64,000 nt of DNA from an uncultured Bacteroidales bacterium (GTDB lineage: Bacteria; Bacteroidota; Bacteroidia; Bacteroidales; F082): contig ONKA01000003.1 in assembly GCA_900318265.1 (NCBI GenBank), forward strand, positions 234,378 through 298,377, given 5' to 3'. Below are positions 1 through 64,000 of this stretch, piece by piece. The first letter of the stretch is position 1; every line of letters starts with the position of its first letter. The notes under the pieces are model-generated. The model was not told the DNA's origin. It made no database searches and worked only from the letters and a program-made list of their open reading frames with translations. Made by a program: the position numbers and the translations under genes.

Positions 1-2937
1 GGCCTGGATCTGTTTCATCTGCTTGCCGTACTTCTTGCCCAAGGTCTTGAAGTTGGGCTTCACGTTCTTCACCAGGATGTTGTTGTCGGGCGAGAGGAAC
101 TCGATCTCCTTGATGTTGACCTCGCTCTTGATGAGGTGCGACACCTTCTCGATCTGAGCCTTCATCTCCTCGTTGGCGACGGGGATCATGATCTTCGACA
201 GGGGCTGACGCACGCGGATGTTGGCTTTCTTACGCAGCGAGAGCACCAGCGAAGAGATGAGTTGAGCGGCTTCCATGCGCTCCTCCAAGGCCTTGTCGAT
301 GAAGGTCTTGTCGGCAACGGGGAAGTCGGTCAGGTGGACGGACTCGGCCTTGTTGCGTCCCGTGACGTTGTTGAGGTCGCGGTAGAGCTGTTCGCTGAAG
401 AACGGCGCGATGGGTGAGCTGAGGCGTGCCACAGTCTCGAGGCAGGTGTAGAGGGTCTGGTAGGCCGACAGTTTGTCTTGGTTGTCCTCGCTCTTCCAGA
501 AACGGCGGCGCGAGAGGCGCACGTACCAGTTGCTGAGGTGAGCGTCGACGAACTCGGCGATGGCGCGACCCGCACGGGTGGGCTCATAGCTGCTGTAGGC
601 GTTGTCGACCTCGAGGATGAGGGAGTTGAGCTCCGAGAGGATCCAGCGGTCGATCTCGGGACGGTCTTTGATGTCGATGTCAGTTTGGCTGTAGTCGAAT
701 TTGTCGATGTTGGCGTACAAGGCGAAGAAGGCGTAGGTGTTGTAGAGGGTGCCGAAGAACTTGCGGCGCACCTCGTCGACGCCAGCCTCGTCAAACTTCA
801 GGTTGTCCCAAGGCTGCGAGTTGGTGATCATGTACCAACGCACGGCGTCGGCACCGTATTTCTCGATGGCACCAAACGGGTCGACGGCATTGCCCAGACG
901 TTTCGACATCTTGTTGCCGTTCTTGTCGAGCACCAGGCCGTTGGAGATGACGTTCTTATAGGCCACGCTGTCGAAGCACATCGTGGCGATGGCATGCAGG
1001 GTGAAGAACCAGCCACGGGTCTGGTCGACGCCCTCGGCGATGAAGTCGGCGGGGAACACATCCTTACCCAATTGGCCTTCCTTGCCCATGTAGTGGTATT
1101 GGGCGTAGGGCATGGCGCCGCTGTCGAACCACACGTCGATGAGGTCAGGTTCACGCATCATCTTCTTGCCGCTGGGTGAAACCAGCACAACGCCGTCGAT
1201 ATAAGGACGGTGTAAATCAAACTTCGTATAGTCTTCAGAAGCGTACGGATTCGAAGTCATGAAGCCTGCCTTGATGGATTTCTCGATCTCGTTGCGCAGC
1301 TCTTCGACGCTGCCGATGCAGATCTCTTCCTTGCCGTCCTCGGTGCGCCAGATGGGTAGCGGTGTGCCCCAATAGCGCGAACGCGACAGGTTCCAGTCGA
1401 CGAGGTTCTCCAGCCAGTTGCCGAAACGGCCGCTACCTGTGGCCTCAGGCTTCCAATTGATGGTCTTGTTGAGTTCGATCATGCGGTCTTTGAGGGCCGT
1501 GGTCTTGATGAACCAGCTGTCGAGGGGATAGTAGAGCACGGGTTTGTCGGTGCGCCAGCAGTGCGGGTAGTTGTGCGTATGTTTCTCGCTCTTGAAGAGC
1601 TTGCCTTGTTCCTTGAGGAGCATCACGATGTCGACGTCGAGGCTCTTGTCCTTCTCGGTCTTGGTGGGGTCGTAGGCATTCTTCACGAACTGGCCGGCAT
1701 AGGGGCGGTAGGCCTCCACGTCCATGCAGTTCTTGACAAAGTCGGGGTCGAGGTCTTCGATGCGGAAGAACTTACCCGTGCGGTCCACCATAGGTTGCGG
1801 CTTGCCGTCCTTGTCGATCATCTGCAAGGGCGGGATGCCAGCGGTGGCGGCCACGCGCTTATCGTCGGCGCCGAAGGTGGGCGCGATGTGGACGATACCG
1901 GTACCGTCCTCCGTGGTGACATAGTCGCCAGGGATGATGCGGAAGGCGCCTTCGCCCGGGTTGACCCAAGGAATCAGCTGTTCGTATTCGATGCCGACGA
2001 GGTCCTTACCCTTGAATTCCTTCACGACCTCGGGGGCTTCCTTGAACATCGTCTCCACCAAGGCTTTGGCCATCAGGATTTGGCAAGGCTCTTCGGTGTA
2101 GGGATGCACGGTTTTCAGCAGCACGTAGTCGATATTCGGACCGACGCAGAGAGCGGTATTGCTCGGCAAGGTCCATGGCGTTGTCGTCCACGCGATAGCA
2201 TAGGTTGTGAGTCCGTCACGCTTTGCGTCATTGACTCCGTCGAATGCAGAGCATTTGCGAGGAACGAAGCAATCCAGAGATGAATCCTTCAACTTGAACA
2301 ACGCCACGCAAGTAAGGTCTTTCACATCACGGTAGCAGCCAGGCATATTCAGTTCGTGCGAGCTGAGGCCGGTGCCGGCAGCGGGCGAATAGGGTTGGAT
2401 GGTATAGCCTTTATAGAGCAGGCCTTTGTTATAGAGGTCTTTCAGCAGGAACCACAAGGTCTCGATGTAGTCGTTGGTGAAGGTGATATAGGGATCATTG
2501 AGGTTGACCCAGTAACCCATCTTACGGGTGAGGTCGTCCCACATGTCCTTATATTTCATCACCTCCTCGCGGCAGGCGCGGTTGTAGTCGTCGACGCTGA
2601 TCTTCTTGCCGATGTCTTCCTTGGTGATGCCGAGTTTCTTCTCCACGCCGAGTTCGACGGGCAGGCCATGGGTGTCCCAGCCGGCCTTGCGTACCACGTG
2701 TTTGCCTTTCAGGGTCTGGTAGCGGCACACCACGTCCTTGATCGAGCGGGCCATCACATGGTGGATACCCGGGGTGCCGTTGGCGCTAGGCGGACCTTCG
2801 AAGAACACGAAGGCATTGTCTTTGTCGCGGTTGTCAAGGCTTTTTTGGAAGGTGTCGTTCTCTTCCCAATAACGGCGGATTTCATTGGCTGTTTCGGTGA
2901 GATTCAGCTGTTTATATTCCTTGTAGTTGTTTTTCAT
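1..2937 (-). CDS. ileS: Isoleucyl-tRNA synthetase, C-terminus cut by window edge
   Basis: Class I aminoacyl-tRNA synthetase that charges tRNA-Ile in the cytoplasm. The 979 codons present read openly from the ATG at 2937 to the window edge; about 150 residues of the family's usual 1130-1150 are missing. Visible are the HIGH-type motif (PSANGTPGIHH, near residue 50), the editing-domain stretch with AWTTTPWTLPSNTA, the WG-rich DWNLSRSRYWGTPLP segment, and the KMSKS-type motif NKMSKRLGN. The start is fixed by MKNNYKEYKQLNLTETANEI, typical of Bacteroidales IleS. A Bacteroidota promoter box lies 25 bases upstream. Oddity: the stretch just before AWTTTPW holds a roughly 25-residue in-frame insertion read from a dispersed repeat (separate entry). 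Confidence 0.96.
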   Translation of the reverse strand, partial: MKNNYKEYKQLNLTETANEIRRYWEENDTFQKSLDNRDKDNAFVFFEGPPSANGTPGIHHVMARSIKDVVCRYQTLKGKHVVRKAGWDTHGLPVELGVEKKLGITKEDIGKKISVDDYNRACREEVMKYKDMWDDLTRKMGYWVNLNDPYITFTNDYIETLWFLLKDLYNKGLLYKGYTIQPYSPAAGTGLSSHELNMPGCYRDVKDLTCVALFKLKDSSLDCFVPRKCSAFDGVNDAKRDGLTTYAIAWTTTPWTLPSNTALCVGPNIDYVLLKTVHPYTEEPCQILMAKALVETMFKEAPEVVKEFKGKDLVGIEYEQLIPWVNPGEGAFRIIPGDYVTTEDGTGIVHIAPTFGADDKRVAATAGIPPLQMIDKDGKPQPMVDRTGKFFRIEDLDPDFVKNCMDVEAYRPYAGQFVKNAYDPTKTEKDKSLDVDIVMLLKEQGKLFKSEKHTHNYPHCWRTDKPVLYYPLDSWFIKTTALKDRMIELNKTINWKPEATGSGRFGNWLENLVDWNLSRSRYWGTPLPIWRTEDGKEEICIGSVEELRNEIEKSIKAGFMTSNPYASEDYTKFDLHRPYIDGVVLVSPSGKKMMREPDLIDVWFDSGAMPYAQYHYMGKEGQLGKDVFPADFIAEGVDQTRGWFFTLHAIATMCFDSVAYKNVISNGLVLDKNGNKMSKRLGNAVDPFGAIEKYGADAVRWYMITNSQPWDNLKFDEAGVDEVRRKFFGTLYNTYAFFALYANIDKFDYSQTDIDIKDRPEIDRWILSELNSLILEVDNAYSSYEPTRAGRAIAEFVDAHLSNWYVRLSRRRFWKSEDNQDKLSAYQTLYTCLETVARLSSPIAPFFSEQLYRDLNNVTGRNKAESVHLTDFPVADKTFIDKALEERMEAAQLISSLVLSLRKKANIRVRQPLSKIMIPVANEEMKAQIEKVSHLIKSEVNIKEIEFLSPDNNILVKNVKPNFKTLGKKYGKQMKQIQA
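2200..2280 (-). repeat. Dispersed repeat inserted in frame in ileS
   Basis: The + strand contains ATTGACTCCGTCGAATGC followed by GCATTTGCGAGGAACGAAGC. In the ileS frame this reads ...CFVPRKCSAFDGVNDAKRDG..., which sits between KLKDS and the conserved AIAWTTTPW and has no counterpart in the family as I know it. The same core GACTCCGTCGAAT recurs inside vsr (42973) and between genes (13395). The frame is kept without a stop. Boundaries are approximate. Confidence 0.7.
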
Positions 2938-2961
2938 ATACTATGAATCCTAATTTAGCGT

Positions 2962-2970
2962 GCAAAGATA
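2962..2970 (-). promoter_or_regulatory. Promoter -7 box of ileS
   Basis: TATCTTTGC on the minus strand, the Bacteroidota TAnnTTTG box, 25 bases before the ileS ATG. Confidence 0.6.
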
Positions 2971-2988
2971 CGAAATATTTTGTTTCTG

Positions 2989-4092
2989 TTATAGATAATC
3001 TTTGGATAGAATCTCTTTGCAGTGTTCCCGAATGAAATCTATGATTTCCAAGCCGCGTTTTTTTGGGATCCTGATGCTCTCGCCCACGGTAAGCATATCT
3101 TCGACGGTGGGTTTGCCGTTTCCATTGACAGAGGTGGCGTGTTCGCCGTGGTAGCCTTCGGGGACAGGAGTCAGGTCGTAGGCAGGTGCGAGATGCCATT
3201 GGCCTTTGCGACAGATGAAACTGAAGTTCTTGGCATGGTCGTCCTTGTTGTCGGTGAACACGTTGAACGCCATCAGTCGGAACATCGCCTCCACCTGCTT
3301 GGGGTCTTGGGTCAGGAAACCGGTAAGGTGAAGGAGGGTTTTGTAGTCCAGCTTTGGGAAGTCGATGGACTCGTTCAGCAGGGCTCCAGCGGTGGCCACA
3401 TGAAGGCGTTCGCCTTTTTCGATGTCGAATCGTCGTGTGGCAAAATACTTTCCCTCAAACAACTTGAAATCAGGTACTTCGATACCACATTGGCGAGCGA
3501 TTTCGTTATATTGGTATTCCTTCAAGCCCAAGTCCTTCGGATCGTAGGTATGCCTGAATTTCACCAGCCAGTCGCCTTCCTCGTTGTGGTAGAGGCATTT
3601 GGGTCGACAGCCGCCGGAGTTACCGCTATTGTAATAGAGCAGGGCGGCGTCTTTCTCGTTTTTCTCGGAGAGGACTTCGAGTGCCAACTGCTGTAGGTGT
3701 TCGAACGACAACGTTTCACTCGTTTTATCCATTTTCGTTTCGGGTTCGTAGCACAAGGCGCCCATGCCTGAGTTGCCTACGATGCTGAGACGTTGCAGTG
3801 GTGTGAGCTGGGCATCGTCGATGCCTTGTTGGCGGAGCATCCTGTTGAGCATGTAGCGTCCGTAGCCGTCGGGGAGACTGTCCTCAAAGATGCCGAAGTT
3901 GCCCCAGAAGGGGTGTTCAGGCGCAATGAACAGGTCTGATTTTAGAGGCAAGTCCAAGGGAGAGATGGAAAAGCCCGTGGCCAGCCATTCTTTATCGTAG
4001 CGAAAGACGCATCGTTTTCCATCTGGGGTCAAGGTCAGCTCGCCCACCAGTTTGCCGTGGTATTTGACGAAAAGCTTATCGATTGAATTCAT
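2989..4092 (-). CDS. hipA: HipA-type serine/threonine kinase toxin
   Basis: Toxin kinase of a HipBA module; HipA of E. coli phosphorylates glutamyl-tRNA synthetase and induces dormancy. The 367-residue protein has a short N-terminal HipA domain (residues 1-100: GKLVGELTL, FEDSLPDGYGRYML) and the kinase-like C-terminal domain with the catalytic loop NVFTDNKDDHAKNFSF and the metal-binding LAPAYDLTP. I start it at MNSIDKLFVKYHGKLVG because an AGGGAG stretch precedes that ATG and this start overlaps the end of hipB by only 17 bases; upstream codons read non-conserved sequence. It is somewhat shorter than E. coli HipA (440). The target is inferred, not shown. Confidence 0.9.
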   Translation of the reverse strand: MNSIDKLFVKYHGKLVGELTLTPDGKRCVFRYDKEWLATGFSISPLDLPLKSDLFIAPEHPFWGNFGIFEDSLPDGYGRYMLNRMLRQQGIDDAQLTPLQRLSIVGNSGMGALCYEPETKMDKTSETLSFEHLQQLALEVLSEKNEKDAALLYYNSGNSGGCRPKCLYHNEEGDWLVKFRHTYDPKDLGLKEYQYNEIARQCGIEVPDFKLFEGKYFATRRFDIEKGERLHVATAGALLNESIDFPKLDYKTLLHLTGFLTQDPKQVEAMFRLMAFNVFTDNKDDHAKNFSFICRKGQWHLAPAYDLTPVPEGYHGEHATSVNGNGKPTVEDMLTVGESIRIPKKRGLEIIDFIREHCKEILSKDYL

Positions 4093-4402
4093 TTCTCCCT
4101 CGCTTTCTGTTCTTGTTTTTGTTGATAGTGTCCAGCTCCTCCATGGTGGAATAAACGGGCTCGGCAAGCAGAGATTTCAGTGTGTCGGTGTAACCCAAGG
4201 CCTTGGCCAAAGCCAAAAAGCTGACCAAGGAGATGCTGTGTTGTTGCTCGAACTTGGCGATGGTGGGTGCCGGCACGCCGCTCATCATCGAGAGGGCGCT
4301 GCGCGACAGACCTTTCTCCAACCTGCGATGCTTGACGTTCTCTGCCAAACGTGTGGCAAGATCGTCTGCCGAATCCATATTAAAATCGTACAGTAAAGGC
4401 AT
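4076..4402 (-). CDS. hipB: HipB-like antitoxin, XRE helix-turn-helix
   Basis: A 108-residue XRE-family DNA-binding protein that should neutralise HipA and autorepress the operon. The HTH is RLEKGLSRSALSMMSGVPAP with recognition helix PAPTIAKFEQ (residues 26-60). It is the first gene of a two-gene operon and overlaps hipA by 17 bases, the usual antitoxin-toxin order. The basic C-terminal tail (KNKNRKRGRNEF) is not part of the HTH. The ATG at 4402 is preceded at 58 bases by a TATCTTTGC box. Confidence 0.88.
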   Translation of the reverse strand: MPLLYDFNMDSADDLATRLAENVKHRRLEKGLSRSALSMMSGVPAPTIAKFEQQHSISLVSFLALAKALGYTDTLKSLLAEPVYSTMEELDTINKNKNRKRGRNEFNR

Positions 4403-4459
4403 AGTATTGTATCTCTAAAATATGATTATCCTTGATAAGGAATATTTATGTATTCGATG

Positions 4460-4468
4460 GCAAAGATA
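4460..4468 (-). promoter_or_regulatory. Promoter -7 box of hipBA
   Basis: TATCTTTGC on the minus strand, 58 bases before the hipB ATG; the AT-rich leader between them could hold the HipB operator, but I see no clear inverted repeat there. Confidence 0.5.
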
Positions 4469-4507
4469 CGATTTTTTTTGTTTCTGCTATAGAAATAACG
4501 AATGATA

Positions 4508-4558
4508 CCCTTTATAGCCTCATCGCGGGTCGCAGACCCGCGATGAGGCTATAAAGGG
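4508..4558. repeat. Perfect 24-bp-arm inverted repeat
   Basis: CCCTTTATAGCCTCATCGCG continuing to GGGTC, loop GCA, then the exact complement. It lies 5 bases beyond the stop of the polyprenyl synthase gene (minus strand), so its RNA hairpin would form at the 3' end of that transcript, and upstream of hipBA. A related shorter hairpin with ATAGCGGGTC/GACCCGCTAT-like arms lies at 58467. Confidence 0.85.
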
Positions 4559-4562
4559 AGTG

Positions 4563-5429
4563 TTATTCCTCCCGTTCCGCGCAAAACACGGTCAAATCAC
4601 GCAAGGCTTCGGTGATTTCCGAAGGCTCAAAACCCTCCAAAACCTTCATGGTCTTTTCGTAATAAACGGGAAGCAGCGCTTGTGCCTGTTCCACGTTCTC
4701 GCCATCGAGCATGTCGTCGCGCAGCTGGAAGAGGATGCCGAAGTTGATGCCGAAGTCGGCCATTTGCTGTACCTGTTCTTGTGTGGCATCCACCGAGAGG
4801 GCGCCTGCTACGCAGCAGGAGCGCAATAGGGTGGCGGTTTTTCTGGTGATAATGTCGAGATAGTTGAGGTCCCTGAGCTTGTCGAAGGGCCGACCTATAG
4901 AAGATTCAACCTTTTTGTCCCGGCCCTTCGACCCTTCGAGGGGCCTCAGGGGCCGCAGGCTCAGGGACCTGGAAGCATTCTGCATCAATTCCCCCTCGCT
5001 CATGGCGGCGGCAGTGCGGAGCATCTCGTTCAGAAGGGGACTGTCCGATGGGTGGGAGAGGAGCAGGATGGCTTTGGCCAAGAGATAGTCGCCAGCCAGC
5101 ACCGCCGAGTGGTTGCCAAACTGTGCTTTCACTGAGGCCTTGCCTCGGCGTTGGTCGGCATCGTCCACCACGTCGTCGTGGATGAGTGTCGCGCTGTGCA
5201 TCATCTCCACGAAGGTGGCGGCGCGCAGCGTTCGCTCGTTGACCTCACCAAGGAGCTTTGCGCTGAGCAACACCAGAATGGGACGCAGGCGTTTGCCCCG
5301 CGACTCCTGCACATAGCGCATGATGTCGTCCATGGGCTCGGTCTCGGCTTTCATGGTCTGCTCGAAAAAGACCTCAAACCGTGTCAATTCAGCGCGAATG
5401 GGCTCGATGATATGCTCCAATTCTTTCAC
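4563..5429 (-). CDS. Polyprenyl (isoprenyl) diphosphate synthase
   Basis: All-trans prenyl transferase that elongates allylic diphosphates with isopentenyl diphosphate, probably supplying the menaquinone side chain or a longer isoprenoid. Of 288 residues, the first Asp-rich motif is TLIHDDVVDDADQRRGKAS (near 80) and the second is FQLRDDMLDGENV (near 240); RKTATLLRSCCVAGA matches the helix between them. The start is GTG at 5429, chosen because MKELEHIIEPIRAELTRFE aligns with Bacteroidales homologues and no ATG fits. The promoter box is only three bases upstream, suggesting a leaderless mRNA. Oddity: residues about 155-188 (SRSLSLRPLRPLEGSKGRDK onward) are an in-frame repeat insertion between the GEL helix and YLDIITRKTA. 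The chain length of the product cannot be read from the sequence. Confidence 0.9.
   Translation of the reverse strand: MKELEHIIEPIRAELTRFEVFFEQTMKAETEPMDDIMRYVQESRGKRLRPILVLLSAKLLGEVNERTLRAATFVEMMHSATLIHDDVVDDADQRRGKASVKAQFGNHSAVLAGDYLLAKAILLLSHPSDSPLLNEMLRTAAAMSEGELMQNASRSLSLRPLRPLEGSKGRDKKVESSIGRPFDKLRDLNYLDIITRKTATLLRSCCVAGALSVDATQEQVQQMADFGINFGILFQLRDDMLDGENVEQAQALLPVYYEKTMKVLEGFEPSEITEALRDLTVFCAEREE
4868..4970 (-). repeat. Double CCCTTCGAC/GCTCAGGGACC repeat in frame in the prenyl synthase
   Basis: GGTCCCTGAGCTTGTCGAAG begins at 4868 and an inverted, partly duplicated copy (GGCCCTTCGACCCTTCGAGG ... CAGGCTCAGGGACC) ends at 4969. Together they add 34 codons without breaking the frame. The two halves could pair as a long RNA hairpin inside the coding region. 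Confidence 0.8.
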
Positions 5430-5432
5430 GCG

Positions 5433-5441
5433 GCAAAGGTA
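5433..5441 (-). promoter_or_regulatory. Promoter -7 box abutting the prenyl synthase start
   Basis: TACCTTTGC then CGC then the GTG start. With the usual position of this box, transcription would begin at or next to the start codon. Confidence 0.5.
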
Positions 5442-5447
5442 GGAATT

Positions 5448-5585
5448 ATCACAAAACTAACAAAACGCATAAAACTTTATTTGGTTGGTGCGGCCTACCT
5501 AACCGGGTGGCCGCAGGAAAGCAGGCCGGTTGGCTGCTTTCCAACTGCTATCTTGGGTTTTGTCTAGTTTTGTGGGTTTTGTGAT
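5448..5585. repeat. Candidate short inverted-repeat element (MITE-like)
   Basis: The ends TATCACAAAACTAACAAAAC (5448) and GTTTTGTGGGTTTTGTGATA (ending 5585 after a related GTTTTGTCTAG) are imperfect inverted repeats of about 28 bases. Inside are a GCGGCC...GGCCGC hairpin (5490-5514) and GCAGGCCGGTTGGCTGC. About 138 bases in all, non-coding, between two divergent genes. Confidence 0.45.
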
Positions 5586-5605
5586 AAAAATAGCACGATA
5601 TTTGT

Positions 5606-5614
5606 TATTTTTGC
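5606..5614 (+). promoter_or_regulatory. Promoter -7 box of the alpha-2-macroglobulin gene
   Basis: TATTTTTGC, 23 bases before the ATG at 5638. Confidence 0.5.
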
Positions 5615-5637
5615 GTTTTAGTATAAACGCTAGAATC

Positions 5638-8600
5638 ATGAAACACCTCGGAATCATCATCGCAACCATCGCCCTAGTGGCCCTCGGCGTGTTGGCTTTT
5701 GCCATGCCAAGCAAGAACCCCGGCAATCCCGACAATCCCAAAACCCCGAAAAACAATTATGAGAATATGTGGAAAAACGTAAAGGAAAACCTTGAAAAAG
5801 ACCTGCCGGAATCGGCTGAAAAAGAACTGAGTGCCATCGAGGAGAAGGCCTCGAAGGACAAAAACCAGACCCAACTGCTGAAGACCTGGCTCTATCGGCA
5901 AAACATCATGCTGAGAACCGTTGAAGAAGACCCAGAACAGGCCTTCATCCAATACCTTGAGTCCAAAGTCGGCCAGCTCGACGCCGTGCACGATGCCCTC
6001 CTGCACGAGGAGATTGCCCGTGCCTATGCCCAATACCTCGACGAGAACGAGTGGCGCATCAACGAGAACCTGGCCGTCGACGGCGACCTTGGCAAGGTGG
6101 AGATGAAATATTGGGACAAGGAGAGTTTCAAGACGCGCATCAACCAGCATTATGACGAAGCCTTGAAGCCCGTCGAAGCACTGAAAAAAGCCAAGACCGA
6201 GGATTTCATGGTGCTGTACGAAAACAAGAACAACAATGAGGAGTACATCGACTACGAAGCTTCGCTCTTCGAGTTCATGTTCCACCGCGTGGCCAACTAC
6301 TACCAAGAACAAGCCAATGCCGACGATGTGGAAGGCGAGACCGAAGCATGGTGGCTGCCCGCCAAGGACTTCGTGAAGGCCGACTTGGGCGCGACGGACA
6401 ACCCACTTTCGAAATGCCTGAAGATCTACCAAGACCTCATTGCCTACAACCTCAGGGGAAAGAACGAGGATGTGTTGATTTATAACGACTTCAAGCGTTT
6501 CGGCTTCGTCAACTCCATTTTGGACAAGGACGACCAATACCAAGCCGCCATGGAGGACCTGAAGAATCAGCACAAGGACAACCCGCTTTCTGCAGAGATT
6601 ACCTCTTTGGTTGCGAGGAGCTTGATGGACCAATACGACAGCAACAGTGAAGACAGCACGTGTTTCGACAACTACAAGAAAGCCAAGGCGATGTGCGAGG
6701 AAGCCATCGCCAAGTTCCCGAAGTCGAAGGGTGCCAAGAACTGCCAAAAGCTCATCAATCGCATAGAGGAGCCACAAGTCGACATCGCACTGAATTCGGT
6801 GCAACTGCCCAATGAGGCCATTCCCGCTGTCTTGGAATACAAGAACACGACTGCACCTTATTACAGAATCGTGAAAGTGGACGAAAAGGAGTTGAAAAAG
6901 CTGAACGATATGCGAAGGGAAGACCTGCTCGCTGCGTTGAAGAAAAAGACTGCCGTGGCTGAGCAAGAACTCAACTTGGCTGCCGAGACGGATTATCGTC
7001 AGCATAGCACCTTGATAGCTTTGCCCGCTCTTGAGCGTGGCTTCTATTACCTGACCGCCACCACCAAGAAAGGCATTGACCAGGAAGACAAAGTGTTGGT
7101 AATCAACTTCCAAGTGTCGGGTTTGGGCTACATCACAGACAAAAAGGATGAGACGATGACTGTGATGGTGGTGGACCGCAAAACAGGAAAAGCCGTGGAA
7201 GGCGTCACCGTGGAAGCGTTCCGCCGCGAATGGGACTACAAGGCACGAGAGTACAAGACCACCATCCTCGCCACACCGAAAACCGACCGTAACGGCAAGG
7301 TGGAATTTGCCAATATGGGCAACAACCCTTTTAGCATCAACCTGCGCAAGGGCGACGACAACTTGTTGTCAAACAATGGTTATATCCTTTCAAAGCCCTA
7401 TAGGAACAACAATGAAACCTATACTACGAAGCTCTTCACCGATCGCGCCATCTACCGTCCCGGACAGACCGTCTATTTTCAAGGTATCATGACGCGCCGT
7501 CAGGGTGAGAGTGTGAGCCTCGTCCACAATTATAACGAGCGTGTCTCCTTCCTCGATGCCAACTGGCAGGAAATCGGTTCGGCGAAGTTTACCACCGACG
7601 AATACGGTTCGTTCAGCGGTTCCTTCGTCATCCCCACGGACCGACTGAACGGTGTGTTCCACCTCAATGCCGACCGTGGCAGCGCCATCATCCGCGTGGA
7701 GGAATACAAGCGCCCGACCTTTGAGGTGAAATTCGACAGTCCAAAGGAGCAATACAAACTCAACCAGGAGGTGACGGTGCGCGGCGACGTGAAGGCTTAT
7801 GCCGGCTTCGGCTTGGACGATGTGGAATATAGCTACCGCGTCATCCGCAAGACCTCTTTCCCTTGGCGTTGCTGGTGGTGGTGGTACCCGACCGTCGAGG
7901 ACGAGCAGATCACCTACGGCAAGGCCCGCACCGATGAGAGTGGCAAATTCGCCATCACCTTCAACCTGAAGCCCTCGAAGACTATCGCGCCTGAGAAGCA
8001 GCCTATGTTCACCTACGAAATCGAGGTGACCGCCACGAGCAAGCAGGGTGAGACCCACGCCGACACCTACAGCATCCGCGCCGGCTACAACGAAATCGCC
8101 ATCGGCACCGACCTGCCTCGCGAGGTGGAGAAGTCGGACATCGGCAAGTACCAGATCACCGTGAGCAACCTCAGCTGGCAGCCTGCCAAGAGCCGCATCT
8201 CACGCAAGATTTACCGATATGAAGAAGCCGCCAAGATCAACTACTTTGAGGCGATGGGACATTCCGAAAAGCTGGATAGGCAGATGCTGAGCGATGCGGA
8301 ATTGGAGAGGTTGTTCCCTGAATATAGTTTTTATGACAAGCAAGCCGGCCCTTCGACGGGCTCAGGGACCTTGGTCTCTGAAACCGAAATCATGGTAGAC
8401 GACAAAGCCAAGTTCTACGAAGTCAAGGCTTTGGAACCTGGAAAATATGTCGTGGAACTGGTGAGCTTGGATGACCCCTTGGCGAAGACCTCGCGACAGT
8501 TTACCGTCTATGAAAACGACTCAAAGAAGTTGCCTTACACCACAATGGAATGGGCACATCAAGACAAGTCAAGCGCTCATCCTGGCGATGAAATCCAACT

Positions 8601-11600
8601 CAGCATCGGCAGTTCGGCCAAGGATGTGGACATTTGGGTGCAGCTGCTCCATGGCGACGAAGTCCGTTTGGACAAAAAAGTCAACCTCAGCAATGGCGTG
8701 CAGACTTTTACTTATAAGGTGACCGAAAACGACCGTGGCGGCCTCAGTTGGCGTTATGCCTTCGTGAAGGAAAACAGCTTCAATTACGACCGTTTGAGCG
8801 TTTCCGTGCCTTTCGACAATTATAACCTCGACGTGAAACTCGCCACCATGCGCGACAAGCTCAGTCCCGGTGCCGAAGAGACTTGGGAAGTGACCGTCCG
8901 CGACTACAAGGACAAGCCCTTGGAAGCCGCTTTGCTTGCCGGTATGTACGACGCCTCATTGGATGAATTTGAACGCAATTATTGGTGGTTCAGCATGTCG
9001 CCTTCGGGTGTGTATGCGAATAGCTTCGGCACTGACGACCATGGTTTCACCTCATCTAACACAGGTGTGGAATACTTCTATTTCGCCGAACTCTTTAACT
9101 TCAGCCTGCCCTCGGATGCGCCATTCTTCGATTTCGGGTATTTCTATCGGGGTTCAAGGATGTTGGGTGCTGGTGGCTATTTGAGAAAGAATGCAGCCGT
9201 TATGGACGAGATGGTGCTGATGGAGGAGAGTGCCGCCCCCGCGTCGATGAATCAAGCTGTCATCGAATCGGCAGATGCTGAAGAAATGGTGGAAATCACC
9301 AAACAAGAAAGCGTAGCTCCTAAGCTGGATAAAGGGGAAAAGAAAGAAGAACCCGCCGAACCTACTCTTCGCGAAAACTTCAACGAGACCGCTTTCTTCT
9401 TCCCGCAACTGCGCACCAATGCCGACGGTAGCGCCACCTTCAGCTTCACCATGCCCGACGCCCTCACGCGCTGGCGCCTGATGCTGATGGCCTACACCAA
9501 AGACCGTAAGACGGGCAGCAAGGACTACACCTTCACCTCCTCTAAGCCCGTGATGATTATGGCCGACATGCCGCGCTATATGTACGACAACGACGAACTT
9601 TGGTTCGTGGCCAACGTCATCAACACGGGCGACGAGCCTGTCACGCCCAAGGCGAAACTTGAGATTTTTGATGCGGGCACGATGAAGCCTGTGAACATAA
9701 TAATAACCGGCCCTTCGACATGCTCAGGGACCTATACTACTCAGGTGGAGACCATCCAACCTGGTCGCAGCAAGGAAGTGCGCTGGAAGGTGAAAGGACA
9801 GTATGATTTGAGTCTGTTGGCCTTCCGTTTCACGGCCTACGCGGGACAGTTCAGCGATGCCGAACAGCACCTCCTGCCCGTGTTGAGCAGCGAAATCTTT
9901 ATGACACAAACCCTGCCCATCACCGTGAAGGCCGAGACGGAGAAGACCTTTGACTTCGAGGCCATCGCCAACCCCGACAGCCATGAGCGCGACTACAGCC
10001 TGACCTTGAACTTCAGCACCAACCCCGTGTGGTACGCTGTGCAGGCCCTGCCTTACCTGGCCAACATCAGTACCGACCGTGCCGAGACTGCCTTCTATGT
10101 GTTCTATGCCAACACGCTCTCGTCCTATATCGCCGACCACATCCCGAACCTCTTGAACTACATCAAGAAATGGCAGATCGAGACGCCCGATGCCCTGCTC
10201 TCGCAACTCGAGAAAGACCAAGACCTGAAGGCCATCATGCTACAAGAGACGCCGTGGGTACTCGAGGCCAAGAGCGAGACCGAGCAGCGCAGCCGCATCG
10301 CCACGCTCTTCGAGGTGAACACAATACGTAACCAGCAGACCAACGCCCTGAAGCTCATCGAGCAGAAGCAGAAATACAACGGCGGCTGGTCGTGGATGGA
10401 CGGTATGCCCGAAAGTCCCTACATCAGCACCTATATCTTAAGTGGTTTCGGCAAGTTGCAGAAGATGGGCGCTTGGAGTTCGCTGAGCAAGGCGGACCAA
10501 AACACCGCCCAAAGCATCTGCGACAAGGCCGTGCGTTATCTCGAATACGAGGTGGCCGAGACCTACCGTTACATGAAAGCCCACAGCAAGGGCAAGGACT
10601 GGCCCATCGGTTCCAGCACCTTGAACGAACTCTATGCTCTCAGCTTCTTCGATGTGCAAAACTCCGACAAGGACTTTGTCAAGGCCAAGGACTATTACCT
10701 CAAGAGCCTCGACAAGGAGTGGACTTCGTTCAACTTCAACCAACGCTCGAAGGGTGCCTTGGTGCTCTACCGCAACGGCAACGAGAAGACCGCCAAGCTG
10801 ATGATCCAAAGTTTCAAGGAAACCGCACAAAAGAACGAGCAAATCGGCATGTACTGGCCGAAGAAATACTTTAGCTTCGAGTCGCACATCGCCACCCACG
10901 CCAACATCATGGCGGCCTTCGCCGAAATCGACCAAGACCAGGAGATGATTGATCAGTTGCGCGTGTGGCTGCTCACCCAGAAGCAGACCACGATGTGGGA
11001 GAATTCCGCCTCCACCGCCGATGCCATCTATGCCCTGCTGATGCGCGGTAGCAACTGGTTCGAGGAAGGCAAGGAAGTCACCCTGCGCTTCGGCAACACG
11101 CCTATCAGCACCGAGGGCGGTGTGGCCGGCACGGGCTTCATCCAACGCCGCTGGAACGCCAACGAGGTGACCCAAGACATGCGTCAACTCACCGTCAACA
11201 ACCCGACCAACCACTTGGTCTGGGGCGGCCTGTTCCGCCAATATTTCGTCCCGATCGACGAGGTCAAGAGCGATGAATCTGGCTTCACCATCAAGCGCGA
11301 GCTGTTTGTGGAGACGGTGACGGACAAGGGCAAGAAGTTGGTACCAGTTGGACCGGCCCTTCGACAGGCTCAGGGACCTGCGGACGTTGAGCCCGTCGAA
11401 ACGCCGCTTAAAGTAGGTGATAAACTCACCGTGAAGATCACCTTCACCAGCCAGCAGGACATGAGCTTCGTCTTCGTCAAAGACCTCCGTGCCGCGGGCT
11501 TCGAGCCGATTGAGCAAATCTCGCGCTACGAGTACAACGACCGCATGAGCTATTACCAGAGCAACACCGACACGGATATGGAGTTCTTCATCGAGTTCCT

Positions 11601-11745
11601 GCCCAAGGGCACGCACCAGCTGGAATACAGCATGTTCGTCACCAAGGAAGGCTACCTCAACAACGGCTACGCCTTGATCCAGTGCCAGTATGCACCGGAG
11701 TTCAGTGCGTATTCGGATGGCATGCGCGTGAAGGTAGGGGAGTAA
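5638..11745 (+). CDS. Bacterial alpha-2-macroglobulin family protein, thioester-less
   Basis: Very large (2035 residues) periplasmic/cell-envelope protein of the bacterial alpha-2-macroglobulin family, thought to trap proteases or guard the envelope. The signal peptide is MKHLGIIIATIALVALGVLA with no lipobox Cys. A helical, TPR-like N-terminal region (to about 390) is followed by MG domains with the family hallmark TTKLFTDRAIYRPGQTVYFQ (near 605) and VEEYKRPTFEVKFD, then the alpha-2-M middle segment FFPQLRTNADGSATFSFTMP and DALTRWRLMLMAYT (near 1265), and the TED-like helical domain with QKYNGGWSWMDGMPESPYIS. Where thioester members have CxEQ I read STDRAETAFYVFYAN, so Cys and Gln are absent and no thioester should form. 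I chose the ATG at 5638 over an upstream in-frame codon because the signal peptide starts here. Three dispersed repeats are inserted in frame (near residues 903, 1357 and 1906). Confidence 0.93.
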   Translation: MKHLGIIIATIALVALGVLAFAMPSKNPGNPDNPKTPKNNYENMWKNVKENLEKDLPESAEKELSAIEEKASKDKNQTQLLKTWLYRQNIMLRTVEEDPEQAFIQYLESKVGQLDAVHDALLHEEIARAYAQYLDENEWRINENLAVDGDLGKVEMKYWDKESFKTRINQHYDEALKPVEALKKAKTEDFMVLYENKNNNEEYIDYEASLFEFMFHRVANYYQEQANADDVEGETEAWWLPAKDFVKADLGATDNPLSKCLKIYQDLIAYNLRGKNEDVLIYNDFKRFGFVNSILDKDDQYQAAMEDLKNQHKDNPLSAEITSLVARSLMDQYDSNSEDSTCFDNYKKAKAMCEEAIAKFPKSKGAKNCQKLINRIEEPQVDIALNSVQLPNEAIPAVLEYKNTTAPYYRIVKVDEKELKKLNDMRREDLLAALKKKTAVAEQELNLAAETDYRQHSTLIALPALERGFYYLTATTKKGIDQEDKVLVINFQVSGLGYITDKKDETMTVMVVDRKTGKAVEGVTVEAFRREWDYKAREYKTTILATPKTDRNGKVEFANMGNNPFSINLRKGDDNLLSNNGYILSKPYRNNNETYTTKLFTDRAIYRPGQTVYFQGIMTRRQGESVSLVHNYNERVSFLDANWQEIGSAKFTTDEYGSFSGSFVIPTDRLNGVFHLNADRGSAIIRVEEYKRPTFEVKFDSPKEQYKLNQEVTVRGDVKAYAGFGLDDVEYSYRVIRKTSFPWRCWWWWYPTVEDEQITYGKARTDESGKFAITFNLKPSKTIAPEKQPMFTYEIEVTATSKQGETHADTYSIRAGYNEIAIGTDLPREVEKSDIGKYQITVSNLSWQPAKSRISRKIYRYEEAAKINYFEAMGHSEKLDRQMLSDAELERLFPEYSFYDKQAGPSTGSGTLVSETEIMVDDKAKFYEVKALEPGKYVVELVSLDDPLAKTSRQFTVYENDSKKLPYTTMEWAHQDKSSAHPGDEIQLSIGSSAKDVDIWVQLLHGDEVRLDKKVNLSNGVQTFTYKVTENDRGGLSWRYAFVKENSFNYDRLSVSVPFDNYNLDVKLATMRDKLSPGAEETWEVTVRDYKDKPLEAALLAGMYDASLDEFERNYWWFSMSPSGVYANSFGTDDHGFTSSNTGVEYFYFAELFNFSLPSDAPFFDFGYFYRGSRMLGAGGYLRKNAAVMDEMVLMEESAAPASMNQAVIESADAEEMVEITKQESVAPKLDKGEKKEEPAEPTLRENFNETAFFFPQLRTNADGSATFSFTMPDALTRWRLMLMAYTKDRKTGSKDYTFTSSKPVMIMADMPRYMYDNDELWFVANVINTGDEPVTPKAKLEIFDAGTMKPVNIIITGPSTCSGTYTTQVETIQPGRSKEVRWKVKGQYDLSLLAFRFTAYAGQFSDAEQHLLPVLSSEIFMTQTLPITVKAETEKTFDFEAIANPDSHERDYSLTLNFSTNPVWYAVQALPYLANISTDRAETAFYVFYANTLSSYIADHIPNLLNYIKKWQIETPDALLSQLEKDQDLKAIMLQETPWVLEAKSETEQRSRIATLFEVNTIRNQQTNALKLIEQKQKYNGGWSWMDGMPESPYISTYILSGFGKLQKMGAWSSLSKADQNTAQSICDKAVRYLEYEVAETYRYMKAHSKGKDWPIGSSTLNELYALSFFDVQNSDKDFVKAKDYYLKSLDKEWTSFNFNQRSKGALVLYRNGNEKTAKLMIQSFKETAQKNEQIGMYWPKKYFSFESHIATHANIMAAFAEIDQDQEMIDQLRVWLLTQKQTTMWENSASTADAIYALLMRGSNWFEEGKEVTLRFGNTPISTEGGVAGTGFIQRRWNANEVTQDMRQLTVNNPTNHLVWGGLFRQYFVPIDEVKSDESGFTIKRELFVETVTDKGKKLVPVGPALRQAQGPADVEPVETPLKVGDKLTVKITFTSQQDMSFVFVKDLRAAGFEPIEQISRYEYNDRMSYYQSNTDTDMEFFIEFLPKGTHQLEYSMFVTKEGYLNNGYALIQCQYAPEFSAYSDGMRVKVGE
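8347..8370 (+). repeat. CCCTTCGAC...CTCAGGGACC repeat, copy 1 in A2M
   Basis: GGCCCTTCGACGGGCTCAGG followed by GACC; read as GPSTGSGT between DKQA and LVSETEIMVD. In frame, no stop. Confidence 0.85.
9709..9732 (+). repeat. CCCTTCGAC...CTCAGGGACC repeat, copy 2 in A2M
   Basis: GGCCCTTCGACATGCTCAGG followed by GACC; read as GPSTCSGT between PVNIIIT and YTTQVETIQPG. In frame. Confidence 0.85.
11355..11401 (+). repeat. CCCTTCGAC...CTCAGGGACC repeat, copy 3 in A2M, with inverted half-copy
   Basis: GGCCCTTCGACAGGCTCAGG-GACC in a different reading frame from copies 1 and 2, giving ALRQAQGPADVEPVE; the following GTTGAGCCCGTCGAAAC is an inverted half-copy. The element is therefore tolerated in more than one frame. 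Confidence 0.85.
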
Positions 11746-12039
11746 GGGGTGTGTCGAAGACACACCATCTTATTTACCCCATACGCAGTGTGGGGTAGTG
11801 AGAGGAGGGCTATCGGCCCTCCACTGCGTGTCGGAGACACGCTACATCGCTGTAGCGAGTCCGATGTAGCGTGCCCTCGGCACGCGATGTGGATGATGTC
11901 AGTCCTAGACCCCACACTCATGTGGGGGAGTGACAGACTGTCGCTGGTCGACGGCGTGTTGGAGACACGCTACTGTGGATGATGTCCTAGACCCCACACT
12001 GCATGTGGGGTAAATGGAATAACGTGCCTTCGGCACGTC
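11746..12039. repeat. Dense cluster of about eleven short hairpins between convergent genes
   Basis: Nearly every base belongs to a small palindrome: GTGTGTCGAAGACACAC (11750), TACCCCATACGCAGTGTGGGGTA, GGAGGGCTATCGGCCCTCC, GCGTGTCGGAGACACGC, GCGTGCCCTCGGCACGC, CCCCACACTCATGTGGGG, GACAGACTGTC, GCGTGTTGGAGACACGC, CCCCACACTGCATGTGGGG and ACGTGCCTTCGGCACGT (12022). The block GATGATGTC-CTAGACCCCACACT occurs twice. It fills the gap between the 3' ends of two convergent genes and may terminate both transcripts. Confidence 0.8.
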
Positions 12040-13338
12040 TTACTGAACCACCAGCTTCACCGTCTGTCCCCAGCCTACATCATGCTTGATGCGCAGCAAG
12101 TAAAACCCCTTGGTAATGTCGTGAAGCGTCAGCTCATACTGCTGTGACCCCTCGCCAAAAGCGGCCGTTTCGCGTTGCAGCAACTGCCCTTGCAGTGAGT
12201 ACAGCTCCAACTGTACCTGTCCATGCGAGGGGTTGAAGAAGCTCACGACAGCCCTGTCGGATGCCGGGTTGGGCGCCACATGGGCTTCCAGGCGCTCGGC
12301 TTCGTGGTCATCGACGCCGAGTTTGACGTCCACCGCGATTTTCATCGTCACTGGGAGGTGGTCGGAGCCGTCGAAGAGGGCCTCGGCGACTGCGGCAGGC
12401 ACCACAGTGTTGCTGCCTTGGTTGACGCTTTGGTTGTAATGGCGACCGTCGTTGCCTACGGCATGGTAGGAGTTGTTCACATAGCGCAGGTGGTTATAGC
12501 TGAACTTGATTTCGTCGGCCATGAGGATGAAGTCGAAGCGGTCGTCCAAGCCACCGCCCGAGTAGCATTCATCAGAGTAGCTGCGCGTTGACTGGGTGTG
12601 GTAGGCGGCAAACTGGCCGTTGCAGTTCCATTCGCCCACGCCCGCCGAGCCTAAAGGGTCGATGAAGAGGACATCGGGGTTGCTATAAGTCTGGGTGAGC
12701 AGACGATAGCCGCTCTCGGAAGCGCCATACATGTTGAAATCGCCCATGATCAAGGCGTTGTCGTGGGGATAATGCTGATTGAGGTAGTCCATGGCGGTCT
12801 GTATTTGGGCGCGACGCGAGGCTTCGTAGCCTTGTCCCGCCTTGAGGTGAGCCACGATGCAGATCAGTTTGACGGTGTCGCCGGCAGCCAGGCTCTTGGT
12901 CTTCAAGTACAGCTCGTAGACGTCGGTGTCGCGAGGGTTGGTGCGCAAGGCGATGTGCTTTTTTAGTCCCAACTTGCGCGAGTCATAAAAGATATGGTTG
13001 ATGATGTTCTCTCCAGCGTAGTTGATGATGTTGTCCGACTGCCAATAGTTGGCTCCGTTGATGTTGAGGTTGTGTCGGAGGAAGTTGTTTTGCAGTGCGG
13101 CTGTGGCGCCAAACTCGCAGACGGTGAAGATGTCGGGCTTTACATAGTCGACGAGGGTGCGGACACATTCGTCCTTGCGTTGGGTGTTGTTGTTGGTCTC
13201 GTAGCAGTCGGCAAAGCCGCTGTTGTAGTTGCCGTAATACAACAGGTTGTACTGCATCACGGTGAGGGTGTCTTGCGCCCACGACGGCAATGCTATCCAC
13301 ATCAGAAGAAGGAATATAAGAGGGGTCTTGCGCTTCAT
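12040..13338 (-). CDS. Endonuclease/exonuclease/phosphatase protein with T9SS sorting domain
   Basis: A 432-residue secreted protein of the EEP superfamily (DNase I-like metal-dependent phosphodiesterases or phosphatases). The signal peptide is MKRKTPLIFLLLMWIALPSW-AQ. EEP landmarks are VMQYNLLYYG, FTVCEFG (metal-binding Glu), LIMGDFNMYG and GSDHLPVTMKI (terminal Asp-His). Residues about 355-432 (VAPNPASDRAVVSF ... GFYLLRIKHDVGWGQTVKLV) are a type A T9SS C-terminal domain, so the protein should cross the outer membrane by the type IX system. The substrate is unknown. It stands alone, with its own promoter box, and runs convergently into the hairpin cluster. Confidence 0.9.
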   Translation of the reverse strand: MKRKTPLIFLLLMWIALPSWAQDTLTVMQYNLLYYGNYNSGFADCYETNNNTQRKDECVRTLVDYVKPDIFTVCEFGATAALQNNFLRHNLNINGANYWQSDNIINYAGENIINHIFYDSRKLGLKKHIALRTNPRDTDVYELYLKTKSLAAGDTVKLICIVAHLKAGQGYEASRRAQIQTAMDYLNQHYPHDNALIMGDFNMYGASESGYRLLTQTYSNPDVLFIDPLGSAGVGEWNCNGQFAAYHTQSTRSYSDECYSGGGLDDRFDFILMADEIKFSYNHLRYVNNSYHAVGNDGRHYNQSVNQGSNTVVPAAVAEALFDGSDHLPVTMKIAVDVKLGVDDHEAERLEAHVAPNPASDRAVVSFFNPSHGQVQLELYSLQGQLLQRETAAFGEGSQQYELTLHDITKGFYLLRIKHDVGWGQTVKLVVQ

Positions 13339-13357
13339 ATTTATGGTTATTTGTGCA

Positions 13358-13366
13358 GCAAAAATA
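13358..13366 (-). promoter_or_regulatory. Promoter -7 box of the EEP gene
   Basis: TATTTTTGC on the minus strand, 19 bases before the ATG at 13338. Confidence 0.5.
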
Positions 13367-13393
13367 GAAATTTTGGCGCGATATTTGAATTAA

Positions 13394-13418
13394 TGACTCC
13401 GTCGAATCGAAGATTTCC
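13394..13418 (+). repeat. Intergenic copy of the GACTCCGTCGAAT repeat
   Basis: TGACTCCGTCGAATCGAAGA then TTTCC directly abuts the TATTTTTGC box of the next gene and so occupies its -33 to -10 region. Same core as the insertions in ileS and vsr. Confidence 0.65.
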
Positions 13419-13427
13419 TATTTTTGC
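13419..13427 (+). promoter_or_regulatory. Promoter -7 box of the small lipoprotein pair
   Basis: TATTTTTGC, 13 bases before the ATG at 13441. Confidence 0.55.
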
Positions 13428-13440
13428 AACACATTTAGTC

Positions 13441-13926
13441 ATGAATAAAAGACATCGCATCATCGGTTTGGTTTTGGTATCCGTGGTCTTGCTGGCACTC
13501 AGTTCTTGCCATAAGGACAAGGAGCAATATGCCCAATGTCCGCTCTTGGGTCATTGGGGCTGCGAGCAATACATCAGTTGCCGCACCGACAGCACAGGCT
13601 ACGAGAAATGGGACACCCTACAGTATCAAGTGGGGACGGGCCACGGCTATGAGGTGTACTTCTTTTCCGACGGCTCGGGCAAGCTCTTGCTCAACGACAG
13701 CCCCGCCTTGATCAAGAAGTTCAACTGTGACTTCGACTACGACTCCATCAGCCAGGTCCTTACCATCTACAACACCTCATGGATCATCTCGATGTTTTCG
13801 GATGCGACGAGTGCCGACATGGACATCGAGGAGGTGACGAGCAATACCATCAGGGCTTCGTGGATCAACCACTTCTCGGAGCCAGAGCCGTTCTTTGAGC
13901 GGTTTTTCTTAAGACGAATTGAATAA
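13441..13926 (+). CDS. Small lipoprotein of unknown function
   Basis: I do not recognise the family. 161 residues; the signal peptide MNKRHRIIGLVLVSVVLLAL ends in the lipobox LSSC (Cys 22), so it should be a membrane-anchored lipoprotein. After the Cys come CPLLGHWGCEQYI and short beta-like segments ending FFERFFLRRIE, a pattern seen in small lipocalin-like Bacteroidales lipoproteins. A longer open frame extends upstream but the promoter box at 13419 and the signal peptide fix the start at 13441. The next gene follows at 16 bases and encodes a protein of similar plan, so the two probably form an operon and may be distant paralogues. Confidence 0.75.
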   Translation: MNKRHRIIGLVLVSVVLLALSSCHKDKEQYAQCPLLGHWGCEQYISCRTDSTGYEKWDTLQYQVGTGHGYEVYFFSDGSGKLLLNDSPALIKKFNCDFDYDSISQVLTIYNTSWIISMFSDATSADMDIEEVTSNTIRASWINHFSEPEPFFERFFLRRIE

Positions 13927-13942
13927 CAATAAAAATAGAACA

Positions 13943-14515
13943 ATGATGAAGAGATTAACCTTATGGGCAACACTGGCTATCACCGCCATGCTGTTCACCT
14001 CATGCGGAAAAGAAGACTACAAGAGCTTTATTGGCACTTGGGGCGTGGAAAAGATTGAATACTACAACACCGACTACGCGGGCAACCCGATTGGGGCCTC
14101 GTTGGAGTCCCATGTTTTCGACCCGAATGATACCGACAACGGCATCCATTTGATTTTCAGGGAGGACAAGACCGGTGAGATGCGCGACAGCGCCGTCGAC
14201 ACGGTGTGGTTTGAAAACACGGCGGGTGAAACCGACTATGTCATTAACCCCGACACGGTTCTGGTGACGAAGTTCACCTATTCCTACGACAAGAGCGACC
14301 GTAGCCTCTATATGAATATGGAAGACCTTGCTCGTCCCTATAGGTTGCAGATCGAAGACTTGACGAACAACTCGTTCACTTACGAAAACGAATACTACAC
14401 GGACTACGTGGAGAAGGCTTACCTGAAACGCGTCAGCGACACTCCGACGAAGTCGGCACGCCGACAAGTCGTGAATCACCCCCGCAAGCCGGGTTCTTTC
14501 CTTGGCGGAAGATAA
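13943..14515 (+). CDS. Small lipoprotein of unknown function, lipocalin-like plan
   Basis: 190 residues from MMKRLTLWATLAITAMLFTSC; the lipobox FTSC places the anchored Cys at about residue 21. The body (SFIGTWGVEKIEYY ... GIHLIFREDKTGEMR ... VTKFTYSYDKSDRSLYM) resembles the small GTW-containing lipocalin-like lipoproteins of Bacteroidales, and parallels the gene before it. The last 25 residues (TPTKSARRQVVNHPRKPGS and on) are basic, low in hydrophobics and contain CCGACGAAGTCGG in the DNA; they look like read-through into repeat-derived sequence. Two adjacent ATGs exist (13943, 13946). Function unknown. Confidence 0.72.
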   Translation: MMKRLTLWATLAITAMLFTSCGKEDYKSFIGTWGVEKIEYYNTDYAGNPIGASLESHVFDPNDTDNGIHLIFREDKTGEMRDSAVDTVWFENTAGETDYVINPDTVLVTKFTYSYDKSDRSLYMNMEDLARPYRLQIEDLTNNSFTYENEYYTDYVEKAYLKRVSDTPTKSARRQVVNHPRKPGSFLGGR

Positions 14516-14523
14516 CGCGTAAT

Positions 14524-14604
14524 GTAGAATTAGGAATTAGGAATGATGAATGCGGAATGAAGGCCTTATGCAGGCTCATTCCGCATTCTGCATTCAACAT
14601 TCAG
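14524..14604. repeat. AATGCGGAATGA-type imperfect inverted repeat
   Basis: GAATGATGAATGCGGAATGA ... loop ... TCATTCCGCATTCTGCATTC plus further CATTCAACATTCAGCATT words. It lies between convergent 3' ends and may act as terminator. Belongs to the word-like GAATG(T/C)TGAATG repeats also seen at 31248. Confidence 0.65.
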
Positions 14605-14606
14605 CA

Positions 14607-15812
14607 TTATTCGATATAAAGCATCAATCCCTTCAAATACGCCCCTTCCGGGTGGAAGATGTTGATGGGATGGTCGGCGGGCTGCGAGAGCTGGTCGACG
14701 ATCCTCACATTGCGTTTGGCCTCGATGGCCGCCGCAGTGACGATGCTTTGGAAGGTGGCCTTGTCGACGGCCTGCGAGCAGCTGAAGGTGAACAGCAGTC
14801 CCCCTTTGGCGATGCGCTTGATGGCCTCGGCGTTGATGAATTTGTAGCCGCCCAAGCCGCGATGTCGGTCTTGGTGCCGCTTGGCGAACGCCGGTGGGTC
14901 GAGGATGATGAGGTCGAAGGCGCCTTCGCGCATCTGCGTCACATATTCTTTCATGTCGGCCACATGGCAGGCGTTCTCCTCTTTCGAATAGCCGTTCAGC
15001 TCGAGGTTGGCCTCGGCCATGGCGATGGCTTTCTTGGAGGCGTCGACGGTGATGGCGCGGCGGGCGCCGCCCTTCAGCGCTGTGACGGAGAAGCCGCCTG
15101 TGTAGCCGAAGGCGTTGAGCACGGTCTTGCCTTGGGCAAAGCGCCGTACCAACTCGCGGTTTTCGCGTTGGTCGAGGAAGAAGCCCGTCTTCTGGCCTTC
15201 CTCCCAGTTGGGTAGGAAGCGGCTGTCGTTTTCCAAGATGACTTCATCCAATCTTTCGCCGAAGAGGTAGCCGTCTTCCACGATGGCGTCTTCCTTGCCC
15301 ATGCGTTGCATGGCCTCGGCGCTTTTGTTGTAGATGGCCTGCACGCCCAGGTCGGGTATGAGCTTGAGGGCGCGGACGATCTCCTTTAGGTGGAGGGCCA
15401 TGCCTTCGGTCTGGGCCTGCACCACGGCGGTGTGGCCGTAGATGTCGACGATGAGGCCGGCCAAATTGTCGCCCTCTGAGTGGACGAGGCGGAAGCAGTT
15501 GGTGCAGGGTTTGTCGGTGAGTCCCATGGCCTTGCGCACCTCAAAGGCTTGCTTGAGGCGGTCGAGGAAGAACCATTCGTCGATTTTCTGGTTCTCGAAG
15601 CTGAGCATCTTGATGGCGATGCTGTCCGACTCGCAGAAGCCGGTGCCGAGGATGTGGCCGTCGTAGTCGGTGACGGTGACGGTGTCGCCCGCCTGCAGGC
15701 CTTTTGCGGCGTCGTGGATGGCGCCTGAGAACACCCAAGGATGGAAGCGGCGCAAGGCTTCCTCCTTACCGGGGTTGAGTCGTATGACGGGATAGAGTGG
15801 CGTTTGTTCCAT
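14607..15812 (-). CDS. rlmI: 23S rRNA (cytosine-C5)-methyltransferase, RlmI family
   Basis: SAM-dependent methyltransferase of the RlmI/YccW family, which makes m5C1962 in 23S rRNA. The 401 residues carry an N-terminal PUA domain (VIRLNPGKEEALRRFHPWVF ... GDTVTVTDYDG), a central domain with the conserved EDGYLFGERLDE and GQKTGFFLDQRENR, and the Rossmann core NAFGYTGGFSVTALKGGA, LDPPAFAK and LLFTFSCSQ. The open frame extends well upstream, but METs and conservation put the start at 15812 (MEQTPLYPVIRLNPGK), 18 bases after a promoter box. Length matches the family (about 395). Confidence 0.92.
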   Translation of the reverse strand: MEQTPLYPVIRLNPGKEEALRRFHPWVFSGAIHDAAKGLQAGDTVTVTDYDGHILGTGFCESDSIAIKMLSFENQKIDEWFFLDRLKQAFEVRKAMGLTDKPCTNCFRLVHSEGDNLAGLIVDIYGHTAVVQAQTEGMALHLKEIVRALKLIPDLGVQAIYNKSAEAMQRMGKEDAIVEDGYLFGERLDEVILENDSRFLPNWEEGQKTGFFLDQRENRELVRRFAQGKTVLNAFGYTGGFSVTALKGGARRAITVDASKKAIAMAEANLELNGYSKEENACHVADMKEYVTQMREGAFDLIILDPPAFAKRHQDRHRGLGGYKFINAEAIKRIAKGGLLFTFSCSQAVDKATFQSIVTAAAIEAKRNVRIVDQLSQPADHPINIFHPEGAYLKGLMLYIE

Positions 15813-15829
15813 TACGGTTAGATTTTGGT

Positions 15830-15838
15830 GCAAAGATA
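15830..15838 (-). promoter_or_regulatory. Promoter -7 box of rlmI
   Basis: TATCTTTGC on the minus strand; forms a back-to-back pair with the ade promoter 34 bases away. Confidence 0.55.
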
Positions 15839-15872
15839 GGTTTTTTCTTTTTACGATATGAAACCGATTCCG

Positions 15873-15881
15873 TAACTTTGC
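15873..15881 (+). promoter_or_regulatory. Promoter -7 box of ade
   Basis: TAACTTTGC, 21 bases before the ade ATG. Confidence 0.55.
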
Positions 15882-15902
15882 GCCAAAATTGAAACCACCT
15901 CT

Positions 15903-17537
15903 ATGAACAACTCTTTCACCATCGGGGGTCAGATTGTCGACCTCGTCAACTCCAGGATTTTCTCGGGTGTGGTCGTCGTCGAGGACGGCAAGATCACCAA
16001 GATCGAGGAACAGCCTGTGGGCAACACGCAGTATATCATGCCAGGCTTTGTCGATGCACATGTGCATATTGAGAGCTCGATGCTGGTGCCCTCGGAGTTT
16101 GCCCGCTTGGCGGTCTGTCACGGCACTGTGGCCACCGTCAGCGACCCGCACGAAATCGCCAACGTGTTGGGCAAGAAAGGCGTACAATATATGATCGACA
16201 ACGGCAAGAAGGTGCCGTTCAAGTTCTTCTTTGGTGCTCCGAGTTGTGTGCCCGCCACGGCTTTTGAGACGTCAGGTCGTGTGCTGAATGCTGCCGATGT
16301 CGAGGAGTTGATGGCTTCGCCCGACATTTACTATCTCTCGGAGGTGATGAACTATCCGGGGGTGCTCGCCAACGACCCCGAGGTCAGGGCCAAGATTGCC
16401 GTAGCCAAGCGCTATGGCAAGCCTATTGACGGCCATGCGCCTGCCTTGACGGGTCACGACTTGCAGACCTATGTCGGGGCGGGTATCTCCACCGACCACG
16501 AATGCTATACCTTGGCTGAGGCCTTGGAGAAGATCAGCCTGGGCATGAAAATCCTCATCCGCGAAGGCAGCGCCGCCAAGAACTACGAGGCTCTGATACC
16601 GCTGATGGCCACCCATCCCCACAAGCTGATGTTCTGTTCCGACGACAAGCATCCCAACGAATTGGTCGAAGGTCATATCGATGTGTTGGTGCGTCGCGCC
16701 ATCGCCTTGGGCTACAACGTGATGGATGTGCTGAAGGCTGCATCGCTCAATGCGGTGAAGCACTATGGTCTCAACGTGGGCATGCTCCAGCAAGGCGACG
16801 ATGCCGATTTCATCGTGGTCGACGACCTGCGCAACCCTGTCGCCAAGCAGACTTATATCAGAGGTGTGCTGGTGGCCGAAAACGGCGTGTCAAACATTAA
16901 ATATGTGGAGACTGGCACGCCCAACATCTTTGAGCGCCCCTTCCTTTATGCACAAGACCTCTTTGTCCCCGACCAAGGGAAGAAAATCAAGGTGATAGAG
17001 TGTTTTGACGGACAGCTCATCACCAAGTGTTTCACGACCGAACCTAAGGTGGAGGATGGCGGCATCGTCAGCGACGTGGACCGCGACATCTTGAAGATGG
17101 TGGTGGTCAACCGCTATCAGCCTTATACGCCCACGGTGGCCTTTATCAAGAACTTTGGGTTGAAGAGAGGCGCCTTGGCTTCGAGCGTGGCCCACGACAG
17201 CCACAATCTCGTGGCCGTGGGTGTCACTGATAAAGACATTCTCCATGCGGTCAACCTGCTCATTGAGCACACGGGTGGCGTGACGGCCTACTGTGGCACG
17301 GAGATGCTAGCGGTTCCCCTGCCCGTGGCGGGACTGATGAGCAACGAGGACGGCTACGAAGTGGCGGCTGCCTATCAGAATGCCGATGCCTTGGCCAAAC
17401 GCCTGGGGTCGACGCTCTATGCGCCTTTCATGACTTTGGCTTTTATGGCATTGCTCGTCATCCCCGAACTGAAAGTCAGCGATAGGGGTTTGTTTGACGT
17501 CAGCAAATTTGCGTTCACTTCCATCTACGAGGATTGA
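15903..17537 (+). CDS. ade: Adenine deaminase
   Basis: Amidohydrolase that deaminates adenine to hypoxanthine in purine salvage. 544 residues, matching the family. Metal-site motifs are GFVDAHVHIESSMLVPSEFA (two His), GHAPALTG, DHECYTLAEA and FCSDDKHPNEL (Asp). The C-terminal domain shows GLKRGALASSVAHDSHN and LLIEHTGGV, both typical of Ade. It is transcribed divergently from rlmI and ends 11 bases from the convergent polA stop; no partner gene is evident. Confidence 0.95.
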   Translation: MNNSFTIGGQIVDLVNSRIFSGVVVVEDGKITKIEEQPVGNTQYIMPGFVDAHVHIESSMLVPSEFARLAVCHGTVATVSDPHEIANVLGKKGVQYMIDNGKKVPFKFFFGAPSCVPATAFETSGRVLNAADVEELMASPDIYYLSEVMNYPGVLANDPEVRAKIAVAKRYGKPIDGHAPALTGHDLQTYVGAGISTDHECYTLAEALEKISLGMKILIREGSAAKNYEALIPLMATHPHKLMFCSDDKHPNELVEGHIDVLVRRAIALGYNVMDVLKAASLNAVKHYGLNVGMLQQGDDADFIVVDDLRNPVAKQTYIRGVLVAENGVSNIKYVETGTPNIFERPFLYAQDLFVPDQGKKIKVIECFDGQLITKCFTTEPKVEDGGIVSDVDRDILKMVVVNRYQPYTPTVAFIKNFGLKRGALASSVAHDSHNLVAVGVTDKDILHAVNLLIEHTGGVTAYCGTEMLAVPLPVAGLMSNEDGYEVAAAYQNADALAKRLGSTLYAPFMTLAFMALLVIPELKVSDRGLFDVSKFAFTSIYED

Positions 17538-17547
17538 CGGGGTCGCA

Positions 17548-20394
17548 TCAATGCGCCTCCAGCCAGTTGGCGCCCGTGTTCATCTCCACCAACACCGGCA
17601 CCGAGAGCGGCAAGGCATTCACCATCTTATCTTGAACGATGGCCTTTAAGGTATCAAGTTCGTCGAGATGTGCGTCGAAGACCAGTTCGTCGTGCACTTG
17701 AAGGATCATCTTCGACTGCATCTTCAAGCGTTCCAACTCCTCGTGGATGCCAATCATGGCAATCTTGATCATGTCGGCCGAGCTACCTTGGATGGGTGCG
17801 TTGATGGCGTTGCGTTCGGCGAAGCCACGCACCACGCTGTTGGCGCCGTTGATGTCGCGGAGGTAACGACGACGGCCAAGGATGGTCTCGGCATAGCCGC
17901 GTTCACGCGCCAAGGCGATGCTACGGTTCATGTATTCCTTGATGCCTGCATACTCCTCGAAGTATTTCTTGATGATGTCGGCAGCCTCGCTACGCGAGAG
18001 CTCCATGCGCTCGGCCAGACCGAAGGCCGACATGCCGTAGATGATGCCGAAGTTGACCGCCTTGGCACGGCTGCGCTGCTCCTTGGTGACTTGGTCCATG
18101 GGCACATGAAACACCTTGGCCGCCGTGGCGGCATGGATGTCGTGACCAAGGTTGAAGTCGTTGACCATAGCAGGGTCTTGACTCAAATGGGCAATGATAC
18201 GCAATTCGATTTGGCTGTAATCAGCGGCCAAAAGGGTGTATTCTGGACTACGTGGCACGAAGGCACGACGGATCTCGCGGCCTTTCTCAGTGCGCACGGG
18301 GATGTTTTGCAGGTTGGGGTTGTTGGAACTCAAGCGTCCCGTGGCGGTAACGGCTTGGTTGTAGGAGGTGTGGATGAGTCCGTCCTTTGGGTTGACCAAG
18401 GCAGGAAGTGCGTCGAGGTAGGTCGACTTCAATTTGGTGAAAGAGCGGTAGTCCAAAATCATTTGGATGATGGGATGCTTGTGGGAGAGTTTTTGCAAGA
18501 CATCCTCGCCTGTGGCATATTGTCCCGTCTTGGTTTTCTTGGCCTTCTCGTCGATATGCAGTTTCTCGAAGAGCACTTCGCCCAATTGTTTCGGCGAGGC
18601 GATGTTGAAAGGCATGCCAGCGGCTTTGTAAATCTCTTCCTCAATCTTGTGGATCTCGACACCAAAAGCATCGCTGATTTGCTGCAGGTTCTCCGTGTCG
18701 ATACGCACACCGTTGGCCTCCATGCGACTGAGTACGGGCACGAGCGGCATCTCAATCTCATAAAACAGTTTCTCCACGCCGTTTTCCTTGAGCAGAGGCA
18801 GCAGCTTCTCGTAGAGTTGCAACGTGATGTCGGCATCCTCGGCAGCATATTCCTTCACTAATTCCACAGGCACCTCGCGCATGGTCTTTTGCATTCTTCC
18901 CTTGCCGATAAGGTCCTCGATAGGGATGGTGAGGTAGTTAAGATAGACCTCGGCGAGGTAGTCCATATTGTGACGTTGCTCAGGCTCGAGGAGATAGTGG
19001 GCCAGCATGGTGTCGAACAACGGACCTTTCACGCTGATGCCGTATTGCGCCAGCATGGAGATGTCGTATTTCAGGTTCTGCCCGATTTTGAGGATGCTTT
19101 CGTTCTCAAACAAAGGGCGTAGCAGCTCCAGTTTCTTTTGGCACGCTTCGTGTTCGGCGGGCATGGACAGATACCACGCCTCGTGCGCCTTAATGGCGAA
19201 GGAAAGGCCTACCAACTCGGCAGAGTAAACATCGATGTTGGTGGTCTCGCTGTCAAAGACAAATTGTTTCTGCTTGGACAGCAAGTCTACCAAAGCCTTG
19301 ATGTCGGAATCGTTTTCCACTAGTTTATAGTCATGCGATACCGTCTTGGCAGAGTCCTTGTCGGAGAACTCCAATAGTCCGCCATTGTCGCCTTGATGGA
19401 ACAAATCATACTCTCCGGTAGGAATTTGTCCCCCTTTTAAGGGGGGTAGGGGGGATTCAGACTCACCCCTCTGAGCGGTTGGCAGGGGGGAGTCAACACC
19501 TTGCTTCCCTTTATAATCCTCCAAAAACCGTTTGGCAAAAGTCCTGAACTCCAGTTCCTCAAAAAGGGCCATCAGCGCTGGCACATCAGGCTCCTTGGCA
19601 CGGAGTTCTTCCTCGTCGAATTTGACGGGTACCTCAAGGTTGATGGTGGCCAGGCTCTTCGACATCAGTCCTTGCTCAGCAAAGTTGATGACGTTCTCTT
19701 TTTGTTTGCCTTTCAGTTCGTCGGCATGGGCGATGAGGTTTTCCACACTGCCGTATTTTCCTACCAAGATGGCCGCCGTCTTCTCACCGATGCCAGGAAT
19801 GCCCGGGATGTTGTCGGAGGCATCGCCCCAGAGACCGAGGATGTCAATGAGTTGCTTGGGCTCTTTGATGCCATAGCGTTCGCAGACCTCTTTCGGTCCC
19901 CAAACTTGTGCCGGCTCGCCGAACTTGGCGGGTTTATAAAGCAGGATTTTGTCCGTCACTAATTGTCCGAAGTCTTTGTCGGGCGTCATCATATAGGTGG
20001 TGAAGCCTTGTTGTTCCGCTTTTTTCGCCAGGGTGCCGATGACGTCGTCGGCCTCGTAGCCTTCCACGCCGTAGACGGGGATGTTGAAGCCCTCGATGAG
20101 CCTAATAATATAAGGTATGGCATCGCGGAGGTCGTCGGGCATCTTCTCGCGGTTGGCCTTGTATTCGCTGTATTCGGCCTGGCGCTGGGCGGTGCCGGCC
20201 ACATCAAAGGCCACGCCGATATGGGAGGGTTTTTCTTTCTGCAGGATTTCGTAGAGTGAGTTGAGGAAGCCCATCACCGCTGAGGTGTTGACCCCTTTCG
20301 AGTTGAGGCGCGGGTTCTTGCTCATGGCGAAGAAAGCCCTGTATATCAATGCGTAGGCATCTAAAAGGAAGAGTTTTTTCTCTGTGGTTTCCAT
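17548..20394 (-). CDS. polA: DNA polymerase I
   Basis: Family A polymerase for Okazaki-fragment processing and repair; 948 residues with all three activities apparent. The N-terminal 5'-3' nuclease has FLLDAYALIYRAFFA, YEADDVIGTLA and WGDASDNIPGIPGIGEKTA (to about 290). The 3'-5' exonuclease keeps its metal ligands: FVFDSETTNID (Exo I), GQNLKYDISML (Exo II) and YAAEDADITLQLY (Exo III). The polymerase has motif A DYSQIELRIIAHLS, motif B RSRAKAVNFGIIYGMS and motif C LQVHDELVFDA. The start at METTEKKLFLLDAYAL follows a promoter box. Oddity: a repeat inserted in frame in the linker between the nuclease and exonuclease domains (near residue 300-322). Confidence 0.96.
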   Translation of the reverse strand: METTEKKLFLLDAYALIYRAFFAMSKNPRLNSKGVNTSAVMGFLNSLYEILQKEKPSHIGVAFDVAGTAQRQAEYSEYKANREKMPDDLRDAIPYIIRLIEGFNIPVYGVEGYEADDVIGTLAKKAEQQGFTTYMMTPDKDFGQLVTDKILLYKPAKFGEPAQVWGPKEVCERYGIKEPKQLIDILGLWGDASDNIPGIPGIGEKTAAILVGKYGSVENLIAHADELKGKQKENVINFAEQGLMSKSLATINLEVPVKFDEEELRAKEPDVPALMALFEELEFRTFAKRFLEDYKGKQGVDSPLPTAQRGESESPLPPLKGGQIPTGEYDLFHQGDNGGLLEFSDKDSAKTVSHDYKLVENDSDIKALVDLLSKQKQFVFDSETTNIDVYSAELVGLSFAIKAHEAWYLSMPAEHEACQKKLELLRPLFENESILKIGQNLKYDISMLAQYGISVKGPLFDTMLAHYLLEPEQRHNMDYLAEVYLNYLTIPIEDLIGKGRMQKTMREVPVELVKEYAAEDADITLQLYEKLLPLLKENGVEKLFYEIEMPLVPVLSRMEANGVRIDTENLQQISDAFGVEIHKIEEEIYKAAGMPFNIASPKQLGEVLFEKLHIDEKAKKTKTGQYATGEDVLQKLSHKHPIIQMILDYRSFTKLKSTYLDALPALVNPKDGLIHTSYNQAVTATGRLSSNNPNLQNIPVRTEKGREIRRAFVPRSPEYTLLAADYSQIELRIIAHLSQDPAMVNDFNLGHDIHAATAAKVFHVPMDQVTKEQRSRAKAVNFGIIYGMSAFGLAERMELSRSEAADIIKKYFEEYAGIKEYMNRSIALARERGYAETILGRRRYLRDINGANSVVRGFAERNAINAPIQGSSADMIKIAMIGIHEELERLKMQSKMILQVHDELVFDAHLDELDTLKAIVQDKMVNALPLSVPVLVEMNTGANWLEAH
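19428..19497 (-). repeat. CCCCTTTTAAGGGGGG-type repeat in frame in polA
   Basis: The + strand reads TCCCCCTTTTAAGGGGGGTA, then GGGGGGATTC, then a related ACCCCTCTGAGCGG...GGGGGGAGTC. In polA it encodes GVDSPLPTAQRGESESPLPP then LKGGQ, in the interdomain linker. The same family occurs in the GT39 gene at 24541. Confidence 0.8.
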
Positions 20395-20412
20395 AGGGTT
20401 CGTTTTGAAGGT

Positions 20413-20421
20413 GTAAAGATA
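20413..20421 (-). promoter_or_regulatory. Promoter -7 box of polA
   Basis: TATCTTTAC on the minus strand, 19 bases before the polA ATG; last base departs from the usual TTTG. Confidence 0.4.
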
Positions 20422-20502
20422 CGAAGAATAACTTGAACTGGGATGATTTCGTCTCCAAAACGCCAAAAAATCGAAAAAAGATGCGTTTTTCAAAAAAAGT
20501 CG

Positions 20503-20511
20503 TACCTTTGC
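20503..20511 (+). promoter_or_regulatory. Upstream promoter box before acpP
   Basis: TACCTTTGC, 147 bases before the acpP ATG; would give a long leader. No ORF of note lies between. Confidence 0.45.
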
Positions 20512-20619
20512 ACCCGAAAACGAGTAATTACTGGTCACGAGGTAGACCGACATTCTATTTTAAACAACTGATTATCAATTTATTGGTAAAAAGTATGTTT
20601 TTGAATTGGAAATAAGTGT

Positions 20620-20628
20620 TATCTTTGT
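20620..20628 (+). promoter_or_regulatory. Proximal promoter box of acpP
   Basis: TATCTTTGT, 30 bases before the acpP ATG. Confidence 0.5.
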
Positions 20629-20658
20629 GGCCTATTTATCAACTAAAAATTGAGAACT

Positions 20659-20904
20659 ATGCAAGAAATTTTGAATGAAATCGTTCCGATCATTGCTGAG
20701 AAACTCGGCGTGGATCCTTCGGAAGTCACTATGGAAGCCAGCTTCACCAACGACCTGGGTGCCGATTCACTGGACACCGTCGAACTGATGATGGAATTTG
20801 AAAAGAGCTTCAACCTCTCCATCCCGGACGACCAACAGGAAAACATCCAGACTGTGGGTGATGTTGTGAAGCTCATCGAAAAGATGCGTGCTGAAAACAA
20901 CTAA
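20659..20904 (+). CDS. acpP: Acyl carrier protein
   Basis: 81-residue carrier that holds growing fatty acyl chains on 4'-phosphopantetheine. The attachment Ser is in [16 protein letters not shown] (near residue 38). The protein is acidic and helical as expected. It starts at ATG 20659 ([10 protein letters not shown]), not at the upstream TTG. It heads an acpP-fabF-rnc operon with 23 and 2 bases between genes, the standard Bacteroidales order; two promoter boxes lie upstream. Confidence 0.96.
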
Positions 20905-20927
20905 TTTCTAAGCAAATAAAGTTATTT

Positions 20928-22178
20928 ATGGAATCGAAACGCGTAGTCGTTACTGGCCTCGGTGCCATCACCCCCATAGGGAAAACCCTTCCTGAGTTTT
21001 GGGAAGGTTTGGTGAATGGTAAAAACGGTGTCGGTGAGATTACCCGTTTCGATTCTACTTTATTCAAGACGCGTTTCGCCTGTGAGGTGAAGGACTACGA
21101 TCCTGAGGCCTATTTTGAGAAGAAGAACGTGCGCAAGTACGACCACTTCGCCCAGTTTGCCCTCATCGCCGCCGACGAGGCTGTTGCCGACTCGGGCCTC
21201 AATGCCGAAAACTGCGACTTGGATGAGGTGGGCGTCATGATGACTTCGGGCATCGGTGGCGTCAACCACCTTTATCAAGAAACGATGGAATATGCGCAGA
21301 CCGATGGCACGCCGCGTTTCGGTCCCTTCCTCATCACCAAGATGATCGTCAACATGCCGGGTGGCGTCATTTCCATCAAATACGGCTTCCGTGGCCCCAA
21401 CTTCGCCACCGTTTCGGCTTGCGCCTCTTCGACGCATGCCATTGTTGAAGCCTTCAACTATATCCGATTGGGCAAATGCCAGGCCGTCGTGGCAGGCGGT
21501 GCGGGAGCGGCCATCGGACAACTCGGCATAGGCGGCTTTAACGCCATGAAAGCCCTCTCCACCCGTAACGAAGACCCGCTGACGGCTTCACGTCCTTTCG
21601 ACCTTAACCGCGACGGCTTCGTCTTGGGCGAAGGTGCTGGCAGCCTCGTTCTCGAGGAGTATGAACACGCCATCGCACGTGGCGCAAAGATCTATGCCGA
21701 AGTGGTTGGCGGCGGCGAGTCGGCCGATGCCTACCACATCACCGCTCCCGACCCGGAAGGCTCTGGTGGTGCCCTCAGCATGCAACGCGCCCTCCGCGAT
21801 GCAGGTCTGTCGCCAGAGGCCATCGACCACATCAACGCGCATGGCACCTCAACGCCCATGGGCGATGTCGCCGAAACCCTTGCCATCAAGAAGGTGTTTG
21901 GCGAACATGCCTACAACATTAGCATCAACTCCACCAAGTCGATGATTGGCCACCTCCTCGGTGGCGCGGGTGCCGTCGAAGCCATTGCCACCATCCTTGC
22001 CCTCAAGAACGGCATTATTCCTCCCACCATCAACCATTTTGACGACGACCCGCAGATCGACCCGCGTCTCGACATCGTCTTCAACAAAGCCCGTCAGCGC
22101 GACATCCACTACGGACTTTCCAACTCCTTCGGATTCGGCGGACAAAACGCCACCGTAATCTTCAAAAAGTTTGAGTGA
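20928..22178 (+). CDS. fabF: Beta-ketoacyl-ACP synthase II
   Basis: Condensing enzyme that extends acyl-ACP with malonyl-ACP in fatty acid synthesis. 416 residues; the active-site Cys is in ATVSACASSTHAI (near 165) and the two catalytic His are in INAHGTSTPMGD (near 305) and SMIGHLLGGAGAVEA (near 340). The C-terminal SNSFGFGGQNATVIF is the KAS signature. Second gene of the acpP operon; its stop is followed two bases later by the rnc start. Confidence 0.96.
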   Translation: MESKRVVVTGLGAITPIGKTLPEFWEGLVNGKNGVGEITRFDSTLFKTRFACEVKDYDPEAYFEKKNVRKYDHFAQFALIAADEAVADSGLNAENCDLDEVGVMMTSGIGGVNHLYQETMEYAQTDGTPRFGPFLITKMIVNMPGGVISIKYGFRGPNFATVSACASSTHAIVEAFNYIRLGKCQAVVAGGAGAAIGQLGIGGFNAMKALSTRNEDPLTASRPFDLNRDGFVLGEGAGSLVLEEYEHAIARGAKIYAEVVGGGESADAYHITAPDPEGSGGALSMQRALRDAGLSPEAIDHINAHGTSTPMGDVAETLAIKKVFGEHAYNISINSTKSMIGHLLGGAGAVEAIATILALKNGIIPPTINHFDDDPQIDPRLDIVFNKARQRDIHYGLSNSFGFGGQNATVIFKKFE

Positions 22179-22180
22179 TA

Positions 22181-22903
22181 ATGGCACTCTTCCACGCTTC
22201 CCCAAAAGACCCTGCCGACAAGGCCCTTTACGACTATATCCACAATATCTTTGGTTTTTATCCAAAGAACATCGCGCTATATCGTGTGGCCTTCACGCAT
22301 AAGTCGGTAGCTGCCGAGACCGTGGGCAACTATCACGTCAGCAACGAACGCATGGAATACCTCGGCGACGCCGTGCTGAGCACCGTCGTGGCCGACTACC
22401 TCTTCCACACCTATCCCACCCAGCCCGAAGGCTTCCTCACCGAGATGCGCTCGCGCATCGTCAGCCGTGCCTCCCTCAACAAGCTGTCGGAGAAGCTCGG
22501 CTTCGGCGACTACATCCGCCACACCCCCGATGTGGGCAACAACGCCCATTCGATGGGCGGCAACGCCTTTGAGGCTCTCATGGGTGCCATCTACCTTGAC
22601 CGCGGCTTCGACTTCGCCAAACACATCATCATCGACCGCATCGTCAACATCCACATCGACGTGGAGCAACTGCAACAGACCGACGCCAACTTCAAGAGCA
22701 AACTTCTTGAATGGTCGCAGAAGAACAAGAAAAGCACTTCCTTCAAGATGCTGGAAGAGATAGGCGAAGGACACAAGAAACAGTTCCACGTCCAGATTGT
22801 CATCGACGGACAACCTTACGCCGATGCCATCGATCGTTCCATTCGTGGTGCCGAGCAGCTGGCCGCCGAAAAAACGTGGAAACAATTGTTTGGCGAAAAT
22901 TAA
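22181..22903 (+). CDS. rnc: Ribonuclease III
   Basis: Double-strand RNA endonuclease for rRNA processing and mRNA decay. 240 residues: the RNase III signature NERMEYLGDAVLSTVV (near 50-65) and the second metal Glu in NAFEALMGAIYLDRG (near 125), followed by a dsRNA-binding domain (DANFKSKLLEWSQKNKKSTS to AEQLAAEKTWKQLF). I take ATG 22181 rather than the GTG at 22175 that would overlap fabF. Last gene of acpP-fabF-rnc. Confidence 0.95.
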   Translation: MALFHASPKDPADKALYDYIHNIFGFYPKNIALYRVAFTHKSVAAETVGNYHVSNERMEYLGDAVLSTVVADYLFHTYPTQPEGFLTEMRSRIVSRASLNKLSEKLGFGDYIRHTPDVGNNAHSMGGNAFEALMGAIYLDRGFDFAKHIIIDRIVNIHIDVEQLQQTDANFKSKLLEWSQKNKKSTSFKMLEEIGEGHKKQFHVQIVIDGQPYADAIDRSIRGAEQLAAEKTWKQLFGEN

Positions 22904-22941
22904 TGTTGCTTAAACAATCTACCTATGTTATTTCCGCGAGC

Positions 22942-23089
22942 CTTCTATGTCATTCCAACGTAGGCAGGTGGGTAGGCGGGGAATCTATAGAAGGCGATTC
23001 AAAAAGCAACAACCTTTCTAGACGGCTTCAGAAAACATAGATTCCAAGCCTTCCCGCATGGCCTCGTAGGAATGACATGCTTTCTGAAG
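22942..23089. repeat. Two opposed TGTCATTCC...GAATCTAT repeat copies
   Basis: CTTCTATGTCATTCCAACG ... GGGGAATCTATAGAAG (22942-22993) is a hairpin unit; CTTCAGAAAACATAGATTCC ... GGAATGACATGCTTTCTGAAG (23026-23089) is a second unit in the opposite orientation. The pair lies just after rnc, before the promoter of the next gene. A third copy is inside the GT39 gene (25093). Confidence 0.75.
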
Positions 23090-23121
23090 CCTGCAAAACC
23101 ATTTTAATTGAAAAATAATTC

Positions 23122-23130
23122 TATCTTTGC
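23122..23130 (+). promoter_or_regulatory. Promoter -7 box abutting the IPExxxVDY gene
   Basis: TATCTTTGC, then GGC, then ATG: only three bases between box and start codon, so the mRNA is probably leaderless. Confidence 0.55.
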
Positions 23131-23133
23131 GGC

Positions 23134-23655
23134 ATGAAACCCAAAAGCAACAAGATACAGATTGCCTCGTTCGACGACACCACCGTCGTCGGCATCAACA
23201 CCACTTTGGTCGACTACAAGCTGGCTTGGGGCATCAACAACAAACTTGCCCTCGACCTGGCCCGTTACGACGACCTGGTCTTTGAGGGTGCGCCGTTCTC
23301 CTTCTTCTACTACACAGCGGGCGAGAACTACAACGTCTACAACCTCGTATCGCTCGTGTGCAAGGAGAAGGTGCTATTTCCCTTCAAACCGCATTTGGAC
23401 TATCTCTTCCTCATCCAAAACACCCTTACCGCCGAGCGGCAGATTAACATCATGCGCGGCTTGCGCGAGATAGAAGGGGTCGTGCATGCCTTCGTCTTGG
23501 AAAAAGACAAAAACCTGCGGATGGTGCTCGAGACCATCGCCGACTGTGAGCAACAGATGGTGACCAAGAAAAAGAAGCAGAACGATCTCAACGCTGTGAA
23601 GGAAAAGATGCGCCAACAAGAGGCGGAGCTGGCTGCGCTTAGGGCTCAATCTTGA
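23134..23655 (+). CDS. IPExxxVDY family protein, function unknown
   Basis: 173-residue cytoplasmic protein of a family confined to Bacteroidota and named for its motif; here the motif reads VVGINTTLVDYKLAWGIN (near residue 17-34). The middle has FSFFYYTAGENYNVYNLVSL and LDYLFLIQN, and the C-terminus is a coiled coil (KKKKQNDLNAVKEKMRQQEA). No enzymatic motif is seen. In many Bacteroidota it lies near pyk; here it follows rnc. Its last 17 bases overlap the end of the convergent GT39 gene. Confidence 0.8.
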   Translation: MKPKSNKIQIASFDDTTVVGINTTLVDYKLAWGINNKLALDLARYDDLVFEGAPFSFFYYTAGENYNVYNLVSLVCKEKVLFPFKPHLDYLFLIQNTLTAERQINIMRGLREIEGVVHAFVLEKDKNLRMVLETIADCEQQMVTKKKKQNDLNAVKEKMRQQEAELAALRAQS

Positions 23656-25447
23656 TTTTCACGCCACTTTCCTCGGTGACGAACGATGCAATGCGGTCGC
23701 CGATGCCGAGGTTGAACCGATGTTCGCCGAGGTCAACATCTTCGTTGACGATGGTATAGAGCTGTCCTTGATACGTGGCATGAGGCCCGATTTCCATGAT
23801 TTTATCGTAGCGACAATAGCTAAAGGCATCGCCAGGCAGGTAATGTGCCTTGATGCTCTTGGCAAAGTCCTTGTGTTGGAAATCGATGGTGGTATCGCAG
23901 GGATTGTAGATGCTGAAGTTGATACGGATGGTGTCGCCGTGATGGAACACGGGCATTTTCTCGCCTAGGGCATTGGTGATGTTGAACGTGGTCACCAAGC
24001 GGTTGGCGGAGGAGAAATCATCGCTGAGGAAGCCTTCGACTTCCACGTCGTCCACTTGATAGGTTTCTGAGCGTTCGTTAATGTGACCACACACAAATAC
24101 GGGTTTGCCAATCCAAGCTTTGTCGAACTGCCAAAGGTCGTATTGCGTCATGCGGTCGTAATAGCTTTGCAGTGTAGAGCTCTCCTTGCCCGTAAAGTAA
24201 TGGTAAAGGGCAGGCTGTTGGAATGAACCACGAAACACCACGGGACGGTCGCCCGCAACCTGCTCTATAGCCTTGTAATAAGGCTCTTTGCCATGGTAGC
24301 CAAAACGGTCGGCCAAAGGCGTCAACAAGAGGATTCTGAAGGCCAAAACCAATAGGAGGGAGGGAAGGATGAGGAACTTAGTGTATTTCCTCAGCTTCTC
24401 GTCAATCAGGGCTTTGCGGTAAACCAAAACCACCGCTGGGATGACGCATACAATAGTCCAATGTGGCTCCACATGTCCACGGAAGGCCATCAGCCAGAAG
24501 AAGAAAAAGAACCCGATAAGGATAAACTTTAATCCTCGTTCGAAGACCCCAATCCCCCTTTTAAGGGGGGCAGGGGGGATTCGAACACAATTCCTATCCT
24601 TAATCAAAACATACACCACCGCTCCAAACGTAAACGGATTGAAAATGAGCAACTGATTAGGCAGATACTCCAAGAAATAACTCCAGCGGAACGCTTCGTT
24701 GCGCCCAGCCAAATGGTACCTGAAGCTTGGGAAATCATTGTTGACTTGCCATAAGATATGGGGCGTCAACAAGGCCAAAGCCAAGAGGCAGGCCACCCAG
24801 AACTTGCCGTCTTTCAGCAGTTTGAGGTTGGATAGTACAATCAGACCCAATAATAGGAATGCATGGTATTTACTGTAAACCATCAACGCCATGAATAGAC
24901 CCATCAGTAGCGCGTTTTTCCATGACTTGTTTTCCAGATAGTGCTGATAGACAAGCAAAAACAGGGCAGAAAACAAGATCAGGCTCGCATCGGGTGTGGT
25001 GACGAAGCCGTAGATATTGAACATCACGATGGAGAAGACGATAGTGAAGAAGAGGAGTGTAGAGTGTAGAGTTGAGAGTTTAGAGTCAGTCTCGCCCATG
25101 TCATTCCTATGTTGGCTTGTGCGTTGGCTGGAATCTATGGGCGAAGAAAGGCTGGAGTTATAAATTGCTACTTTCCACATCACCCACAGCGACAAACAAG
25201 ACGCAATAATCGTGAAAAACCTCACGCCCAAAGTGCCTGAAAACAGCATGCTGCTCAAAAAAGTCATCAGACCTACCATGGGCGGGTGGTCGAAATAGCC
25301 CCAAGCCAAATGTACACCATATAGGGCATAATAGGCTTCGTCCTCCTGGATTTCGGTGAAGATGCCCTGCAGCAGGTTGATGACAAACCAAATGAAAATG
25401 CCACAACAAAGGCAAAATCTCCAATTGAATATTTTGTCCTTTGTCAT
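23639..25447 (-). CDS. GT39-type (ArnT-like) membrane glycosyltransferase
   Basis: Integral membrane glycosyltransferase of the GT-C fold that uses polyprenyl-phosphate sugars. 602 residues; FTEIQEDEAYYALYGVHLAW carries the acidic catalytic motif in the first periplasmic loop, GYFDHPPMVGL follows, and about ten hydrophobic segments run to residue 390. The C-terminal 200 residues are a soluble periplasmic domain. No sugar operon surrounds it, so the acceptor is unknown. Oddity: three dispersed repeats are read in frame, two back to back in a loop near residue 102-131 (SSPIDSSQRTSQHRNDMGET and SKLSTLHSTL) and one near 288-302 (RIPPAPLKRGIGVFERG), all between membrane segments. Confidence 0.85.
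   Translation of the reverse strand: MTKDKIFNWRFCLCCGIFIWFVINLLQGIFTEIQEDEAYYALYGVHLAWGYFDHPPMVGLMTFLSSMLFSGTLGVRFFTIIASCLSLWVMWKVAIYNSSLSSPIDSSQRTSQHRNDMGETDSKLSTLHSTLLFFTIVFSIVMFNIYGFVTTPDASLILFSALFLLVYQHYLENKSWKNALLMGLFMALMVYSKYHAFLLLGLIVLSNLKLLKDGKFWVACLLALALLTPHILWQVNNDFPSFRYHLAGRNEAFRWSYFLEYLPNQLLIFNPFTFGAVVYVLIKDRNCVRIPPAPLKRGIGVFERGLKFILIGFFFFFWLMAFRGHVEPHWTIVCVIPAVVLVYRKALIDEKLRKYTKFLILPSLLLVLAFRILLLTPLADRFGYHGKEPYYKAIEQVAGDRPVVFRGSFQQPALYHYFTGKESSTLQSYYDRMTQYDLWQFDKAWIGKPVFVCGHINERSETYQVDDVEVEGFLSDDFSSANRLVTTFNITNALGEKMPVFHHGDTIRINFSIYNPCDTTIDFQHKDFAKSIKAHYLPGDAFSYCRYDKIMEIGPHATYQGQLYTIVNEDVDLGEHRFNLGIGDRIASFVTEESGVKIKIEP
24541..24586 (-). repeat. CCCCTTTTAAGGGGGG-type repeat in frame in GT39
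   Basis: AATCCCCCTTTTAAGGGGGG then CAGGGGGGATTCGAAC; read on the minus strand as RIPPAPLKRGIGVFE. Same family as the polA insertion at 19428 but in a different reading phase. Confidence 0.8.
25055..25143 (-). repeat. Tandem insertion of two repeat types in frame in GT39
   Basis: 25055-25087 is GAGTGTAGAGTGTAGAGTTG with a further GAGAGTTTAGAGTC (word-like repeat). 25093-25143 is CGCCCATGTCATTCC ... GGAATCTATGGGCG, a hairpin of the family seen at 22942. Both sit in one loop of the membrane protein and keep frame. Confidence 0.75.
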
Positions 25448-25493
25448 GGCATTTGGTTTGTAGGGCTGTCACACCGTGGCAGCCGCGATGATT

Positions 25494-26982
25494 TTAACCG
25501 ACGTGAATGTTTTCCTTCACCAGTTTCATGATCTTTTCGGTGTCGTTACCCAGTTCCTTGCGGAGGTTGGCATCCTTGAAGTCGCTGAGGAACTTGATCA
25601 TGTAGTCGATGATGGCATCGGAGAAAACGCCCTTCTCGGTGTAGATCTTACGGTCCTTCTTGAGCTCCTTGGCAGCGGCGACGCAGCTGTCGGGCAGTTG
25701 CTCGAGGCTCTCTTGTACCTTCTTATTCTTGGCATCGTGGATGTTGACACCCAGGCCGACGTAGGTCTTCTCGGCCACTTCGAGGGCGTTGGGCATCTCG
25801 AAGCCATGACGTGCGGCGGCGCATAGGGCGGCCATTAGCAGATACATGTCGGCGCAGCCGTCGGAGGCACGCCATTCGAAGGTCTGCTTCTCGCTGAAGT
25901 CCTTGTTCGACTTCTTCTCAAGCGGGTTGGCGTTGGCTGACATGTCCTTGCCGTTGCTGATCCAGCCCAGCGGCACACGCACCAAGGCACTGCGGTTCGA
26001 ATAAGACCAGCAGAGCGAGGTCGGGGCCTCCTGATGGGGCACCAGACGCAGGAACGACAGCGGGTTGGGGTTGCCGAAGGCGGGCAGTGAGGTACCGGCA
26101 ATCATGTAACCGGCGATAGCCTTCTTGGCGTAGTCGGTGAGCTCGCCGTTCTTCACCATCACGCTCTTGCCGTCCTTCGTGAACTTGCAGTGGACGTGCA
26201 TACCTGAGCCGGCCTTGCCCACAGTGATCTTCGGGGCGAAGGTCAGGGTGACGCCATATTCGTAGGCCAGTTGGCGCATGATCCATTTGGCGACCACGAG
26301 TTGGTCGGCGGCGTCCTCTATGTTGGTGGGCAGGAACTCGATTTCGTTCTGCTCGTAGATCTTGCCGTCGTAGGTGAAGTTACCCACTTCGGAGTGACCG
26401 TACTTGATCAAGCCGCCAGCCTGGGCGATGAGGCGCATGGCCTCGACGCGGTACTCGGTGAACTTGTTGAACGGAGCGCTCTCGTGGTAGCCACGTTGGT
26501 CGGGCACCTCATAGATTTGCTCATCGTCGGCGATGATATAGTATTCCAACTCGCCCATGGTCTCCATCTGCAGGCCCGTGGTCTTCTTAAAGACTTCGTG
26601 GGCCTTGTGGAGGATGTGCTCGGGTGAGCTCTCGAAAGGCTCGCCGTCGCGGTTGTAGAACGAGCAGAGAATGTCCAGGGTGGGCGTCTCACTGAAGGGG
26701 TTGCGGAAGGCCGTGCGGTACTTCGGCACCACATAGAGGTCGCTCTTACCGGCTTCGATGAAGGGGAAGAGGCTCGAACCGTCGACGCGCTCACCGGCGG
26801 TGAGGATGTTCTCGAGAGTTCAAGGTCTTCAACCTACCGTCCCAGCCACAATAGTGGAAATTGACGAATTCGATTTGGTTTTCCTCGCAATAACGGATGA
26901 TGTCGGCGCGAGTGAATTCTGCTGCAGGCTTCTGAAGGTACTGCACCAGAAGATTGGGGTTCATGGCAATTCTTTGGTCCAT
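25494..26982 (-). pseudogene. glnA: Glutamine synthetase, frameshifted near the N-terminus
   Basis: Type I glutamine synthetase (glutamate + ammonia + ATP to glutamine) split into two frames. The first reads MDQRIAMNPNLLVQYLQKPA to WDGRLKTLN, then leaves frame; the second begins in ILTAGERVDGSSLFPFIEAG and runs 412+ residues to the stop, with GELEYYIIADD, KAGSGMHVHCKF, GNPNPLSFLRLVPHQEAPTS and NRSALVRVP intact. Relatives have about 11 residues between KTLN and ILT; here only about three remain, so roughly 23-26 bases are missing and the frame shifts near 26817-26822. The second part alone lacks the N-terminal domain that completes the active site between subunits. Genuine inactivation and assembly error are both possible. 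A TATCTTTGC box precedes the start. Confidence 0.85.
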
Positions 26983-27032
26983 TACGATTTATTGATTTAA
27001 AGATTTAAAAATTCAAAATTCAAAGATTTTGC

Positions 27033-27041
27033 GCAAAGATA
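27033..27041 (-). promoter_or_regulatory. Promoter -7 box of glnA
   Basis: TATCTTTGC on the minus strand, 51 bases before the glnA ATG; the leader contains the AAATTCAAAATTCAAAG word repeat. Confidence 0.5.
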
Positions 27042-27113
27042 GTAATTATTCCGTCATCGTTGTCCAAAAGAAGAATAAATGCTGTTTTTTCCTTTGATTC
27101 CATGGTTTTTTCC

Positions 27114-27122
27114 TACTTTTGC
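27114..27122 (+). promoter_or_regulatory. Promoter -7 box of the small acidic protein gene
   Basis: TACTTTTGC, 19 bases before the ATG at 27142; divergent from glnA. Confidence 0.5.
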
Positions 27123-27141
27123 GCTAACAAAAGCAAGAATT

Positions 27142-27378
27142 ATGGCATTAAGAGACTGGATGATTGCCTTCAACAACGCCAAGACGATGGAGTCGAACGG
27201 AGAGGAAGGCCCTGAACTGATAGCGGAGTATGAGCGTGTGATCGAGAAACTGGGTGAAGGACCTTTCACCGAGGCCGAACAGCATGTCCGCGAGGAGGTT
27301 GGCCGCAACCTATATGAATTATATACCCAAATGGGGGATGAGGCGAAGGCAGATTATTATAAGAATTTATTCTTGTAG
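27142..27378 (+). CDS. Small acidic helical protein, function unknown
   Basis: 78 residues, starting MALRDWMIAFNNAKTMESNG. I do not recognise the family. It is rich in Glu, lacks a signal peptide and Cys, and looks all-helical, with a TPR-like spacing in the second half (VREEVGRNLYELYTQMGDEA then KADYYKNLF). The start is set by the promoter box at 27114, although the frame is open further upstream. The stop codon's last base begins the tandem repeat that follows. Confidence 0.65.
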   Translation: MALRDWMIAFNNAKTMESNGEEGPELIAEYERVIEKLGEGPFTEAEQHVREEVGRNLYELYTQMGDEAKADYYKNLFL

Positions 27379-27500
27379 GGACGCATCGCATGCGTCCGAA
27401 CCGCAAAAGGGACGCATCGCATGCGTCCGAAACACAAAAGGGACGCATCGCATGCGTCCGAACCGCAAAAGGGACGCATCGCATGCGTCCGAAACACAAA
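27378..27500. repeat. Four tandem 31-base hairpin units
   Basis: GGGACGCATCGCATGCGTCC plus an 11-base spacer, four times. Spacers alternate GAACCGCAAAA / GAAACACAAAA, so the true unit may be a 62-base dimer present twice. Each unit holds the palindrome GGACGCATCGCATGCGTCC. It sits between convergent genes, directly at the stop codon of the upstream one. Confidence 0.9.
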
Positions 27501-27519
27501 CGCATTGTGTGTTTAGGTG

Positions 27520-27540
27520 CGGACACACGCGGTGTGTCCG
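27520..27540. repeat. Short hairpin before the meaB 3' end
   Basis: CGGACACACGCGGTGTGTCCG, a 9-bp stem with a CGC loop, just 8 bases from the meaB stop; likely part of the same repeat/terminator block. Confidence 0.7.
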
Positions 27541-27547
27541 TACAAAA

Positions 27548-28666
27548 TCATTCCCGTTTCAGCATATTAAAATAAGCATCCAGCAACTTCTGTGCTCCAA
27601 TATAAGCGCTCATGCGCTGGCCGCGCACGTCGTTTTCGACCAAAGGCAATAGGTCAGCGACCAATTGGTTTTGGTAGAAATCGTTCTTCAAGGCGCTGTC
27701 CATCGAGTCGTACATCATCTGCACGTCCTGTTGGGCGCGTTTCTTATAAAGGTAGCCGTTGTCGCGGATGGCCTGCACATGGTCGGCGACCATCTGCCAC
27801 ACTTCGTCGATTTGGAAACCCGTCAAGGCGGAGCAGGTCAGCACTTTGGTCTCCTGTCCCGACTCGGGTAGGGGGAAAAGGTGCAGCGCATTACGACATT
27901 CGGCGGCGGCACGGTTAGCCCGCATCACATTGTCGCCGTCGGCTTTATTCACCGCGATGCCATCGGCCATCTCCATGATGCCGCGCTTGATGCCTTGCAG
28001 CTCGTCGCCAGCGCCGCTGATCAAAATGAGGAGGAAGAAATCGACCATGGAATGCACCGCCGTCTCGGATTGACCTACGCCCACAGTCTCCACGAAGATG
28101 GTATCATAACCCGCTGCTTCACAAAGGATGATCGTCTCTCTTGTCTTACGTGCCACGCCGCCCAAAGTGCCAGCCGAGGCCGAGGGACGGATGTAGGCAT
28201 TGGGATGCACCGAAAGCGTTTCCATGCGAGTCTTGTCGCCCAAGATACTGCCCTTGGAGCGTTGGCTTGAGGGGTCGATGGCCAACACAGCCAGCTTCTG
28301 TCCTTTGTTGCATAAATGCACGCCCAAAGCCTCAATGAAAGTGCTCTTGCCCGCGCCCGGAACTCCAGTGATGCCCAAACGAAGAGCCTTTCCCGCATGG
28401 GGAAGACAGGCCGCTATGATCTGTTGCGCCAAGTCCTGATGTTTGGGCAGGGCGCTTTCCACCAAGGTAATGGCTTTGCTGAGTGCCACGCGGTCGCCTT
28501 TGAGGATGCCGTCGACATACCATTCCAGCGGCATCAGCTGTTGCTGGTTGCGCTTCATGCGCTCCAAAGCGTTCGGGTTGACTTGGATGGGACCTTCCAC
28601 GCCTTCGGTGACCTTGAGGTTGGATTCCCATTCATGCTCCTGATTTTCAAAGTGTTCGTACTCCAT
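27548..28666 (-). CDS. meaB: Methylmalonyl-CoA mutase-associated GTPase MeaB
   Basis: G3E-family GTPase that protects and reloads the B12 cofactor of methylmalonyl-CoA mutase, here probably in the succinate-propionate route. 372 residues: Walker A GITGVPGAGKSTFIEALG, AVLAIDPSSQRSKGSILGDK, FVETVGVGQSE, SGAGDELQGIKRGIMEMAD and the G4 motif NKADGDN. I start at MEYEHFENQEHEWESNL, 31 bases after a promoter box, not at the upstream frame-open Met. The mutase genes (mutA/mutB) are not in the window. Confidence 0.93.
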   Translation of the reverse strand: MEYEHFENQEHEWESNLKVTEGVEGPIQVNPNALERMKRNQQQLMPLEWYVDGILKGDRVALSKAITLVESALPKHQDLAQQIIAACLPHAGKALRLGITGVPGAGKSTFIEALGVHLCNKGQKLAVLAIDPSSQRSKGSILGDKTRMETLSVHPNAYIRPSASAGTLGGVARKTRETIILCEAAGYDTIFVETVGVGQSETAVHSMVDFFLLILISGAGDELQGIKRGIMEMADGIAVNKADGDNVMRANRAAAECRNALHLFPLPESGQETKVLTCSALTGFQIDEVWQMVADHVQAIRDNGYLYKKRAQQDVQMMYDSMDSALKNDFYQNQLVADLLPLVENDVRGQRMSAYIGAQKLLDAYFNMLKRE

Positions 28667-28697
28667 AGCGGGCTGAGGTGTTATGCGGTTTGATTTT

Positions 28698-28706
28698 GCA
28701 AAGATA
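28698..28706 (-). promoter_or_regulatory. Promoter -7 box of meaB
   Basis: TATCTTTGC on the minus strand. Confidence 0.5.
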
Positions 28707-28768
28707 TGGAATATTGTTGATTGTAAGGTGTTGAAATTATAATTCGATGTGGTCAATTGTTTTTATTG

Positions 28769-28874
28769 TAAGCTGATGGCCTATGGCTTATAGTTTATGG
28801 CTTGCTTCACCCAAAGTGTGAGGCCTATATATTTTGCTGAAGCAAGCCATAAGCCATTGGCCATAAGCCATAGT
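28769..28874. repeat. Word-like inverted repeat (GCCTATGGCTTATAG type)
   Basis: GGCCTATGGCTTATAGTTTA TGGCTTGCTTC on one side and GAAGCAAGCC ATAAGCCATTGGCCATAAGCC on the other, separated by about 36 bases. It lies between two divergent genes, outside both promoter boxes, so it is not a terminator for either. Confidence 0.75.
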
Positions 28875-28934
28875 TGAAAAGATTGTAAATCAGTAAATTT
28901 GAATTTTTTCTTGCGTTATTCCAAAAAAAATGCG

Positions 28935-28943
28935 TAATTTTGT
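28935..28943 (+). promoter_or_regulatory. Promoter -7 box of the GT5-like gene
   Basis: TAATTTTGT, 23 bases before the ATG at 28967; last base differs from the usual C. Confidence 0.4.
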
Positions 28944-28966
28944 AGTTTCTAAGCAAACTAACGCCC

Positions 28967-29791
28967 ATGACTAGCAAGACAAGAGTACTGTTCGTCCACC
29001 AGGAAATCGCACCCTATCTGCCGGAGACCCCGATGAGTCTCATCGGTCGCTACCTTCCCCAAGCCACTCAAGAAAGCGGTAAGGAAATCCGCATCTTCAT
29101 GCCGCGCTATGGTGTCATCAACGAGCGCCGCAACCAACTCCATGAGGTGATTCGCCTCTCGGGCATGAACCTCATCATCAACGACACGGACCACCCGCTC
29201 ATCATCAAGGTGGCTTCCATCCAGAAGGCAAGGATGCAGATTTATTTCATCGATAACGACGACTTCTTTACGAAGAAGAAGTACTTGATGTATGACGAAA
29301 AGGGCGTGTTTAGCGACGACAATGACTATCGCTGCGTGTTTTTCACGCGTGGCGTCATCGAGACGGTGAAGAAACTCAACTGGTCGCCCGATGTCATCCA
29401 CTGCCACGGTTGGATCTCGGCCTTGATGCCGGTCTATATCAAGCGTGCCATGAACGTCCGCGACAACCCACTCTTCAACGAGACGAAGATTGTGTACTCC
29501 ATCTACGACGACGGCTTCAAGGAAGATTTCAAGCCAGGGTTCGACAAGATGATGAAACTGCCGGGCATGACGGCCAAAGACCTCAAGTATTTCAAGGAAG
29601 GCAACTATGTGAACCTGACCAAGGCCGCCATTGATTATTCCGATGGTATCGTGGTCTGCACAGAGAACCTCAACCCTGAGATTGCAGCCTATCTGCAAAC
29701 TGTCAAGAAGCCGGTGCTCTCGTATCAAGAGCAGGTGCATTACGCTCAGGCTTGCAACGATTTCTACGACCTTCTTCTCCAGAAACAATAA
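28967..29791 (+). CDS. Glycogen/starch synthase N-terminal-domain protein (GT5-like)
   Basis: 274-residue protein matching the N-terminal half of GT5 glycogen synthases: VLFVHQEIAPYLPETPMSLI (near 7), EIRIFMPRYGVINERRNQLH, YFIDNDDFF and SPDVIHCHGWISALMPVYI (near 141). Full-length GT5 enzymes are about 480 residues with a second Rossmann domain that holds the nucleotide-sugar site; this gene stops after the first. Short versions of this type are common in Bacteroidales, so it is probably not a truncation, but its catalytic ability is doubtful. A DUF4270 lipoprotein gene follows at 54 bases, an arrangement I believe is frequent in the order. Confidence 0.82.
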   Translation: MTSKTRVLFVHQEIAPYLPETPMSLIGRYLPQATQESGKEIRIFMPRYGVINERRNQLHEVIRLSGMNLIINDTDHPLIIKVASIQKARMQIYFIDNDDFFTKKKYLMYDEKGVFSDDNDYRCVFFTRGVIETVKKLNWSPDVIHCHGWISALMPVYIKRAMNVRDNPLFNETKIVYSIYDDGFKEDFKPGFDKMMKLPGMTAKDLKYFKEGNYVNLTKAAIDYSDGIVVCTENLNPEIAAYLQTVKKPVLSYQEQVHYAQACNDFYDLLLQKQ

Positions 29792-29845
29792 GGACAACGT
29801 TTTTGAGTTATCTCACACGAAGAACCTCAACTAATTTTCGACCTG

Positions 29846-31189
29846 ATGAAAACACATCATTCAACTGCTTGGATTGGCTTGGCGTTAATGATTGGCATAA
29901 TGGCCTTTGCCTCGTGCAAGAAGTCGCCTGAGACCATCGGCAACAACCTTATTTCCGACGATAGCTTCATTAGCATCTACCATACCGACACCACCGAAAT
30001 CATTTGTCATTCCTATCTCGATTCTGTGGCGACAGACAATGCGTCCAACGCCTTGTTGGGTGCCATGAAAGATCCTATTTTCGGCAATACCGAAGCTGGC
30101 TTCTATACCCAGTTTCGACCCTCGGTGGCCGGACAGAGCTTTGGAAACAACCCTGTGGTCGACTCACTGGTGCTGCAACTCTGTCTCGTGGGCTATTATG
30201 GCGACACCACGGTGATGCAGACGGCGCATGCCTATGAGCTGACTGATTCGCTTGTATTCGAAAATAGTTACTATAGCCATTCAACGGTGGCTACGGGTAG
30301 CATTGACCATGCCAATGGGTACCAGTTCTGCCCGAGACCTAAGACTAAGGTGCACATCATCGGTAGTGACACTGTGACTCAGCCTATTATCCGTATCCCG
30401 CTGAGCCAGGATTTGGGAAATTATCTCGTGAACCTCGATACCACAGCTTACTCGCGTCCCGACCGTTTTAAGCAGCATTTCAAGGGTCTCTATGTGACTT
30501 GTGCCACTGTGGGTCTTGATGGCGCCATCAGTTCCATCAACCTGACGAACAACACGTATACTTTGTTGCAGCTTTACTATCACAATGCGGCCACACCTGA
30601 TAAGCCCATGCGCTATAATTTCTATGTGACCTCATCCGACGCCTATTTCAACCACTTCGACCACGACTACACCCAGGGCAGCCCTGAGTTTGTGAGTCAG
30701 CTGATGGAGGGTCAAGAGTCATTGGGCCAGTCGACCCTTTACCTGCAGACCATGGGTGGCGTGAGGACTAAGGTGCTCTTCCCAAACTTGACCCATTGGA
30801 CGGATACCTTGGAGGGTTGCCGTCTTGTGGTCAACGAGGCCAAACTAATTCTGCCCGCAACTGCAGCATTGATGGATTCCATTTATAAGGCACCCAAAAA
30901 CTTCATGCTTGTGGGCTTCAGCTCCGATACCACCACCTATCTCTTGCCCGATTATCTTGAAGGTAGCGCTTTCTTTGACGGCACCTATAACTCAAGCAAA
31001 CAGGCAGTGAGTTTCCGCATTACGGAGTACCTGCAACAGATGATTGATGGTAAGAAAGACAACCTTGGATTGAGTCTGGGCATCAACGGTGCGGCCTACA
31101 ATGCGACACGTTACGTCATCAATGGCCCTGAAGCTTCAGATGGAGAGAAGATGAGATTGGAAGTGACGTATTCTATTGTGAATGAATGA
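29846..31189 (+). CDS. DUF4270 family lipoprotein
   Basis: 447-residue envelope protein. The signal peptide ends in the lipobox FASC (Cys 26: LMIGIMAFASCKKSPETIG), and the following IGNNLISDDSFISIYHTDTT is the DUF4270 opening. The protein is beta-rich throughout and ends RYVINGPEASDGEKMRLEVT. Function is unknown; DUF4270 proteins are widespread in Bacteroidota, typically next to the short glycogen-synthase-like gene as here. Because no SD-like stretch precedes the ATG, the start rests on the signal peptide. Confidence 0.85.
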   Translation: MKTHHSTAWIGLALMIGIMAFASCKKSPETIGNNLISDDSFISIYHTDTTEIICHSYLDSVATDNASNALLGAMKDPIFGNTEAGFYTQFRPSVAGQSFGNNPVVDSLVLQLCLVGYYGDTTVMQTAHAYELTDSLVFENSYYSHSTVATGSIDHANGYQFCPRPKTKVHIIGSDTVTQPIIRIPLSQDLGNYLVNLDTTAYSRPDRFKQHFKGLYVTCATVGLDGAISSINLTNNTYTLLQLYYHNAATPDKPMRYNFYVTSSDAYFNHFDHDYTQGSPEFVSQLMEGQESLGQSTLYLQTMGGVRTKVLFPNLTHWTDTLEGCRLVVNEAKLILPATAALMDSIYKAPKNFMLVGFSSDTTTYLLPDYLEGSAFFDGTYNSSKQAVSFRITEYLQQMIDGKKDNLGLSLGINGAAYNATRYVINGPEASDGEKMRLEVTYSIVNE

Positions 31190-31214
31190 GGAATGGTGAA
31201 ATACGAAGTATTAA

Positions 31215-31337
31215 CTGCGTTGAATCTTCGATTTCGACAAAGTCAATGCTGAATGTTGAATGCTGAATGTTGAATGTTGAATGCTGAATGTTGAATTTTG
31301 AATTTTGAATGTTGAATCTTAAATTTTGAATTTTAAA
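31215..31337. repeat. GACTCCGTCGAAT-related copy plus TGAATGT word repeats
   Basis: 31218-31246 (GTTGAATCTTCGATTTCGAC then AAAGTCAATG) is a divergent inverted copy of the repeat at 13394. From 31247 to 31337 the sequence is a run of 7- to 9-base words GAATGTT, GAATGCT, GAATTTT repeated about a dozen times. No ORF; lies between DUF4270 and the cyclophilin gene. Confidence 0.75.
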
Positions 31338-31348
31338 TACTTAGAAAT

Positions 31349-31984
31349 ATGAAGAAACTGATTATCGCTGTCTTGGTTTTGGTTGGATTGACCTGCCAAG
31401 CACAGAAAGCAAATGAGAAGGAAACTGTGGTCGTCATCAAGACCAGCATGGGAACCATAAAGGCCAAACTGTATAACGACACGCCAAAGCATCGTGACAA
31501 CTTCATCAAGTTGGCGAATGAGGGCTGGTACAATGGCTCGCCCTTCCACCGTGTCATCAAGGATTTCATGATCCAAGGTGGACAAAACAAGGACGGTAGC
31601 CTTGACCCAGGTTATAGAGTTCCCGCTGAGTTCAAGGACAACCACTTCCACAAGAAAGGCGCTCTTTGTGCTGCCCGTCAGCCTGACCAAGTGAATCCCC
31701 AGAAGGCCTCCAGCGGCTCGCAGTTCTACATCGTGCAAGGTAAGGTGTATGACGACCGTACTTTGGACATGTTTGAGAGCCGTATGGGCAAGGTGTTCAG
31801 CGCCCGTCAGCGTCAGGCCTACAAGACTGTGGGTGGCACCCCGCATTTGGACGGTGACTACACGGTGTTTGGCGAGGTCATCGAAGGCCTTGAGGTGGTC
31901 GACAAGATCGCTGCCGTCGAGACTGGCCGCGGAGATATGCCTGTCAAACCTGTCACGATCATTTCCGTTACGATAGAGAAATAA
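31349..31984 (+). CDS. Exported cyclophilin-type peptidyl-prolyl isomerase
   Basis: 211-residue PPIase with a signal peptide (MKKLIIAVLVLVGLTCQAQ), so it probably assists folding in the periplasm. Cyclophilin landmarks are TSMGTIKAKLYNDTPKHRDN, GSPFHRVIKDFMIQGGQ (catalytic Arg), KASSGSQFYIVQG and YTVFGEVIEGLEVVDKI. An acidic/basic insertion RMGKVFSARQRQAYKTV is seen in Bacteroidales members. The Cys in GLTC does not fit a lipobox well. It starts 11 bases after a word-like repeat run. Confidence 0.92.
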   Translation: MKKLIIAVLVLVGLTCQAQKANEKETVVVIKTSMGTIKAKLYNDTPKHRDNFIKLANEGWYNGSPFHRVIKDFMIQGGQNKDGSLDPGYRVPAEFKDNHFHKKGALCAARQPDQVNPQKASSGSQFYIVQGKVYDDRTLDMFESRMGKVFSARQRQAYKTVGGTPHLDGDYTVFGEVIEGLEVVDKIAAVETGRGDMPVKPVTIISVTIEK

Positions 31985-32062
31985 GGCTGCTGGCTTTTGG
32001 CCTTTGGCTGCTGGCATTCAATCAGCCAGTTGCCAGAAGCCAGTTGCCAGAAGCTAAAAGCA
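31985..32062. repeat. Word-like repeat (GCTGGCATT / CAGTTGCCAGAAGC type)
   Basis: GGCTGCTGGCTTTTGGCCTT ... then CAGCCAGTTGCCAGAAGC and CAGTTGCCAGAAGC in tandem. The left and right halves are imperfect inverted repeats. It fills the gap between the cyclophilin stop and pheS. Confidence 0.7.
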
Positions 32063-32069
32063 TACAACA

Positions 32070-33101
32070 ATGAAAGAAAGAATCGAAGAGATACTATCCC
32101 AGGTGCGTGACTTCCAGGCCGACAGCAAAGAGGCTCTGGAGAATTTCCGTATCACTTATTTGAGTAAGAAAGGCATCATCCCTGCTTTGTTTGCCGACTT
32201 CAAGAACGTGGCCCCCGAGCTCCGCAAGGAGATGGGCATGAAGCTCAACGAGCTGAAGAACGTTGTGCAGGACAAGGTGGAGGAGCAACTTCAGAAGTTT
32301 GAGAACCAGCACAGCAACGATGCCGGCTTTGACATGAGCATGCCCGCTGCCGGCATGAAGGGTGCGCGTCACCCGTTGTCCATCGTGCGCCGCGACATCA
32401 ACGAGATCTTCTCGCACCTCGGCTTCACCATTGCCGAAGGTCCCGAGATTGAGGACGACTACCACGTGTTCTCGGCCTTGAACTTCCCGCTCGACCATCC
32501 CGCCCGCGACATGCAGGACACCTTCTTCATCAGCAAGGAGCCCAATGTCAACAAGGCTTCTGACGTGCTGCTGCGCACCCACACCTCGAGCGTGCAGGTC
32601 CGCGTGATGGAGACCCATCAGCCGCCTATTCGCATCATCGCCCCCGGCCGTGTGTTCCGCAACGAGGCTATCTCGGCCCGTGCCCACTGCATTTTCCACC
32701 AGATTGAAGGCCTTTATATCGACGAAAACGTGTCGTTTGCCGACCTGAAGCAGACCTTGTACCACTTTGTGCAGGAGTTCTTCGGCGAGGGCACCAAGGT
32801 GCGTTTCCGTCCGTCCTATTTCCCTTTCACCGAGACCTCGGCTGAGATGGACATCTCGTGCAACATCTGTGGCGGTAAAGGCTGCAACATCTGCAAGCAC
32901 ACGGGTTGGGTCGAGATCTTGGGCTGTGGCATGTGCGACCCCAACATCCTCATCGCCAGCGGCATCGACCCGGAGAAGTACACCGGCTTCGCCTTCGGCA
33001 TGGGTGTGGAACGCATCGCCATGTTGAAATATGGCATCAACGACCTGCGCCTGTTCTTCGAGAACGACATGAAGTTCTTGGAGCAGTTTGAGCTGGCGTA
33101 A
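32070..33101 (+). CDS. pheS: Phenylalanyl-tRNA synthetase alpha subunit
   Basis: Catalytic subunit of PheRS (alpha2beta2). 343 residues: an N-terminal coiled-coil that binds tRNA (MKERIEEILSQVRDF ... ITYLSKKGIIPALF), motif 1 area HPLSIVRRDINEIFSHLGF, motif 2 GRVFRNEAISARAHCIFHQ, and motif 3 GFAFGMGVERIAMLKYGI. The CNICGGKGCNICKHTGW stretch is a four-Cys zinc site seen in a subset of bacterial PheS. pheT is not adjacent, as is usual in Bacteroidota. A perfect hairpin follows the stop. Confidence 0.97.
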   Translation: MKERIEEILSQVRDFQADSKEALENFRITYLSKKGIIPALFADFKNVAPELRKEMGMKLNELKNVVQDKVEEQLQKFENQHSNDAGFDMSMPAAGMKGARHPLSIVRRDINEIFSHLGFTIAEGPEIEDDYHVFSALNFPLDHPARDMQDTFFISKEPNVNKASDVLLRTHTSSVQVRVMETHQPPIRIIAPGRVFRNEAISARAHCIFHQIEGLYIDENVSFADLKQTLYHFVQEFFGEGTKVRFRPSYFPFTETSAEMDISCNICGGKGCNICKHTGWVEILGCGMCDPNILIASGIDPEKYTGFAFGMGVERIAMLKYGINDLRLFFENDMKFLEQFELA

Positions 33102-33128
33102 GAATTGCAGAAATATGGATTTTTGTTT

Positions 33129-33156
33129 GTAGAGACGGTGCATGCACCGTCTCTAC
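33129..33156. terminator. Perfect 28-base palindrome after pheS
   Basis: GTAGAGACGGTGCATGCACC continuing GTCTCTAC, followed by TGTTTTTA on the + strand and preceded by AAACAAAAA on the minus strand, so it could terminate both pheS and the convergent DUF2461 gene. It also resembles the other GCATGC-centred palindromes at 27378 and 63838. Confidence 0.65.
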
Positions 33157-33161
33157 TGTTT

Positions 33162-33827
33162 TTATTCACCCCGAACGGTTTTATTCAGCCATTGGCAGAA
33201 GTCCTTGGTCTTCTCGAACTCGCTCAGCACCCAGTCGACGAGATGAGGGTCAGAGAGGCGCTTGTCGGGAAGGTCTTGCACCACGAGCCAGTCGCGTTGC
33301 TTGAAGAGCTCGGCTTGTGGGTGGTCCTTGGGATAGCCGTTGGGCACGCGTTTCATGGCATGGCTGGTGTCCAAGTCAAAACCTTGGGCTTTGGCGATGG
33401 CCTCCACCAAGGGCTCGCCGTTGAAGAAGATCTCGTCGCGGATGGTCTTCAGCATGGTCGTGTCGGGCATGTACATCCCCGTGCAGAGCATGTTGTGGCC
33501 GAGGTATTCCGACTCCTTAGCCTCCAGGTGGAAGTAATAGCCGCTCAGCATCGACTTCTTGCCTTCGGGGCAGACGAACACACCGAAATGGGTCTTGTAG
33601 GGTCGCTTGTCGGGCGAGAAGCGCGTGTCACGATAGAAGCGGTAGGTGCAATCCTTTAAGGTCAGGCCTTTGCAGTTGTCGTCGAACTTCTGCACGCCGG
33701 CGATGATCTGCTCGGCCAAGGCATTGAAGTTGGCTTGCGCCGTCTGGTATTGCTTCTTGTGCTCCTGAAACCAAGGGCGGTTGTTGTTGTGGAGGACGTC
33801 GTCGAGAAATTTTAGGATCTCTTCCAT
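33162..33827 (-). CDS. DUF2461 family protein
   Basis: 221 residues matching the DUF2461 (TIGR02453) family: FLDDVLHNNNRPWFQEHKKQ near the start, then YRFYRDTRFSPDKRPYKTHF, YYFHLEAKESEYLGHNMLCTG and DWVLSEFEKTKDFCQWLN. Cytoplasmic, no signal peptide. Function unknown. It stands between convergent pheS and the MATE gene, with its own promoter box 13 bases upstream. Confidence 0.88.
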   Translation of the reverse strand: MEEILKFLDDVLHNNNRPWFQEHKKQYQTAQANFNALAEQIIAGVQKFDDNCKGLTLKDCTYRFYRDTRFSPDKRPYKTHFGVFVCPEGKKSMLSGYYFHLEAKESEYLGHNMLCTGMYMPDTTMLKTIRDEIFFNGEPLVEAIAKAQGFDLDTSHAMKRVPNGYPKDHPQAELFKQRDWLVVQDLPDKRLSDPHLVDWVLSEFEKTKDFCQWLNKTVRGE

Positions 33828-33840
33828 GAGTGTAATTTTT

Positions 33841-33849
33841 GCAAAAATA
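33841..33849 (-). promoter_or_regulatory. Promoter -7 box of the DUF2461 gene
   Basis: TATTTTTGC on the minus strand, 13 bases before the ATG; it overlaps the end of the MATE gene's downstream region. Confidence 0.5.
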
Positions 33850-33854
33850 CGGAA

Positions 33855-35168
33855 TTATTTTGCACTAAATACTGCCTTTTTCGCCATTAAAGTCATGGAA
33901 AGGCCTCGGGCAACCATAAACAACAAGAAGGCTATCCAAAGACCATGGTTACCAAAACGGGGCATTAATAACAAGGTGGCAGGCAGAAACACGCCGACGG
34001 CCGAGATGAGCATGGTGTTGCGGATGGCACGGGCTGCCGTGGCGCCGATGTAGACACCGTCCCACAGGAAGGCGGCGAAGGTGATGAGCGGGATGGCGGC
34101 CAGATAGATATGGTAAGGCTGCGCCATCGGGATGATGCTAGGCTGGTCGCTGACAAGACGGATGAACCAGTCGGGGAAGAGCGCATAGAGCACCGTGAAA
34201 GGCAAGGCGATGAAGAAGCCCAAAAGGAACAGCAGCTTGACGGTCTGGCGGAGTTGCTTGGGGTCGTGCGCCCCCGTGAAACGCCCCACCAAAGCCTCGC
34301 CTGCGTAGGCAAAGCCGTCGGTGAAGTAGGAGAAGATGTAGAAGAACTGCATCAGGATCATGTTGACGGCCAGCATGTCGTCGCCGAGTTTGGCTGATTG
34401 GTTGTTGAAGAAAGCGATGCTCAACACTAACAGGATGCTGCGGATCATGAAGTCGGCATTCACCTTGAAGAAACGTTTCAGCTTGTCGGCTTGCAACAGA
34501 AGCACGCGTCGGATGGGCACGAGATAATGGCGGAACTTGGTGAAGAGGAAGACGACAGCGGTCAGCAGGCCACAGTATTGCGCGATGACGGTGCCCAAGG
34601 CCACGCCTGTGACGCCCATGCCCATGGCGTTGACGAAGATGATGCTCAAAACGATGTTCACTACATTGGTCAGGATGGCGATGATCATGGGGATGGTGGT
34701 ATTTTGCATGCCGATGTACCAGCCGTTGAAGGCATAGAGGCAGAGCACCGCCGGTGCCGCCCAGATGCGTACCCTGAAATATGTGGCGGTATAGGCCAAC
34801 ACCTCCTCGCTGCCGTGCAGCAGTTTCATGCTGAGCCATTCCACTGGACCTTGTAGCGAAAGCACCAAGATAGTGGAAATCAGCGCGATGCATAGGGAAC
34901 GATAGAGTGAATAAGCCATCTCGGCACGGTCGTTGGCGCCATAGGCTTGTGCCGTGAAACCCGTCGTGCCCGCCCTCATGAAGCTGAAGATGGAGTACAT
35001 CACGCTGAAGATGGTACCACCCAAGCCGATGGCCCCGATATAGGCGATGCTATCCTGATGGCCCATCAGCATCATGTCGACGAAGCCCAGCAGCGGCACG
35101 GTGATGTTGCTGATGATGTTGGGGATGGCGAGCTTTAGGATGGAACGGTTGAGGGATTCTTTGCGCAT
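33855..35168 (-). CDS. MATE family efflux transporter
   Basis: 437-residue inner-membrane exporter of the multidrug and toxic compound extrusion family (cation/drug antiport). Two MatE repeats are visible: LAIPNIISNITVPLLGFVDM with GLGGTIFSVMYSIFSFMRAG and TTGFTAQAYGANDRAEM in the first, and FADGFAYAGEALVGRFTGAH-like sequence (FTDGFAYAGEALVGRFTGA) in the second. About 12 hydrophobic segments, usual length 440-460. The substrate is not predictable. It is monocistronic with its own promoter box. Confidence 0.92.
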   Translation of the reverse strand: MRKESLNRSILKLAIPNIISNITVPLLGFVDMMLMGHQDSIAYIGAIGLGGTIFSVMYSIFSFMRAGTTGFTAQAYGANDRAEMAYSLYRSLCIALISTILVLSLQGPVEWLSMKLLHGSEEVLAYTATYFRVRIWAAPAVLCLYAFNGWYIGMQNTTIPMIIAILTNVVNIVLSIIFVNAMGMGVTGVALGTVIAQYCGLLTAVVFLFTKFRHYLVPIRRVLLLQADKLKRFFKVNADFMIRSILLVLSIAFFNNQSAKLGDDMLAVNMILMQFFYIFSYFTDGFAYAGEALVGRFTGAHDPKQLRQTVKLLFLLGFFIALPFTVLYALFPDWFIRLVSDQPSIIPMAQPYHIYLAAIPLITFAAFLWDGVYIGATAARAIRNTMLISAVGVFLPATLLLMPRFGNHGLWIAFLLFMVARGLSMTLMAKKAVFSAK

Positions 35169-35186
35169 CGTTATGCTTTTGAAGGC

Positions 35187-35195
35187 ACAAAAATA
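35187..35195 (-). promoter_or_regulatory. Promoter -7 box of the MATE gene
   Basis: TATTTTTGT on the minus strand, 18 bases before the ATG. Confidence 0.45.
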
Positions 35196-35256
35196 GAATA
35201 AATTGGTCTATTGTCGAAAAAATTCGCAAATTTGATAATAATTCGCAAAATTATTC

Positions 35257-35265
35257 TATTTTTGC
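35257..35265 (+). promoter_or_regulatory. Promoter and likely operator of higBA
   Basis: TATTTTTGC, 18 bases before the toxin ATG. Just upstream the word AATTCGCAAA occurs twice, 20 bases apart (35221 and 35241), a spacing of two helical turns that would suit binding of a dimeric HigA-type repressor. Confidence 0.5.
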
Positions 35266-35283
35266 CGTGAAAAACAGGAATAA

Positions 35284-35601
35284 ATGAACATATCATTTGA
35301 CGATAATGCATTAGAAGAACTCTATACGACGGGTTCAACTAATGAGCGAAAATACAAGAAGTTGTCTAAAGATGTGGTTAAGCAATACGTCAAGACAGTG
35401 AATTTCATTAAAGCTGCGACACGTGTTGAAGATTTGTATTTGATCAAGTCGTTGCATTATGAGAAAAAGAAAGGAGACTTGAAAGGTTTAGAAGTGGTTT
35501 GGATAAATACCCAATATAGATTGCATTTTCAGAGTTCACCTGATGGAAACGGAATCATCGTTAACGCATTATTAACCGAAATATCAAAGCATTATGAATA
35601 A
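35284..35601 (+). CDS. higB: RelE/HigB-type toxin
   Basis: 105-residue toxin of the RelE/ParE superfamily; HigB cleaves mRNA at the ribosome. Signs are KQYVKTVNFIKAATRVEDLY, the basic LHYEKKKGDLKGLEVVWI and the family's RLHFQSSPDGNGIIVNALLT end. The toxin-first order and the 8-base overlap with the next gene are characteristic of higBA. DNA of this and the next gene is clearly more AT-rich than the MATE and EFR1 genes on either side, pointing to recent transfer. Confidence 0.85.
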   Translation: MNISFDDNALEELYTTGSTNERKYKKLSKDVVKQYVKTVNFIKAATRVEDLYLIKSLHYEKKKGDLKGLEVVWINTQYRLHFQSSPDGNGIIVNALLTEISKHYE

Positions 35602-35956
35602 GAAGCTAAGACCTTTTATTGCAACTCACCCTGGTGAGTTAATTAAGGATGAATTAAAAGAAAGAAACCTGACCCAAAAGGAATTGTCAGAAATGACAGG
35701 TATCAAACCATCCGTATTGAGTGAAACCATTAATGGGAAGCGTTCTGTTTCACTGAATGTTGCCATTGCTTTGGAAAAGGCCCTGGGAATCCCCGCTGAG
35801 ATTTGGATGAATCTTCAAACTCAATATGATTTGGATTCTGCACAAATAGCTGAGCATGAGAAACAAAAAGAAACTGTTTCAATTACTATTCCTATCAGCG
35901 ATCTTAATTTGTTGCGTGAAATCTCCAGAAAATTCGGTTGGGCTTGTATGTTTTAA
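35594..35956 (+). CDS. higA: HigA-type antitoxin, XRE family
   Basis: 120 residues of the HigA addiction-module antitoxin family: FIATHPGELIKDELKERNLT is the standard opening, followed by the HTH QKELSEMTGIKPSVLSETIN and GKRSVSLNVAIALEKALGIP. It should bind the toxin and repress the operon. Overlaps higB by 8 bases. The C-terminal ISDLNLLREISRKFGWACMF is a short extension. Confidence 0.9.
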   Translation: MNKKLRPFIATHPGELIKDELKERNLTQKELSEMTGIKPSVLSETINGKRSVSLNVAIALEKALGIPAEIWMNLQTQYDLDSAQIAEHEKQKETVSITIPISDLNLLREISRKFGWACMF

Positions 35957-35968
35957 AAATAACGAGTT

Positions 35969-36775
35969 ATGATATTCTATTTCAGTGGTTGCGGCAACAG
36001 CCGCCATGTGGTCGAGACCATAGCCGCGGGTCTCAACGACAAGTTGGTCTTCATCCCCGAAGCAGCTCGTGAAGGCCGTTACGAATACGAATTGGCCGAA
36101 GGCGAACGCCTGGGCTTCGTGTTTCCCATCTATGCCTGGGGACCTCCGAAGTTAGTGATGAATTTCGTGAATAAAATATCTGTCAAAGTCGGCCCTTCGA
36201 CTCCTTCGACAAGCTCAGGAACCGAGGGCTCAGGGACCTTGTCTTACATTTATTTTGCCTGCACCTGCGGCGACGAATGTGGACTCGCCGAGGACATCTT
36301 CCGTAAGGCCTTGGAGCAAAAGGGCTGGACTCTTAACGCCTGCTTCAGCGTGCAGATGCCCGAGACCTATATCGGCATGCCGGGCTTCAAGCTCGACACC
36401 GACGAAAACGCACAAAGAAAAATTGCCGCCGCAGATAAGCTTATGAACGATTGTATTTTGCGTCTGCAAAACAAGGAAAGTTTTTCCAAAATGACAAAAG
36501 GCGGCGCGGCTTGGTTCAAGAGCCGTTTGATCAACCCTGGCTTCAGCAAGATGGCCACCAATGACAAGAAATACCGCGTCACGGAAGCCTGCATTCACTG
36601 CGGCAAGTGCGTGGAAGCCTGTCCGTTAAAGAATGTCACTTTGGAAGACGGTCTTCCGAAATGGAACGGCAACTGCACGATGTGTATGGGCTGTTATCAC
36701 CATTGTCCCGTCAATGCCATCCAATACGGCAATGCTACGGTAGGGAAGGGACAGTATTATTTTGGGAGAAGATAA
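35969..36775 (+). CDS. EFR1 family flavodoxin/ferredoxin protein
   Basis: 268-residue electron-transfer protein: an N-terminal flavodoxin-like domain (MIFYFSGCGNSRHVVETIAA; FVFPIYAWGPPKLVMNFV; YFACTCGDECGLAED) and a C-terminal pair of 4Fe-4S clusters (CIHCGKCVEACPLKNV and CTMCMGCYHHCPVNAIQYG). The EFR1 family is anaerobic and its partners are unknown. It begins 12 bases after higA but its composition matches the chromosome, so co-transcription is accidental or recent. Oddity: between KISVKV and LSYIYFACTCG lies GPSTPSTSSGTEGSGT, a repeat insertion in the flavodoxin-like domain. Confidence 0.88.
   Translation: MIFYFSGCGNSRHVVETIAAGLNDKLVFIPEAAREGRYEYELAEGERLGFVFPIYAWGPPKLVMNFVNKISVKVGPSTPSTSSGTEGSGTLSYIYFACTCGDECGLAEDIFRKALEQKGWTLNACFSVQMPETYIGMPGFKLDTDENAQRKIAAADKLMNDCILRLQNKESFSKMTKGGAAWFKSRLINPGFSKMATNDKKYRVTEACIHCGKCVEACPLKNVTLEDGLPKWNGNCTMCMGCYHHCPVNAIQYGNATVGKGQYYFGRR
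36191..36238 (+). repeat. CCCTTCGAC...CTCAGGGACC repeat in frame in the EFR1 gene
   Basis: GGCCCTTCGACTCCTTCGAC then AAGCTCAGGAACCGAGGGCTCAGGGACC split as two nested copies (an inner TTCGACAAGCTCAGG inside an outer unit). Read as GPSTPSTSSGTEGSGT. Confidence 0.85.
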
Positions 36776-36778
36776 TAA

Positions 36779-36833
36779 GCTATCAGCCGTCAGCTTTCAG
36801 CTTGGTCGTTACAATGCTGAAAGCTAATAGCTC
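36779..36833. repeat. GCTATCAGC...GCTGATAGC-type inverted repeat
   Basis: AGCTATCAGCCGTCAGCTTT CAGCTT on the left and AATGCTGAAAGCTAATAGCT on the right. A closely related element lies at 62710. It sits between the EFR1 stop and the next promoter and may terminate EFR1 transcription. Confidence 0.7.
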
Positions 36834-36873
36834 AATTCAACAATTAAACAGTCAACACTTAAACATCAATACA

Positions 36874-36882
36874 TATCTTTGC
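36874..36882 (+). promoter_or_regulatory. Promoter -7 box of the T9SS protein gene
   Basis: TATCTTTGC, 35 bases before the ATG at 36918. Confidence 0.5.
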
Positions 36883-36917
36883 CTCGTAAATCATTCAATA
36901 TCAAAAATAAAAACGCT

Positions 36918-38429
36918 ATGAGGAACAAACACTACTTTACAAAAACACTATTTGCCATTGTAATGGTTCTCTTCTTTAGTGCTACTACTGCGGTTGCACA
37001 ATGCACCATTCCTATCGCCCCTGGACAGTCCTATATCGAAGACTTCCAATCGGGTGAGATGGAATGCTGGACGGTGGAGACAACGAGTTCGGCCACTTGG
37101 GCAGTGATGCAGGGTACGGGCTCCAATGTGGTGGCCTTCCAAAATGCTTCCTCTGGCGACGAGGCCCGATTGGTGTCGCCCACTTTCGATTTGACGGGCA
37201 GCAACAGCGCTACTTTCAGCTTTGCCTACGCGATGATGGCCCTGTATCCTCCTTATGACGAGCTCACGGTGAGTTATCGCACCTCGCCTTCCGACAGCTG
37301 GCATCAGCTTGCCAATTATAGCATCAGTGACTGGTCGAATACTTATGACGCCTCGTTTACGTTGGATGATTTGAGTGCTACCTTCCAAGTCTCATTCTTG
37401 GGTCACAGCAATGGAGGTTACTACATCTTCATTGATGATATTGAGATAGCCTCAGCTGGAGGTTGTGCTCGTCCTGCGGGTTTGACTGTCTCTGAAATCA
37501 CCACGAATTCTGCCCTCCTTGGATGGTCGACGGCGGGTAACGAGGAGAGTTGGACAATTGACCTCAACGGACAGCAGACCACGGTGACCTCGCAACCCTA
37601 TCTCATGGATCGTTTGGAGCCTAACACGGATTATAGTTTCCGTGTGAAAGCCAACTGTGGGGGTGGAATGGAGTCGGAATGGTCGCAGCCTACGACGTTC
37701 AAGACAATGTGCGAAGTGTTTGTCGTCACCGACGACGAACCCTATTTCGACGACTTTGAGGCCTCGGAAGAATTTGTATGCTGGCATAGTGAAATCCTCT
37801 CGGGTGAGGATGGTTGGGTGGTTGATCCCGGATACCTTATTCCCAACAATACGGCTTTCTTCATCTGGTTGGGTGAGGAGGCCATGCTCGTGTCGGCTCC
37901 GCTTGACATCACTGCTGTCACTAAGCCGGTGCTCACTTTCAAGCATAGGCAGCGTTCGCTGGGACAATTTGTGGATGAGCTGTCGGTGTGGTATGCGCCT
38001 TCAATCAACGATTATTGGCATCTCCTTGGCGAATTCACATCCGCCTGTGAGGACTGGGAGGAGGTAACCTTTGACTTGCCCGAAGCATCGGACGCTTATC
38101 TCATCGCATTCAAGGCCAAGTCGAACGAAGCAGATGGTGTTTATGTCGACGATGTTAGAGTGGGTAATTATATTGATGATGGCTTAGAAGAGGCTGCTTC
38201 TTTTGCCGTGAGTGTCAGTCCCAATCCCACTTCGGGCAGCGTTACGATTGCATCCAACAGCGCCGATGGCGAAGTCACCGTCATGGATCTGTTTGGCAGG
38301 AAAGTCGCCACTGCTATCATGCAGGAAGGCCGTGCCGAGGTTGACCTCAGTGGCTGTGCAAAAGGCGTCTATATGGCCCGCATCTCAAGTGAGGCTGTTA
38401 CACGCACTATCAAGTTAGTGAAGGAATAA
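36918..38429 (+). CDS. Secreted multidomain protein with T9SS type A sorting domain
   Basis: 503-residue protein with signal peptide MRNKHYFTKTLFAIVMVLFF...AVAQ. Two MAM/jelly-roll-like beta domains (YIEDFQSGEMECWTVETTSS ... FLGHSNGGYYIFIDDIEIA; and PYFDDFEASEEFVCWHSEI ... AKSNEADGVYVDDVRVG) flank a fibronectin type III-like domain (PAGLTVSEITTNSALLGWST ... DYSFRVKANCG). The last 80 residues (VSVSPNPTSGSVTIASNSAD ... GVYMARISSEAVTRTIKLVK) are a T9SS type A CTD. It is probably a cell-surface adhesin or glycan-binding protein; no catalytic motif is seen. The GH92 gene follows 5 bases after its stop, so the two look like an operon for host-glycan use. Confidence 0.87.
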   Translation: MRNKHYFTKTLFAIVMVLFFSATTAVAQCTIPIAPGQSYIEDFQSGEMECWTVETTSSATWAVMQGTGSNVVAFQNASSGDEARLVSPTFDLTGSNSATFSFAYAMMALYPPYDELTVSYRTSPSDSWHQLANYSISDWSNTYDASFTLDDLSATFQVSFLGHSNGGYYIFIDDIEIASAGGCARPAGLTVSEITTNSALLGWSTAGNEESWTIDLNGQQTTVTSQPYLMDRLEPNTDYSFRVKANCGGGMESEWSQPTTFKTMCEVFVVTDDEPYFDDFEASEEFVCWHSEILSGEDGWVVDPGYLIPNNTAFFIWLGEEAMLVSAPLDITAVTKPVLTFKHRQRSLGQFVDELSVWYAPSINDYWHLLGEFTSACEDWEEVTFDLPEASDAYLIAFKAKSNEADGVYVDDVRVGNYIDDGLEEAASFAVSVSPNPTSGSVTIASNSADGEVTVMDLFGRKVATAIMQEGRAEVDLSGCAKGVYMARISSEAVTRTIKLVKE

Positions 38430-38434
38430 TAATC

Positions 38435-40638
38435 ATGATAAAACACAAGACCTTTTTGGCAGCACTTCTGTTGTTGCCCCTCTTCCTCAGCGCCCAAATC
38501 GCCAACGACTATACTCAATACGTGAATCCCTTCATCGGCACACAGACCGATGAGACGGGCGCCCTCAGTGGCAGCACCTTCCCTGGTGCCACAATGCCAC
38601 AGGGCATGGTGCAACTGAGTCCCGAGACGGAGCAAATGGTGACTTGGGATCCCTGCTCGGGCTACGACTACAACAAGGATGTTATTTATGGCTTCACCCA
38701 TACCCACCTCAGTGGCACGGGCTGCACCGACCTCATCGATGTGAGTCTGATGCCTTTGTGTAGCGCAGTGACGCCAGAGCAGTTGAAGGCCGCCGACTTC
38801 GGGCAACATTATAGCCATAACAAAGAATCTGCTCGTCCGGGATATTATCAGGTGTTGCTGCAGGAGAGTGGTGTGAATGTGGAGCTCTCGGCCACCACGC
38901 GAACGGGCATCCATCGTTATACTTTCCCTGAAGGCCAGCCCCAGACCGTCGTCCTCGACTTAGACCGTGGCACCTTCCGTGGCGATGCCTATTACTCGAA
39001 ACGCCGCACTTACGATGTGATTCAGGCACAGATTCGCCTCGTCGATGACCACACCATCGAAGGCTACCGCGTCATCACAGGTTGGGCCAAGATGCGCAAA
39101 GTGTATTTTCGCGCCGAGTTCTCAAGGCCGTTCAACCAGCATCTGCTGATGAATGGCGGGCTAAATGTAGGTAACAGCGATGTAGTGAATGGTCGCACTT
39201 TGCGTACAGCCTTGAGTTTCGACCCAAAAGACGGCAACGAATTGATCGTGAAAGTTGCCATCTCGCCCGTCGACAACGAAGGCGCAAGGAAAAACATGCT
39301 GGCGGAAGCCCAAAGTTGGGATTTTGACGGCTATGTCAAAGCTGCCCACGACATTTGGCAGCGTGAACTTAGCCGCATCGACATCGAAGGTACCGACGAA
39401 CAGAAGACCATTTTCTACACGGGTCTCTACCACGTGCTGATGCAACCCAATACGATGAGCGATGTGGATGGCCGTTACATGACCACCAACTTTGAAATCA
39501 AGCAGATGCCTCCGGGACAGACCTATCACAGTACCTTTAGCCTTTGGGACACTTTCCGTGCCGCGCATCCGCTCTATACGCTCATCTCGCCCGACATCGC
39601 TGCGCAGTTTGTGAGAGACATGGTGCTCCACCACCAAACTTACGGCTATTTGCCCATTTGGGACCTTTGGGGACAAGACAACTACTGTATGATTGGCAAC
39701 CACGCCATCCCTGTCTTGGCTGATGCCATCCTTGCAGAGATTCCAGGCATCGATGTAGAAGCAGCTTATCAAGCCATGGTGGAAAGCAGTACGAGGAGCC
39801 ACTTCAATTCACCGTTTGAGATTTGGGAGCAATATGGCTACCTGCCGCAGACCTTGCAAGACGAGAGTGTCAGCATCACCATGGAGCAGGCTTTCGACGA
39901 CTCGGAAAAATGGACGACTATGAGCGTTTTTATCGTCGCAGTATGTTCTACAAGAACCTCTTTGACCCAGAAACGGGCTTCTTCCGTCCCAAAGACGAAA
40001 AAGGCAATTGGATGGAAGGCTTCGATCCTTTGTCATACGAGCAACCTTGCTTCGTGGAAGGCAACGCCTGGCAATATATGTGGTTTGTGCCGCAAGACCC
40101 GCAAGGACTCATCGACCTCTTCGGCGGCACAAAAGGCTTCCTAAAGAAGCTTGACGAAAACTTCAGCCTTACCGCCACTTCGGGCGAGGTGAACGGCAAC
40201 GCCAGCGGTTTCATCGGACAATATGCCCATGGCAACGAGCCGAGTCATCATACCGTCTATCTCTACAACTTTGCGGGCAAGCCTGAACGCACACAGGAGT
40301 TGGTGGAGCAGGTGAGGAGCGAGTTCTATCGCGCCACGCCTTGCGGCTATGCCGGCAACGACGACTGCGGCCAGATGTCGGCTTGGTACATCTTCTCAAG
40401 CCTCGGTTTCTATCCCTTCCATGCGGGTTCGGCAGAATATGTCATTGGCACGCCGTTGTTCACCAAAGCTACTTTGCATTTGGAAAACGGGAATGACTTT
40501 GTCATTACTGCCAAGAACAAGACACCTGAGCGCATCCATGTCAAGAGCGTGAAGCTGAATGGGAAGCCGATTAAGGACTACAAGATTACCCACCAACAAA
40601 TCATATCGGGTGGAACGTTGGAGTTTATTTTGAAATGA
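38435..40638 (+). pseudogene. GH92 alpha-mannosidase, internal deletion with frameshift
   Basis: Calcium-dependent exo-alpha-mannosidase of glycoside hydrolase family 92, which trims N-glycan mannose. The signal peptide is MIKHKTFLAALLLLPLFLSA. Frame one carries YVNPFIGTQ, FPGATMPQGMVQLSPET, GFTHTHLSGTGC, TFSLWDTFRAAHPLYTL and stays intact to TMEQAFDDSEK (39908); the conserved remainder DDYERFYRRSMFYKNLFDPE to the stop at 40638 is in another frame, including the catalytic-site stretch GNDDCGQMSAWYIFSSLGFY. Relatives have about ten residues between AFDD and the LGKxDDYE segment; here two remain, so about 23-26 bases are missing near 39902. If the sequence is right the product is a 569-residue truncated protein without the catalytic Asp pair. 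Confidence 0.88.
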
Positions 40639-40645
40639 TTGGAAC

Positions 40646-41494
40646 ATGAAGAATCAAACCAAAACAGTTAGTATTGTCATCATCGGAATTATATATCTGA
40701 TAGCCATTTTATTAGGCTATTTTGTTTTTAGGATGTTAAACACTGGACTACACGAATTGTGGGCCTTGTTTTTGGCCGATGTGGTGGCTACGGTCGTCGT
40801 GTGGGGATTTGGCCTTTTCTACAAAAACGTGTCGGTTTACGACCCCTATTGGAGCGTTGCGCCTCCTGTGATTTTCACCGTTTGGGCATTTTACAAGTCG
40901 ACCTTCACCTTGCCGGTAGTCTTACTGCTCATTGCCGTGTGGTATTGGGGCATCCGTTTGACGGGGAACTGGGCAATTACATTCAAAGGTCTTGCCCATG
41001 AGGATTGGCGCTATACTCGTTATCGCGAAACGCAGTCGCCCTTCGTTTTCCAAATCATCAATTTCTTTGGCTTGAACATGATGCCGACCGTTCTAGTGTT
41101 CGCAGCCATGCTTCCTGGATTCGGTTTGTTTGGGTCGATGGAAGCAGCCAATCTTTTAACTTGGCTCGGCTTTGCAATTTGCATTTCAGCCGCCAGTTTG
41201 CAGCTGGTTGCCGATACGCAGATCCATCGTTTCCGAGAAGAACACCCCGGACAATATTGTAATGTGGGTTTTTGGAAACACGGTCGTCACCCCAACTATC
41301 TCGGCGAAATCTCGATGTGGTGGGGCGTTTGGACGATGTATGCTTCAATCTATGGTTTTGATTGGTTGATCATCGCCCCTATTGCCATGACAGCACTCTT
41401 CCTGTTCATCAGCATCCCCATGATGGAACGACGCCAGCTCCAGAACAAGCCGGGCTATGCTGAATATAGGAAAAATACAAGAATGTTGATCTGA
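40646..41494 (+). CDS. DUF1295 (steroid 5-alpha-reductase-like) membrane protein
   Basis: 282-residue integral membrane protein of the DUF1295 family, related by fold to steroid 5-alpha reductases and isoprenylcysteine methyltransferases. Seven or so hydrophobic segments; family motifs are VYDPYWSVAPPVI, LTGNWAITFKGLAHEDWRYT and the C-terminal cofactor-binding GFWKHGRHPNYLGEISMWWG and MMERRQLQNKPGYAEYRKNT. The substrate in bacteria is unknown. It starts 7 bases after the GH92 stop and converges on the OmpA gene with a 3-base gap. Confidence 0.9.
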   Translation: MKNQTKTVSIVIIGIIYLIAILLGYFVFRMLNTGLHELWALFLADVVATVVVWGFGLFYKNVSVYDPYWSVAPPVIFTVWAFYKSTFTLPVVLLLIAVWYWGIRLTGNWAITFKGLAHEDWRYTRYRETQSPFVFQIINFFGLNMMPTVLVFAAMLPGFGLFGSMEAANLLTWLGFAICISAASLQLVADTQIHRFREEHPGQYCNVGFWKHGRHPNYLGEISMWWGVWTMYASIYGFDWLIIAPIAMTALFLFISIPMMERRQLQNKPGYAEYRKNTRMLI

Positions 41495-41497
41495 AGC

Positions 41498-42601
41498 TTA
41501 TTTCTTCACGAACTCCACACGACGGTTCTTGGCGCGTCCTTCTGCGGTGTCGTTAGAGGCGATGGGGGAGTGTGAACCCTTGCCCACGGGTGTGAGGCGT
41601 GATTGTGCGATACCTTGCTTCACAAGGGCGTTCACGATGGCCTCAGCCCTTTGTTGACTCAGCGGATCGTTTACGGCATCAGTGCCAGTGTTGTCGCAAT
41701 GGCCTTGCACCTCAAACTCAAGCTCGGGATGCTCTTGCATCAGTTTAGCCACACGGTTGATTTCAATGACGGATTCAGGCTTCAAGTCGGCCTTGCCAGT
41801 CTCGAAAGTGATGGCGTAGGAAACGATTTTGCCGTCAGTGGTGAGGCGGTCGTAGAGCGGCACGGCACCTTGGGCGATGCGCACATTGCTCAATCCAGTG
41901 TAGCGATAGAACGCGCCGCTGGCAAAGAATAAATAGCCAGGGGCCTTCATGGCCGGCACGTTAATCATACGCACGCCGTTCACATAGCCCTTGAAAGCCC
42001 GCTGGTTGAACGAGAAAGCGAAGTGGTTCCACTCTCCAGCAACCACTGGGTTGTCCTTTTCCAGATAGTCGCTGTTGCCCGAGTTCAGCCCCAGCATCTT
42101 CTCTCCACTCGACTGGTTATCTCCATCCGGTTTCAGCAGGCTCCACGTTAGGCTGCACGACCCGTCTTCCCTGTACCAGAACTTTACAAAGCTCGAAGCA
42201 TTGTAGTAGCTGTCGTCGCCGCGGTCGCCGAAATAAATGCTCATATCGAGCGTTGTCTCCTCCTCGTCCCCCGTATTCATCGGAGCCACGTAGAGGTCGA
42301 ACTCCACCGTGAACACCTCTGGCAGCCAATCCCATTTCTTTTTTATCAGTGGCATCACTTGCCCCAGCCCGTTGTCGGTGAAGGCAATCACGTTGCGTCC
42401 CTGCTGCTGCGCCATCTCCGCATAGCCATCCAGCAAATCCCACCTCAGCGGGAACTCTCCTATTTTCTCCCCTTCAAAGTTGTCGTCGAAGATGATTTCA
42501 TCGCCAGGGACGAAGTCGCTCTTAGCATAGGTGGTTTCTTGAGCCGTTGCAGCCATTCCGGCAAACAAAAGCATCGCTATTGCAGTAATAAACTTCTTCA
42601 T
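41498..42601 (-). CDS. OmpA family protein with lectin-like N-terminal domain
   Basis: 367 residues: signal peptide MKKFITAIAMLLFAGMAATA, then a concanavalin/LamG-like beta domain (IIFDDNFEGEKIGEFPLRWD ... GEWNHFAFSFNQRAFKGYVN ... MINVPAM), then an OmpA C-terminal peptidoglycan-binding domain (ITFETGKADLKPESVIEINR; FEVQGHCDNTGTDAVNDPLS; QQRAEAIVNALVKQGI; RAKNRRVEFVKK). It likely tethers the outer membrane to the cell wall. Monocistronic with its own promoter box; vsr lies upstream in the same direction. Confidence 0.9.
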   Translation of the reverse strand: MKKFITAIAMLLFAGMAATAQETTYAKSDFVPGDEIIFDDNFEGEKIGEFPLRWDLLDGYAEMAQQQGRNVIAFTDNGLGQVMPLIKKKWDWLPEVFTVEFDLYVAPMNTGDEEETTLDMSIYFGDRGDDSYYNASSFVKFWYREDGSCSLTWSLLKPDGDNQSSGEKMLGLNSGNSDYLEKDNPVVAGEWNHFAFSFNQRAFKGYVNGVRMINVPAMKAPGYLFFASGAFYRYTGLSNVRIAQGAVPLYDRLTTDGKIVSYAITFETGKADLKPESVIEINRVAKLMQEHPELEFEVQGHCDNTGTDAVNDPLSQQRAEAIVNALVKQGIAQSRLTPVGKGSHSPIASNDTAEGRAKNRRVEFVKK

Positions 42602-42629
42602 TTTTAATGCGTTTTGATTGGTTTAGGCT

Positions 42630-42638
42630 GCAAAGATA
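42630..42638 (-). promoter_or_regulatory. Promoter -7 box of the OmpA gene
   Basis: TATCTTTGC on the minus strand, 28 bases before the ATG. Confidence 0.5.
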
Positions 42639-42655
42639 GAAAGATATTTTAATTC

Positions 42656-43231
42656 TCACCTCTTTTCGTAATTCTCTTTTTCCGCTGCAATAGAAATAGG
42701 AGTCTCCTGAACATCGTAGGGTACCACCTTCGGCTGGTGCAAGGCCAAGAAATATTCGTTGAGCAACAGTTCCACGCGGAGCATCGTCTCCTCAATGCGT
42801 TTGGGCGTCAGCTGGCACTCCCATACCACGATGACCTGCCAGCCGTTGTCGTGCAGCACTTGGTAGTTCTGCTGGTCGCGTTCCTGGTTTCTTTTGATTT
42901 TGTTCACCCAAAACTCCCTATTTGTCTGCGGAGTTTTACAACATTGGGAACTTTCTTCTCTAAACTCTAAATTGACTCCGTCGAATGCTTCGCATTTCTC
43001 AACACTAAACTCAACAAAATGTCCATGCCAGAAACACCCATTCACAAAAATCGCCGTCCGATACCGCCGCATGACAATATCCGGTTTGCCTGGCACGCTC
43101 TTCACGTTGAGGCGATAGCGGTAGCCGTGTCGCCACAGCCATTGCCGCACCTTCAGCTCAGGCTTGGTGCCTTTGCCGTGGATGCGCGACATCACGCGGT
43201 GGCGTTGTTCGGGTGTGAGACGGTCGGTCAT
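42656..43231 (-). CDS. vsr: Very short patch repair endonuclease, with repeat-derived insertion
   Basis: Nicks 5' of the T in T:G mismatches formed by deamination of 5-methylcytosine. The 191 residues show RHRVMSRIHGKGTKPELKVR, RLNVKSVPGKPDIVMRRYRT (catalytic Asp), IFVNGCFWHGH, and VIVVWECQLT; typical Vsr is about 140-155 residues. Between FWHGH and the conserved REFWVNKIKRNQERD there are about 20 extra residues (SVEKCEAFDGVNLEFREE), coded by the same repeat found in ileS. The insertion replaces the Cys of the usual HGHxC zinc site. Vsr proteins pair with C5-cytosine methylases; two such genes lie 8-10 kb away in the defence cluster, but it is not in that operon. Confidence 0.88.
   Translation of the reverse strand: MTDRLTPEQRHRVMSRIHGKGTKPELKVRQWLWRHGYRYRLNVKSVPGKPDIVMRRYRTAIFVNGCFWHGHFVEFSVEKCEAFDGVNLEFREESSQCCKTPQTNREFWVNKIKRNQERDQQNYQVLHDNGWQVIVVWECQLTPKRIEETMLRVELLLNEYFLALHQPKVVPYDVQETPISIAAEKENYEKR
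42961..43012 (-). repeat. GACTCCGTCGAAT repeat in frame in vsr
   Basis: ATTGACTCCGTCGAATGCTT then CGCATTTC, flanked by TAAACTCTAA and CTAAACTC words. On the minus strand it reads KCEAFDGVN; the ileS copy reads KCSAFDGVN in the same phase. Confidence 0.75.
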
Positions 43232-43247
43232 AGAATTGAAAACAAAT

Positions 43248-43256
43248 ACAAAGATA
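43248..43256 (-). promoter_or_regulatory. Promoter -7 box of vsr
   Basis: TATCTTTGT on the minus strand, 16 bases before the ATG. Confidence 0.45.
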
Positions 43257-43287
43257 CGTTATTTCTATTTCGAGAGCCCATTTTTTG

Positions 43288-43296
43288 TATTTTTGC
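43288..43296 (+). promoter_or_regulatory. Promoter -7 box of the 43321 lipoprotein gene
   Basis: TATTTTTGC, 24 bases before the ATG; divergent from vsr. Confidence 0.5.
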
Positions 43297-43320
43297 TTCA
43301 TCAACCAAACTTATTGACGT

Positions 43321-44418
43321 ATGAAAAAATGTAATCTCTTTATTGCTGGCATGCTTTGCCTGATGCTGTTTTCCTGCAAGGAAAGCAACAAGCCCATCAT
43401 GACGATCGACCAGGTGAACGCGTCGTGGCAGACCACACCCATCAGTGGGGTGAAAAACGCGGAAATCAAAGACATGGTCATGGCCTTCCAAAAACAATGG
43501 CCTACCAACTCCGTCGCAATGTTGCTGAAGGATCTCCAACTTCCTGAGGACCAACAGCAATACATCTCCGTCTATGACCAGGAGAACAACTATATGAGTT
43601 TTGCCGAGGGAAGCGACGATCGCGAAGCGGAGAGCATGTGGGCCAACCTGAGGCAGCGTTCCAACGGCCATCAGCTTTTTGGCATCACTTTCTCCCAACC
43701 CTCTTCTGCCGTGAAGTCGTTCTTGGCTTTCTACGACTACGACCCGTCGAAAGGAACGCTGACGCCTGAAACCAGTTTAGCCAACCTGTTCACCCCGTCG
43801 TTTGCGAATGTGGAGTTGGGATACACGCTTCCGCAAGAAGGCAATGAATTGGTGGTGAACGAGTATTTCATGAATTGGTGGACGGCGATACGGCATGTCT
43901 ACAGTTGGGACGGCATGAAGCCTTGCAACCCAGTGGCCGAGTTTGCAATGTTCGATGAGGCCGTGGAAAAGTATGTTAATAACTATGAGATCTATGAGAT
44001 GGGCGATTTCAGCAAATACGCCTTGATTGACATCGACGAAGACGGCGAGCCGGAGCTGTGGCTGAGCACCGACGACGAGGAGTATCAGGCTGTGCTGTCC
44101 ATTGTGGAAGGCAAGCTCACCCTCGTTGCAGGCAAGGACTACAAGCGCCACCTGATCTTCTGCAAAGGCGTTGTCGGCGATGCCGGTGGCTGTGGGACGG
44201 TTTGTTTCTACGCTCGTTATTTCAAACTGAAGAACAGCGCTCCTGAATTCGAGTTCCATGACATGCAGAGTTATGATTTCGAGCTGGACGATATGGTGCA
44301 CAGTTATGCCAAAGACGAGGAAGAGCTCACTAACGAGGAAGGTGAGGCCATCTTCGAATCTTTTGGCGAGCCTTACGATCCCGTTGTGGAATGGCACCCG
44401 TTAAAGGTGGCGGAGTGA
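43321..44418 (+). CDS. Lipoprotein of unknown function
   Basis: 365 residues; the signal peptide MKKCNLFIAGMLCLMLFSC ends in the lipobox LFSC (Cys 19). I do not recognise the family. DIDEDGEPELWLSTDDEE (near 240) resembles an EF-hand/FG-GAP-like DxDxDG calcium loop, and the stretch after it (YQAVLSIVEGKLTLVAGKDY) is beta-rich, as in lipoproteins that couple such a loop to a VCBS-like fold. The C-terminus is acidic. It overlaps no neighbour and converges on the HAD gene with a 5-base gap. Confidence 0.72.
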   Translation: MKKCNLFIAGMLCLMLFSCKESNKPIMTIDQVNASWQTTPISGVKNAEIKDMVMAFQKQWPTNSVAMLLKDLQLPEDQQQYISVYDQENNYMSFAEGSDDREAESMWANLRQRSNGHQLFGITFSQPSSAVKSFLAFYDYDPSKGTLTPETSLANLFTPSFANVELGYTLPQEGNELVVNEYFMNWWTAIRHVYSWDGMKPCNPVAEFAMFDEAVEKYVNNYEIYEMGDFSKYALIDIDEDGEPELWLSTDDEEYQAVLSIVEGKLTLVAGKDYKRHLIFCKGVVGDAGGCGTVCFYARYFKLKNSAPEFEFHDMQSYDFELDDMVHSYAKDEEELTNEEGEAIFESFGEPYDPVVEWHPLKVAE

Positions 44419-44423
44419 CCTGG

Positions 44424-45071
44424 TTAGGGAATGAGCATTTTCAGTAGTTCTTGTGCTGAATTTGCGACACTCAATCCAACGACTTCATTCATGTTGCGAT
44501 ACCCCCATCCGACGGCGATGCCCATGATGCCGCCGTTGGCAGCGGTCTCCATATCGGTGTCGGAGTCGCCGACCATGACGGCATCCTCTTTCTCGATGCC
44601 CGCCTTGCGAAGCACCTCGCCGACGATTTCAGGGTCGGGCTTGAGGGGAAAGTCGGGGCGACCGCCCAGGACCGCTACAAAGGGGATCTCTGGGAAGAAC
44701 TCCTTGATGAGGTGTTCGGTGCCTTCTTGGAACTTGTTGGAGGCGACGGCCAGCATCATGCCTTCTTGGTGCAGTTGGGTCAAGAGGTCGTGTATGCCAG
44801 GAAAGGGTTTGGTGTGAACGTCAATATGGTTAATGTAATAGGCCTTAAAGTCATTGTAGGTAGCGTCCACCATGTCGTCGTCTTTATGACCAACGGGTAA
44901 AGCTTTTCGCATCAGGTTGCGGGCGCCGTGGCCTACCATGGCCATGATTTCGTCGCGCGTAAAAGTCGGGAAACCTCTCAAACTCATGGCGTGGTTGACG
45001 GCCTCCTTGAGGTCGTCGATGGTGTCGAGCAGCGTGCCGTCGAGGTCGAAGATGACGAGTTTGGGTTTCAT
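44424..45071 (-). CDS. HAD family phosphatase, phosphoglycolate phosphatase-like
   Basis: 215-residue haloacid dehalogenase-superfamily hydrolase. Motif I is LVIFDLDGTLLDTIDDLKEA, motif II is MMLAVASNKFQEGTEHLI (Ser), the Lys is in FPLKPDPEIV and motif IV is DAVMVGDSDTDMETAANGG. The helical cap between residues 15 and 80 is of the Gph type. The likely substrate is phosphoglycolate or another small phosphate ester; specificity cannot be read. Monocistronic. Confidence 0.88.
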   Translation of the reverse strand: MKPKLVIFDLDGTLLDTIDDLKEAVNHAMSLRGFPTFTRDEIMAMVGHGARNLMRKALPVGHKDDDMVDATYNDFKAYYINHIDVHTKPFPGIHDLLTQLHQEGMMLAVASNKFQEGTEHLIKEFFPEIPFVAVLGGRPDFPLKPDPEIVGEVLRKAGIEKEDAVMVGDSDTDMETAANGGIMGIAVGWGYRNMNEVVGLSVANSAQELLKMLIP

Positions 45072-45090
45072 AAGATTTCTCTTTATGCTG

Positions 45091-45099
45091 CAAATGTAC
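45091..45099 (-). promoter_or_regulatory. Promoter -7 box of the HAD gene
   Basis: TACATTTGC on the minus strand, 19 bases before the ATG. Confidence 0.45.
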
Positions 45100-45163
45100 G
45101 ATTATTCCATCCTTGACGCTCTAAATAAATGCAATAAAGCACGATAAAAGGCGTTATCTGTTT

Positions 45164-45750
45164 ATGAGACAATTCTTTACTTATCTGCTTCTGATAGTGC
45201 TTGGCCTGGTGTTTCTATCAGGTTGTCAAGCGCAAAAAGCCTCCATCCGCGGTCTTCAAGGCGAGATTGCCTACAAAGTTACCTTGCCCGATGGGTTTGA
45301 TCCAACAACCGACCAATGCCCGATGGTGATCCTGATGCACGGCATCTTCTCCAGCAAGGACTATATCCCTATGCCGCAGCTCGCAAGAGGGCTTGCCGAA
45401 GCCGGCATCGCCTCCATCCGCTTCGACTTCGGTGGACATGGCAAAAGCGAAGGAACCCGCCGGAATACATCCGCTGTTGGGGATTGTATAAGCTGGGGCG
45501 CGAATACCTCGTCACCACGCAGCAGCTCGACATCTATGGCACTGCGGCTGATTATCACGGCCCTGTGCTCCTCCTCCACGGCGATCGCGACGGCATCGTG
45601 CCGATGTGGTGCAGCGAGCGATACCTTGAGGCCTACGGCCCTCATGCCACCCTAAAAGTGGTGGAAGGCGAAAACCACACCATCACGCGCCGTCGCAAGC
45701 AGGTTGTTGGTGAGACGGTGGAGTTTTTTAGAGGGGTGTTTGGGAGGTGA
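45164..45750 (+). pseudogene. Alpha/beta hydrolase lipoprotein, core deleted
   Basis: A lipoprotein esterase-like alpha/beta hydrolase that has lost its middle. The N-terminal part (signal peptide with LSGC; MVILMHGIFSSKDYIPMPQL; SIRFDFGGHGKSEG) ends near 45460; the C-terminal part (NPPEYIRCWGLYKLGREYLV, LLLHGDRDGIVP with the acid Asp, VEGENHTI with the catalytic His) continues in a different frame. The nucleophile elbow GxSxG and about 100 residues between are absent, judged against the usual 300-residue family. The remaining open frame reads nonsense after SEGTRRNTSAV. It lies at the edge of the defence cluster and could mark the damage from an insertion or deletion there. Confidence 0.8.
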
Positions 45751-45814
45751 TGGTTATCGCCAGCGGCGGGAAGATAATGGCTGGGATGGCTTGGAGGCAG
45801 GACAATTTCTGTTT

Positions 45815-48040
45815 TTAGTTCGGTTTATCGAAAAGGAAGTCAAACGTTTGATAAGGCGTATTGTCACCAATTAAGCGAGCTAAATCCTCTGGTGAACGGG
45901 AGTGACCGGCTGAGGCTGCTCTTGGAAGCATATAACCAATTGGTTGCTTAAATCTGTAATAATTCCCTAGTTTAAATAGTAATCTTACAGGGTTCTCGTT
46001 ATCTGTCAGATTAGTCAATGTGATGGATTCAATCTTATATGCCCCAAGAAGAGGTTTGTTGTCAAATGGCGCGAGATATTTGATTCGGGAGAAATCCTGC
46101 ATCAAGTTGGGCTTGTATCCCGAAAGAAATTCTTCAGCTGTACCCTCCATCAAAGCTTCTAAATCATTGACCTTTTTGTCAATGGAGAATACGATCATCA
46201 ATTCTTCTTTCTTTTGTTGAGGACCCTTCATTCCACTAGTGTAGCCCATTTCCTTCAGTTTTTGTGTTGGGTCTTCTCCTAATTTATAGTCTTCTTTTTC
46301 AGTTATAAAGAAATACTTCTTTAGTTCAGATAACAATGCCTCGTTTTCTTGTCTTTCCTGCTCGTTTTCAGAGTTTTCCAAAGCCAACACAAACACCTCT
46401 TCATTGGCAAACGGGGTGAATACCTTGCCTAACAGGTTCTTCAAATTGTCGTCGATATAGCCTTTGGCGTAGGTGGATGGCTTGGGAGCAAAGGCATAGA
46501 ATTGGAACTTGGATGCCAACACCTCTTGGATTTTCTTTCTGAAAATGGTTCTAACGTGCGACTTCCATTGCGCCTTCTCCGATTCTTTGTTTCGCGCGTA
46601 CATTCTGACAACAAATAGGAAATTGATGTCATAATACATCAACAACAAGGTGTCGCGGTCGAAGAGGCGATTGTCGAATTGGGTGGAGATATAGGTCTCT
46701 TCACGGGGTTTGACATTCAAGTCGTTCCCTTCGGTATCAGTGCCACGGTCATATGTCGGTTGGTCGTCAACAAAAGCGGACAGGAAGAAATTGGGAATGA
46801 TGTCATATCCCTCGTTGGGCGAATCAGGGCGCAGCCTTATGTCTTTGAATCTTTCAACTGTCTCACTTTTCATCCGTCGCCCTTCTTCGTTGTCTTTCCA
46901 CAAGTCAATGTTCCATTGTATCACATTGCGGGCGTAGGTGTATTGCTTCGAAACGGAAGGCTTTCCAAGAGCCGTCGACATCTTGTAATACTTGGAATCG
47001 CCGATGTAGTACACTTCTCTGTTTTGGTGCGAGGTGAGTGCCAAGTCAGTGTACATGTGGTCCACTTGCTTGCCATCGTCTTGGTCGGCCAAACCGGGCG
47101 GTATTTTGTCATGAGAAGTGCCTATGAGTTCGTCTATCATCGCCTCAAAGATGATATTGTATTTCTTGGCAAGCAGATATTCCTTGTTTTCGGTGTTGAC
47201 AGCAAGCAGGTAGGTGTTGTCGAAAAATGCATAACAGAGTTCCCATAGCAGCACCGCTTTGTCGGAGAAATACTTGTATCGGATTTCTTTCAGTCTGGTC
47301 TTGCCATAGCCTTTGCGATAGGTCTCAAACTGCGACGGAGCGAGCAACTCATATTGCATATTGATGGGTGCACGGAATCCATACTCGCGGTTGACATAGT
47401 CAAGGATGGAGAAGAAGATGACGAACAGCTCCTCGTCGAAATTGATTTGCCGTTTGCGGTTGACGGGTTCCAGATAAACCGGAGTGCCGTTTTGGAGGAT
47501 GGCTTCTGATTGTGAGATGGTCCGCGTCCAGTTGATTTTGTTGTGGCCAGAGTGGATGTTTTTGACCGTGTATAGAAAGAAATCCTGGTTCTCTTGGTTG
47601 AATTGGATGAGGGACAGGATGATGTCGAGATAGGTGTTGGCTTGATGTCGCATCCCCTTCCCCGAACGCGGAAGCCGACGGTAATAGATGGCCTGTGAAT
47701 CGGGTTTATGCTGGTGGTAAACAGCAATAGTCCTATAAATCCATACGGCAAACTCGTAAAGGAACTTGCGGTATTCTTGTGTCAAGTGTTTCTGCTGCCC
47801 TTCAGGTGTGATGATTTCTTTTGGGTCGACAGTTGTATTGGGGCCAATCACCAATTGATCCTTGTCGTTAAGCAGAACCTTTGGAAGGATGAACACGCAA
47901 TCGGGTATGGCGGGCTCGTAGTAATAACCCACATAGCCCACACTGACTTTGTGGTCGATGTCTTGCAACTCACTGATACCGTGCAGGGCCACTTTGACAT
48001 CTTCGGCAGCATATTGGTGTTCCTCAAAAATGATATACAT
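45815..48040 (-). CDS. LlaJI/McrC-like restriction nuclease subunit
   Basis: 741 residues. Together with the McrB-like motor it should form the DNA-cutting part of an NTP-dependent restriction system. A beta-rich N-terminal domain (1-80) precedes a helical region (RKFLYEFAVWIYRTIAVYHQ) and a PD-(D/E)XK nuclease core: Asp 332 in HMYTDLALTS, then REVYYIGDSKYYK with Asp 348 and Lys 350, followed by SKQYTYARNVIQWN. The C-terminal 300 residues are an extension whose last part (FSRIKYLAPFDNKPLLGAYK ... RLLFKLGNYYRF) is beta-rich and may read DNA. I assign it to the LlaJI restriction family because of the motifs and because two C5-methylases and an McrB-like gene precede it; McrC proper is only about 350 residues. 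Start ATG overlaps the previous stop by one base (TAATG). Confidence 0.72.
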   Translation of the reverse strand: MYIIFEEHQYAAEDVKVALHGISELQDIDHKVSVGYVGYYYEPAIPDCVFILPKVLLNDKDQLVIGPNTTVDPKEIITPEGQQKHLTQEYRKFLYEFAVWIYRTIAVYHQHKPDSQAIYYRRLPRSGKGMRHQANTYLDIILSLIQFNQENQDFFLYTVKNIHSGHNKINWTRTISQSEAILQNGTPVYLEPVNRKRQINFDEELFVIFFSILDYVNREYGFRAPINMQYELLAPSQFETYRKGYGKTRLKEIRYKYFSDKAVLLWELCYAFFDNTYLLAVNTENKEYLLAKKYNIIFEAMIDELIGTSHDKIPPGLADQDDGKQVDHMYTDLALTSHQNREVYYIGDSKYYKMSTALGKPSVSKQYTYARNVIQWNIDLWKDNEEGRRMKSETVERFKDIRLRPDSPNEGYDIIPNFFLSAFVDDQPTYDRGTDTEGNDLNVKPREETYISTQFDNRLFDRDTLLLMYYDINFLFVVRMYARNKESEKAQWKSHVRTIFRKKIQEVLASKFQFYAFAPKPSTYAKGYIDDNLKNLLGKVFTPFANEEVFVLALENSENEQERQENEALLSELKKYFFITEKEDYKLGEDPTQKLKEMGYTSGMKGPQQKKEELMIVFSIDKKVNDLEALMEGTAEEFLSGYKPNLMQDFSRIKYLAPFDNKPLLGAYKIESITLTNLTDNENPVRLLFKLGNYYRFKQPIGYMLPRAASAGHSRSPEDLARLIGDNTPYQTFDFLFDKPN

Positions 48041-49203
48041 TAGTCCTTGTCGTTTTTGATTCTGTCGCCCAAATTTTGTTCTATTTCTTCGATGGTAGGG
48101 ATGGTGCCTTCCACTTTCTCCGGATAGAGTTTGGCCAGTTCGTACTCCGAAATGCCTAAAGGCTGATTGCTGGCTTCCAGTGCATATTGTGCCACAAGGC
48201 TATCTTTCTCCTTGCAAATCAAGATGCCGATTGTGGGATTGTCACGCCCTTCTTTCTTCAATATGTGGTTGCATGCCACGACATACCCTCCGAGTTGTCC
48301 GGCATCGGCAAACTCAAACTTGCCGATTTTCACCTCAATCACTACATAGCACGACAAGTTCAGATTGTAGAAAAGTAGGTCGATAAAATTCTCTGTGTCA
48401 CCAATCTGCAAGCGGTATTCCTTGCCTACATAAGCGAAGCCTGTGCCTAATTCTACCAAAAACTGTGTGATATTGTTGAGCAGTTTGTCTTTCAACAAGC
48501 GTTCATTATATCTGCCAGTAATGCCAGTAAAGGCGAAGTTGTATGGGTCTTTGGTCAATTCTTGCGCCAGGTCGCCTGTGGGTTTGGGCAAGGTGTGCTC
48601 GAAGTTTGTCAAAGCCTTACCTTGCCGTTCGTATAGGTCGGTGCCCATAAAATTGAGCAGCATATTTCGACTCCATCCGTTCTGCACGGTCTGATGGACG
48701 AAGAACAAGGCTTTTTTCATGTCGCCTTTCGCCTTGTCGATGATTGCCATGTGATGACCCCATGGGACATGGCACAAATCGGAGATGACATTTTGGGCAA
48801 AAGCCGAATCAAATTCTTCAGCAACTTGCTGAGGATTTGATAAGCTTTGGGCAAGTAAAGGCTTGTCTTCAGATTCTTCAGCAACTTGCTGAAGATTTCC
48901 AATTGCTTCGGAATAAAGGATATAACATCGTTTAGCATATCTAATGTTCGACTCGGAAAGACCGGAAGCATCAGGCAAAGCATGTTTTAGATCACGGCTT
49001 AGCGATGCATAGAATGCACTACCATATTTGTTTTCGGCATCAAGCATCACGATGTCGCGACCCAATTCAAGATAGAATAAGATCATCTCTTCATTCACTT
49101 TTACCGCCGCTTTGATTTGGCTGCTGCGGTAACGTGAACTCAGTTCGTTGATCCACCGGGAATAGTCTTTGTCCAATATCGAGATAGATTGTCCCATACC
49201 CAT
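48040..49203 (-). CDS. DUF1016/YhcG PDDEXK nuclease domain protein
   Basis: About 387 residues of the YhcG family: an N-terminal helical DUF1016 domain (AAVKVNEEMILFYLELGRDI; SESNIRYAKRCYILYSEAIG; VPWGHHMAIIDKAKGDMKKA) and a C-terminal PD-(D/E)XK domain (DTENFIDLLFYNLNLSCYVV then IEVKIGKFEFADAGQLGGYV). YhcG proteins occur in restriction and other defence islands; their role is unsettled. The middle has a duplicated NLQQVAEE / NPQQVAEEF stretch, in DNA a TTCAGCAACTTGCTGA palindrome present twice (48825, 48882). I take ATG 49203 as start, 8 bases after the mcrB-like stop; an in-frame ATG at 49245 would overlap it by 34 bases. Confidence 0.87.
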   Translation of the reverse strand: MGMGQSISILDKDYSRWINELSSRYRSSQIKAAVKVNEEMILFYLELGRDIVMLDAENKYGSAFYASLSRDLKHALPDASGLSESNIRYAKRCYILYSEAIGNLQQVAEESEDKPLLAQSLSNPQQVAEEFDSAFAQNVISDLCHVPWGHHMAIIDKAKGDMKKALFFVHQTVQNGWSRNMLLNFMGTDLYERQGKALTNFEHTLPKPTGDLAQELTKDPYNFAFTGITGRYNERLLKDKLLNNITQFLVELGTGFAYVGKEYRLQIGDTENFIDLLFYNLNLSCYVVIEVKIGKFEFADAGQLGGYVVACNHILKKEGRDNPTIGILICKEKDSLVAQYALEASNQPLGISEYELAKLYPEKVEGTIPTIEEIEQNLGDRIKNDKD

Positions 49204-49211
49204 CGCGTTAT

Positions 49212-51215
49212 TTATGCCTTGTCGTTTTTGGTATCGGTTCCCCACCGCATCACGTTGCCGATGAACGCTTCCGCAACCTCTTTGATCACATAGCCATCGC
49301 CGTCATAGAAAGCGGGGAAGGTGAGTTGTTGTTTCTGTTCTTCTTTATCTTTATAGCTAAACAAGTCGCCCTGCTGTTCGTCAAGGGCGTAGGTCTTGAA
49401 GATGTCGTTCCAGAGGTAGAAGCAGACCTTCGAAACGAAGGTATCGTATGAAATGATGTCGTTTTTCGCCTTGGCGAAGAAATAACCCAACTGCTTGTCG
49501 GCCGAATTGGTCATTTTGTCGATGATGGCGTTGATTTGTTGTAGGAACGCCCACCAGTCGTGGTCGCCTTCAATCTTGAAATCGAACGGAATCTTTTCTC
49601 CGTTTTCGTTCAGTTTGAAGGAGCCGTCCTCGTTTTTCTTGTAGGGTCTGACAATCTTCATATATTTCCATTCCCAACGGCGCTTGAATGCCGAGTCGAT
49701 GGGGAAGAGGCTTTGGTCGCTTGTGTTCATGGTGGCCCAGATGTAGAGGTTGGCGGGCAGCTTCATGATTTTGCCAGTCTTGATTTGTTCATCCAAATCA
49801 TTGAAAGCGGCAAAATACTCCTTCAGATAGTTTTCCAAGGCCTTGTCGGGCTTAATTTCATACTCTGAAACGCCGTCATCGCCTCTATCCAAGAGTTGGA
49901 AGATGTCGCCGAAGATTTGGGCGCAGTTGCCACGGTTGATTTCTTCAATCACAAGAATGACGGGCTTGTCCGTGGTCCATGCCTTGGTATAGGCTTGCAC
50001 AAAGGCTTGCGGCGTGTAGTCGTAAACGATTTCGTCTTTGGTGGCTTGGTTGTCTTTGTCGGCCATCACGGGTTTCTCGTTGCCTTCCACCACGTAGGTT
50101 TGCGGCACGGACTTCATGATGGGTTTGTAGCAACCCACAAAAGTGGAGTAATCGCTATCGGGATGGAAGGTCGTGCGGATGACCTGCTCCTTCTCGTCAA
50201 TGCCATTTTCTCGGATGATTTCTTTGATTCTGTGTGATTTGCCCGTGCCTGGGGCACCGTAGAAGATTTGCTGGAGAGGGTATCCTTTCAAATCATTATT
50301 GGCTTTTTTGGAAACAAGGTATAATTGATGCTCTCCATTGGGGCCTGTTTTGTATAGGTAATTAGTCCCGTAGCAACATTGAATCATCTTGATAAAATCA
50401 TCAAGTGTCAGTTGGTAATCTCCATTTGCATTCCATTGAGTGCTTAGGAATACATTTCGTTCTCCCAGTGTAAATTGGTCTTCAAACCATCTCGTATGAC
50501 TAAGATTTCTTGCCTTTACATCATCTAAGGTGGATTCTAAAAACATCCCTGTTAATTTAAAGGTGCTTCTTTTGCTTACCTTGATTGGTGAAGTAGAGCT
50601 TGCATAAGGAACAATAGCATCTAATCCATCTATTTTGTTAACATATTGAATTACAGACAAGACGAATGAAGTAAGATTCTTTTCGCTAAAAATGAGTTCG
50701 GTTACATTTTTTTGTGATGAAACATCATCCTCGGACGAATCAAGTTTTAATCTAATAGTAACAGAATTATCATCTTTGTAAAACTCTAAAACGGATCTTT
50801 CTTCGAGCAAGAAATGACGTATATTAAACTTGCTGCTCTTGTCTTCTAAAGCATTTAGATAAATACGTCCGTCATTCCGATAAATTAGATTTACAGAATA
50901 TGTTTTTTTCTCATTTGGCCCAAAAAATGAGCAAATAGCTTGAAAGTCTTTAATAAACACATTTGGGTCAGAGCTAACTACCGTTGAAGAAGAGGAAGTC
51001 GTAATGTATAGAGGTGAACAGTTGACGATTGCCCCAAGTGCTTTTAAATAATCTGCTCTATAAAGTGTAAATGAGATAGGTGTTTTTGAACCTTTCGTTA
51101 ATGTTGGTGCAATCAGTTGCAATATCTCATTTGAAAGATTAAGACTTGTTTCTCCAGAGTTCTTTGGAGAAAGCTTGTAGTGTGCGTCTTGGGAGTGAAT
51201 GCGTTTGGTAATCAT
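49212..51215 (-). CDS. McrB-like AAA+ restriction motor (LlaJI R1-like)
   Basis: 667-residue AAA+ protein of the McrB group, a GTP-type motor that translocates DNA for its nuclease partner. Walker A is FYGAPGTGKSHRI (residues 320-327), Walker B ILVIEEINRGN (420-429), and the sensor YIWATMNTSDQSLFPIDSAF with KRRWEW (490-516) is McrB-specific. The first 310 residues are the DNA-recognition part and match nothing I know. The base composition changes abruptly at the domain border (about 50280): the AAA part is near 50% G+C, the N-terminal part near 30%. It lies one base after the second C5-methylase gene. Confidence 0.88.
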   Translation of the reverse strand: MITKRIHSQDAHYKLSPKNSGETSLNLSNEILQLIAPTLTKGSKTPISFTLYRADYLKALGAIVNCSPLYITTSSSSTVVSSDPNVFIKDFQAICSFFGPNEKKTYSVNLIYRNDGRIYLNALEDKSSKFNIRHFLLEERSVLEFYKDDNSVTIRLKLDSSEDDVSSQKNVTELIFSEKNLTSFVLSVIQYVNKIDGLDAIVPYASSTSPIKVSKRSTFKLTGMFLESTLDDVKARNLSHTRWFEDQFTLGERNVFLSTQWNANGDYQLTLDDFIKMIQCCYGTNYLYKTGPNGEHQLYLVSKKANNDLKGYPLQQIFYGAPGTGKSHRIKEIIRENGIDEKEQVIRTTFHPDSDYSTFVGCYKPIMKSVPQTYVVEGNEKPVMADKDNQATKDEIVYDYTPQAFVQAYTKAWTTDKPVILVIEEINRGNCAQIFGDIFQLLDRGDDGVSEYEIKPDKALENYLKEYFAAFNDLDEQIKTGKIMKLPANLYIWATMNTSDQSLFPIDSAFKRRWEWKYMKIVRPYKKNEDGSFKLNENGEKIPFDFKIEGDHDWWAFLQQINAIIDKMTNSADKQLGYFFAKAKNDIISYDTFVSKVCFYLWNDIFKTYALDEQQGDLFSYKDKEEQKQQLTFPAFYDGDGYVIKEVAEAFIGNVMRWGTDTKNDKA

Positions 51216-51216
51216 A

Positions 51217-52281
51217 TTATGAAAGTATTTTTTTTGTAATCAAATAATACATCACTGCATATATAGTATTCACGCTAACGGCATTGCCAGCTTGTTTATA
51301 CATTGCTCCATCTGGGACACCTGCTTCTTCAGCCTTTGTCGCAAAGTCAGGCCCAAATCCTTGAATCATGAAAGCTTCTTTAGGTGTCAGTTTTCGAATC
51401 GCTATCTTAGCCAATTCCTCTTTGCTCATTCTCTCTGCTGGTTTATCTTTTCCCTTTGATTGAATAAACAAATCACTATAATAGTTATCTTGACAAGCGC
51501 GATGCATTTTGTGCATGGTGGCAGTTAATGGCCGAGCAATAATCTGGTCAATTTCCGATTTTGATTTAAAACCAGAACTGCCATCACTTAATATTGTCGG
51601 TTTTATTTTTTCTGAAAGGTAGTATTTCTTATCAACATCTCTGTCAAGCAAATCAATGGTCGAATTGTAGAAATGCAGCGAACATTTGCTTCTATCCATT
51701 TGACTAAAAGAGGCTTTAACAAGATCCGACGTGAAATCAAAACGGCCTAAGTACTTTCTTCTTGCAAAAATAATAACCCTATTGCGTTTTTGTGGTAGGC
51801 CAAAATCATTCGAGTTGAAAACATCCATTTTTACAATGTACCCAGCATTCTCCAATTCGCTTTTTATAACAGCAATTGTGTTTCCCTTATCATGATTCTT
51901 TAAGTTCTTGACATTCTCCAAGAGAACATAGCGTGGATGTCTACTATTTACCATATCCATGATTCGGAAAAACATTTGTCCTCTTTCTTCCTCAAATCCT
52001 TCTTGGCTTCCCATCATACTAAACGTTTGACACGGAAACCCTCCTGAAAGAATCTCATATTTAGGGAATTGTTTCATCCATTTTTTGTTCTTCACAAAAT
52101 CTACGATATCTCCCATCGGGAATTCGCCATCAGTATCATAATTTGCTTTGTAGGTGCTAATTGCCGTTTTGTCAATCTCGGAAAAAGCGATTGTATCAAT
52201 AGGAATACTAAGGTCATGAGAAATTAAATCCATGGCCCTTCTAAAACCACCTATACCAGCAAAAAGTTCTACGTGATTCAT
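51217..52281 (-). CDS. DNA C5-cytosine methyltransferase (second of pair)
   Basis: 354 residues. Motif I VELFAGIGGFRRAM, motif IV GGFPCQTFSMMGSQ (catalytic Cys 84), motif VI YVLLENVKNLKNHD, motif VIII NDFGLPQKRNRVIIF, motif IX region KLTPKEAFMIQGF and motif X YKQAGNAVSVNTIYAVM are all present, so it should be active. It overlaps the preceding methylase gene by 4 bases (ATGA) and probably methylates the opposite strand of an asymmetric site, as the two methylases of LlaJI do. AT-rich compared with the chromosome. Confidence 0.93.
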   Translation of the reverse strand: MNHVELFAGIGGFRRAMDLISHDLSIPIDTIAFSEIDKTAISTYKANYDTDGEFPMGDIVDFVKNKKWMKQFPKYEILSGGFPCQTFSMMGSQEGFEEERGQMFFRIMDMVNSRHPRYVLLENVKNLKNHDKGNTIAVIKSELENAGYIVKMDVFNSNDFGLPQKRNRVIIFARRKYLGRFDFTSDLVKASFSQMDRSKCSLHFYNSTIDLLDRDVDKKYYLSEKIKPTILSDGSSGFKSKSEIDQIIARPLTATMHKMHRACQDNYYSDLFIQSKGKDKPAERMSKEELAKIAIRKLTPKEAFMIQGFGPDFATKAEEAGVPDGAMYKQAGNAVSVNTIYAVMYYLITKKILS

Positions 52282-53408
52282 ACAAATTTCATTATGCCGT
52301 CTCCTATGGCCTTTGCAAGTTTAACCGGTACCGCATTTCCAACTTGGGCGTACCACATATTCTGCGCTCCTGTAAAAACGAAGTCATCAGGGAAGGTTTG
52401 TATACGAGCAGCCTCTCTTGGGCTCAGCCCTCTTGCTTCCCATGGATGAATATACATGTTGCAATCAAACTTCATGTGAGAAGTAATGGTCTTGCAAATT
52501 TGTGTTTCGTCTAATTTAAAATATTTGTCCTTAAAGATGTCGTTACGTCTCTTATAGGGCATAATATCGGCAATAGATTCATGAAGAGAATTTGCTCCTT
52601 GAGGAAGTCGCCTAAAAATCTCGATGTCTCTTTCGTTATTATACCTGTTTTTATGGTTGTATAGCTTTGTTATGACCCTATTACCATTTATGAAATAATA
52701 GAATTTGGTCTTCGGATATTCAAAATCGCATTCAGTAAAACCGGATTGAGCGTCCTCAACACCACTTTGCCCTTTGTCTTTCTTTGCTTCTAAATGAGGG
52801 AGTCCATACAATGCGTCTCGCAAAACAAAAGGTTTGCGTTTGTGGCGGTATATTTCTTCAAAGATTTCTATGGGCTGAACACCCATGCGATTGCCAATCA
52901 TTATAAAACGCTCCCTGTTTTGAGGAACACCATAATCTTGGGCTTTCAACACATCGTAATCAAATAAATACTCTTCCCCTAGATATTCTTTGAAGTTTTG
53001 TATGATTTCATCCTTCTTATTCATCATACCCTTCACATTCTCCATAATGAAGAATTTAGGACGAACTTTGCTTAAAAAGATCAAATACTGCTTGTACAGA
53101 CTATTTCGCGGATCATCAAGAATCCTTTGTCTATTGGCCATAGAGAATCCTTGACAAGGAGGCCCACCACATACTAGGGTAATATTTTTGAGCATTTCTT
53201 CATATTCATCCAGATGATCATTAAGCACAGCGATGTCTCCAATATAATAGTGTTCATCGGAAAGCTCATGGTTGAACTTATATGTATTAGCGAACTGCTC
53301 TACAATTTCGTTGACAAACCAAGGCGTAAACCCGGCTTGCTCCAATCCTAAGCTAAGGCCACCACAGCCTGCGAACAAGTCGATGAATGTATATTTCTTT
53401 TTTGGCAT
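52278..53408 (-). CDS. DNA C5-cytosine methyltransferase (first of pair)
   Basis: 376 residues with a complete set of motifs: I FIDLFAGCGGLSLGLEQAGF, IV CGGPPCQGFSMANRQ (Cys 85), VI FFIMENVKGM, VIII QDYGVPQNRERFIMIG, IX LSPREAARIQTFPDDF and X WYAQVGNAVPVKLAKAIGDG. The target-recognition region lies between about 180 and 310 and differs from that of its partner. Its own promoter-like box lies in the 76-base gap after the receiver gene, so module B may be transcribed separately from module A. Confidence 0.94.
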   Translation of the reverse strand: MPKKKYTFIDLFAGCGGLSLGLEQAGFTPWFVNEIVEQFANTYKFNHELSDEHYYIGDIAVLNDHLDEYEEMLKNITLVCGGPPCQGFSMANRQRILDDPRNSLYKQYLIFLSKVRPKFFIMENVKGMMNKKDEIIQNFKEYLGEEYLFDYDVLKAQDYGVPQNRERFIMIGNRMGVQPIEIFEEIYRHKRKPFVLRDALYGLPHLEAKKDKGQSGVEDAQSGFTECDFEYPKTKFYYFINGNRVITKLYNHKNRYNNERDIEIFRRLPQGANSLHESIADIMPYKRRNDIFKDKYFKLDETQICKTITSHMKFDCNMYIHPWEARGLSPREAARIQTFPDDFVFTGAQNMWYAQVGNAVPVKLAKAIGDGIMKFV

Positions 53409-53435
53409 ATTATATCGCTCAAATATTATTAAACT

Positions 53436-53444
53436 GCAAAACTA
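53436..53444 (-). promoter_or_regulatory. Possible internal promoter before the C5-methylase pair
   Basis: TAGTTTTGC on the minus strand, 27 bases before the methylase ATG, in the only sizeable gap of the eight-gene cluster. Confidence 0.45.
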
Positions 53445-53484
53445 CACATTTTTTATTCAAAACTTGTGGCATAGAATAGAAGGG

Positions 53485-54645
53485 TTAGTCTTTCAACGCT
53501 CTTTCTGGTATAGATGGTAATGCTTGACGTTGGAGATATGTCATCAATCTAGATTTAAGCCTGATACTATATGGAGGTAATAAACGCCCAATGCGTTTAT
53601 CCTTAATATCTTGCCAAAATACACAGCGTAATTTTTTGAACTCAAAAACGATGATTTTTCCATCATCAATGAAAGGAACAACTGACGAATCGATAGGTTC
53701 TAAAAACGCACCTTTAAAAAACTTATAACGAGAGTTTTTCTTTTTTAGTTCTGACTCTTTTAATACTTTCCCTTTTACAAGATATAATTCAGGATTAATG
53801 TTGCGTACTAAATCACAGTCCGGCCTGAAATTAAAATAATAATTCTTTCCTTCTTTATATATATCTCCTAAAACGGGATAAGGAAGCAAGTAATCGTCCT
53901 TAATATACTTTTCCCTTTCTAATAACTTCCGCAGGTCTGTTTTAGAAATAGTGTTCTTTGTTTTGTGAACAATACTTTTGTCTAGAATCAAAGGAGCACA
54001 AGTAGATAATAAATTGTTAAAAAGCAGATTTCCTATCTCGGCGTTTTCGGCACCAACATCATCATAATATGTGTTCATCAAAATAGAAACCCAATTAGAT
54101 GAAATTCCATTTAAATCATGGAACAGTTTTGAAGTGGCTTTATGGGTGTTATATTCCCATCGTTTCATAACGTATATAGAAGGGACTTTCTTAACCCATT
54201 TCGCAATTGTCGAGAACAGAATCGTCCCGCTTTTTATCTCTGATTTACTTTTTACAAAAATGTTGTTGCTTTTGTTTGCGTCAAACAACCCTTTAGCTGC
54301 TAATGTTAATTCGATATCGTGCGGGTCTTCATTTGTAAATATGAAAATCGGAATAAAACATAAACTATTTATTTCCTCAATAAATTGTATATTCTCATCT
54401 ATAAGCGCAGGGGGAATAATAGGCAAATTGTGTAAATTCCAATCCAAAACCAAAAAACTAAGATTTCTGAAATTCTGAATTACTTTAGGGTCGGGAATAG
54501 AAGTATATGCTAATAGTGGAATGTTTTTATTAAGCATATATTTGTATATTTTATTAATGCCGTCTCCACTTGCTTTTTTACCAATTTCTTCATCAATAAT
54601 TACCCCAATCCCATTAAATAGAGAAACAATGTCTTTACTATTCAT
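53485..54645 (-). CDS. Divergent receiver-domain protein, partner of the dual-ATPase kinase
   Basis: 386 residues with a receiver-like N-terminal domain (1-135). The acidic pocket is GVIIDEEIG (Asp 18, Glu 19-20), the acceptor Asp 68 is at the end of FLVLDWNL, the conserved Thr 104 is in IFIFTNE and the Lys 132 in NIFVKSK: the full set needed for phosphorylation, at the right spacing. The C-terminal 250 residues are of unknown fold; a PDCDLVRNINPELYLVKGK segment and FFKGAFLEPIDSSVVPFIDD recall other uncharacterised defence-island proteins. There is no recognisable DNA-binding domain, so the output may be an effector rather than transcription. It starts 3 bases after the kinase gene. Confidence 0.7.
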   Translation of the reverse strand: MNSKDIVSLFNGIGVIIDEEIGKKASGDGINKIYKYMLNKNIPLLAYTSIPDPKVIQNFRNLSFLVLDWNLHNLPIIPPALIDENIQFIEEINSLCFIPIFIFTNEDPHDIELTLAAKGLFDANKSNNIFVKSKSEIKSGTILFSTIAKWVKKVPSIYVMKRWEYNTHKATSKLFHDLNGISSNWVSILMNTYYDDVGAENAEIGNLLFNNLLSTCAPLILDKSIVHKTKNTISKTDLRKLLEREKYIKDDYLLPYPVLGDIYKEGKNYYFNFRPDCDLVRNINPELYLVKGKVLKESELKKKNSRYKFFKGAFLEPIDSSVVPFIDDGKIIVFEFKKLRCVFWQDIKDKRIGRLLPPYSIRLKSRLMTYLQRQALPSIPERALKD

Positions 54646-54648
54646 TTC

Positions 54649-56898
54649 CTATTCCTCCTCATTAACATTATTAAAATCAACTTTAAAATTTGCTCCTGGC
54701 AATACTAAAGGTTCATTCATTAAAACAATACTAAAGCCCATTCTATATAAGAGTTGTCGAGCAATATACAATCCCAACCCGCGGCCTTCATCCTTTCCAG
54801 AATAAAAAGCCTCAAAAATATAAGGCTTATCCTCATCCGCAACTCCTGGTCCGTTGTCTGAAAACACCAATTCTTTTTTGTCACCATCAAGTATTATGTG
54901 TATTTTTTTATCCATACGACTAATCGATGACAACCAATAGATTGCATTATCAAACAGGTTTATCAATAATTGCAGAATAACGGCATCTGTACATTTTATG
55001 GCAAGGGGTGCACCTCTTTCCTCTATTACCAAATCAATTTTGGCTCTAATTAATGTGTTTTTATATATTTGTGCGACTTTGTCTAATATTGGGATAATCC
55101 GTATCGTTCTTTTTCGCTGCTTAGATGATTTGAATAAAAGTTGAATATTCCTCATTTCATCTTGGACAAAAAGGAGAATACTCTTTATCTCGGTTAATTC
55201 CTCCGATATTACAGATTTCTCTAGAATTCCTCTTTTCACAGCATCCGATAAATCCACAAGGTGATTTATGCCTTGAGATAACATCATCATCAAATCATGT
55301 GAAGCAGTTTCTACCGATAGGCCAACAGCAGCAAGTTCTTCTGTAACATTTATTCGATTATTATATATTTCCTTCTCTTTGATATAAGCAGAATGCAAAT
55401 CTTTATATAATTCTATAGCTTCATTATTATCTTTTACAACATCATACAGCCTTCGAAATTTATTCTCTGTAATATGAAGTTCAGCATCCTTTTGTTCTTT
55501 AATAAGTTTAATTCTCTGCTTATATTGCTCGTATGGATGTTGCCGAATATATAATAAAAACGAATGGATGAGCATTATGAAATCCCTAGTGGCTCTGCCT
55601 TCTTCGATAAGGCCCTCTCTGTTTGTTTTATCTTTCAGTTTGGGATTGCCTTTTTTGGTAATATCCACAAATCCAACCACTTGATCGTTACTAAGATACC
55701 CGCCTGCTTTTCCTGTACCTCTTTTTTTATCTGTTTCTAACCAATCGTTATCGGCATCTCCGTAAGGTGAAACACGAATCTTATCTCGATACAAATAAAT
55801 CCTATGTTCTTTGACAATATCTTTGTCTGCTTTATCCAAATAGTAAACACTCTCTTTATCAGCAGCGAAGTCAAAAACAAAAAAATTAAAAGAGAAGCTT
55901 CCGCATTCAGGCTCTCTTAACATTGGGTTTTCAAAAATATCTTTATTAGCCATAAACCGCTCTTTAAACGGGGTCAATGCTGTTAATAAAGGGTCCTTCA
56001 AAGATAACACATACGGATTTCCATTTAATACATACTCAAATTGAAGTCGATTATGATTGTATTTGCCCTTTGTTATTCTTAAAACAGAGTACTCTTTTAA
56101 TAAAGTAGCCAACTTATCCACTTTGGGATCAATGTATGGCATATCCTCCCCGTTCATATTGAATCCAATACTAAATGGATACTTTATGGTACGTTTAAAG
56201 ATTTTGTCGAATACTGACTCTAACTTTTGGGACTCCTTATTGACTTTGTCAATCTTATCTTTATCCCAGGTTCCTTTTAAATCAGAAATTTCTATTATTG
56301 TTCCATGTGCATTGTCCGTAAACTCTTTATGATTTACTATGACGTTTCTTTCTATAAAATGAATCGGTGCGTTTTCTTGTAAATCAAAACTCAATTGATC
56401 CAAATATAATTCTTTTTCCTTTCCGTTTTCTTTAAGAAAATCATCGTCATATTTAGAAAAATCATAAGTTAGAGTATATTCATTGTTTTCACCAATTGGT
56501 CTCGTAGTAATAACAATGTTTCTGCCTAATTTAAGCACGGCAAATCTGCCAATACCTTTTTCCCCTTGAATAGTTCTTCCTTTTTTTGTAATTATAGAAC
56601 TGTTTTCTTGTAGTTTTTTATTGGGCGTGGCTGGATTCATCCAACTCTTTTCAATAACATCTCGCCCCATACCCAAACCATTATCCTCAATGATTATTTT
56701 TGAATTTTTTGTAAGTTCAAAGTCACCGGTTTTTTTGTTTGGCACAAAACCTATAAAACTTACTTTTACCCAATCGGCATCTGCATCATAACCGTTTTTT
56801 ATAAGTTCAGCCAACGCAATCTGTTCATCCCTAATTAATTGTTCGCCAAGCATTGTGAGCAAACGAGCATACGGCCTTATTTTTAAACTGGTTCCCAT
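54649..56898 (-). CDS. Dual GHKL ATPase: MORC/Hsp90-like N-domain plus histidine kinase core
   Basis: 749 residues. Residues 1-220 are a MORC/Hsp90-type ATPase: N-box ALAELIKNGYDADADWVKV, G1 IIIEDNGLGMGRD and G2 GEKGIGRFAVLKLG. Residues 240-440 look like the S5-type domain that follows in MORC and MutL relatives (RDKIRVSPYGDADNDWLETD; DKTNREGLIEEG). A coiled coil (455-520) leads to a dimerisation/phospho-acceptor helix with VETASHDLMMML, His 534, and then a complete kinase ATPase: N-box LLINLFDNAIYWL, G1 FSDNGPGVADED, F and G2 boxes YIFEAFYSGKDEGRGLGLYI. So it could both sense through one ATPase and phosphorylate through the other; the receiver partner is the next gene. No membrane segment. 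MORC/MutL-type ATPases in restriction operons have been described (Iyer and colleagues); this two-headed form linked to a receiver is less familiar to me. Confidence 0.82.
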   Translation of the reverse strand: MGTSLKIRPYARLLTMLGEQLIRDEQIALAELIKNGYDADADWVKVSFIGFVPNKKTGDFELTKNSKIIIEDNGLGMGRDVIEKSWMNPATPNKKLQENSSIITKKGRTIQGEKGIGRFAVLKLGRNIVITTRPIGENNEYTLTYDFSKYDDDFLKENGKEKELYLDQLSFDLQENAPIHFIERNVIVNHKEFTDNAHGTIIEISDLKGTWDKDKIDKVNKESQKLESVFDKIFKRTIKYPFSIGFNMNGEDMPYIDPKVDKLATLLKEYSVLRITKGKYNHNRLQFEYVLNGNPYVLSLKDPLLTALTPFKERFMANKDIFENPMLREPECGSFSFNFFVFDFAADKESVYYLDKADKDIVKEHRIYLYRDKIRVSPYGDADNDWLETDKKRGTGKAGGYLSNDQVVGFVDITKKGNPKLKDKTNREGLIEEGRATRDFIMLIHSFLLYIRQHPYEQYKQRIKLIKEQKDAELHITENKFRRLYDVVKDNNEAIELYKDLHSAYIKEKEIYNNRINVTEELAAVGLSVETASHDLMMMLSQGINHLVDLSDAVKRGILEKSVISEELTEIKSILLFVQDEMRNIQLLFKSSKQRKRTIRIIPILDKVAQIYKNTLIRAKIDLVIEERGAPLAIKCTDAVILQLLINLFDNAIYWLSSISRMDKKIHIILDGDKKELVFSDNGPGVADEDKPYIFEAFYSGKDEGRGLGLYIARQLLYRMGFSIVLMNEPLVLPGANFKVDFNNVNEEE

Positions 56899-56904
56899 AA
56901 TATC

Positions 56905-58275
56905 CTATTTTTGCATGATTATTATGAATTCATTCGGATAAACCTTTTTGCAATTTGGATTATCCTGTTTTGTAAACTTTCCTGTTTTACTATCTCGGAG
57001 AGTCGGCATCAATTTGTGAGGGATGCTCCTTTTGATTACATCTTTTTTTCGTAAACCTGCGTTTTTTAGCAATTCATAGAACACCTCAGCAGATTTGATC
57101 TGGACATCTTTAATTTTGGTGTTTCCAATTACAATGCATGCGTGTCCGTTAGGAACGAGAATGCGTGCCATTTCATAGGCGACTTCACTCATGTCATTAA
57201 AATACTGAGCAACATCACGGGCGATATGTTTGCTTTTTTCTGCCAATGCATTTACGATTTCTTGTGCCAACAGGCTCCCTTTCACTTCTAAAGAGGTATT
57301 ACCTGAATAAGAAGTTCCTATGAATTGCTTTCTAAACTCTGACATGTTGGAAACATATTCCATCCAATAAGCAGTCAACTGGTGAATGTCGGCATACTCG
57401 TATGAAGTCACATAAGGCGGAGAAGTGATAATCATATCCACTGTTTGGGATTCAATTGAAGTATGACGGGCGTCTTCCAAACGAATATCAAACGGCACAT
57501 TCAAATAGCCATTTCTATTAAGATAATCATAATACTCAGCGTTGCTTTTGATCATTTTTTGACAATGACGCTTGAACTCGTCAAACGGATTCGGAATCAA
57601 CTTATTAGGATCAACTTGCGGTTTTGTGCTTGATTGAAGCCAACGGGAACAATTCTTCAAAATATGAGAGATACAAACATAAAAGAATTCCTTAATGTTT
57701 TCTTCAATATCCAAATTGTGAACCGAGTCATACAAAAATGCGATTTTGGCTTTTTCCGACGGGAAAAACCAATAGTCAAGTCGTTCGTGTTTTTGAATGT
57801 TTAAATAGTTTGCCTCGTTATATCCATCAAAAGATGTAACCAAATCTTCGTATGCTTGTTGAAGTTGTTCCGGGGCTATAGGTGTTGTTTTGACTTTCGT
57901 AATTAGTCTTGCCACGGGATTAATATCCGTCCCAATGGATATTTTACCATGAGCTTTGGCTTCCACGAGAGTTGTGCCGCATCCGGCAAACAAATCTGCA
58001 ATGACATTGCAATTAGCAGGTGAATGATCCTCGATAATCTTTTTAACTACATTGGGCAAAAATTTCGCGGGATAGCGATGATAACCATGTGTCCATTGCT
58101 CAGTTGAGCGGAAATCTTCAAACGCCCATTCGGGATCAACTTCTGTTGATGTATCAAAATCCACAAAGCAAAGGGGGCTCTTGTTTGTTTTTCTCGGGCC
58201 ACAAGCCACCTCGCCTCCTTCGTGGAAGAAGGATATTGTTTTGAAATCCAGAATATTACAAGTTTTCATCGCCAA
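56905..58275 (-). CDS. SAM-dependent DNA methylase, N4-cytosine/N6-adenine type
   Basis: 456 residues. The FxGxG SAM motif VIADLFAGCGTTLVEAKAHG (96-101) precedes the catalytic motif DMIITSPPYVTSYEYAD (SPPY 285-288); TSPPY is most often seen in N4-cytosine methylases. HGYHRYPAKFLPNVVKKI (64-81) is the HxYPAKF motif of this subgroup. About 185 residues between the two motifs could form the target-recognition part. First gene of the cluster; a TATATTTGC box lies 17 bases upstream and the dual-ATPase gene begins 6 bases after its stop. It may mark self DNA for a function carried by the ATPase and receiver proteins. Confidence 0.87.
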   Translation of the reverse strand: MAMKTCNILDFKTISFFHEGGEVACGPRKTNKSPLCFVDFDTSTEVDPEWAFEDFRSTEQWTHGYHRYPAKFLPNVVKKIIEDHSPANCNVIADLFAGCGTTLVEAKAHGKISIGTDINPVARLITKVKTTPIAPEQLQQAYEDLVTSFDGYNEANYLNIQKHERLDYWFFPSEKAKIAFLYDSVHNLDIEENIKEFFYVCISHILKNCSRWLQSSTKPQVDPNKLIPNPFDEFKRHCQKMIKSNAEYYDYLNRNGYLNVPFDIRLEDARHTSIESQTVDMIITSPPYVTSYEYADIHQLTAYWMEYVSNMSEFRKQFIGTSYSGNTSLEVKGSLLAQEIVNALAEKSKHIARDVAQYFNDMSEVAYEMARILVPNGHACIVIGNTKIKDVQIKSAEVFYELLKNAGLRKKDVIKRSIPHKLMPTLRDSKTGKFTKQDNPNCKKVYPNEFIIIMQK

Positions 58276-58291
58276 TATACCATATTAATCT

Positions 58292-58300
58292 GCAAATATA
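58292..58300 (-). promoter_or_regulatory. Promoter -7 box of the defence cluster
   Basis: TATATTTGC on the minus strand, 17 bases before the first methylase ATG. Confidence 0.55.
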
Positions 58301-58329
58301 CGAATTTTTCGGTAATCGAAGCAAACAAT

Positions 58330-58615
58330 TTCTCAGTTTTCTGATGCAGCTTTTGGCGCTATGCACCAAGTCGCTGACGAAAGTATAGGCGCCGAGGTGA
58401 TATACCATGTCGTCGATGCAGTATGTTCCAAAATGGAACTAACTGAATTCCCTTTCCGTTTAGGAGATAGCGGGTCAAGCCCGCTATGACGGCAAGGGGC
58501 AGGGCTGATGTCACCTGGGGGAGGGTACGGAATGCTTCAAGTTTCGCAACCGGTCACAAATTGTGACCAGTTCATCTGTCTCATCTTGAGACAATTGGAA
58601 TCGAAACAGAATTTT
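58330..58615 (-). pseudogene. Remnant of an ORF6N-domain protein
   Basis: On the minus strand 58612-58512 reads FRFQLSQDETDELVTICDRL then RNLKHSVPSPR and a stop, closely like the ORF6N (phage KilA-N-linked) segment FxFQLSxxE..ELVxxCDRFxxLKHS. Further down, 58430-58400 reads CIDDMVYHLGA, like the ORF6N C-terminal VYHxGASLKD. The middle is gone and replaced by a hairpin repeat. This 368-base gap holds nothing else except promoters. The remnant suggests earlier mobile or phage-related DNA at the cluster border. Confidence 0.5.
58467..58487. repeat. Hairpin ATAGCGGGTC/AAGCCCGCTAT
   Basis: ATAGCGGGTCAAGCCCGCTAT, 9-bp stem. Lies within the ORF6N remnant and is related to the larger palindrome at 4508. 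Confidence 0.7.
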
Positions 58616-58619
58616 TCCC

Positions 58620-58628
58620 TAAATTTGC
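58620..58628 (+). promoter_or_regulatory. Promoter -7 box of the YqaA-like gene
   Basis: TAAATTTGC, 15 bases before the ATG at 58644. Confidence 0.45.
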
Positions 58629-58643
58629 CAAAAATTCCGCTCC

Positions 58644-59081
58644 ATGTCCTGGCTTGAAAGTCTCGGTCTCTTGGGTCTGTTTTTGGGCACCTTCCTGGCA
58701 GCCACCATCGTGCCGTTCAGCTCCGACGCGCTGTATGTGGCTGTGCTTATGGCCACGCACAACCCTGTCGGCTGCCTCGTCGTCGGCACCTTGGGCAACT
58801 GGCTCGGAAGCGTCACCACCTATTGGATCGGGCGCATCGGTCGTTGGGAATGGATTGAGCGGTGGTTCAAGGTGAGCCCGGAGGCCATGGAACGTCAAAA
58901 AAAGAAAGTTGACCGCTACGGCATCTGGCTCGCCCTGCTCGCTTGGGTGCCTTTCATCGGCGACGTTTTCACCCTCGTCCTCGGCTTTTTCAAAACCAAG
59001 CCCGTGGGAACCATACTCTTGCTCCTCGTCGGCAAGTTCCTCCGTTTCCTCGTCTGGAACTTTATTATTGGGGCGTTGTAG
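58644..59081 (+). CDS. YqaA/DedA-type (VTT) small membrane protein
   Basis: 145-residue inner-membrane protein of the YqaA branch of the DedA/VTT superfamily, thought to take part in lipid scrambling or membrane homeostasis. Hydrophobic segments at 5-28, 33-55, 90-112 and 118-140; LFLGTFLAATIVPFSSDALY and VVGTLGNWLGSVTTYWIGR are the family signature, and GIWLALLAWVPFIGDVFTLV the re-entrant Pro-containing motif. Shorter than DedA proper (about 200). Monocistronic. Confidence 0.85.
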   Translation: MSWLESLGLLGLFLGTFLAATIVPFSSDALYVAVLMATHNPVGCLVVGTLGNWLGSVTTYWIGRIGRWEWIERWFKVSPEAMERQKKKVDRYGIWLALLAWVPFIGDVFTLVLGFFKTKPVGTILLLLVGKFLRFLVWNFIIGAL

Positions 59082-59123
59082 CTTTGGAAAAGAGTTGAAT
59101 GTATCAGTCAGACCATCTTAGTC

Positions 59124-59408
59124 TTATTCAATAGTCCTAATCTGGTCCTTCAAGCATTGATAATCAGACAGCAAATCGTATATGCCGTCCTCGCTCAAGA
59201 CGCCGCGCTTGAGGTCCTTGGGCAGTTTGCCGGCCTCGTCGGCCTCGAAGTCCTTGCGCCACTGCGGCGAGTTGTAATAGGCCTCCAACTTGGCGATGTC
59301 GTGTTCCAGCTCGGCGAAGTCTTTGAGGGCGGCTTCCAGCCGTTTGACGACTTCCTCGCTCTTGTCGAAGAGGGATTCCATGTTTGTGATGCGTTCGATG
59401 CGTGTCAT
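59124..59408 (-). CDS. DUF4298 family protein
   Basis: 94-residue soluble helical protein. RITNMESLFDKSEEVVKRLE and LEAYYNSPQWRKDFEADEAG then LPKDLKRGVLSEDGIYDLLS are the DUF4298 pattern. Function unknown; no motif suggests catalysis. Its promoter box lies 19 bases upstream and is divergent from yceD. Confidence 0.85.
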   Translation of the reverse strand: MTRIERITNMESLFDKSEEVVKRLEAALKDFAELEHDIAKLEAYYNSPQWRKDFEADEAGKLPKDLKRGVLSEDGIYDLLSDYQCLKDQIRTIE

Positions 59409-59427
59409 AATCAGCGGTTTTAGTGAG

Positions 59428-59436
59428 GCAAAAATA
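59428..59436 (-). promoter_or_regulatory. Promoter -7 box of the DUF4298 gene
   Basis: TATTTTTGC on the minus strand. Confidence 0.5.
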
Positions 59437-59488
59437 CTGAATTTTGCGAAAAATCCACTTCAAATGTTCCACATTCAAATTAATTCCG

Positions 59489-59497
59489 TACTTTTGC
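59489..59497 (+). promoter_or_regulatory. Promoter -7 box of yceD-rpmF
   Basis: TACTTTTGC, 19 bases before the yceD ATG. Confidence 0.5.
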
Positions 59498-59516
59498 AGC
59501 CCGATTTTTAGGCAGA

Positions 59517-60044
59517 ATGGAAAAGAAGAACGAATTCCTGATCCCGGTCAGCGGCCTTGCCCTTGGGAGCCATTCCTTTGAGTATGAGATCAATAACGAT
59601 TTCTTCGCAGGGATGGATTACTCCGAAGTCCAGCAAGGAAAGGTGTCTGTCAAGGTCGACATCGACCGCCAGGAGACCATGCTGACGCTGCACTTCGACC
59701 TCAACGGTAGCGTGCGCGTGCCTTGCGACCGCTGCGCCGATGAGTTCGACCAGCACATCGAGAGCCAGCAGGACTTCTTCCTCAAGTTGGGAACGGAGAA
59801 TGCCGAAGAGTCGGACGACGTGGCTGTCGTTTCGCCCGATCTGAACGAATACGACATCCGCCCATTGGTGTATGAGTACATCATCCTCGCCATCCCGATG
59901 CACCGCGTGCATCCCGAAGGCCAGTGCAACCCCGCCGTGATTGAGATGCTCAACCGTGAGGAGGCACCCGCCGAAGAGGAAGAGACCGACACCATCGACC
60001 CGCGCTGGGCCGCTTTGAAAGACATAGATTTGAACGATAAATAA
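59517..60044 (+). CDS. YceD/DUF177 family protein
   Basis: 175-residue cytoplasmic protein of the DUF177/YceD family, linked to 23S rRNA accumulation and always beside rpmF. GSVRVPCDRCADEFDQHIES carries the two-Cys motif and the second Cys pair of some members is replaced here by HPEGQCNPAVIEML. Highly acidic C-terminus (EEAPAEEEETDTIDPRWAAL). rpmF follows at 35 bases, confirming the assignment. Confidence 0.9.
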   Translation: MEKKNEFLIPVSGLALGSHSFEYEINNDFFAGMDYSEVQQGKVSVKVDIDRQETMLTLHFDLNGSVRVPCDRCADEFDQHIESQQDFFLKLGTENAEESDDVAVVSPDLNEYDIRPLVYEYIILAIPMHRVHPEGQCNPAVIEMLNREEAPAEEEETDTIDPRWAALKDIDLNDK

Positions 60045-60079
60045 ACAATTGGTAATTAACTAGTTAAAATAACAAAGAA

Positions 60080-60265
60080 ATGGCACATCCTAAAAGAAGA
60101 CAGTCTCATACCAGAGGCGCTAAGAGAAGAACACATTACAAGGCTGAAACCCCGAACGTGACCATCGATCCTACCACTGGCACCATGCACGTGATGCACC
60201 GTGCTTACTATGTGGACGGCGACCTGTACTACAGAGGTCAGCTGGTCATGGCCGCCAAGCAGTGA
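60080..60265 (+). CDS. rpmF: Ribosomal protein bL32
   Basis: 61-residue protein of the large ribosomal subunit: MAHPKRRQSHTRGAKRRTHY then KAETPNVTIDPTTGTMHVMH. The zinc-binding Cys found in some L32 proteins are absent, as in other Bacteroidota. In many bacteria plsX and fabH come next; here a 296-base non-coding gap and a peptidase gene follow instead. Confidence 0.96.
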   Translation: MAHPKRRQSHTRGAKRRTHYKAETPNVTIDPTTGTMHVMHRAYYVDGDLYYRGQLVMAAKQ

Positions 60266-60390
60266 TTGCTGGCGCGTGATCACGGCTCCAACGTGGACGG
60301 GAAAGGGCGTTTTATACCCTTGATGGGATAAAAAATTGGAAATTTTTCCAAAAAAATGTCCAAAAGTGTGCCGTGAATGAAAATAATGCT

Positions 60391-60399
60391 TATCTTTGC
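60391..60399 (+). promoter_or_regulatory. Orphan promoter box between rpmF and the S46 peptidase
   Basis: TATCTTTGC with no start codon in a suitable place; points to the possible small RNA below. Confidence 0.5.
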
Positions 60400-60402
60400 A
60401 TC

Positions 60403-60503
60403 AGTTTTCGATGCGAGAGCATTGAGAAAAAATAAAGTCGGATTTTTTTCATAATCTTTATATTGTTTTTCCCCTCCTTTTTCCCCATCAGGAGGGGTTT
60501 TTT
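60403..60503 (+). ncRNA. Candidate small RNA with its own terminator
   Basis: From the TATCTTTGC box at 60391 a transcript of about 100 bases would run to the CCCCTCC/GGAGGGG terminator at 60471-60503. It opens with the hairpin GCATCAGTTTTCGATGC and contains U-rich unpaired segments. The alternative is a short leader of the peptidase gene. I recognise no known family. Confidence 0.3.
60471..60503 (+). terminator. Rho-independent terminator
   Basis: CCCCTCC, 13-base loop, GGAGGGG, then TTTTTT: a GC stem with a T tract, upstream of the S46 promoter box at 60517. Confidence 0.75.
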
Positions 60504-60516
60504 GTTGTGCTTTTTC

Positions 60517-60525
60517 TATCTTTGC
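60517..60525 (+). promoter_or_regulatory. Promoter -7 box of the S46 peptidase gene
   Basis: TATCTTTGC, 36 bases before the ATG at 60562. Confidence 0.55.
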
Positions 60526-60561
60526 ATCCTCAATTGCAAAAATCATCAAACACATAACACA

Positions 60562-62703
60562 ATGAAAAAAGTATTCTCATTAATCGTAGCATTAATGCTA
60601 ACCCTGGTGGTTGCCCGCGCTGACGAAGGCATGTGGCTGCCTTATTCACTGAATGGCCAAAACCTCGCCGAGATGCAAGCCATGGGCTGCAAACTCACGG
60701 CGGAGCAAATCTTCAGCTTCAACCAACCCAGCATCAAGGACGCCATCGTGCAATTCGGTGGCGGCTGCACGGGCGAGATCATCTCTCCCGAAGGCTTGCT
60801 GCTCACCAACCACCACTGCGGCTTGAGCTATGTGCAGAAGCACTCGTCCGTCGAGCACGACTACCTCACCGACGGCTTCTGGGCCAAGAGCAAGAGTGAA
60901 GAGCTGCCTAATGCAGGTTTGTCTGTGCTTTTTTTAAATAAGGTGGAAGACGTCACCGAGGAAGTGCTGAAAGGCGTCACGGCACAGACCAGCGAGGCTG
61001 AGCGCGATGAAATCGTCGCCAAGAACAGCCGTTCCATCACCAAGGAACGCAAGGGCGACCGCAACGTGCGCGTCGAGATTGTGCCTTTCTATAGCGGCAA
61101 CCAATACATCCTCTTCGAGTACGATGAGTACAAGGACGTGCGCCTCGTGTGCTGCCCACCTTGGGGTATCGGCAAGTTTGGTGCCGACACCGACAACTGG
61201 ACCTGGCCGCGCCACAAGGGCGACTTCAACATCTTCCGTGTTTACACCGCTCCCGATGGTAGTCCCGCCGAATACTCAAAGGACAACATCCCCATGAAGT
61301 CGAAGTGGTTCCTGCCTATTAATTTAGGTGGCGTGAAGCCCGGCGACTATGCCATGATTCTCGGCTATCCAGGTTCGACCGACCGTTATTCTACCTCTTA
61401 CACTGTGAAGAACGTCATCGAAGAAGAAGGTCCTGCCATTATCGACTGCCGCACCACCAAGCTGGAGAACTACCGCAAGCACATGGACGCCGACCAAGAG
61501 GTGTTCATCAAATATGCCTCCAAGCAGGCCAGCGTGTCGAACTACTGGAAATACTACATCGGTCAGGTGAAGCAGCTCAAGCGCAACCATGTGTATGAAC
61601 GCCGACAAGCTCAAGAGGAAGACTTCGCCAGATGGGTCGGCGCCGATGCCGGTCGCATGGCCGAATATGGCGACATCTTCAAAGGCATTGTCAAAAAGTG
61701 GAACATCCTAGACGAGATCGAGAAGTCGTTTGTCTACCACCGCGAGGCGGGCTGGAACGGTGGCGAGGCCATCGCCTTCAGCCGTAGGTTCATGCGCATC
61801 AACCAGATGTTTGAGGACAAGGCCGACAAAGCCGACATCAAGGCCGCTGCCGAGAAGATGCAACCCCAAGTGGAGACCTTCTTCAAGGATTACAGCATGC
61901 CTTTGGATCAAGACGTGACTGCCGCTTTGCTGGCTTTGTTCTATAAAAACATCCCCGCCGAGCTTCGTCCGAGTGAAGTCACACGCATCGGCGACGAAAA
62001 CAACGGCGATTTCAGTGCTTATGTTGCCAAGGCTTTCGAGAAGTCCATCTTAACCGATAAGGCTCGTCTGGAGAAGTGGATAGAGAAGCCCAAAGCCCTA
62101 GACAAAGATCCCATCTATGCCCTTGCGATGAATATCATTGAGTCGTATCAAGAGCTTTATGCCCGTTATGAGGAAGCCCAAAACCTCGGCAACCAAGGTG
62201 AGCGCCTCTACATGAAGGGCTTGATGGAGATGCAGAGCGACCGCAACTTCTACCCCGATGCCAACTTCACCATGCGTCTGACCTACGGCACCGTGGAGCC
62301 TTACAAGGCCGCCGATGCTGTCAACTACAACTACTACACCACCATGGATGGCGTGATGGCCAAGTACGTGCCCGGCAACTGGGAGTTCGACATCCCGCAG
62401 GATGTGCGCGACCTCGTGGCCAAGAAGGACTATGGCCGCTATGCCAACGAAAAGGGTGAGTTGGTCGTCAACTTCATCACCACCAACGACATCACGGGTG
62501 GCAACTCGGGCAGTCCCGTCATCGACGGCGAGGGCAACCTCATTGGTCTGGCCTTCGACGGCAACTGGGAAGCCATGAGCGGCGACCTCAGTTTCGAGAA
62601 CAAGGTGCAGCGCACCATCTGCATGGATGCCCGCTACCTGCTCTGGTGCATCGAGAAGGTGGGTAAGTGCGACAACATCATCAAGGAGTTGGTGATTAAA
62701 TGA
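60562..62703 (+). CDS. S46 family dipeptidyl-peptidase, DPP7-like
   Basis: Exopeptidase that removes dipeptides from peptide N-termini in the periplasm, supplying amino-acid fermenters. 713 residues with signal peptide MKKVFSLIVALMLTLVVARA. The chymotrypsin-like triad is His in LTNHHCGLSYVQ, Asp in DTDNWTWPRHKGDFN and Ser in DITGGNSGSPVIDGEGNLIG. Eighteen residues after the Ser the sequence is FDGNWE; DPP7 has Gly here and DPP11 has Arg (FDRNWE), so hydrophobic rather than acidic P1 residues are expected. A helical regulatory domain fills the middle. The start is the ATG of the signal peptide, though the frame is open 99 bases further upstream. Confidence 0.94.
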   Translation: MKKVFSLIVALMLTLVVARADEGMWLPYSLNGQNLAEMQAMGCKLTAEQIFSFNQPSIKDAIVQFGGGCTGEIISPEGLLLTNHHCGLSYVQKHSSVEHDYLTDGFWAKSKSEELPNAGLSVLFLNKVEDVTEEVLKGVTAQTSEAERDEIVAKNSRSITKERKGDRNVRVEIVPFYSGNQYILFEYDEYKDVRLVCCPPWGIGKFGADTDNWTWPRHKGDFNIFRVYTAPDGSPAEYSKDNIPMKSKWFLPINLGGVKPGDYAMILGYPGSTDRYSTSYTVKNVIEEEGPAIIDCRTTKLENYRKHMDADQEVFIKYASKQASVSNYWKYYIGQVKQLKRNHVYERRQAQEEDFARWVGADAGRMAEYGDIFKGIVKKWNILDEIEKSFVYHREAGWNGGEAIAFSRRFMRINQMFEDKADKADIKAAAEKMQPQVETFFKDYSMPLDQDVTAALLALFYKNIPAELRPSEVTRIGDENNGDFSAYVAKAFEKSILTDKARLEKWIEKPKALDKDPIYALAMNIIESYQELYARYEEAQNLGNQGERLYMKGLMEMQSDRNFYPDANFTMRLTYGTVEPYKAADAVNYNYYTTMDGVMAKYVPGNWEFDIPQDVRDLVAKKDYGRYANEKGELVVNFITTNDITGGNSGSPVIDGEGNLIGLAFDGNWEAMSGDLSFENKVQRTICMDARYLLWCIEKVGKCDNIIKELVIK

Positions 62704-62709
62704 TTCGAT

Positions 62710-62787
62710 AAGCTATCAGCTTTCAGCAGTCAGCCTTCAGCTTTGTTGCAACCGAGCTGATAGCTGACTGCTGATAGCTTACAGCCA
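62710..62787. repeat. AGCTATCAGC...GCTGATAGCT-type inverted repeat
   Basis: AAGCTATCAGCTTTCAGCAG TCAGCC on the left and CGAGCTGATAGCTGACTGCT GATAGCTT on the right, about 78 bases. Same family as 36779. It follows the peptidase stop and precedes the next gene, so it may act as terminator. Confidence 0.75.
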
Positions 62788-62819
62788 CGATATTGTACAA
62801 TTTTTAGAGATACTACTCC

Positions 62820-63836
62820 ATGAGCAGAGGCTTCATCAAAGAAGGCGATCAGGAAGAGATTCCGAGGGTGCCGATGCGGGCATACCTGCCCGAAGGCGTG
62901 CCCAACTATGTCACGAAAGAAGGACTCGAGGCACTCAAAGAGGAGCTAAACGGCTTTGAGACAGAGCGCGTCAAGGCGGGCGACAACTACATCATGGTCA
63001 ACTTCATCGATGCTTCGATCAAACTGCTCGTTGACCGTATCAATAGCGCTGTAGAGGTCGACCTTTCCAAGTCCAACAAGAACACGGTGAGCTTTGGGGC
63101 ATGGGTGCGTTACAATGGTTGTGTGGTGCGGATTGTGGGCGTGGATGAAGCCGATGTGAACAAAGGCCTCATTTCCTTCATCTCTCCCATAGCCAAGATG
63201 TTGATAGGAAAGAAGGCGGGCGATATCATCGAATTGAAAGGCTCGGAAAAGATAACTGTCGAAGAGGTGTCGTTTGAGCCGATGGAACTTACTCAGATTA
63301 TTAATGACAAACCCGTCAAGACCTCGACGACAACAGAGAGACGCCCTCGAAGAATCATCGAAGAGCAGCCCGAGCTGAGGACACAGGCACAGTCGATAGA
63401 GGAACATGTGGCCGTTGCCTCGCCCTCTAAGATAGAAGGTCCGCGCCGGTTTATGCCTGAAGTGAATGCCACCGAATTTCTGCCCATCGTCAACGAGCGC
63501 GGCAACATCCTTGGACGGGCCATGTATGTGGAGTTGCACAAAGGCAACAAGATGCTGCATTCTGTCGCGCATCTGCATGTCATCAATGGCCTAGGAGAGA
63601 CTACAAGGCGTTATTGGTGGCATGTGGCGTTTGGCGACACGCCGGAGAAAACCCTCAAGCGGAAGATGAAGGAAACGCTGGGACTATCGGGAGTGAACCC
63701 AAAGTTGAAGCGGCAATATATCAGGGAAACCAAGACCGAGAAGGAGCTGGTTTATGTTTTTACGGTTGTTTCTGAAGAGGATTTGCCAATCACGCCTGAG
63801 GGAAAAGAGTATCTTGGGCTTTTTGAAAAAGATTAA
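62820..63836 (+). CDS. GreA/GreB-like domain fused to a degenerate Nudix-like domain
   Basis: 338 residues. The middle (SFGAWVRYNGCVVRIVGVDE ... GLISFISPIAKMLIGKKAGD IIEL, residues 90-145) is the GreA/B C-terminal FKBP-like domain that contacts RNA polymerase; the N-terminal part has a short VTKEGLEALKEELNGFETER stretch as in GreA but no full coiled-coil hairpin. After a linker (TTTERRPRRIIEEQ) the C-terminal 120 residues resemble a Nudix fold (FLPIVNERGNILGRAMYVEL; HSVAHLHVINGLGETTRRYW; FGDTPEKTLKRKMKETLGLS). The Nudix box lacks the metal-binding Glu pair (RKMKET for REUxEE), so no hydrolysis is expected. The role may be transcription-linked sensing; this is inference. Confidence 0.68.
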   Translation: MSRGFIKEGDQEEIPRVPMRAYLPEGVPNYVTKEGLEALKEELNGFETERVKAGDNYIMVNFIDASIKLLVDRINSAVEVDLSKSNKNTVSFGAWVRYNGCVVRIVGVDEADVNKGLISFISPIAKMLIGKKAGDIIELKGSEKITVEEVSFEPMELTQIINDKPVKTSTTTERRPRRIIEEQPELRTQAQSIEEHVAVASPSKIEGPRRFMPEVNATEFLPIVNERGNILGRAMYVELHKGNKMLHSVAHLHVINGLGETTRRYWWHVAFGDTPEKTLKRKMKETLGLSGVNPKLKRQYIRETKTEKELVYVFTVVSEEDLPITPEGKEYLGLFEKD

Positions 63837-63837
63837 A

Positions 63838-63861
63838 GTTGGGAAAGCATGCTTTCCCAAC
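63838..63861. terminator. Perfect 24-base palindrome between convergent genes
   Basis: GTTGGGAAAGCATGCTTTCC continuing CAAC, followed by TTT; centred on GCATGC like those at 27378 and 33129. Likely bidirectional terminator. Confidence 0.65.
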
Positions 63862-63884
63862 TTTAAAATTCTAAAACCAAAGGT

Positions 63885-64000
63885 TTATTCGAAATCAATG
63901 GTTTGAATGGCCCAACCATGAGCCATTCCTGAGTCATCGGCTTTGGTGATGACATACAGTTCTGCACCGTTGGAGCGTGCGAACACATAGCATGGGCTGG
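63885..64000 (-). CDS. C-terminal end of an unknown protein, cut by window edge
   Basis: Only 37 codons and the stop are inside: SPCYVFARSNGAELYVITKA then DDSGMAHGWAIQTIDFE. Codon use and the convergent palindrome support a real gene on the minus strand. The fragment is too short for a family call; I cannot say more. Confidence 0.6.
   Translation of the reverse strand, partial: SPCYVFARSNGAELYVITKADDSGMAHGWAIQTIDFE

What the first reader, a model, noticed from the sequence alone, without database searches (positions are those of the whole stretch)
45815..58300. Eight-gene defence cluster: LlaJI-type restriction joined to a methylase/phosphorelay module
Eight genes on one strand with gaps of at most 8 bases except one of 76: SPPY methylase, dual GHKL ATPase, receiver protein, two C5-cytosine methylases, McrB-like motor, DUF1016 nuclease, LlaJI/McrC-like nuclease. 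The second half matches the four-gene LlaJI system (two C5-methylases plus two restriction subunits, acting on an asymmetric site). The first half, a separate methylase with a kinase-like ATPase and a receiver, is not part of LlaJI as described. Together they form three self-marking methylases and at least two nucleases, plausibly a layered defence in which one module senses and the other cuts, or two systems stacked side by side.
Basis: partly seen in the sequence, partly recalled or inferred. Interest (0 to 1): 0.9.

Follow-up and report, generated by a model that had tools for sequence, protein, structure and literature searches.

The report
Restriction system with phosphorelay front end
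A gut-type bacterium carries one long defence operon in which a DNA-marking enzyme with a kinase-like sensor and its receiver partner is joined to a LlaJI-like DNA-cutting machine, and relatives swap the two halves like building blocks, which suggests that the halves work together, though nothing has been tested in the laboratory.

Summary
The eight genes are real, intact, on one strand and nearly gapless. The first half (N4/N6-type methylase, dual GHKL ATPase, response regulator) is a free-standing module: the same order occurs in 50 sampled loci over many phyla, with every ATP-site, His and Asp phosphorelay residue conserved. The second half is a LlaJI-like cassette (two C5 methylases, McrB-type motor, PD-D/ExK nuclease) with a DUF1016 gene inserted. 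They are unlikely to be a chance stack. In the window's genus 12 of 22 LlaJI-type loci with enough upstream sequence carry a methylase+GHKL front on the same strand, of four kinds; in the 24 genomes with a GHKL match, 0 of 34 HsdR loci share a contig with it. One relative repeats seven of the eight gene types. Exchange points lie at the regulator/C5 junction and inside McrB. AlphaFold plus Foldseek give the regulator a MazF/PemK-like output domain; a sequence-profile test found nothing. Close prior art: HEF_HK/Response_reg_2 R-M pairs (2021) and one sentence on NxD McrBC with two-component genes (2024). Best reading: one composite, exchangeable restriction system in which a phosphorelay module senses DNA and switches effectors. 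Coupling and chemistry are inferred. New variant of a known kind.

The parts
56905..58275 (-). N4/N6-type DNA methylase (P0001), FAGCG and SPPY motifs; first gene of the front module; TTG start uncertain
   Evidence: Pfam N6_N4_Mtase 2.1e-19; SPPY present in 49 of 50 triads, the other a gap
54649..56898 (-). Dual GHKL ATPase (P0002): N-terminal HATPase_c_3 (paraMORC/BbrUII-like), His box with H534-D535, C-terminal HATPase_c
   Evidence: Pfam, NCBIfam BbrUII/HgiDII 8.7e-13, far below that model's cut-off; E31, N35, D72, H534, N647, D681, G705 in 50 of 50 triads
53485..54645 (-). Response regulator (P0003): receiver domain (D18, D68, K134) plus C-terminal MazF/PemK-like barrel (about residues 255-386)
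   Evidence: AlphaFold2 pLDDT 92.9 whole and 92.2 domain alone; Foldseek; conservation
53381..53485 (-). Junction between front and back modules (76-base gap plus the first codons of the C5 methylase); end of the 91.9% DNA match to the G732 back module
   Evidence: blastn, sequence
52278..53408 (-). C5-cytosine methylase 1 (P0004)
   Evidence: Pfam DNA_methylase 6e-69
51217..52281 (-). C5-cytosine methylase 2 (P0005)
   Evidence: Pfam DNA_methylase 6.7e-71; 100% identical protein in G732
49212..51215 (-). McrB-type motor, R1.LlaJI-like (P0006): Walker A GAPGTGKS at 320, NxxD motif in ATMNTSDQ
50267..50281 (-). Recurrent exchange point inside McrB at about residue 312, between the variable N-terminus and the motor domain; GC steps from about 0.35 to 0.49
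   Evidence: DNA or protein homology to L249, L258, L239 and (protein) L247 stops at about this point
48040..49245 (-). DUF1016/YhcG PD-(D/E)xK protein (P0007); insertion in the cassette; GTG start uncertain
   Evidence: Pfam YhcG_C 4e-56, DUF1016_N 2.5e-27; PADLOC PDC-S02 1.4e-146
45815..48040 (-). LlaJI-like nuclease, R2.LlaJI-like (P0008), D327 ... GDSKYY (D348, K350)
   Evidence: Pfam RE_LlaJI 7.8e-5, below cut-off; D327, D348, K350 in 11 of 11 sequences, the window's included
42656..43231 (-). Vsr mismatch endonuclease (P0009); in several relatives the next gene after LlaJI; here separated by other genes and lying in the collinear flank
   Evidence: Pfam Vsr 7.9e-31

Best explanation
One composite restriction system made of two exchangeable modules in one operon. 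The front module marks its own site with an N4/N6 methylase. Its dual ATPase uses an N-terminal GHKL (paraMORC-like) domain to sense DNA that lacks the mark or is otherwise foreign. This drives the C-terminal histidine-kinase half to phosphorylate itself on H534 and pass the phosphate to D68 of the response regulator, whose MazF/PemK-like output domain then acts on nucleic acid or a partner, or switches on the back module. The back module is a LlaJI-like restriction cassette: two C5 methylases protect the two strands of one site, the McrB-type subunit recognises the unprotected site through its N-terminus and moves DNA, and the LlaJI-like nuclease (perhaps with DUF1016) cuts. Shown: gene content, motif integrity, recurrence, gene packing and exchange points. 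Inferred: co-transcription, the phosphorelay, what is sensed, and that the front controls or backs up the nuclease.
For: Front module in fixed order in 50 loci, both gaps between -30 and +10 in 41 of 50, and all ATP-site, His and Asp/Lys phosphorelay residues in 50 of 50; kinase and regulator distances correlate at r = 0.92 over 45 loci (0 of 2000 permutations as high), the methylase less (0.39, 0.34). Genus: GHKL front upstream and on the same strand in 12 of 22 LlaJI-type loci; in the 24 genomes with a GHKL match 11 of 14 LlaJI loci lie within 10 kb, all downstream and same strand, against 0 of 34 HsdR loci on the same contig (p = 1.6e-8 treating loci as independent). 15 of those 24 GHKL loci are followed by an McrB-type motor. 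Four kinds of front sit on LlaJI. G730 has seven of eight gene types; regulator TGA and C5 ATG are 2 bases apart. G732 has the same back module (91.9% DNA) with another front; G754 (L051/L242) the same kind of front at the collinear site with another McrB-type back. L054 and L055 share methylase (95%) and kinase (98.9%) but their regulators are only 38.5% identical and their back modules differ, as if regulator and back module were exchanged together. In L090/L099 the front is nested in a type III operon, -4 and 0/-1 bases.
Against: 10 of 22 LlaJI-type loci of the genus lack a GHKL front, and in the order-wide sample 7 of 7 other genomes with a P0008 homologue showed none in the stretch fetched, also with the more sensitive profiles (L159 is only a 6.6-kb contig). 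Most front modules outside this genus have no labelled restriction motor or nuclease beside them (McrB-type in 5 of 50 with the window, type III in 2 of 50). G732's front has no kinase half and no receiver (HATPase_c_3 + Hypoth_Ymh), so a phosphorelay is not needed by the LlaJI half. L054/L055 show that even kinase and regulator can be parted. The four non-LlaJI McrB motors behind GHKL genes in the genus are all of the NxD type, an association already in print. The MazF-like fold has no sequence-profile support. No experiment exists.
Confidence: 0.6

Rival explanations
1. Two complete, independent defence systems that share a chromosomal defence hotspot; the front module restricts or aborts by itself (response-regulator output domain as effector) and the LlaJI-like cassette restricts by itself.
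For: Each half occurs without the other. The site is a hotspot: G687 has 5.3 kb of other content between the same flanks. Front modules are found complete on a conjugative plasmid and on four viral contigs.
Against: Ordinary island clustering should also bring GHKL modules next to the commoner HsdR genes (0 of 34 on one contig) and in either order or orientation; order and strand are the same in 11 of 11. Stop and start 2 bases apart in G730. Partners differ in sequence but keep the same slot.
Confidence: 0.25
2. The GHKL/response-regulator pair is a two-component regulator that sets transcription or activity of the methylases and nucleases (timing or dose control of R-M), not a DNA sensor with an effector.
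For: This is close to the proposal of PMC8011034 (parts 1-4 of 7 and the Discussion read). P0003 has a receiver and an output domain. Regulator and back module differ together between L054 and L055.
Against: The output domain resembles MazF/PemK, not a helix-turn-helix, and a paraMORC-type N-terminus fits DNA handling better than ligand sensing (PMC2292703, passages seen). In L240/L241/L256 the receiver is a separate short protein followed by another small protein.
Confidence: 0.15
3. The GHKL N-terminus acts as a DNA clamp or loop-former for the nuclease, as proposed for MORC and paraMORC ATPases; the kinase half and receiver only tune it.
For: The N-terminal GHKL matches the BbrUII/HgiDII restriction-enzyme model weakly. 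In G732 a GHKL protein without kinase half stands in the same slot.
Against: The phosphorelay residues are invariant in 50 of 50 front modules and kinase and regulator distances correlate at r = 0.92, which argues that they matter.
Confidence: 0.15

Closest known systems
HEF_HK / Response_reg_2 two-component-like pairs of R-M loci (PF19191, PF19192; Bellieny-Rabelo 2021, PMC8011034)
   Same: HATPase_c_3 + His box + HATPase_c protein beside a receiver protein and methylases or Vsr; canonical members stand upstream of LlaJI-type cassettes in G742 and G707 of the same genus.
   Different: P0002 and P0003 miss both Pfam models; the adjoining methylase is N4/N6-type, not C5; in the parts read the paper reports no known domain besides Response_reg_2 in the regulator and no LlaJI/McrB link.
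LlaJI restriction-modification system (PMC1459862)
   Same: Two C5 methylases, McrB-like R1, PD-D/ExK R2 in that order.
   Different: An extra DUF1016 gene and the front module; nuclease just under the Pfam RE_LlaJI cut-off; specificity unknown.
McrBC systems with NxD GTPase, methyltransferase and two-component genes (one sentence in the CoCoNuTs paper, PMC11090510, section 7)
   Same: McrB-type motor, methylases and two-component genes in one operon; L051/L242, L054, L245, L276 and L280 (NxD; DUF2357-PDDEXK_7-type nuclease) fit this description.
   Different: The window's motor is NxxD and its nuclease LlaJI-like, not DUF2357.
MORC/paraMORC GHKL ATPases of R-M systems (PMC2292703)
   Same: N-terminal GHKL beside methylases, Vsr and restriction motors.
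   Different: Kinase half plus receiver added; the 2008 text has no occurrence of 'receiver' or 'response regulator'.
Detocs defensive two-component system (glossary passage in PMC11249213; gene details recalled)
   Same: Three-gene defence system built on two-component logic with a receiver-linked effector (the receiver link is recalled).
   Different: Best-described effector is a PNP ATP-cleaving domain, not MazF-like; no methylase as recalled.
MazF/PemK toxins
   Same: Predicted fold of the regulator's output domain.
   Different: No sequence-profile similarity; the domain has its own conserved residues G260, D261, C277, P358.

Membership tests
LlaJI | Two 5mC methylase genes followed by two restriction genes | tested here: met
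   a DUF1016 gene lies between the two restriction genes
LlaJI | R1 with McrB-like GTPase motifs in its C-terminal half and a unique N-terminus | tested here: met
   GAPGTGKS at 320, NTSD at 496; PDB McrB sequences matched
LlaJI | R2 with PD...D/ExK centre | tested here: met
   D327, D348, K350 invariant in 11 sequences; catalysis not shown
LlaJI | Passes Pfam RE_LlaJI cut-off | tested here: not met
   22.5 bits against 23.6; hence 'LlaJI-like'
LlaJI | Recognises 5'-GACGC/5'-GCGTC | not testable with these tools
   needs methylome or digestion data
HEF_HK/Response_reg_2 pairs | HATPase_c_3 + HATPase_c with His followed by Asp/Glu | tested here: met
   H534 50/50, D535 49/50 with one E
HEF_HK/Response_reg_2 pairs | Pfam HEF_HK hit | tested here: not met
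   no hit at E 0.01
HEF_HK/Response_reg_2 pairs | Pfam Response_reg_2 hit | tested here: not met
   none on P0003; weak hits in 3 of the 50 sequences of alignment A5, P0003 not one of them, best 5.1e-4
HEF_HK/Response_reg_2 pairs | Receiver residues (acidic residues, Asp, Thr/Ser, Lys) | tested here: met
   D18 50/50, D68 50/50, T/S104 50/50, K134 50/50; second acidic position 19 is D or E in 43 and N in 7
HEF_HK/Response_reg_2 pairs | Phosphotransfer between the two proteins | not testable with these tools
   in the sections read, the 2021 paper's case is computational apart from earlier expression data
MazF/PemK | Fold | tested here: met
   all 50 listed PDB matches of the domain model (of 535 with E up to 10) are MazF/PemK-family structures, prob 1.00, TM 0.46-0.58 by query and up to 0.74 by target; best E only 2e-3; a prediction, not a solved structure
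MazF/PemK | Sequence-profile similarity | tested here: not met
   hhalign probability 0.1%, lower than at least 10 of 100 shuffled-column controls (only 10 MazF sequences)
MazF/PemK | Catalytic residues and RNase activity | not tested
NxD McrBC with two-component genes | NxD motif in McrB | tested here: not met
   ATMNTSDQ = NxxD; L051/L242, L054, L245, L276, L280 are NxD
Detocs | PNP effector | tested here: not met
   no PNP family listed for any of the eight proteins (E up to 0.01)

The most novel reading that the evidence does not exclude
A restriction system with a built-in suicide switch: a methylation-aware paraMORC kinase relays foreign-DNA detection by phosphotransfer to a response regulator whose output domain is a divergent MazF/PemK-fold effector, in the same operon as a LlaJI-like nuclease, so that clean restriction and phosphorelay-triggered toxicity are two layers of one response. 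The same MazF-fold regulator would then occur in dozens of stand-alone methylase-kinase-regulator modules across phyla.
Probability: 0.3. Interest if true: 0.88.

Novelty: new variant of a known kind. Interest (0 to 1): 0.64.

Why it matters
R-M systems are usually drawn as constant mark-and-cut machines. Here a histidine kinase and receiver with fully conserved phosphorelay residues sit directly upstream of restriction motors, repeatedly and in several kinds, which would make restriction a signalled response. It turns an old speculation about R-M-linked two-component proteins into a short list of point-mutant tests, gives the regulator a concrete output domain to assay, and shows two exchange points (front/back, and the McrB N-terminus with its methylases) by which such systems may change trigger and specificity.

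Tried and rejected
Disfavoured: chance stacking as the main explanation (genus test). Rejected: simple membership of P0002/P0003 in the published Pfam domains. MazF homology by sequence was tested and not supported, so only a fold resemblance is claimed. I recognised no nuclease motif in P0003 by eye. PDB sequence search with the receiver-family profile: 0 hits up to E 10. Literature: searches. In the lists returned I found no paper on a LlaJI cassette with a GHKL/receiver front or on a MazF-fold response-regulator output; the library lacks most subscription journals and bioRxiv-only preprints, most searches set a minimum number of terms, and most listed papers were seen only as listings. The DefensePredictor paper (PMC13092281) names HATPase and REC in a figure legend; only the matched passages were seen. 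Promoter and terminator scans of the operon were at chance level. A possible CHAT/caspase-like reading of small proteins after some receivers rests on my reading of motifs and got no Pfam support.

Limits of the counts: genomes are mostly MAGs, and contig ends hide neighbours. With P0002 itself as query only 8 of 99 genomes of the genus match; the 24 of 99 use the eight-row profile A1. Of 30 LlaJI-type loci in the genus (the pieces on G700:C116 counted once), 29 were examined (G700:C116 was not fetched) and 7 of those had under 5 kb upstream and were left out of the 22. HsdR matches were compared with GHKL contigs by hand from the tables, and the numbers were copied by hand. Loci in one genus are not independent; the four kinds of front are the better count of joinings. 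The 10 MazF sequences were picked by a simple rule from 30 fetched PF02452 loci. In one search the set called C5-type still held some SPPY-type rows, so its profile comparisons are not used as evidence.
Full report
Observation. The eight genes exist as described, on the minus strand at 45815-58275, all open, with 6, 3, 76, -4, 1, -34 and -1 bases between neighbours. The window lies in an incomplete assembly (G000, contig C18, 89% complete) whose nearest named relatives are Bacteroidota. P0001 is an N4/N6-type methylase. P0002 carries HATPase_c_3 and HATPase_c. P0003 has no significant Pfam hit. P0004 and P0005 are C5 methylases. P0006 is an McrB-type motor, P0007 a DUF1016/YhcG nuclease, and P0008 a LlaJI-like nuclease just under its Pfam cut-off.

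The front half is a module of its own. They come from Bacteroidota, Pseudomonadota, Acidobacteriota, Planctomycetota, Verrucomicrobiota, Actinomycetota and others, from a conjugative plasmid of Allorhizobium and from four viral contigs. In 19 of 50 the next ORF lies on the other strand (some of these ORFs are short and may be spurious) and in 5 no further ORF was held.

It is built as a phosphorelay. In all 50 triads both GHKL ATP sites, the box histidine H534, the receiver aspartates D18 and D68 and the lysine K134 are invariant; D535 is D in 49 and E in 1. Kinase and regulator distances correlate at r = 0.92 over 45 loci, methylase and kinase at 0.39, methylase and regulator at 0.34 (0 of 2000 permutations as high in each case): kinase and regulator mostly stay together while the methylase is swapped more. 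There is a clear exception: L054 and L055 have methylases 95% and kinases 98.9% identical, but regulators only 38.5% identical. P0002's N-terminus resembles BbrUII/HgiDII restriction enzymes weakly.

The regulator's output domain. AlphaFold2 on 48 sequences gives P0003 a receiver plus a C-terminal barrel at mean pLDDT 92.9. Foldseek with the whole model finds receivers and MazF/PemK toxins among other weak hits. With the domain alone (pLDDT 92.2) all 50 listed PDB matches, of 535 with E up to 10, are MazF/PemK-family structures, probability 1.00, TM-score 0.46-0.58 by query and up to 0.74 by target, but best E only 2e-3. A sequence-profile comparison with 10 MazF proteins from the same order found nothing (0.1%, lower than at least 10 of 100 shuffled-column controls). 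Residues conserved in the domain are G260, D261, C277 and P358 (48 of 48 aligned, two triads gapped). I claim a MazF/PemK-like fold, not MazF activity.

The back half is LlaJI-like by order (two C5 methylases, McrB-like R1, PD-D/ExK R2; compare PMC1459862, passages seen) and by motifs, with a DUF1016 gene inserted. In the window's order, 8 of 295 genomes have a P0008 homologue, the window's among them; in the 7 others no GHKL gene was found in the stretch fetched, also with the profiles used for the genus. Among the 29 loci, DUF1016 lies directly before LlaJI only in the window, L246, L247, L269, L249 and L258, all with P0008 at 81% identity or more, so it looks like a lineage-specific addition.

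Are the halves linked? The genus gives the test. P0008 homologues occur in 27 of 99 genomes; GHKL matches (profile A1, E 1e-30) in 24 of 99 (with P0002 alone 8 of 99); both in 14 (Fisher p = 3e-4). In those 24 genomes 11 of 14 LlaJI loci lie within 10 kb of the GHKL gene, always downstream on the same strand; the other three lie on other contigs. Of 34 HsdR loci in the same genomes, none shares a contig with a GHKL locus (p = 1.6e-8 with loci treated as independent). Reading the loci themselves, 12 of 22 LlaJI-type loci with at least 5 kb upstream carry methylase > GHKL upstream on the same strand: SPPY type (window, G730), canonical HEF_HK + Response_reg_2 (G742, G707), C5 methylase + dual GHKL with other small proteins, several of them receivers (G705, G688, G775, G763, G747, G741, G724), and C5 methylase + GHKL-Hypoth_Ymh without kinase or receiver (G732). 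Of the 24 GHKL genomes, 15 have an McrB-type motor downstream: 11 LlaJI-type and 4 others (L242, L245, L276, L280), all four with the NxD motif. The other 9 do not, or the contig ends.

Exchange. G730 (L239) repeats methylase, GHKL, regulator, C5, C5, McrB and LlaJI without DUF1016. Protein identities are 70, 59 and 38% for the front and 72% for LlaJI; its C5 methylases are different ones (43 and 32% to P0004, no match to P0005 at 1e-10) and its McrB matches only from residue 313. Its regulator stop TGA is followed after two bases by a C5 ATG. G732 (L246) shares the whole back module at 91.9% DNA identity (w45755-53381), ending at the regulator/C5 junction, and carries another front. G754 (L051, L242) has collinear flanks and a front of the same kind (kinase 60% identical), but an NxD McrB and a DUF2357-PDDEXK_7 nuclease behind it. 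In L249, L258 and L239 the DNA match to McrB, and in L247 the protein match, stops at about residue 309-313 (w50267-50281), where GC steps from about 0.35 to 0.49: the variable N-terminus, taken by analogy with R1.LlaJI as the recognition part, seems to travel with its methylases. Outside the genus, L054 and L055 match at 95% over 4.1 kb of DNA up to the start of the regulator gene; beyond it regulator and back module differ: C5 + NxD McrB + DUF2357-PDDEXK_7 against a D12 methylase, a HARE-HTH protein and an N6/N4 methylase. Regulator and back module thus look exchanged together, which fits a regulator matched to its back module. L090 and L099 have the triad inside a type III operon, -4 bases after Mod and 0 or -1 before Res. 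Over the 50 triads, genes labelled McrB, McrC, LlaJI or Res lie downstream on the same strand in 7 (window, L051, L054, L090, L091, L092, L099; a weak 24-bit Res hit also in L069) and upstream in none.

Mechanism. The pattern (fixed slot and order, different partners, several kinds of front) is best explained by a functional link: the front module supplies a DNA-triggered signal or a second effector to a restriction machine. The phosphorelay chemistry, the trigger and the target of the MazF-like domain are inferred. Against obligatory coupling: 10 of 22 LlaJI-type loci lack a GHKL gene, one front has no kinase, and most fronts elsewhere stand without a labelled nuclease.

Prior art. PMC8011034 (parts 1-4 of 7 and the Discussion read; [quoted passage not shown] PMC11090510 (section 7 and matched passages read) states in one sentence that NxD McrB GTPases with methyltransferases frequently have two-component genes in the operon, and announces a further paper; the NxD loci above fall under it. 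PMC2292703 (passages) gives the paraMORC context. What I did not find in print: the SPPY-methylase triad as a family outside those Pfam models, the MazF-like output domain, the link to LlaJI-type NxxD cassettes, and the exchange points.

Verdict. Real, intact, recurrent and modular; a new variant of the R-M-linked two-component systems. The novel reading (restriction with a phosphorelay-triggered MazF-fold effector) is open and directly testable.

Noticed in passing
L241:9804-10454 and L247:7157-7960: Small proteins after the receiver in C5-type front modules of the same genus contain His-Gly and Cys motifs that recall CHAT/caspase-like proteases; motif reading only, no Pfam hit on the L241 protein, the L247 protein not scanned.
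   Followed up: partly
L090:6854-16050 and L099: The methylase-GHKL-regulator triad is nested between type III Mod and Res genes with an overlap of 4 bases on one side and 0 or -1 bases on the other.
   Followed up: partly
L054 and L055: Near-identical methylase and kinase genes (95% over 4.1 kb of DNA) but regulators only 38.5% identical and quite different R-M sets behind: regulator and back module look exchanged together.
   Followed up: yes
L209 (G687) 10070-15364 against window 45075-58387: Same flanks, other content including a C5 methylase: the cluster sits in a defence hotspot.
   Followed up: partly
window 42656-43231: Vsr gene in the collinear flank; in several relatives (L239, L241, L251, L262, L264) Vsr is the next gene after LlaJI.
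   Followed up: partly
L047, L065, L075, L076, L080, L098, L135: SPPY-type loci, most of them named Pseudomonadota, carry a second SPPY-type methylase next to the first (divergent in most, same strand in L065), often with a short ORF between.
   Followed up: no
window 45164-45750: Two overlapping reading frames that look like an alpha/beta-hydrolase gene by eye suggest a frameshifted gene at the left edge of the insert.
   Followed up: no
L131, L132, L133, L135: Complete triads on viral contigs and, in L047, on a conjugative plasmid: the module is mobile.
   Followed up: partly
L030:3436-13646: In another genome of the class a C5-C5-x-McrB-LlaJI set is followed, not preceded, by a GHKL gene and a receiver-like gene, without SPPY methylase.
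   Followed up: partly
L246 (G732) DUF1016: Within a back module whose LlaJI, C5 and McrB proteins are 92-100% identical to the window's, DUF1016 is only 76% identical, so it changes faster or was replaced.
   Followed up: no
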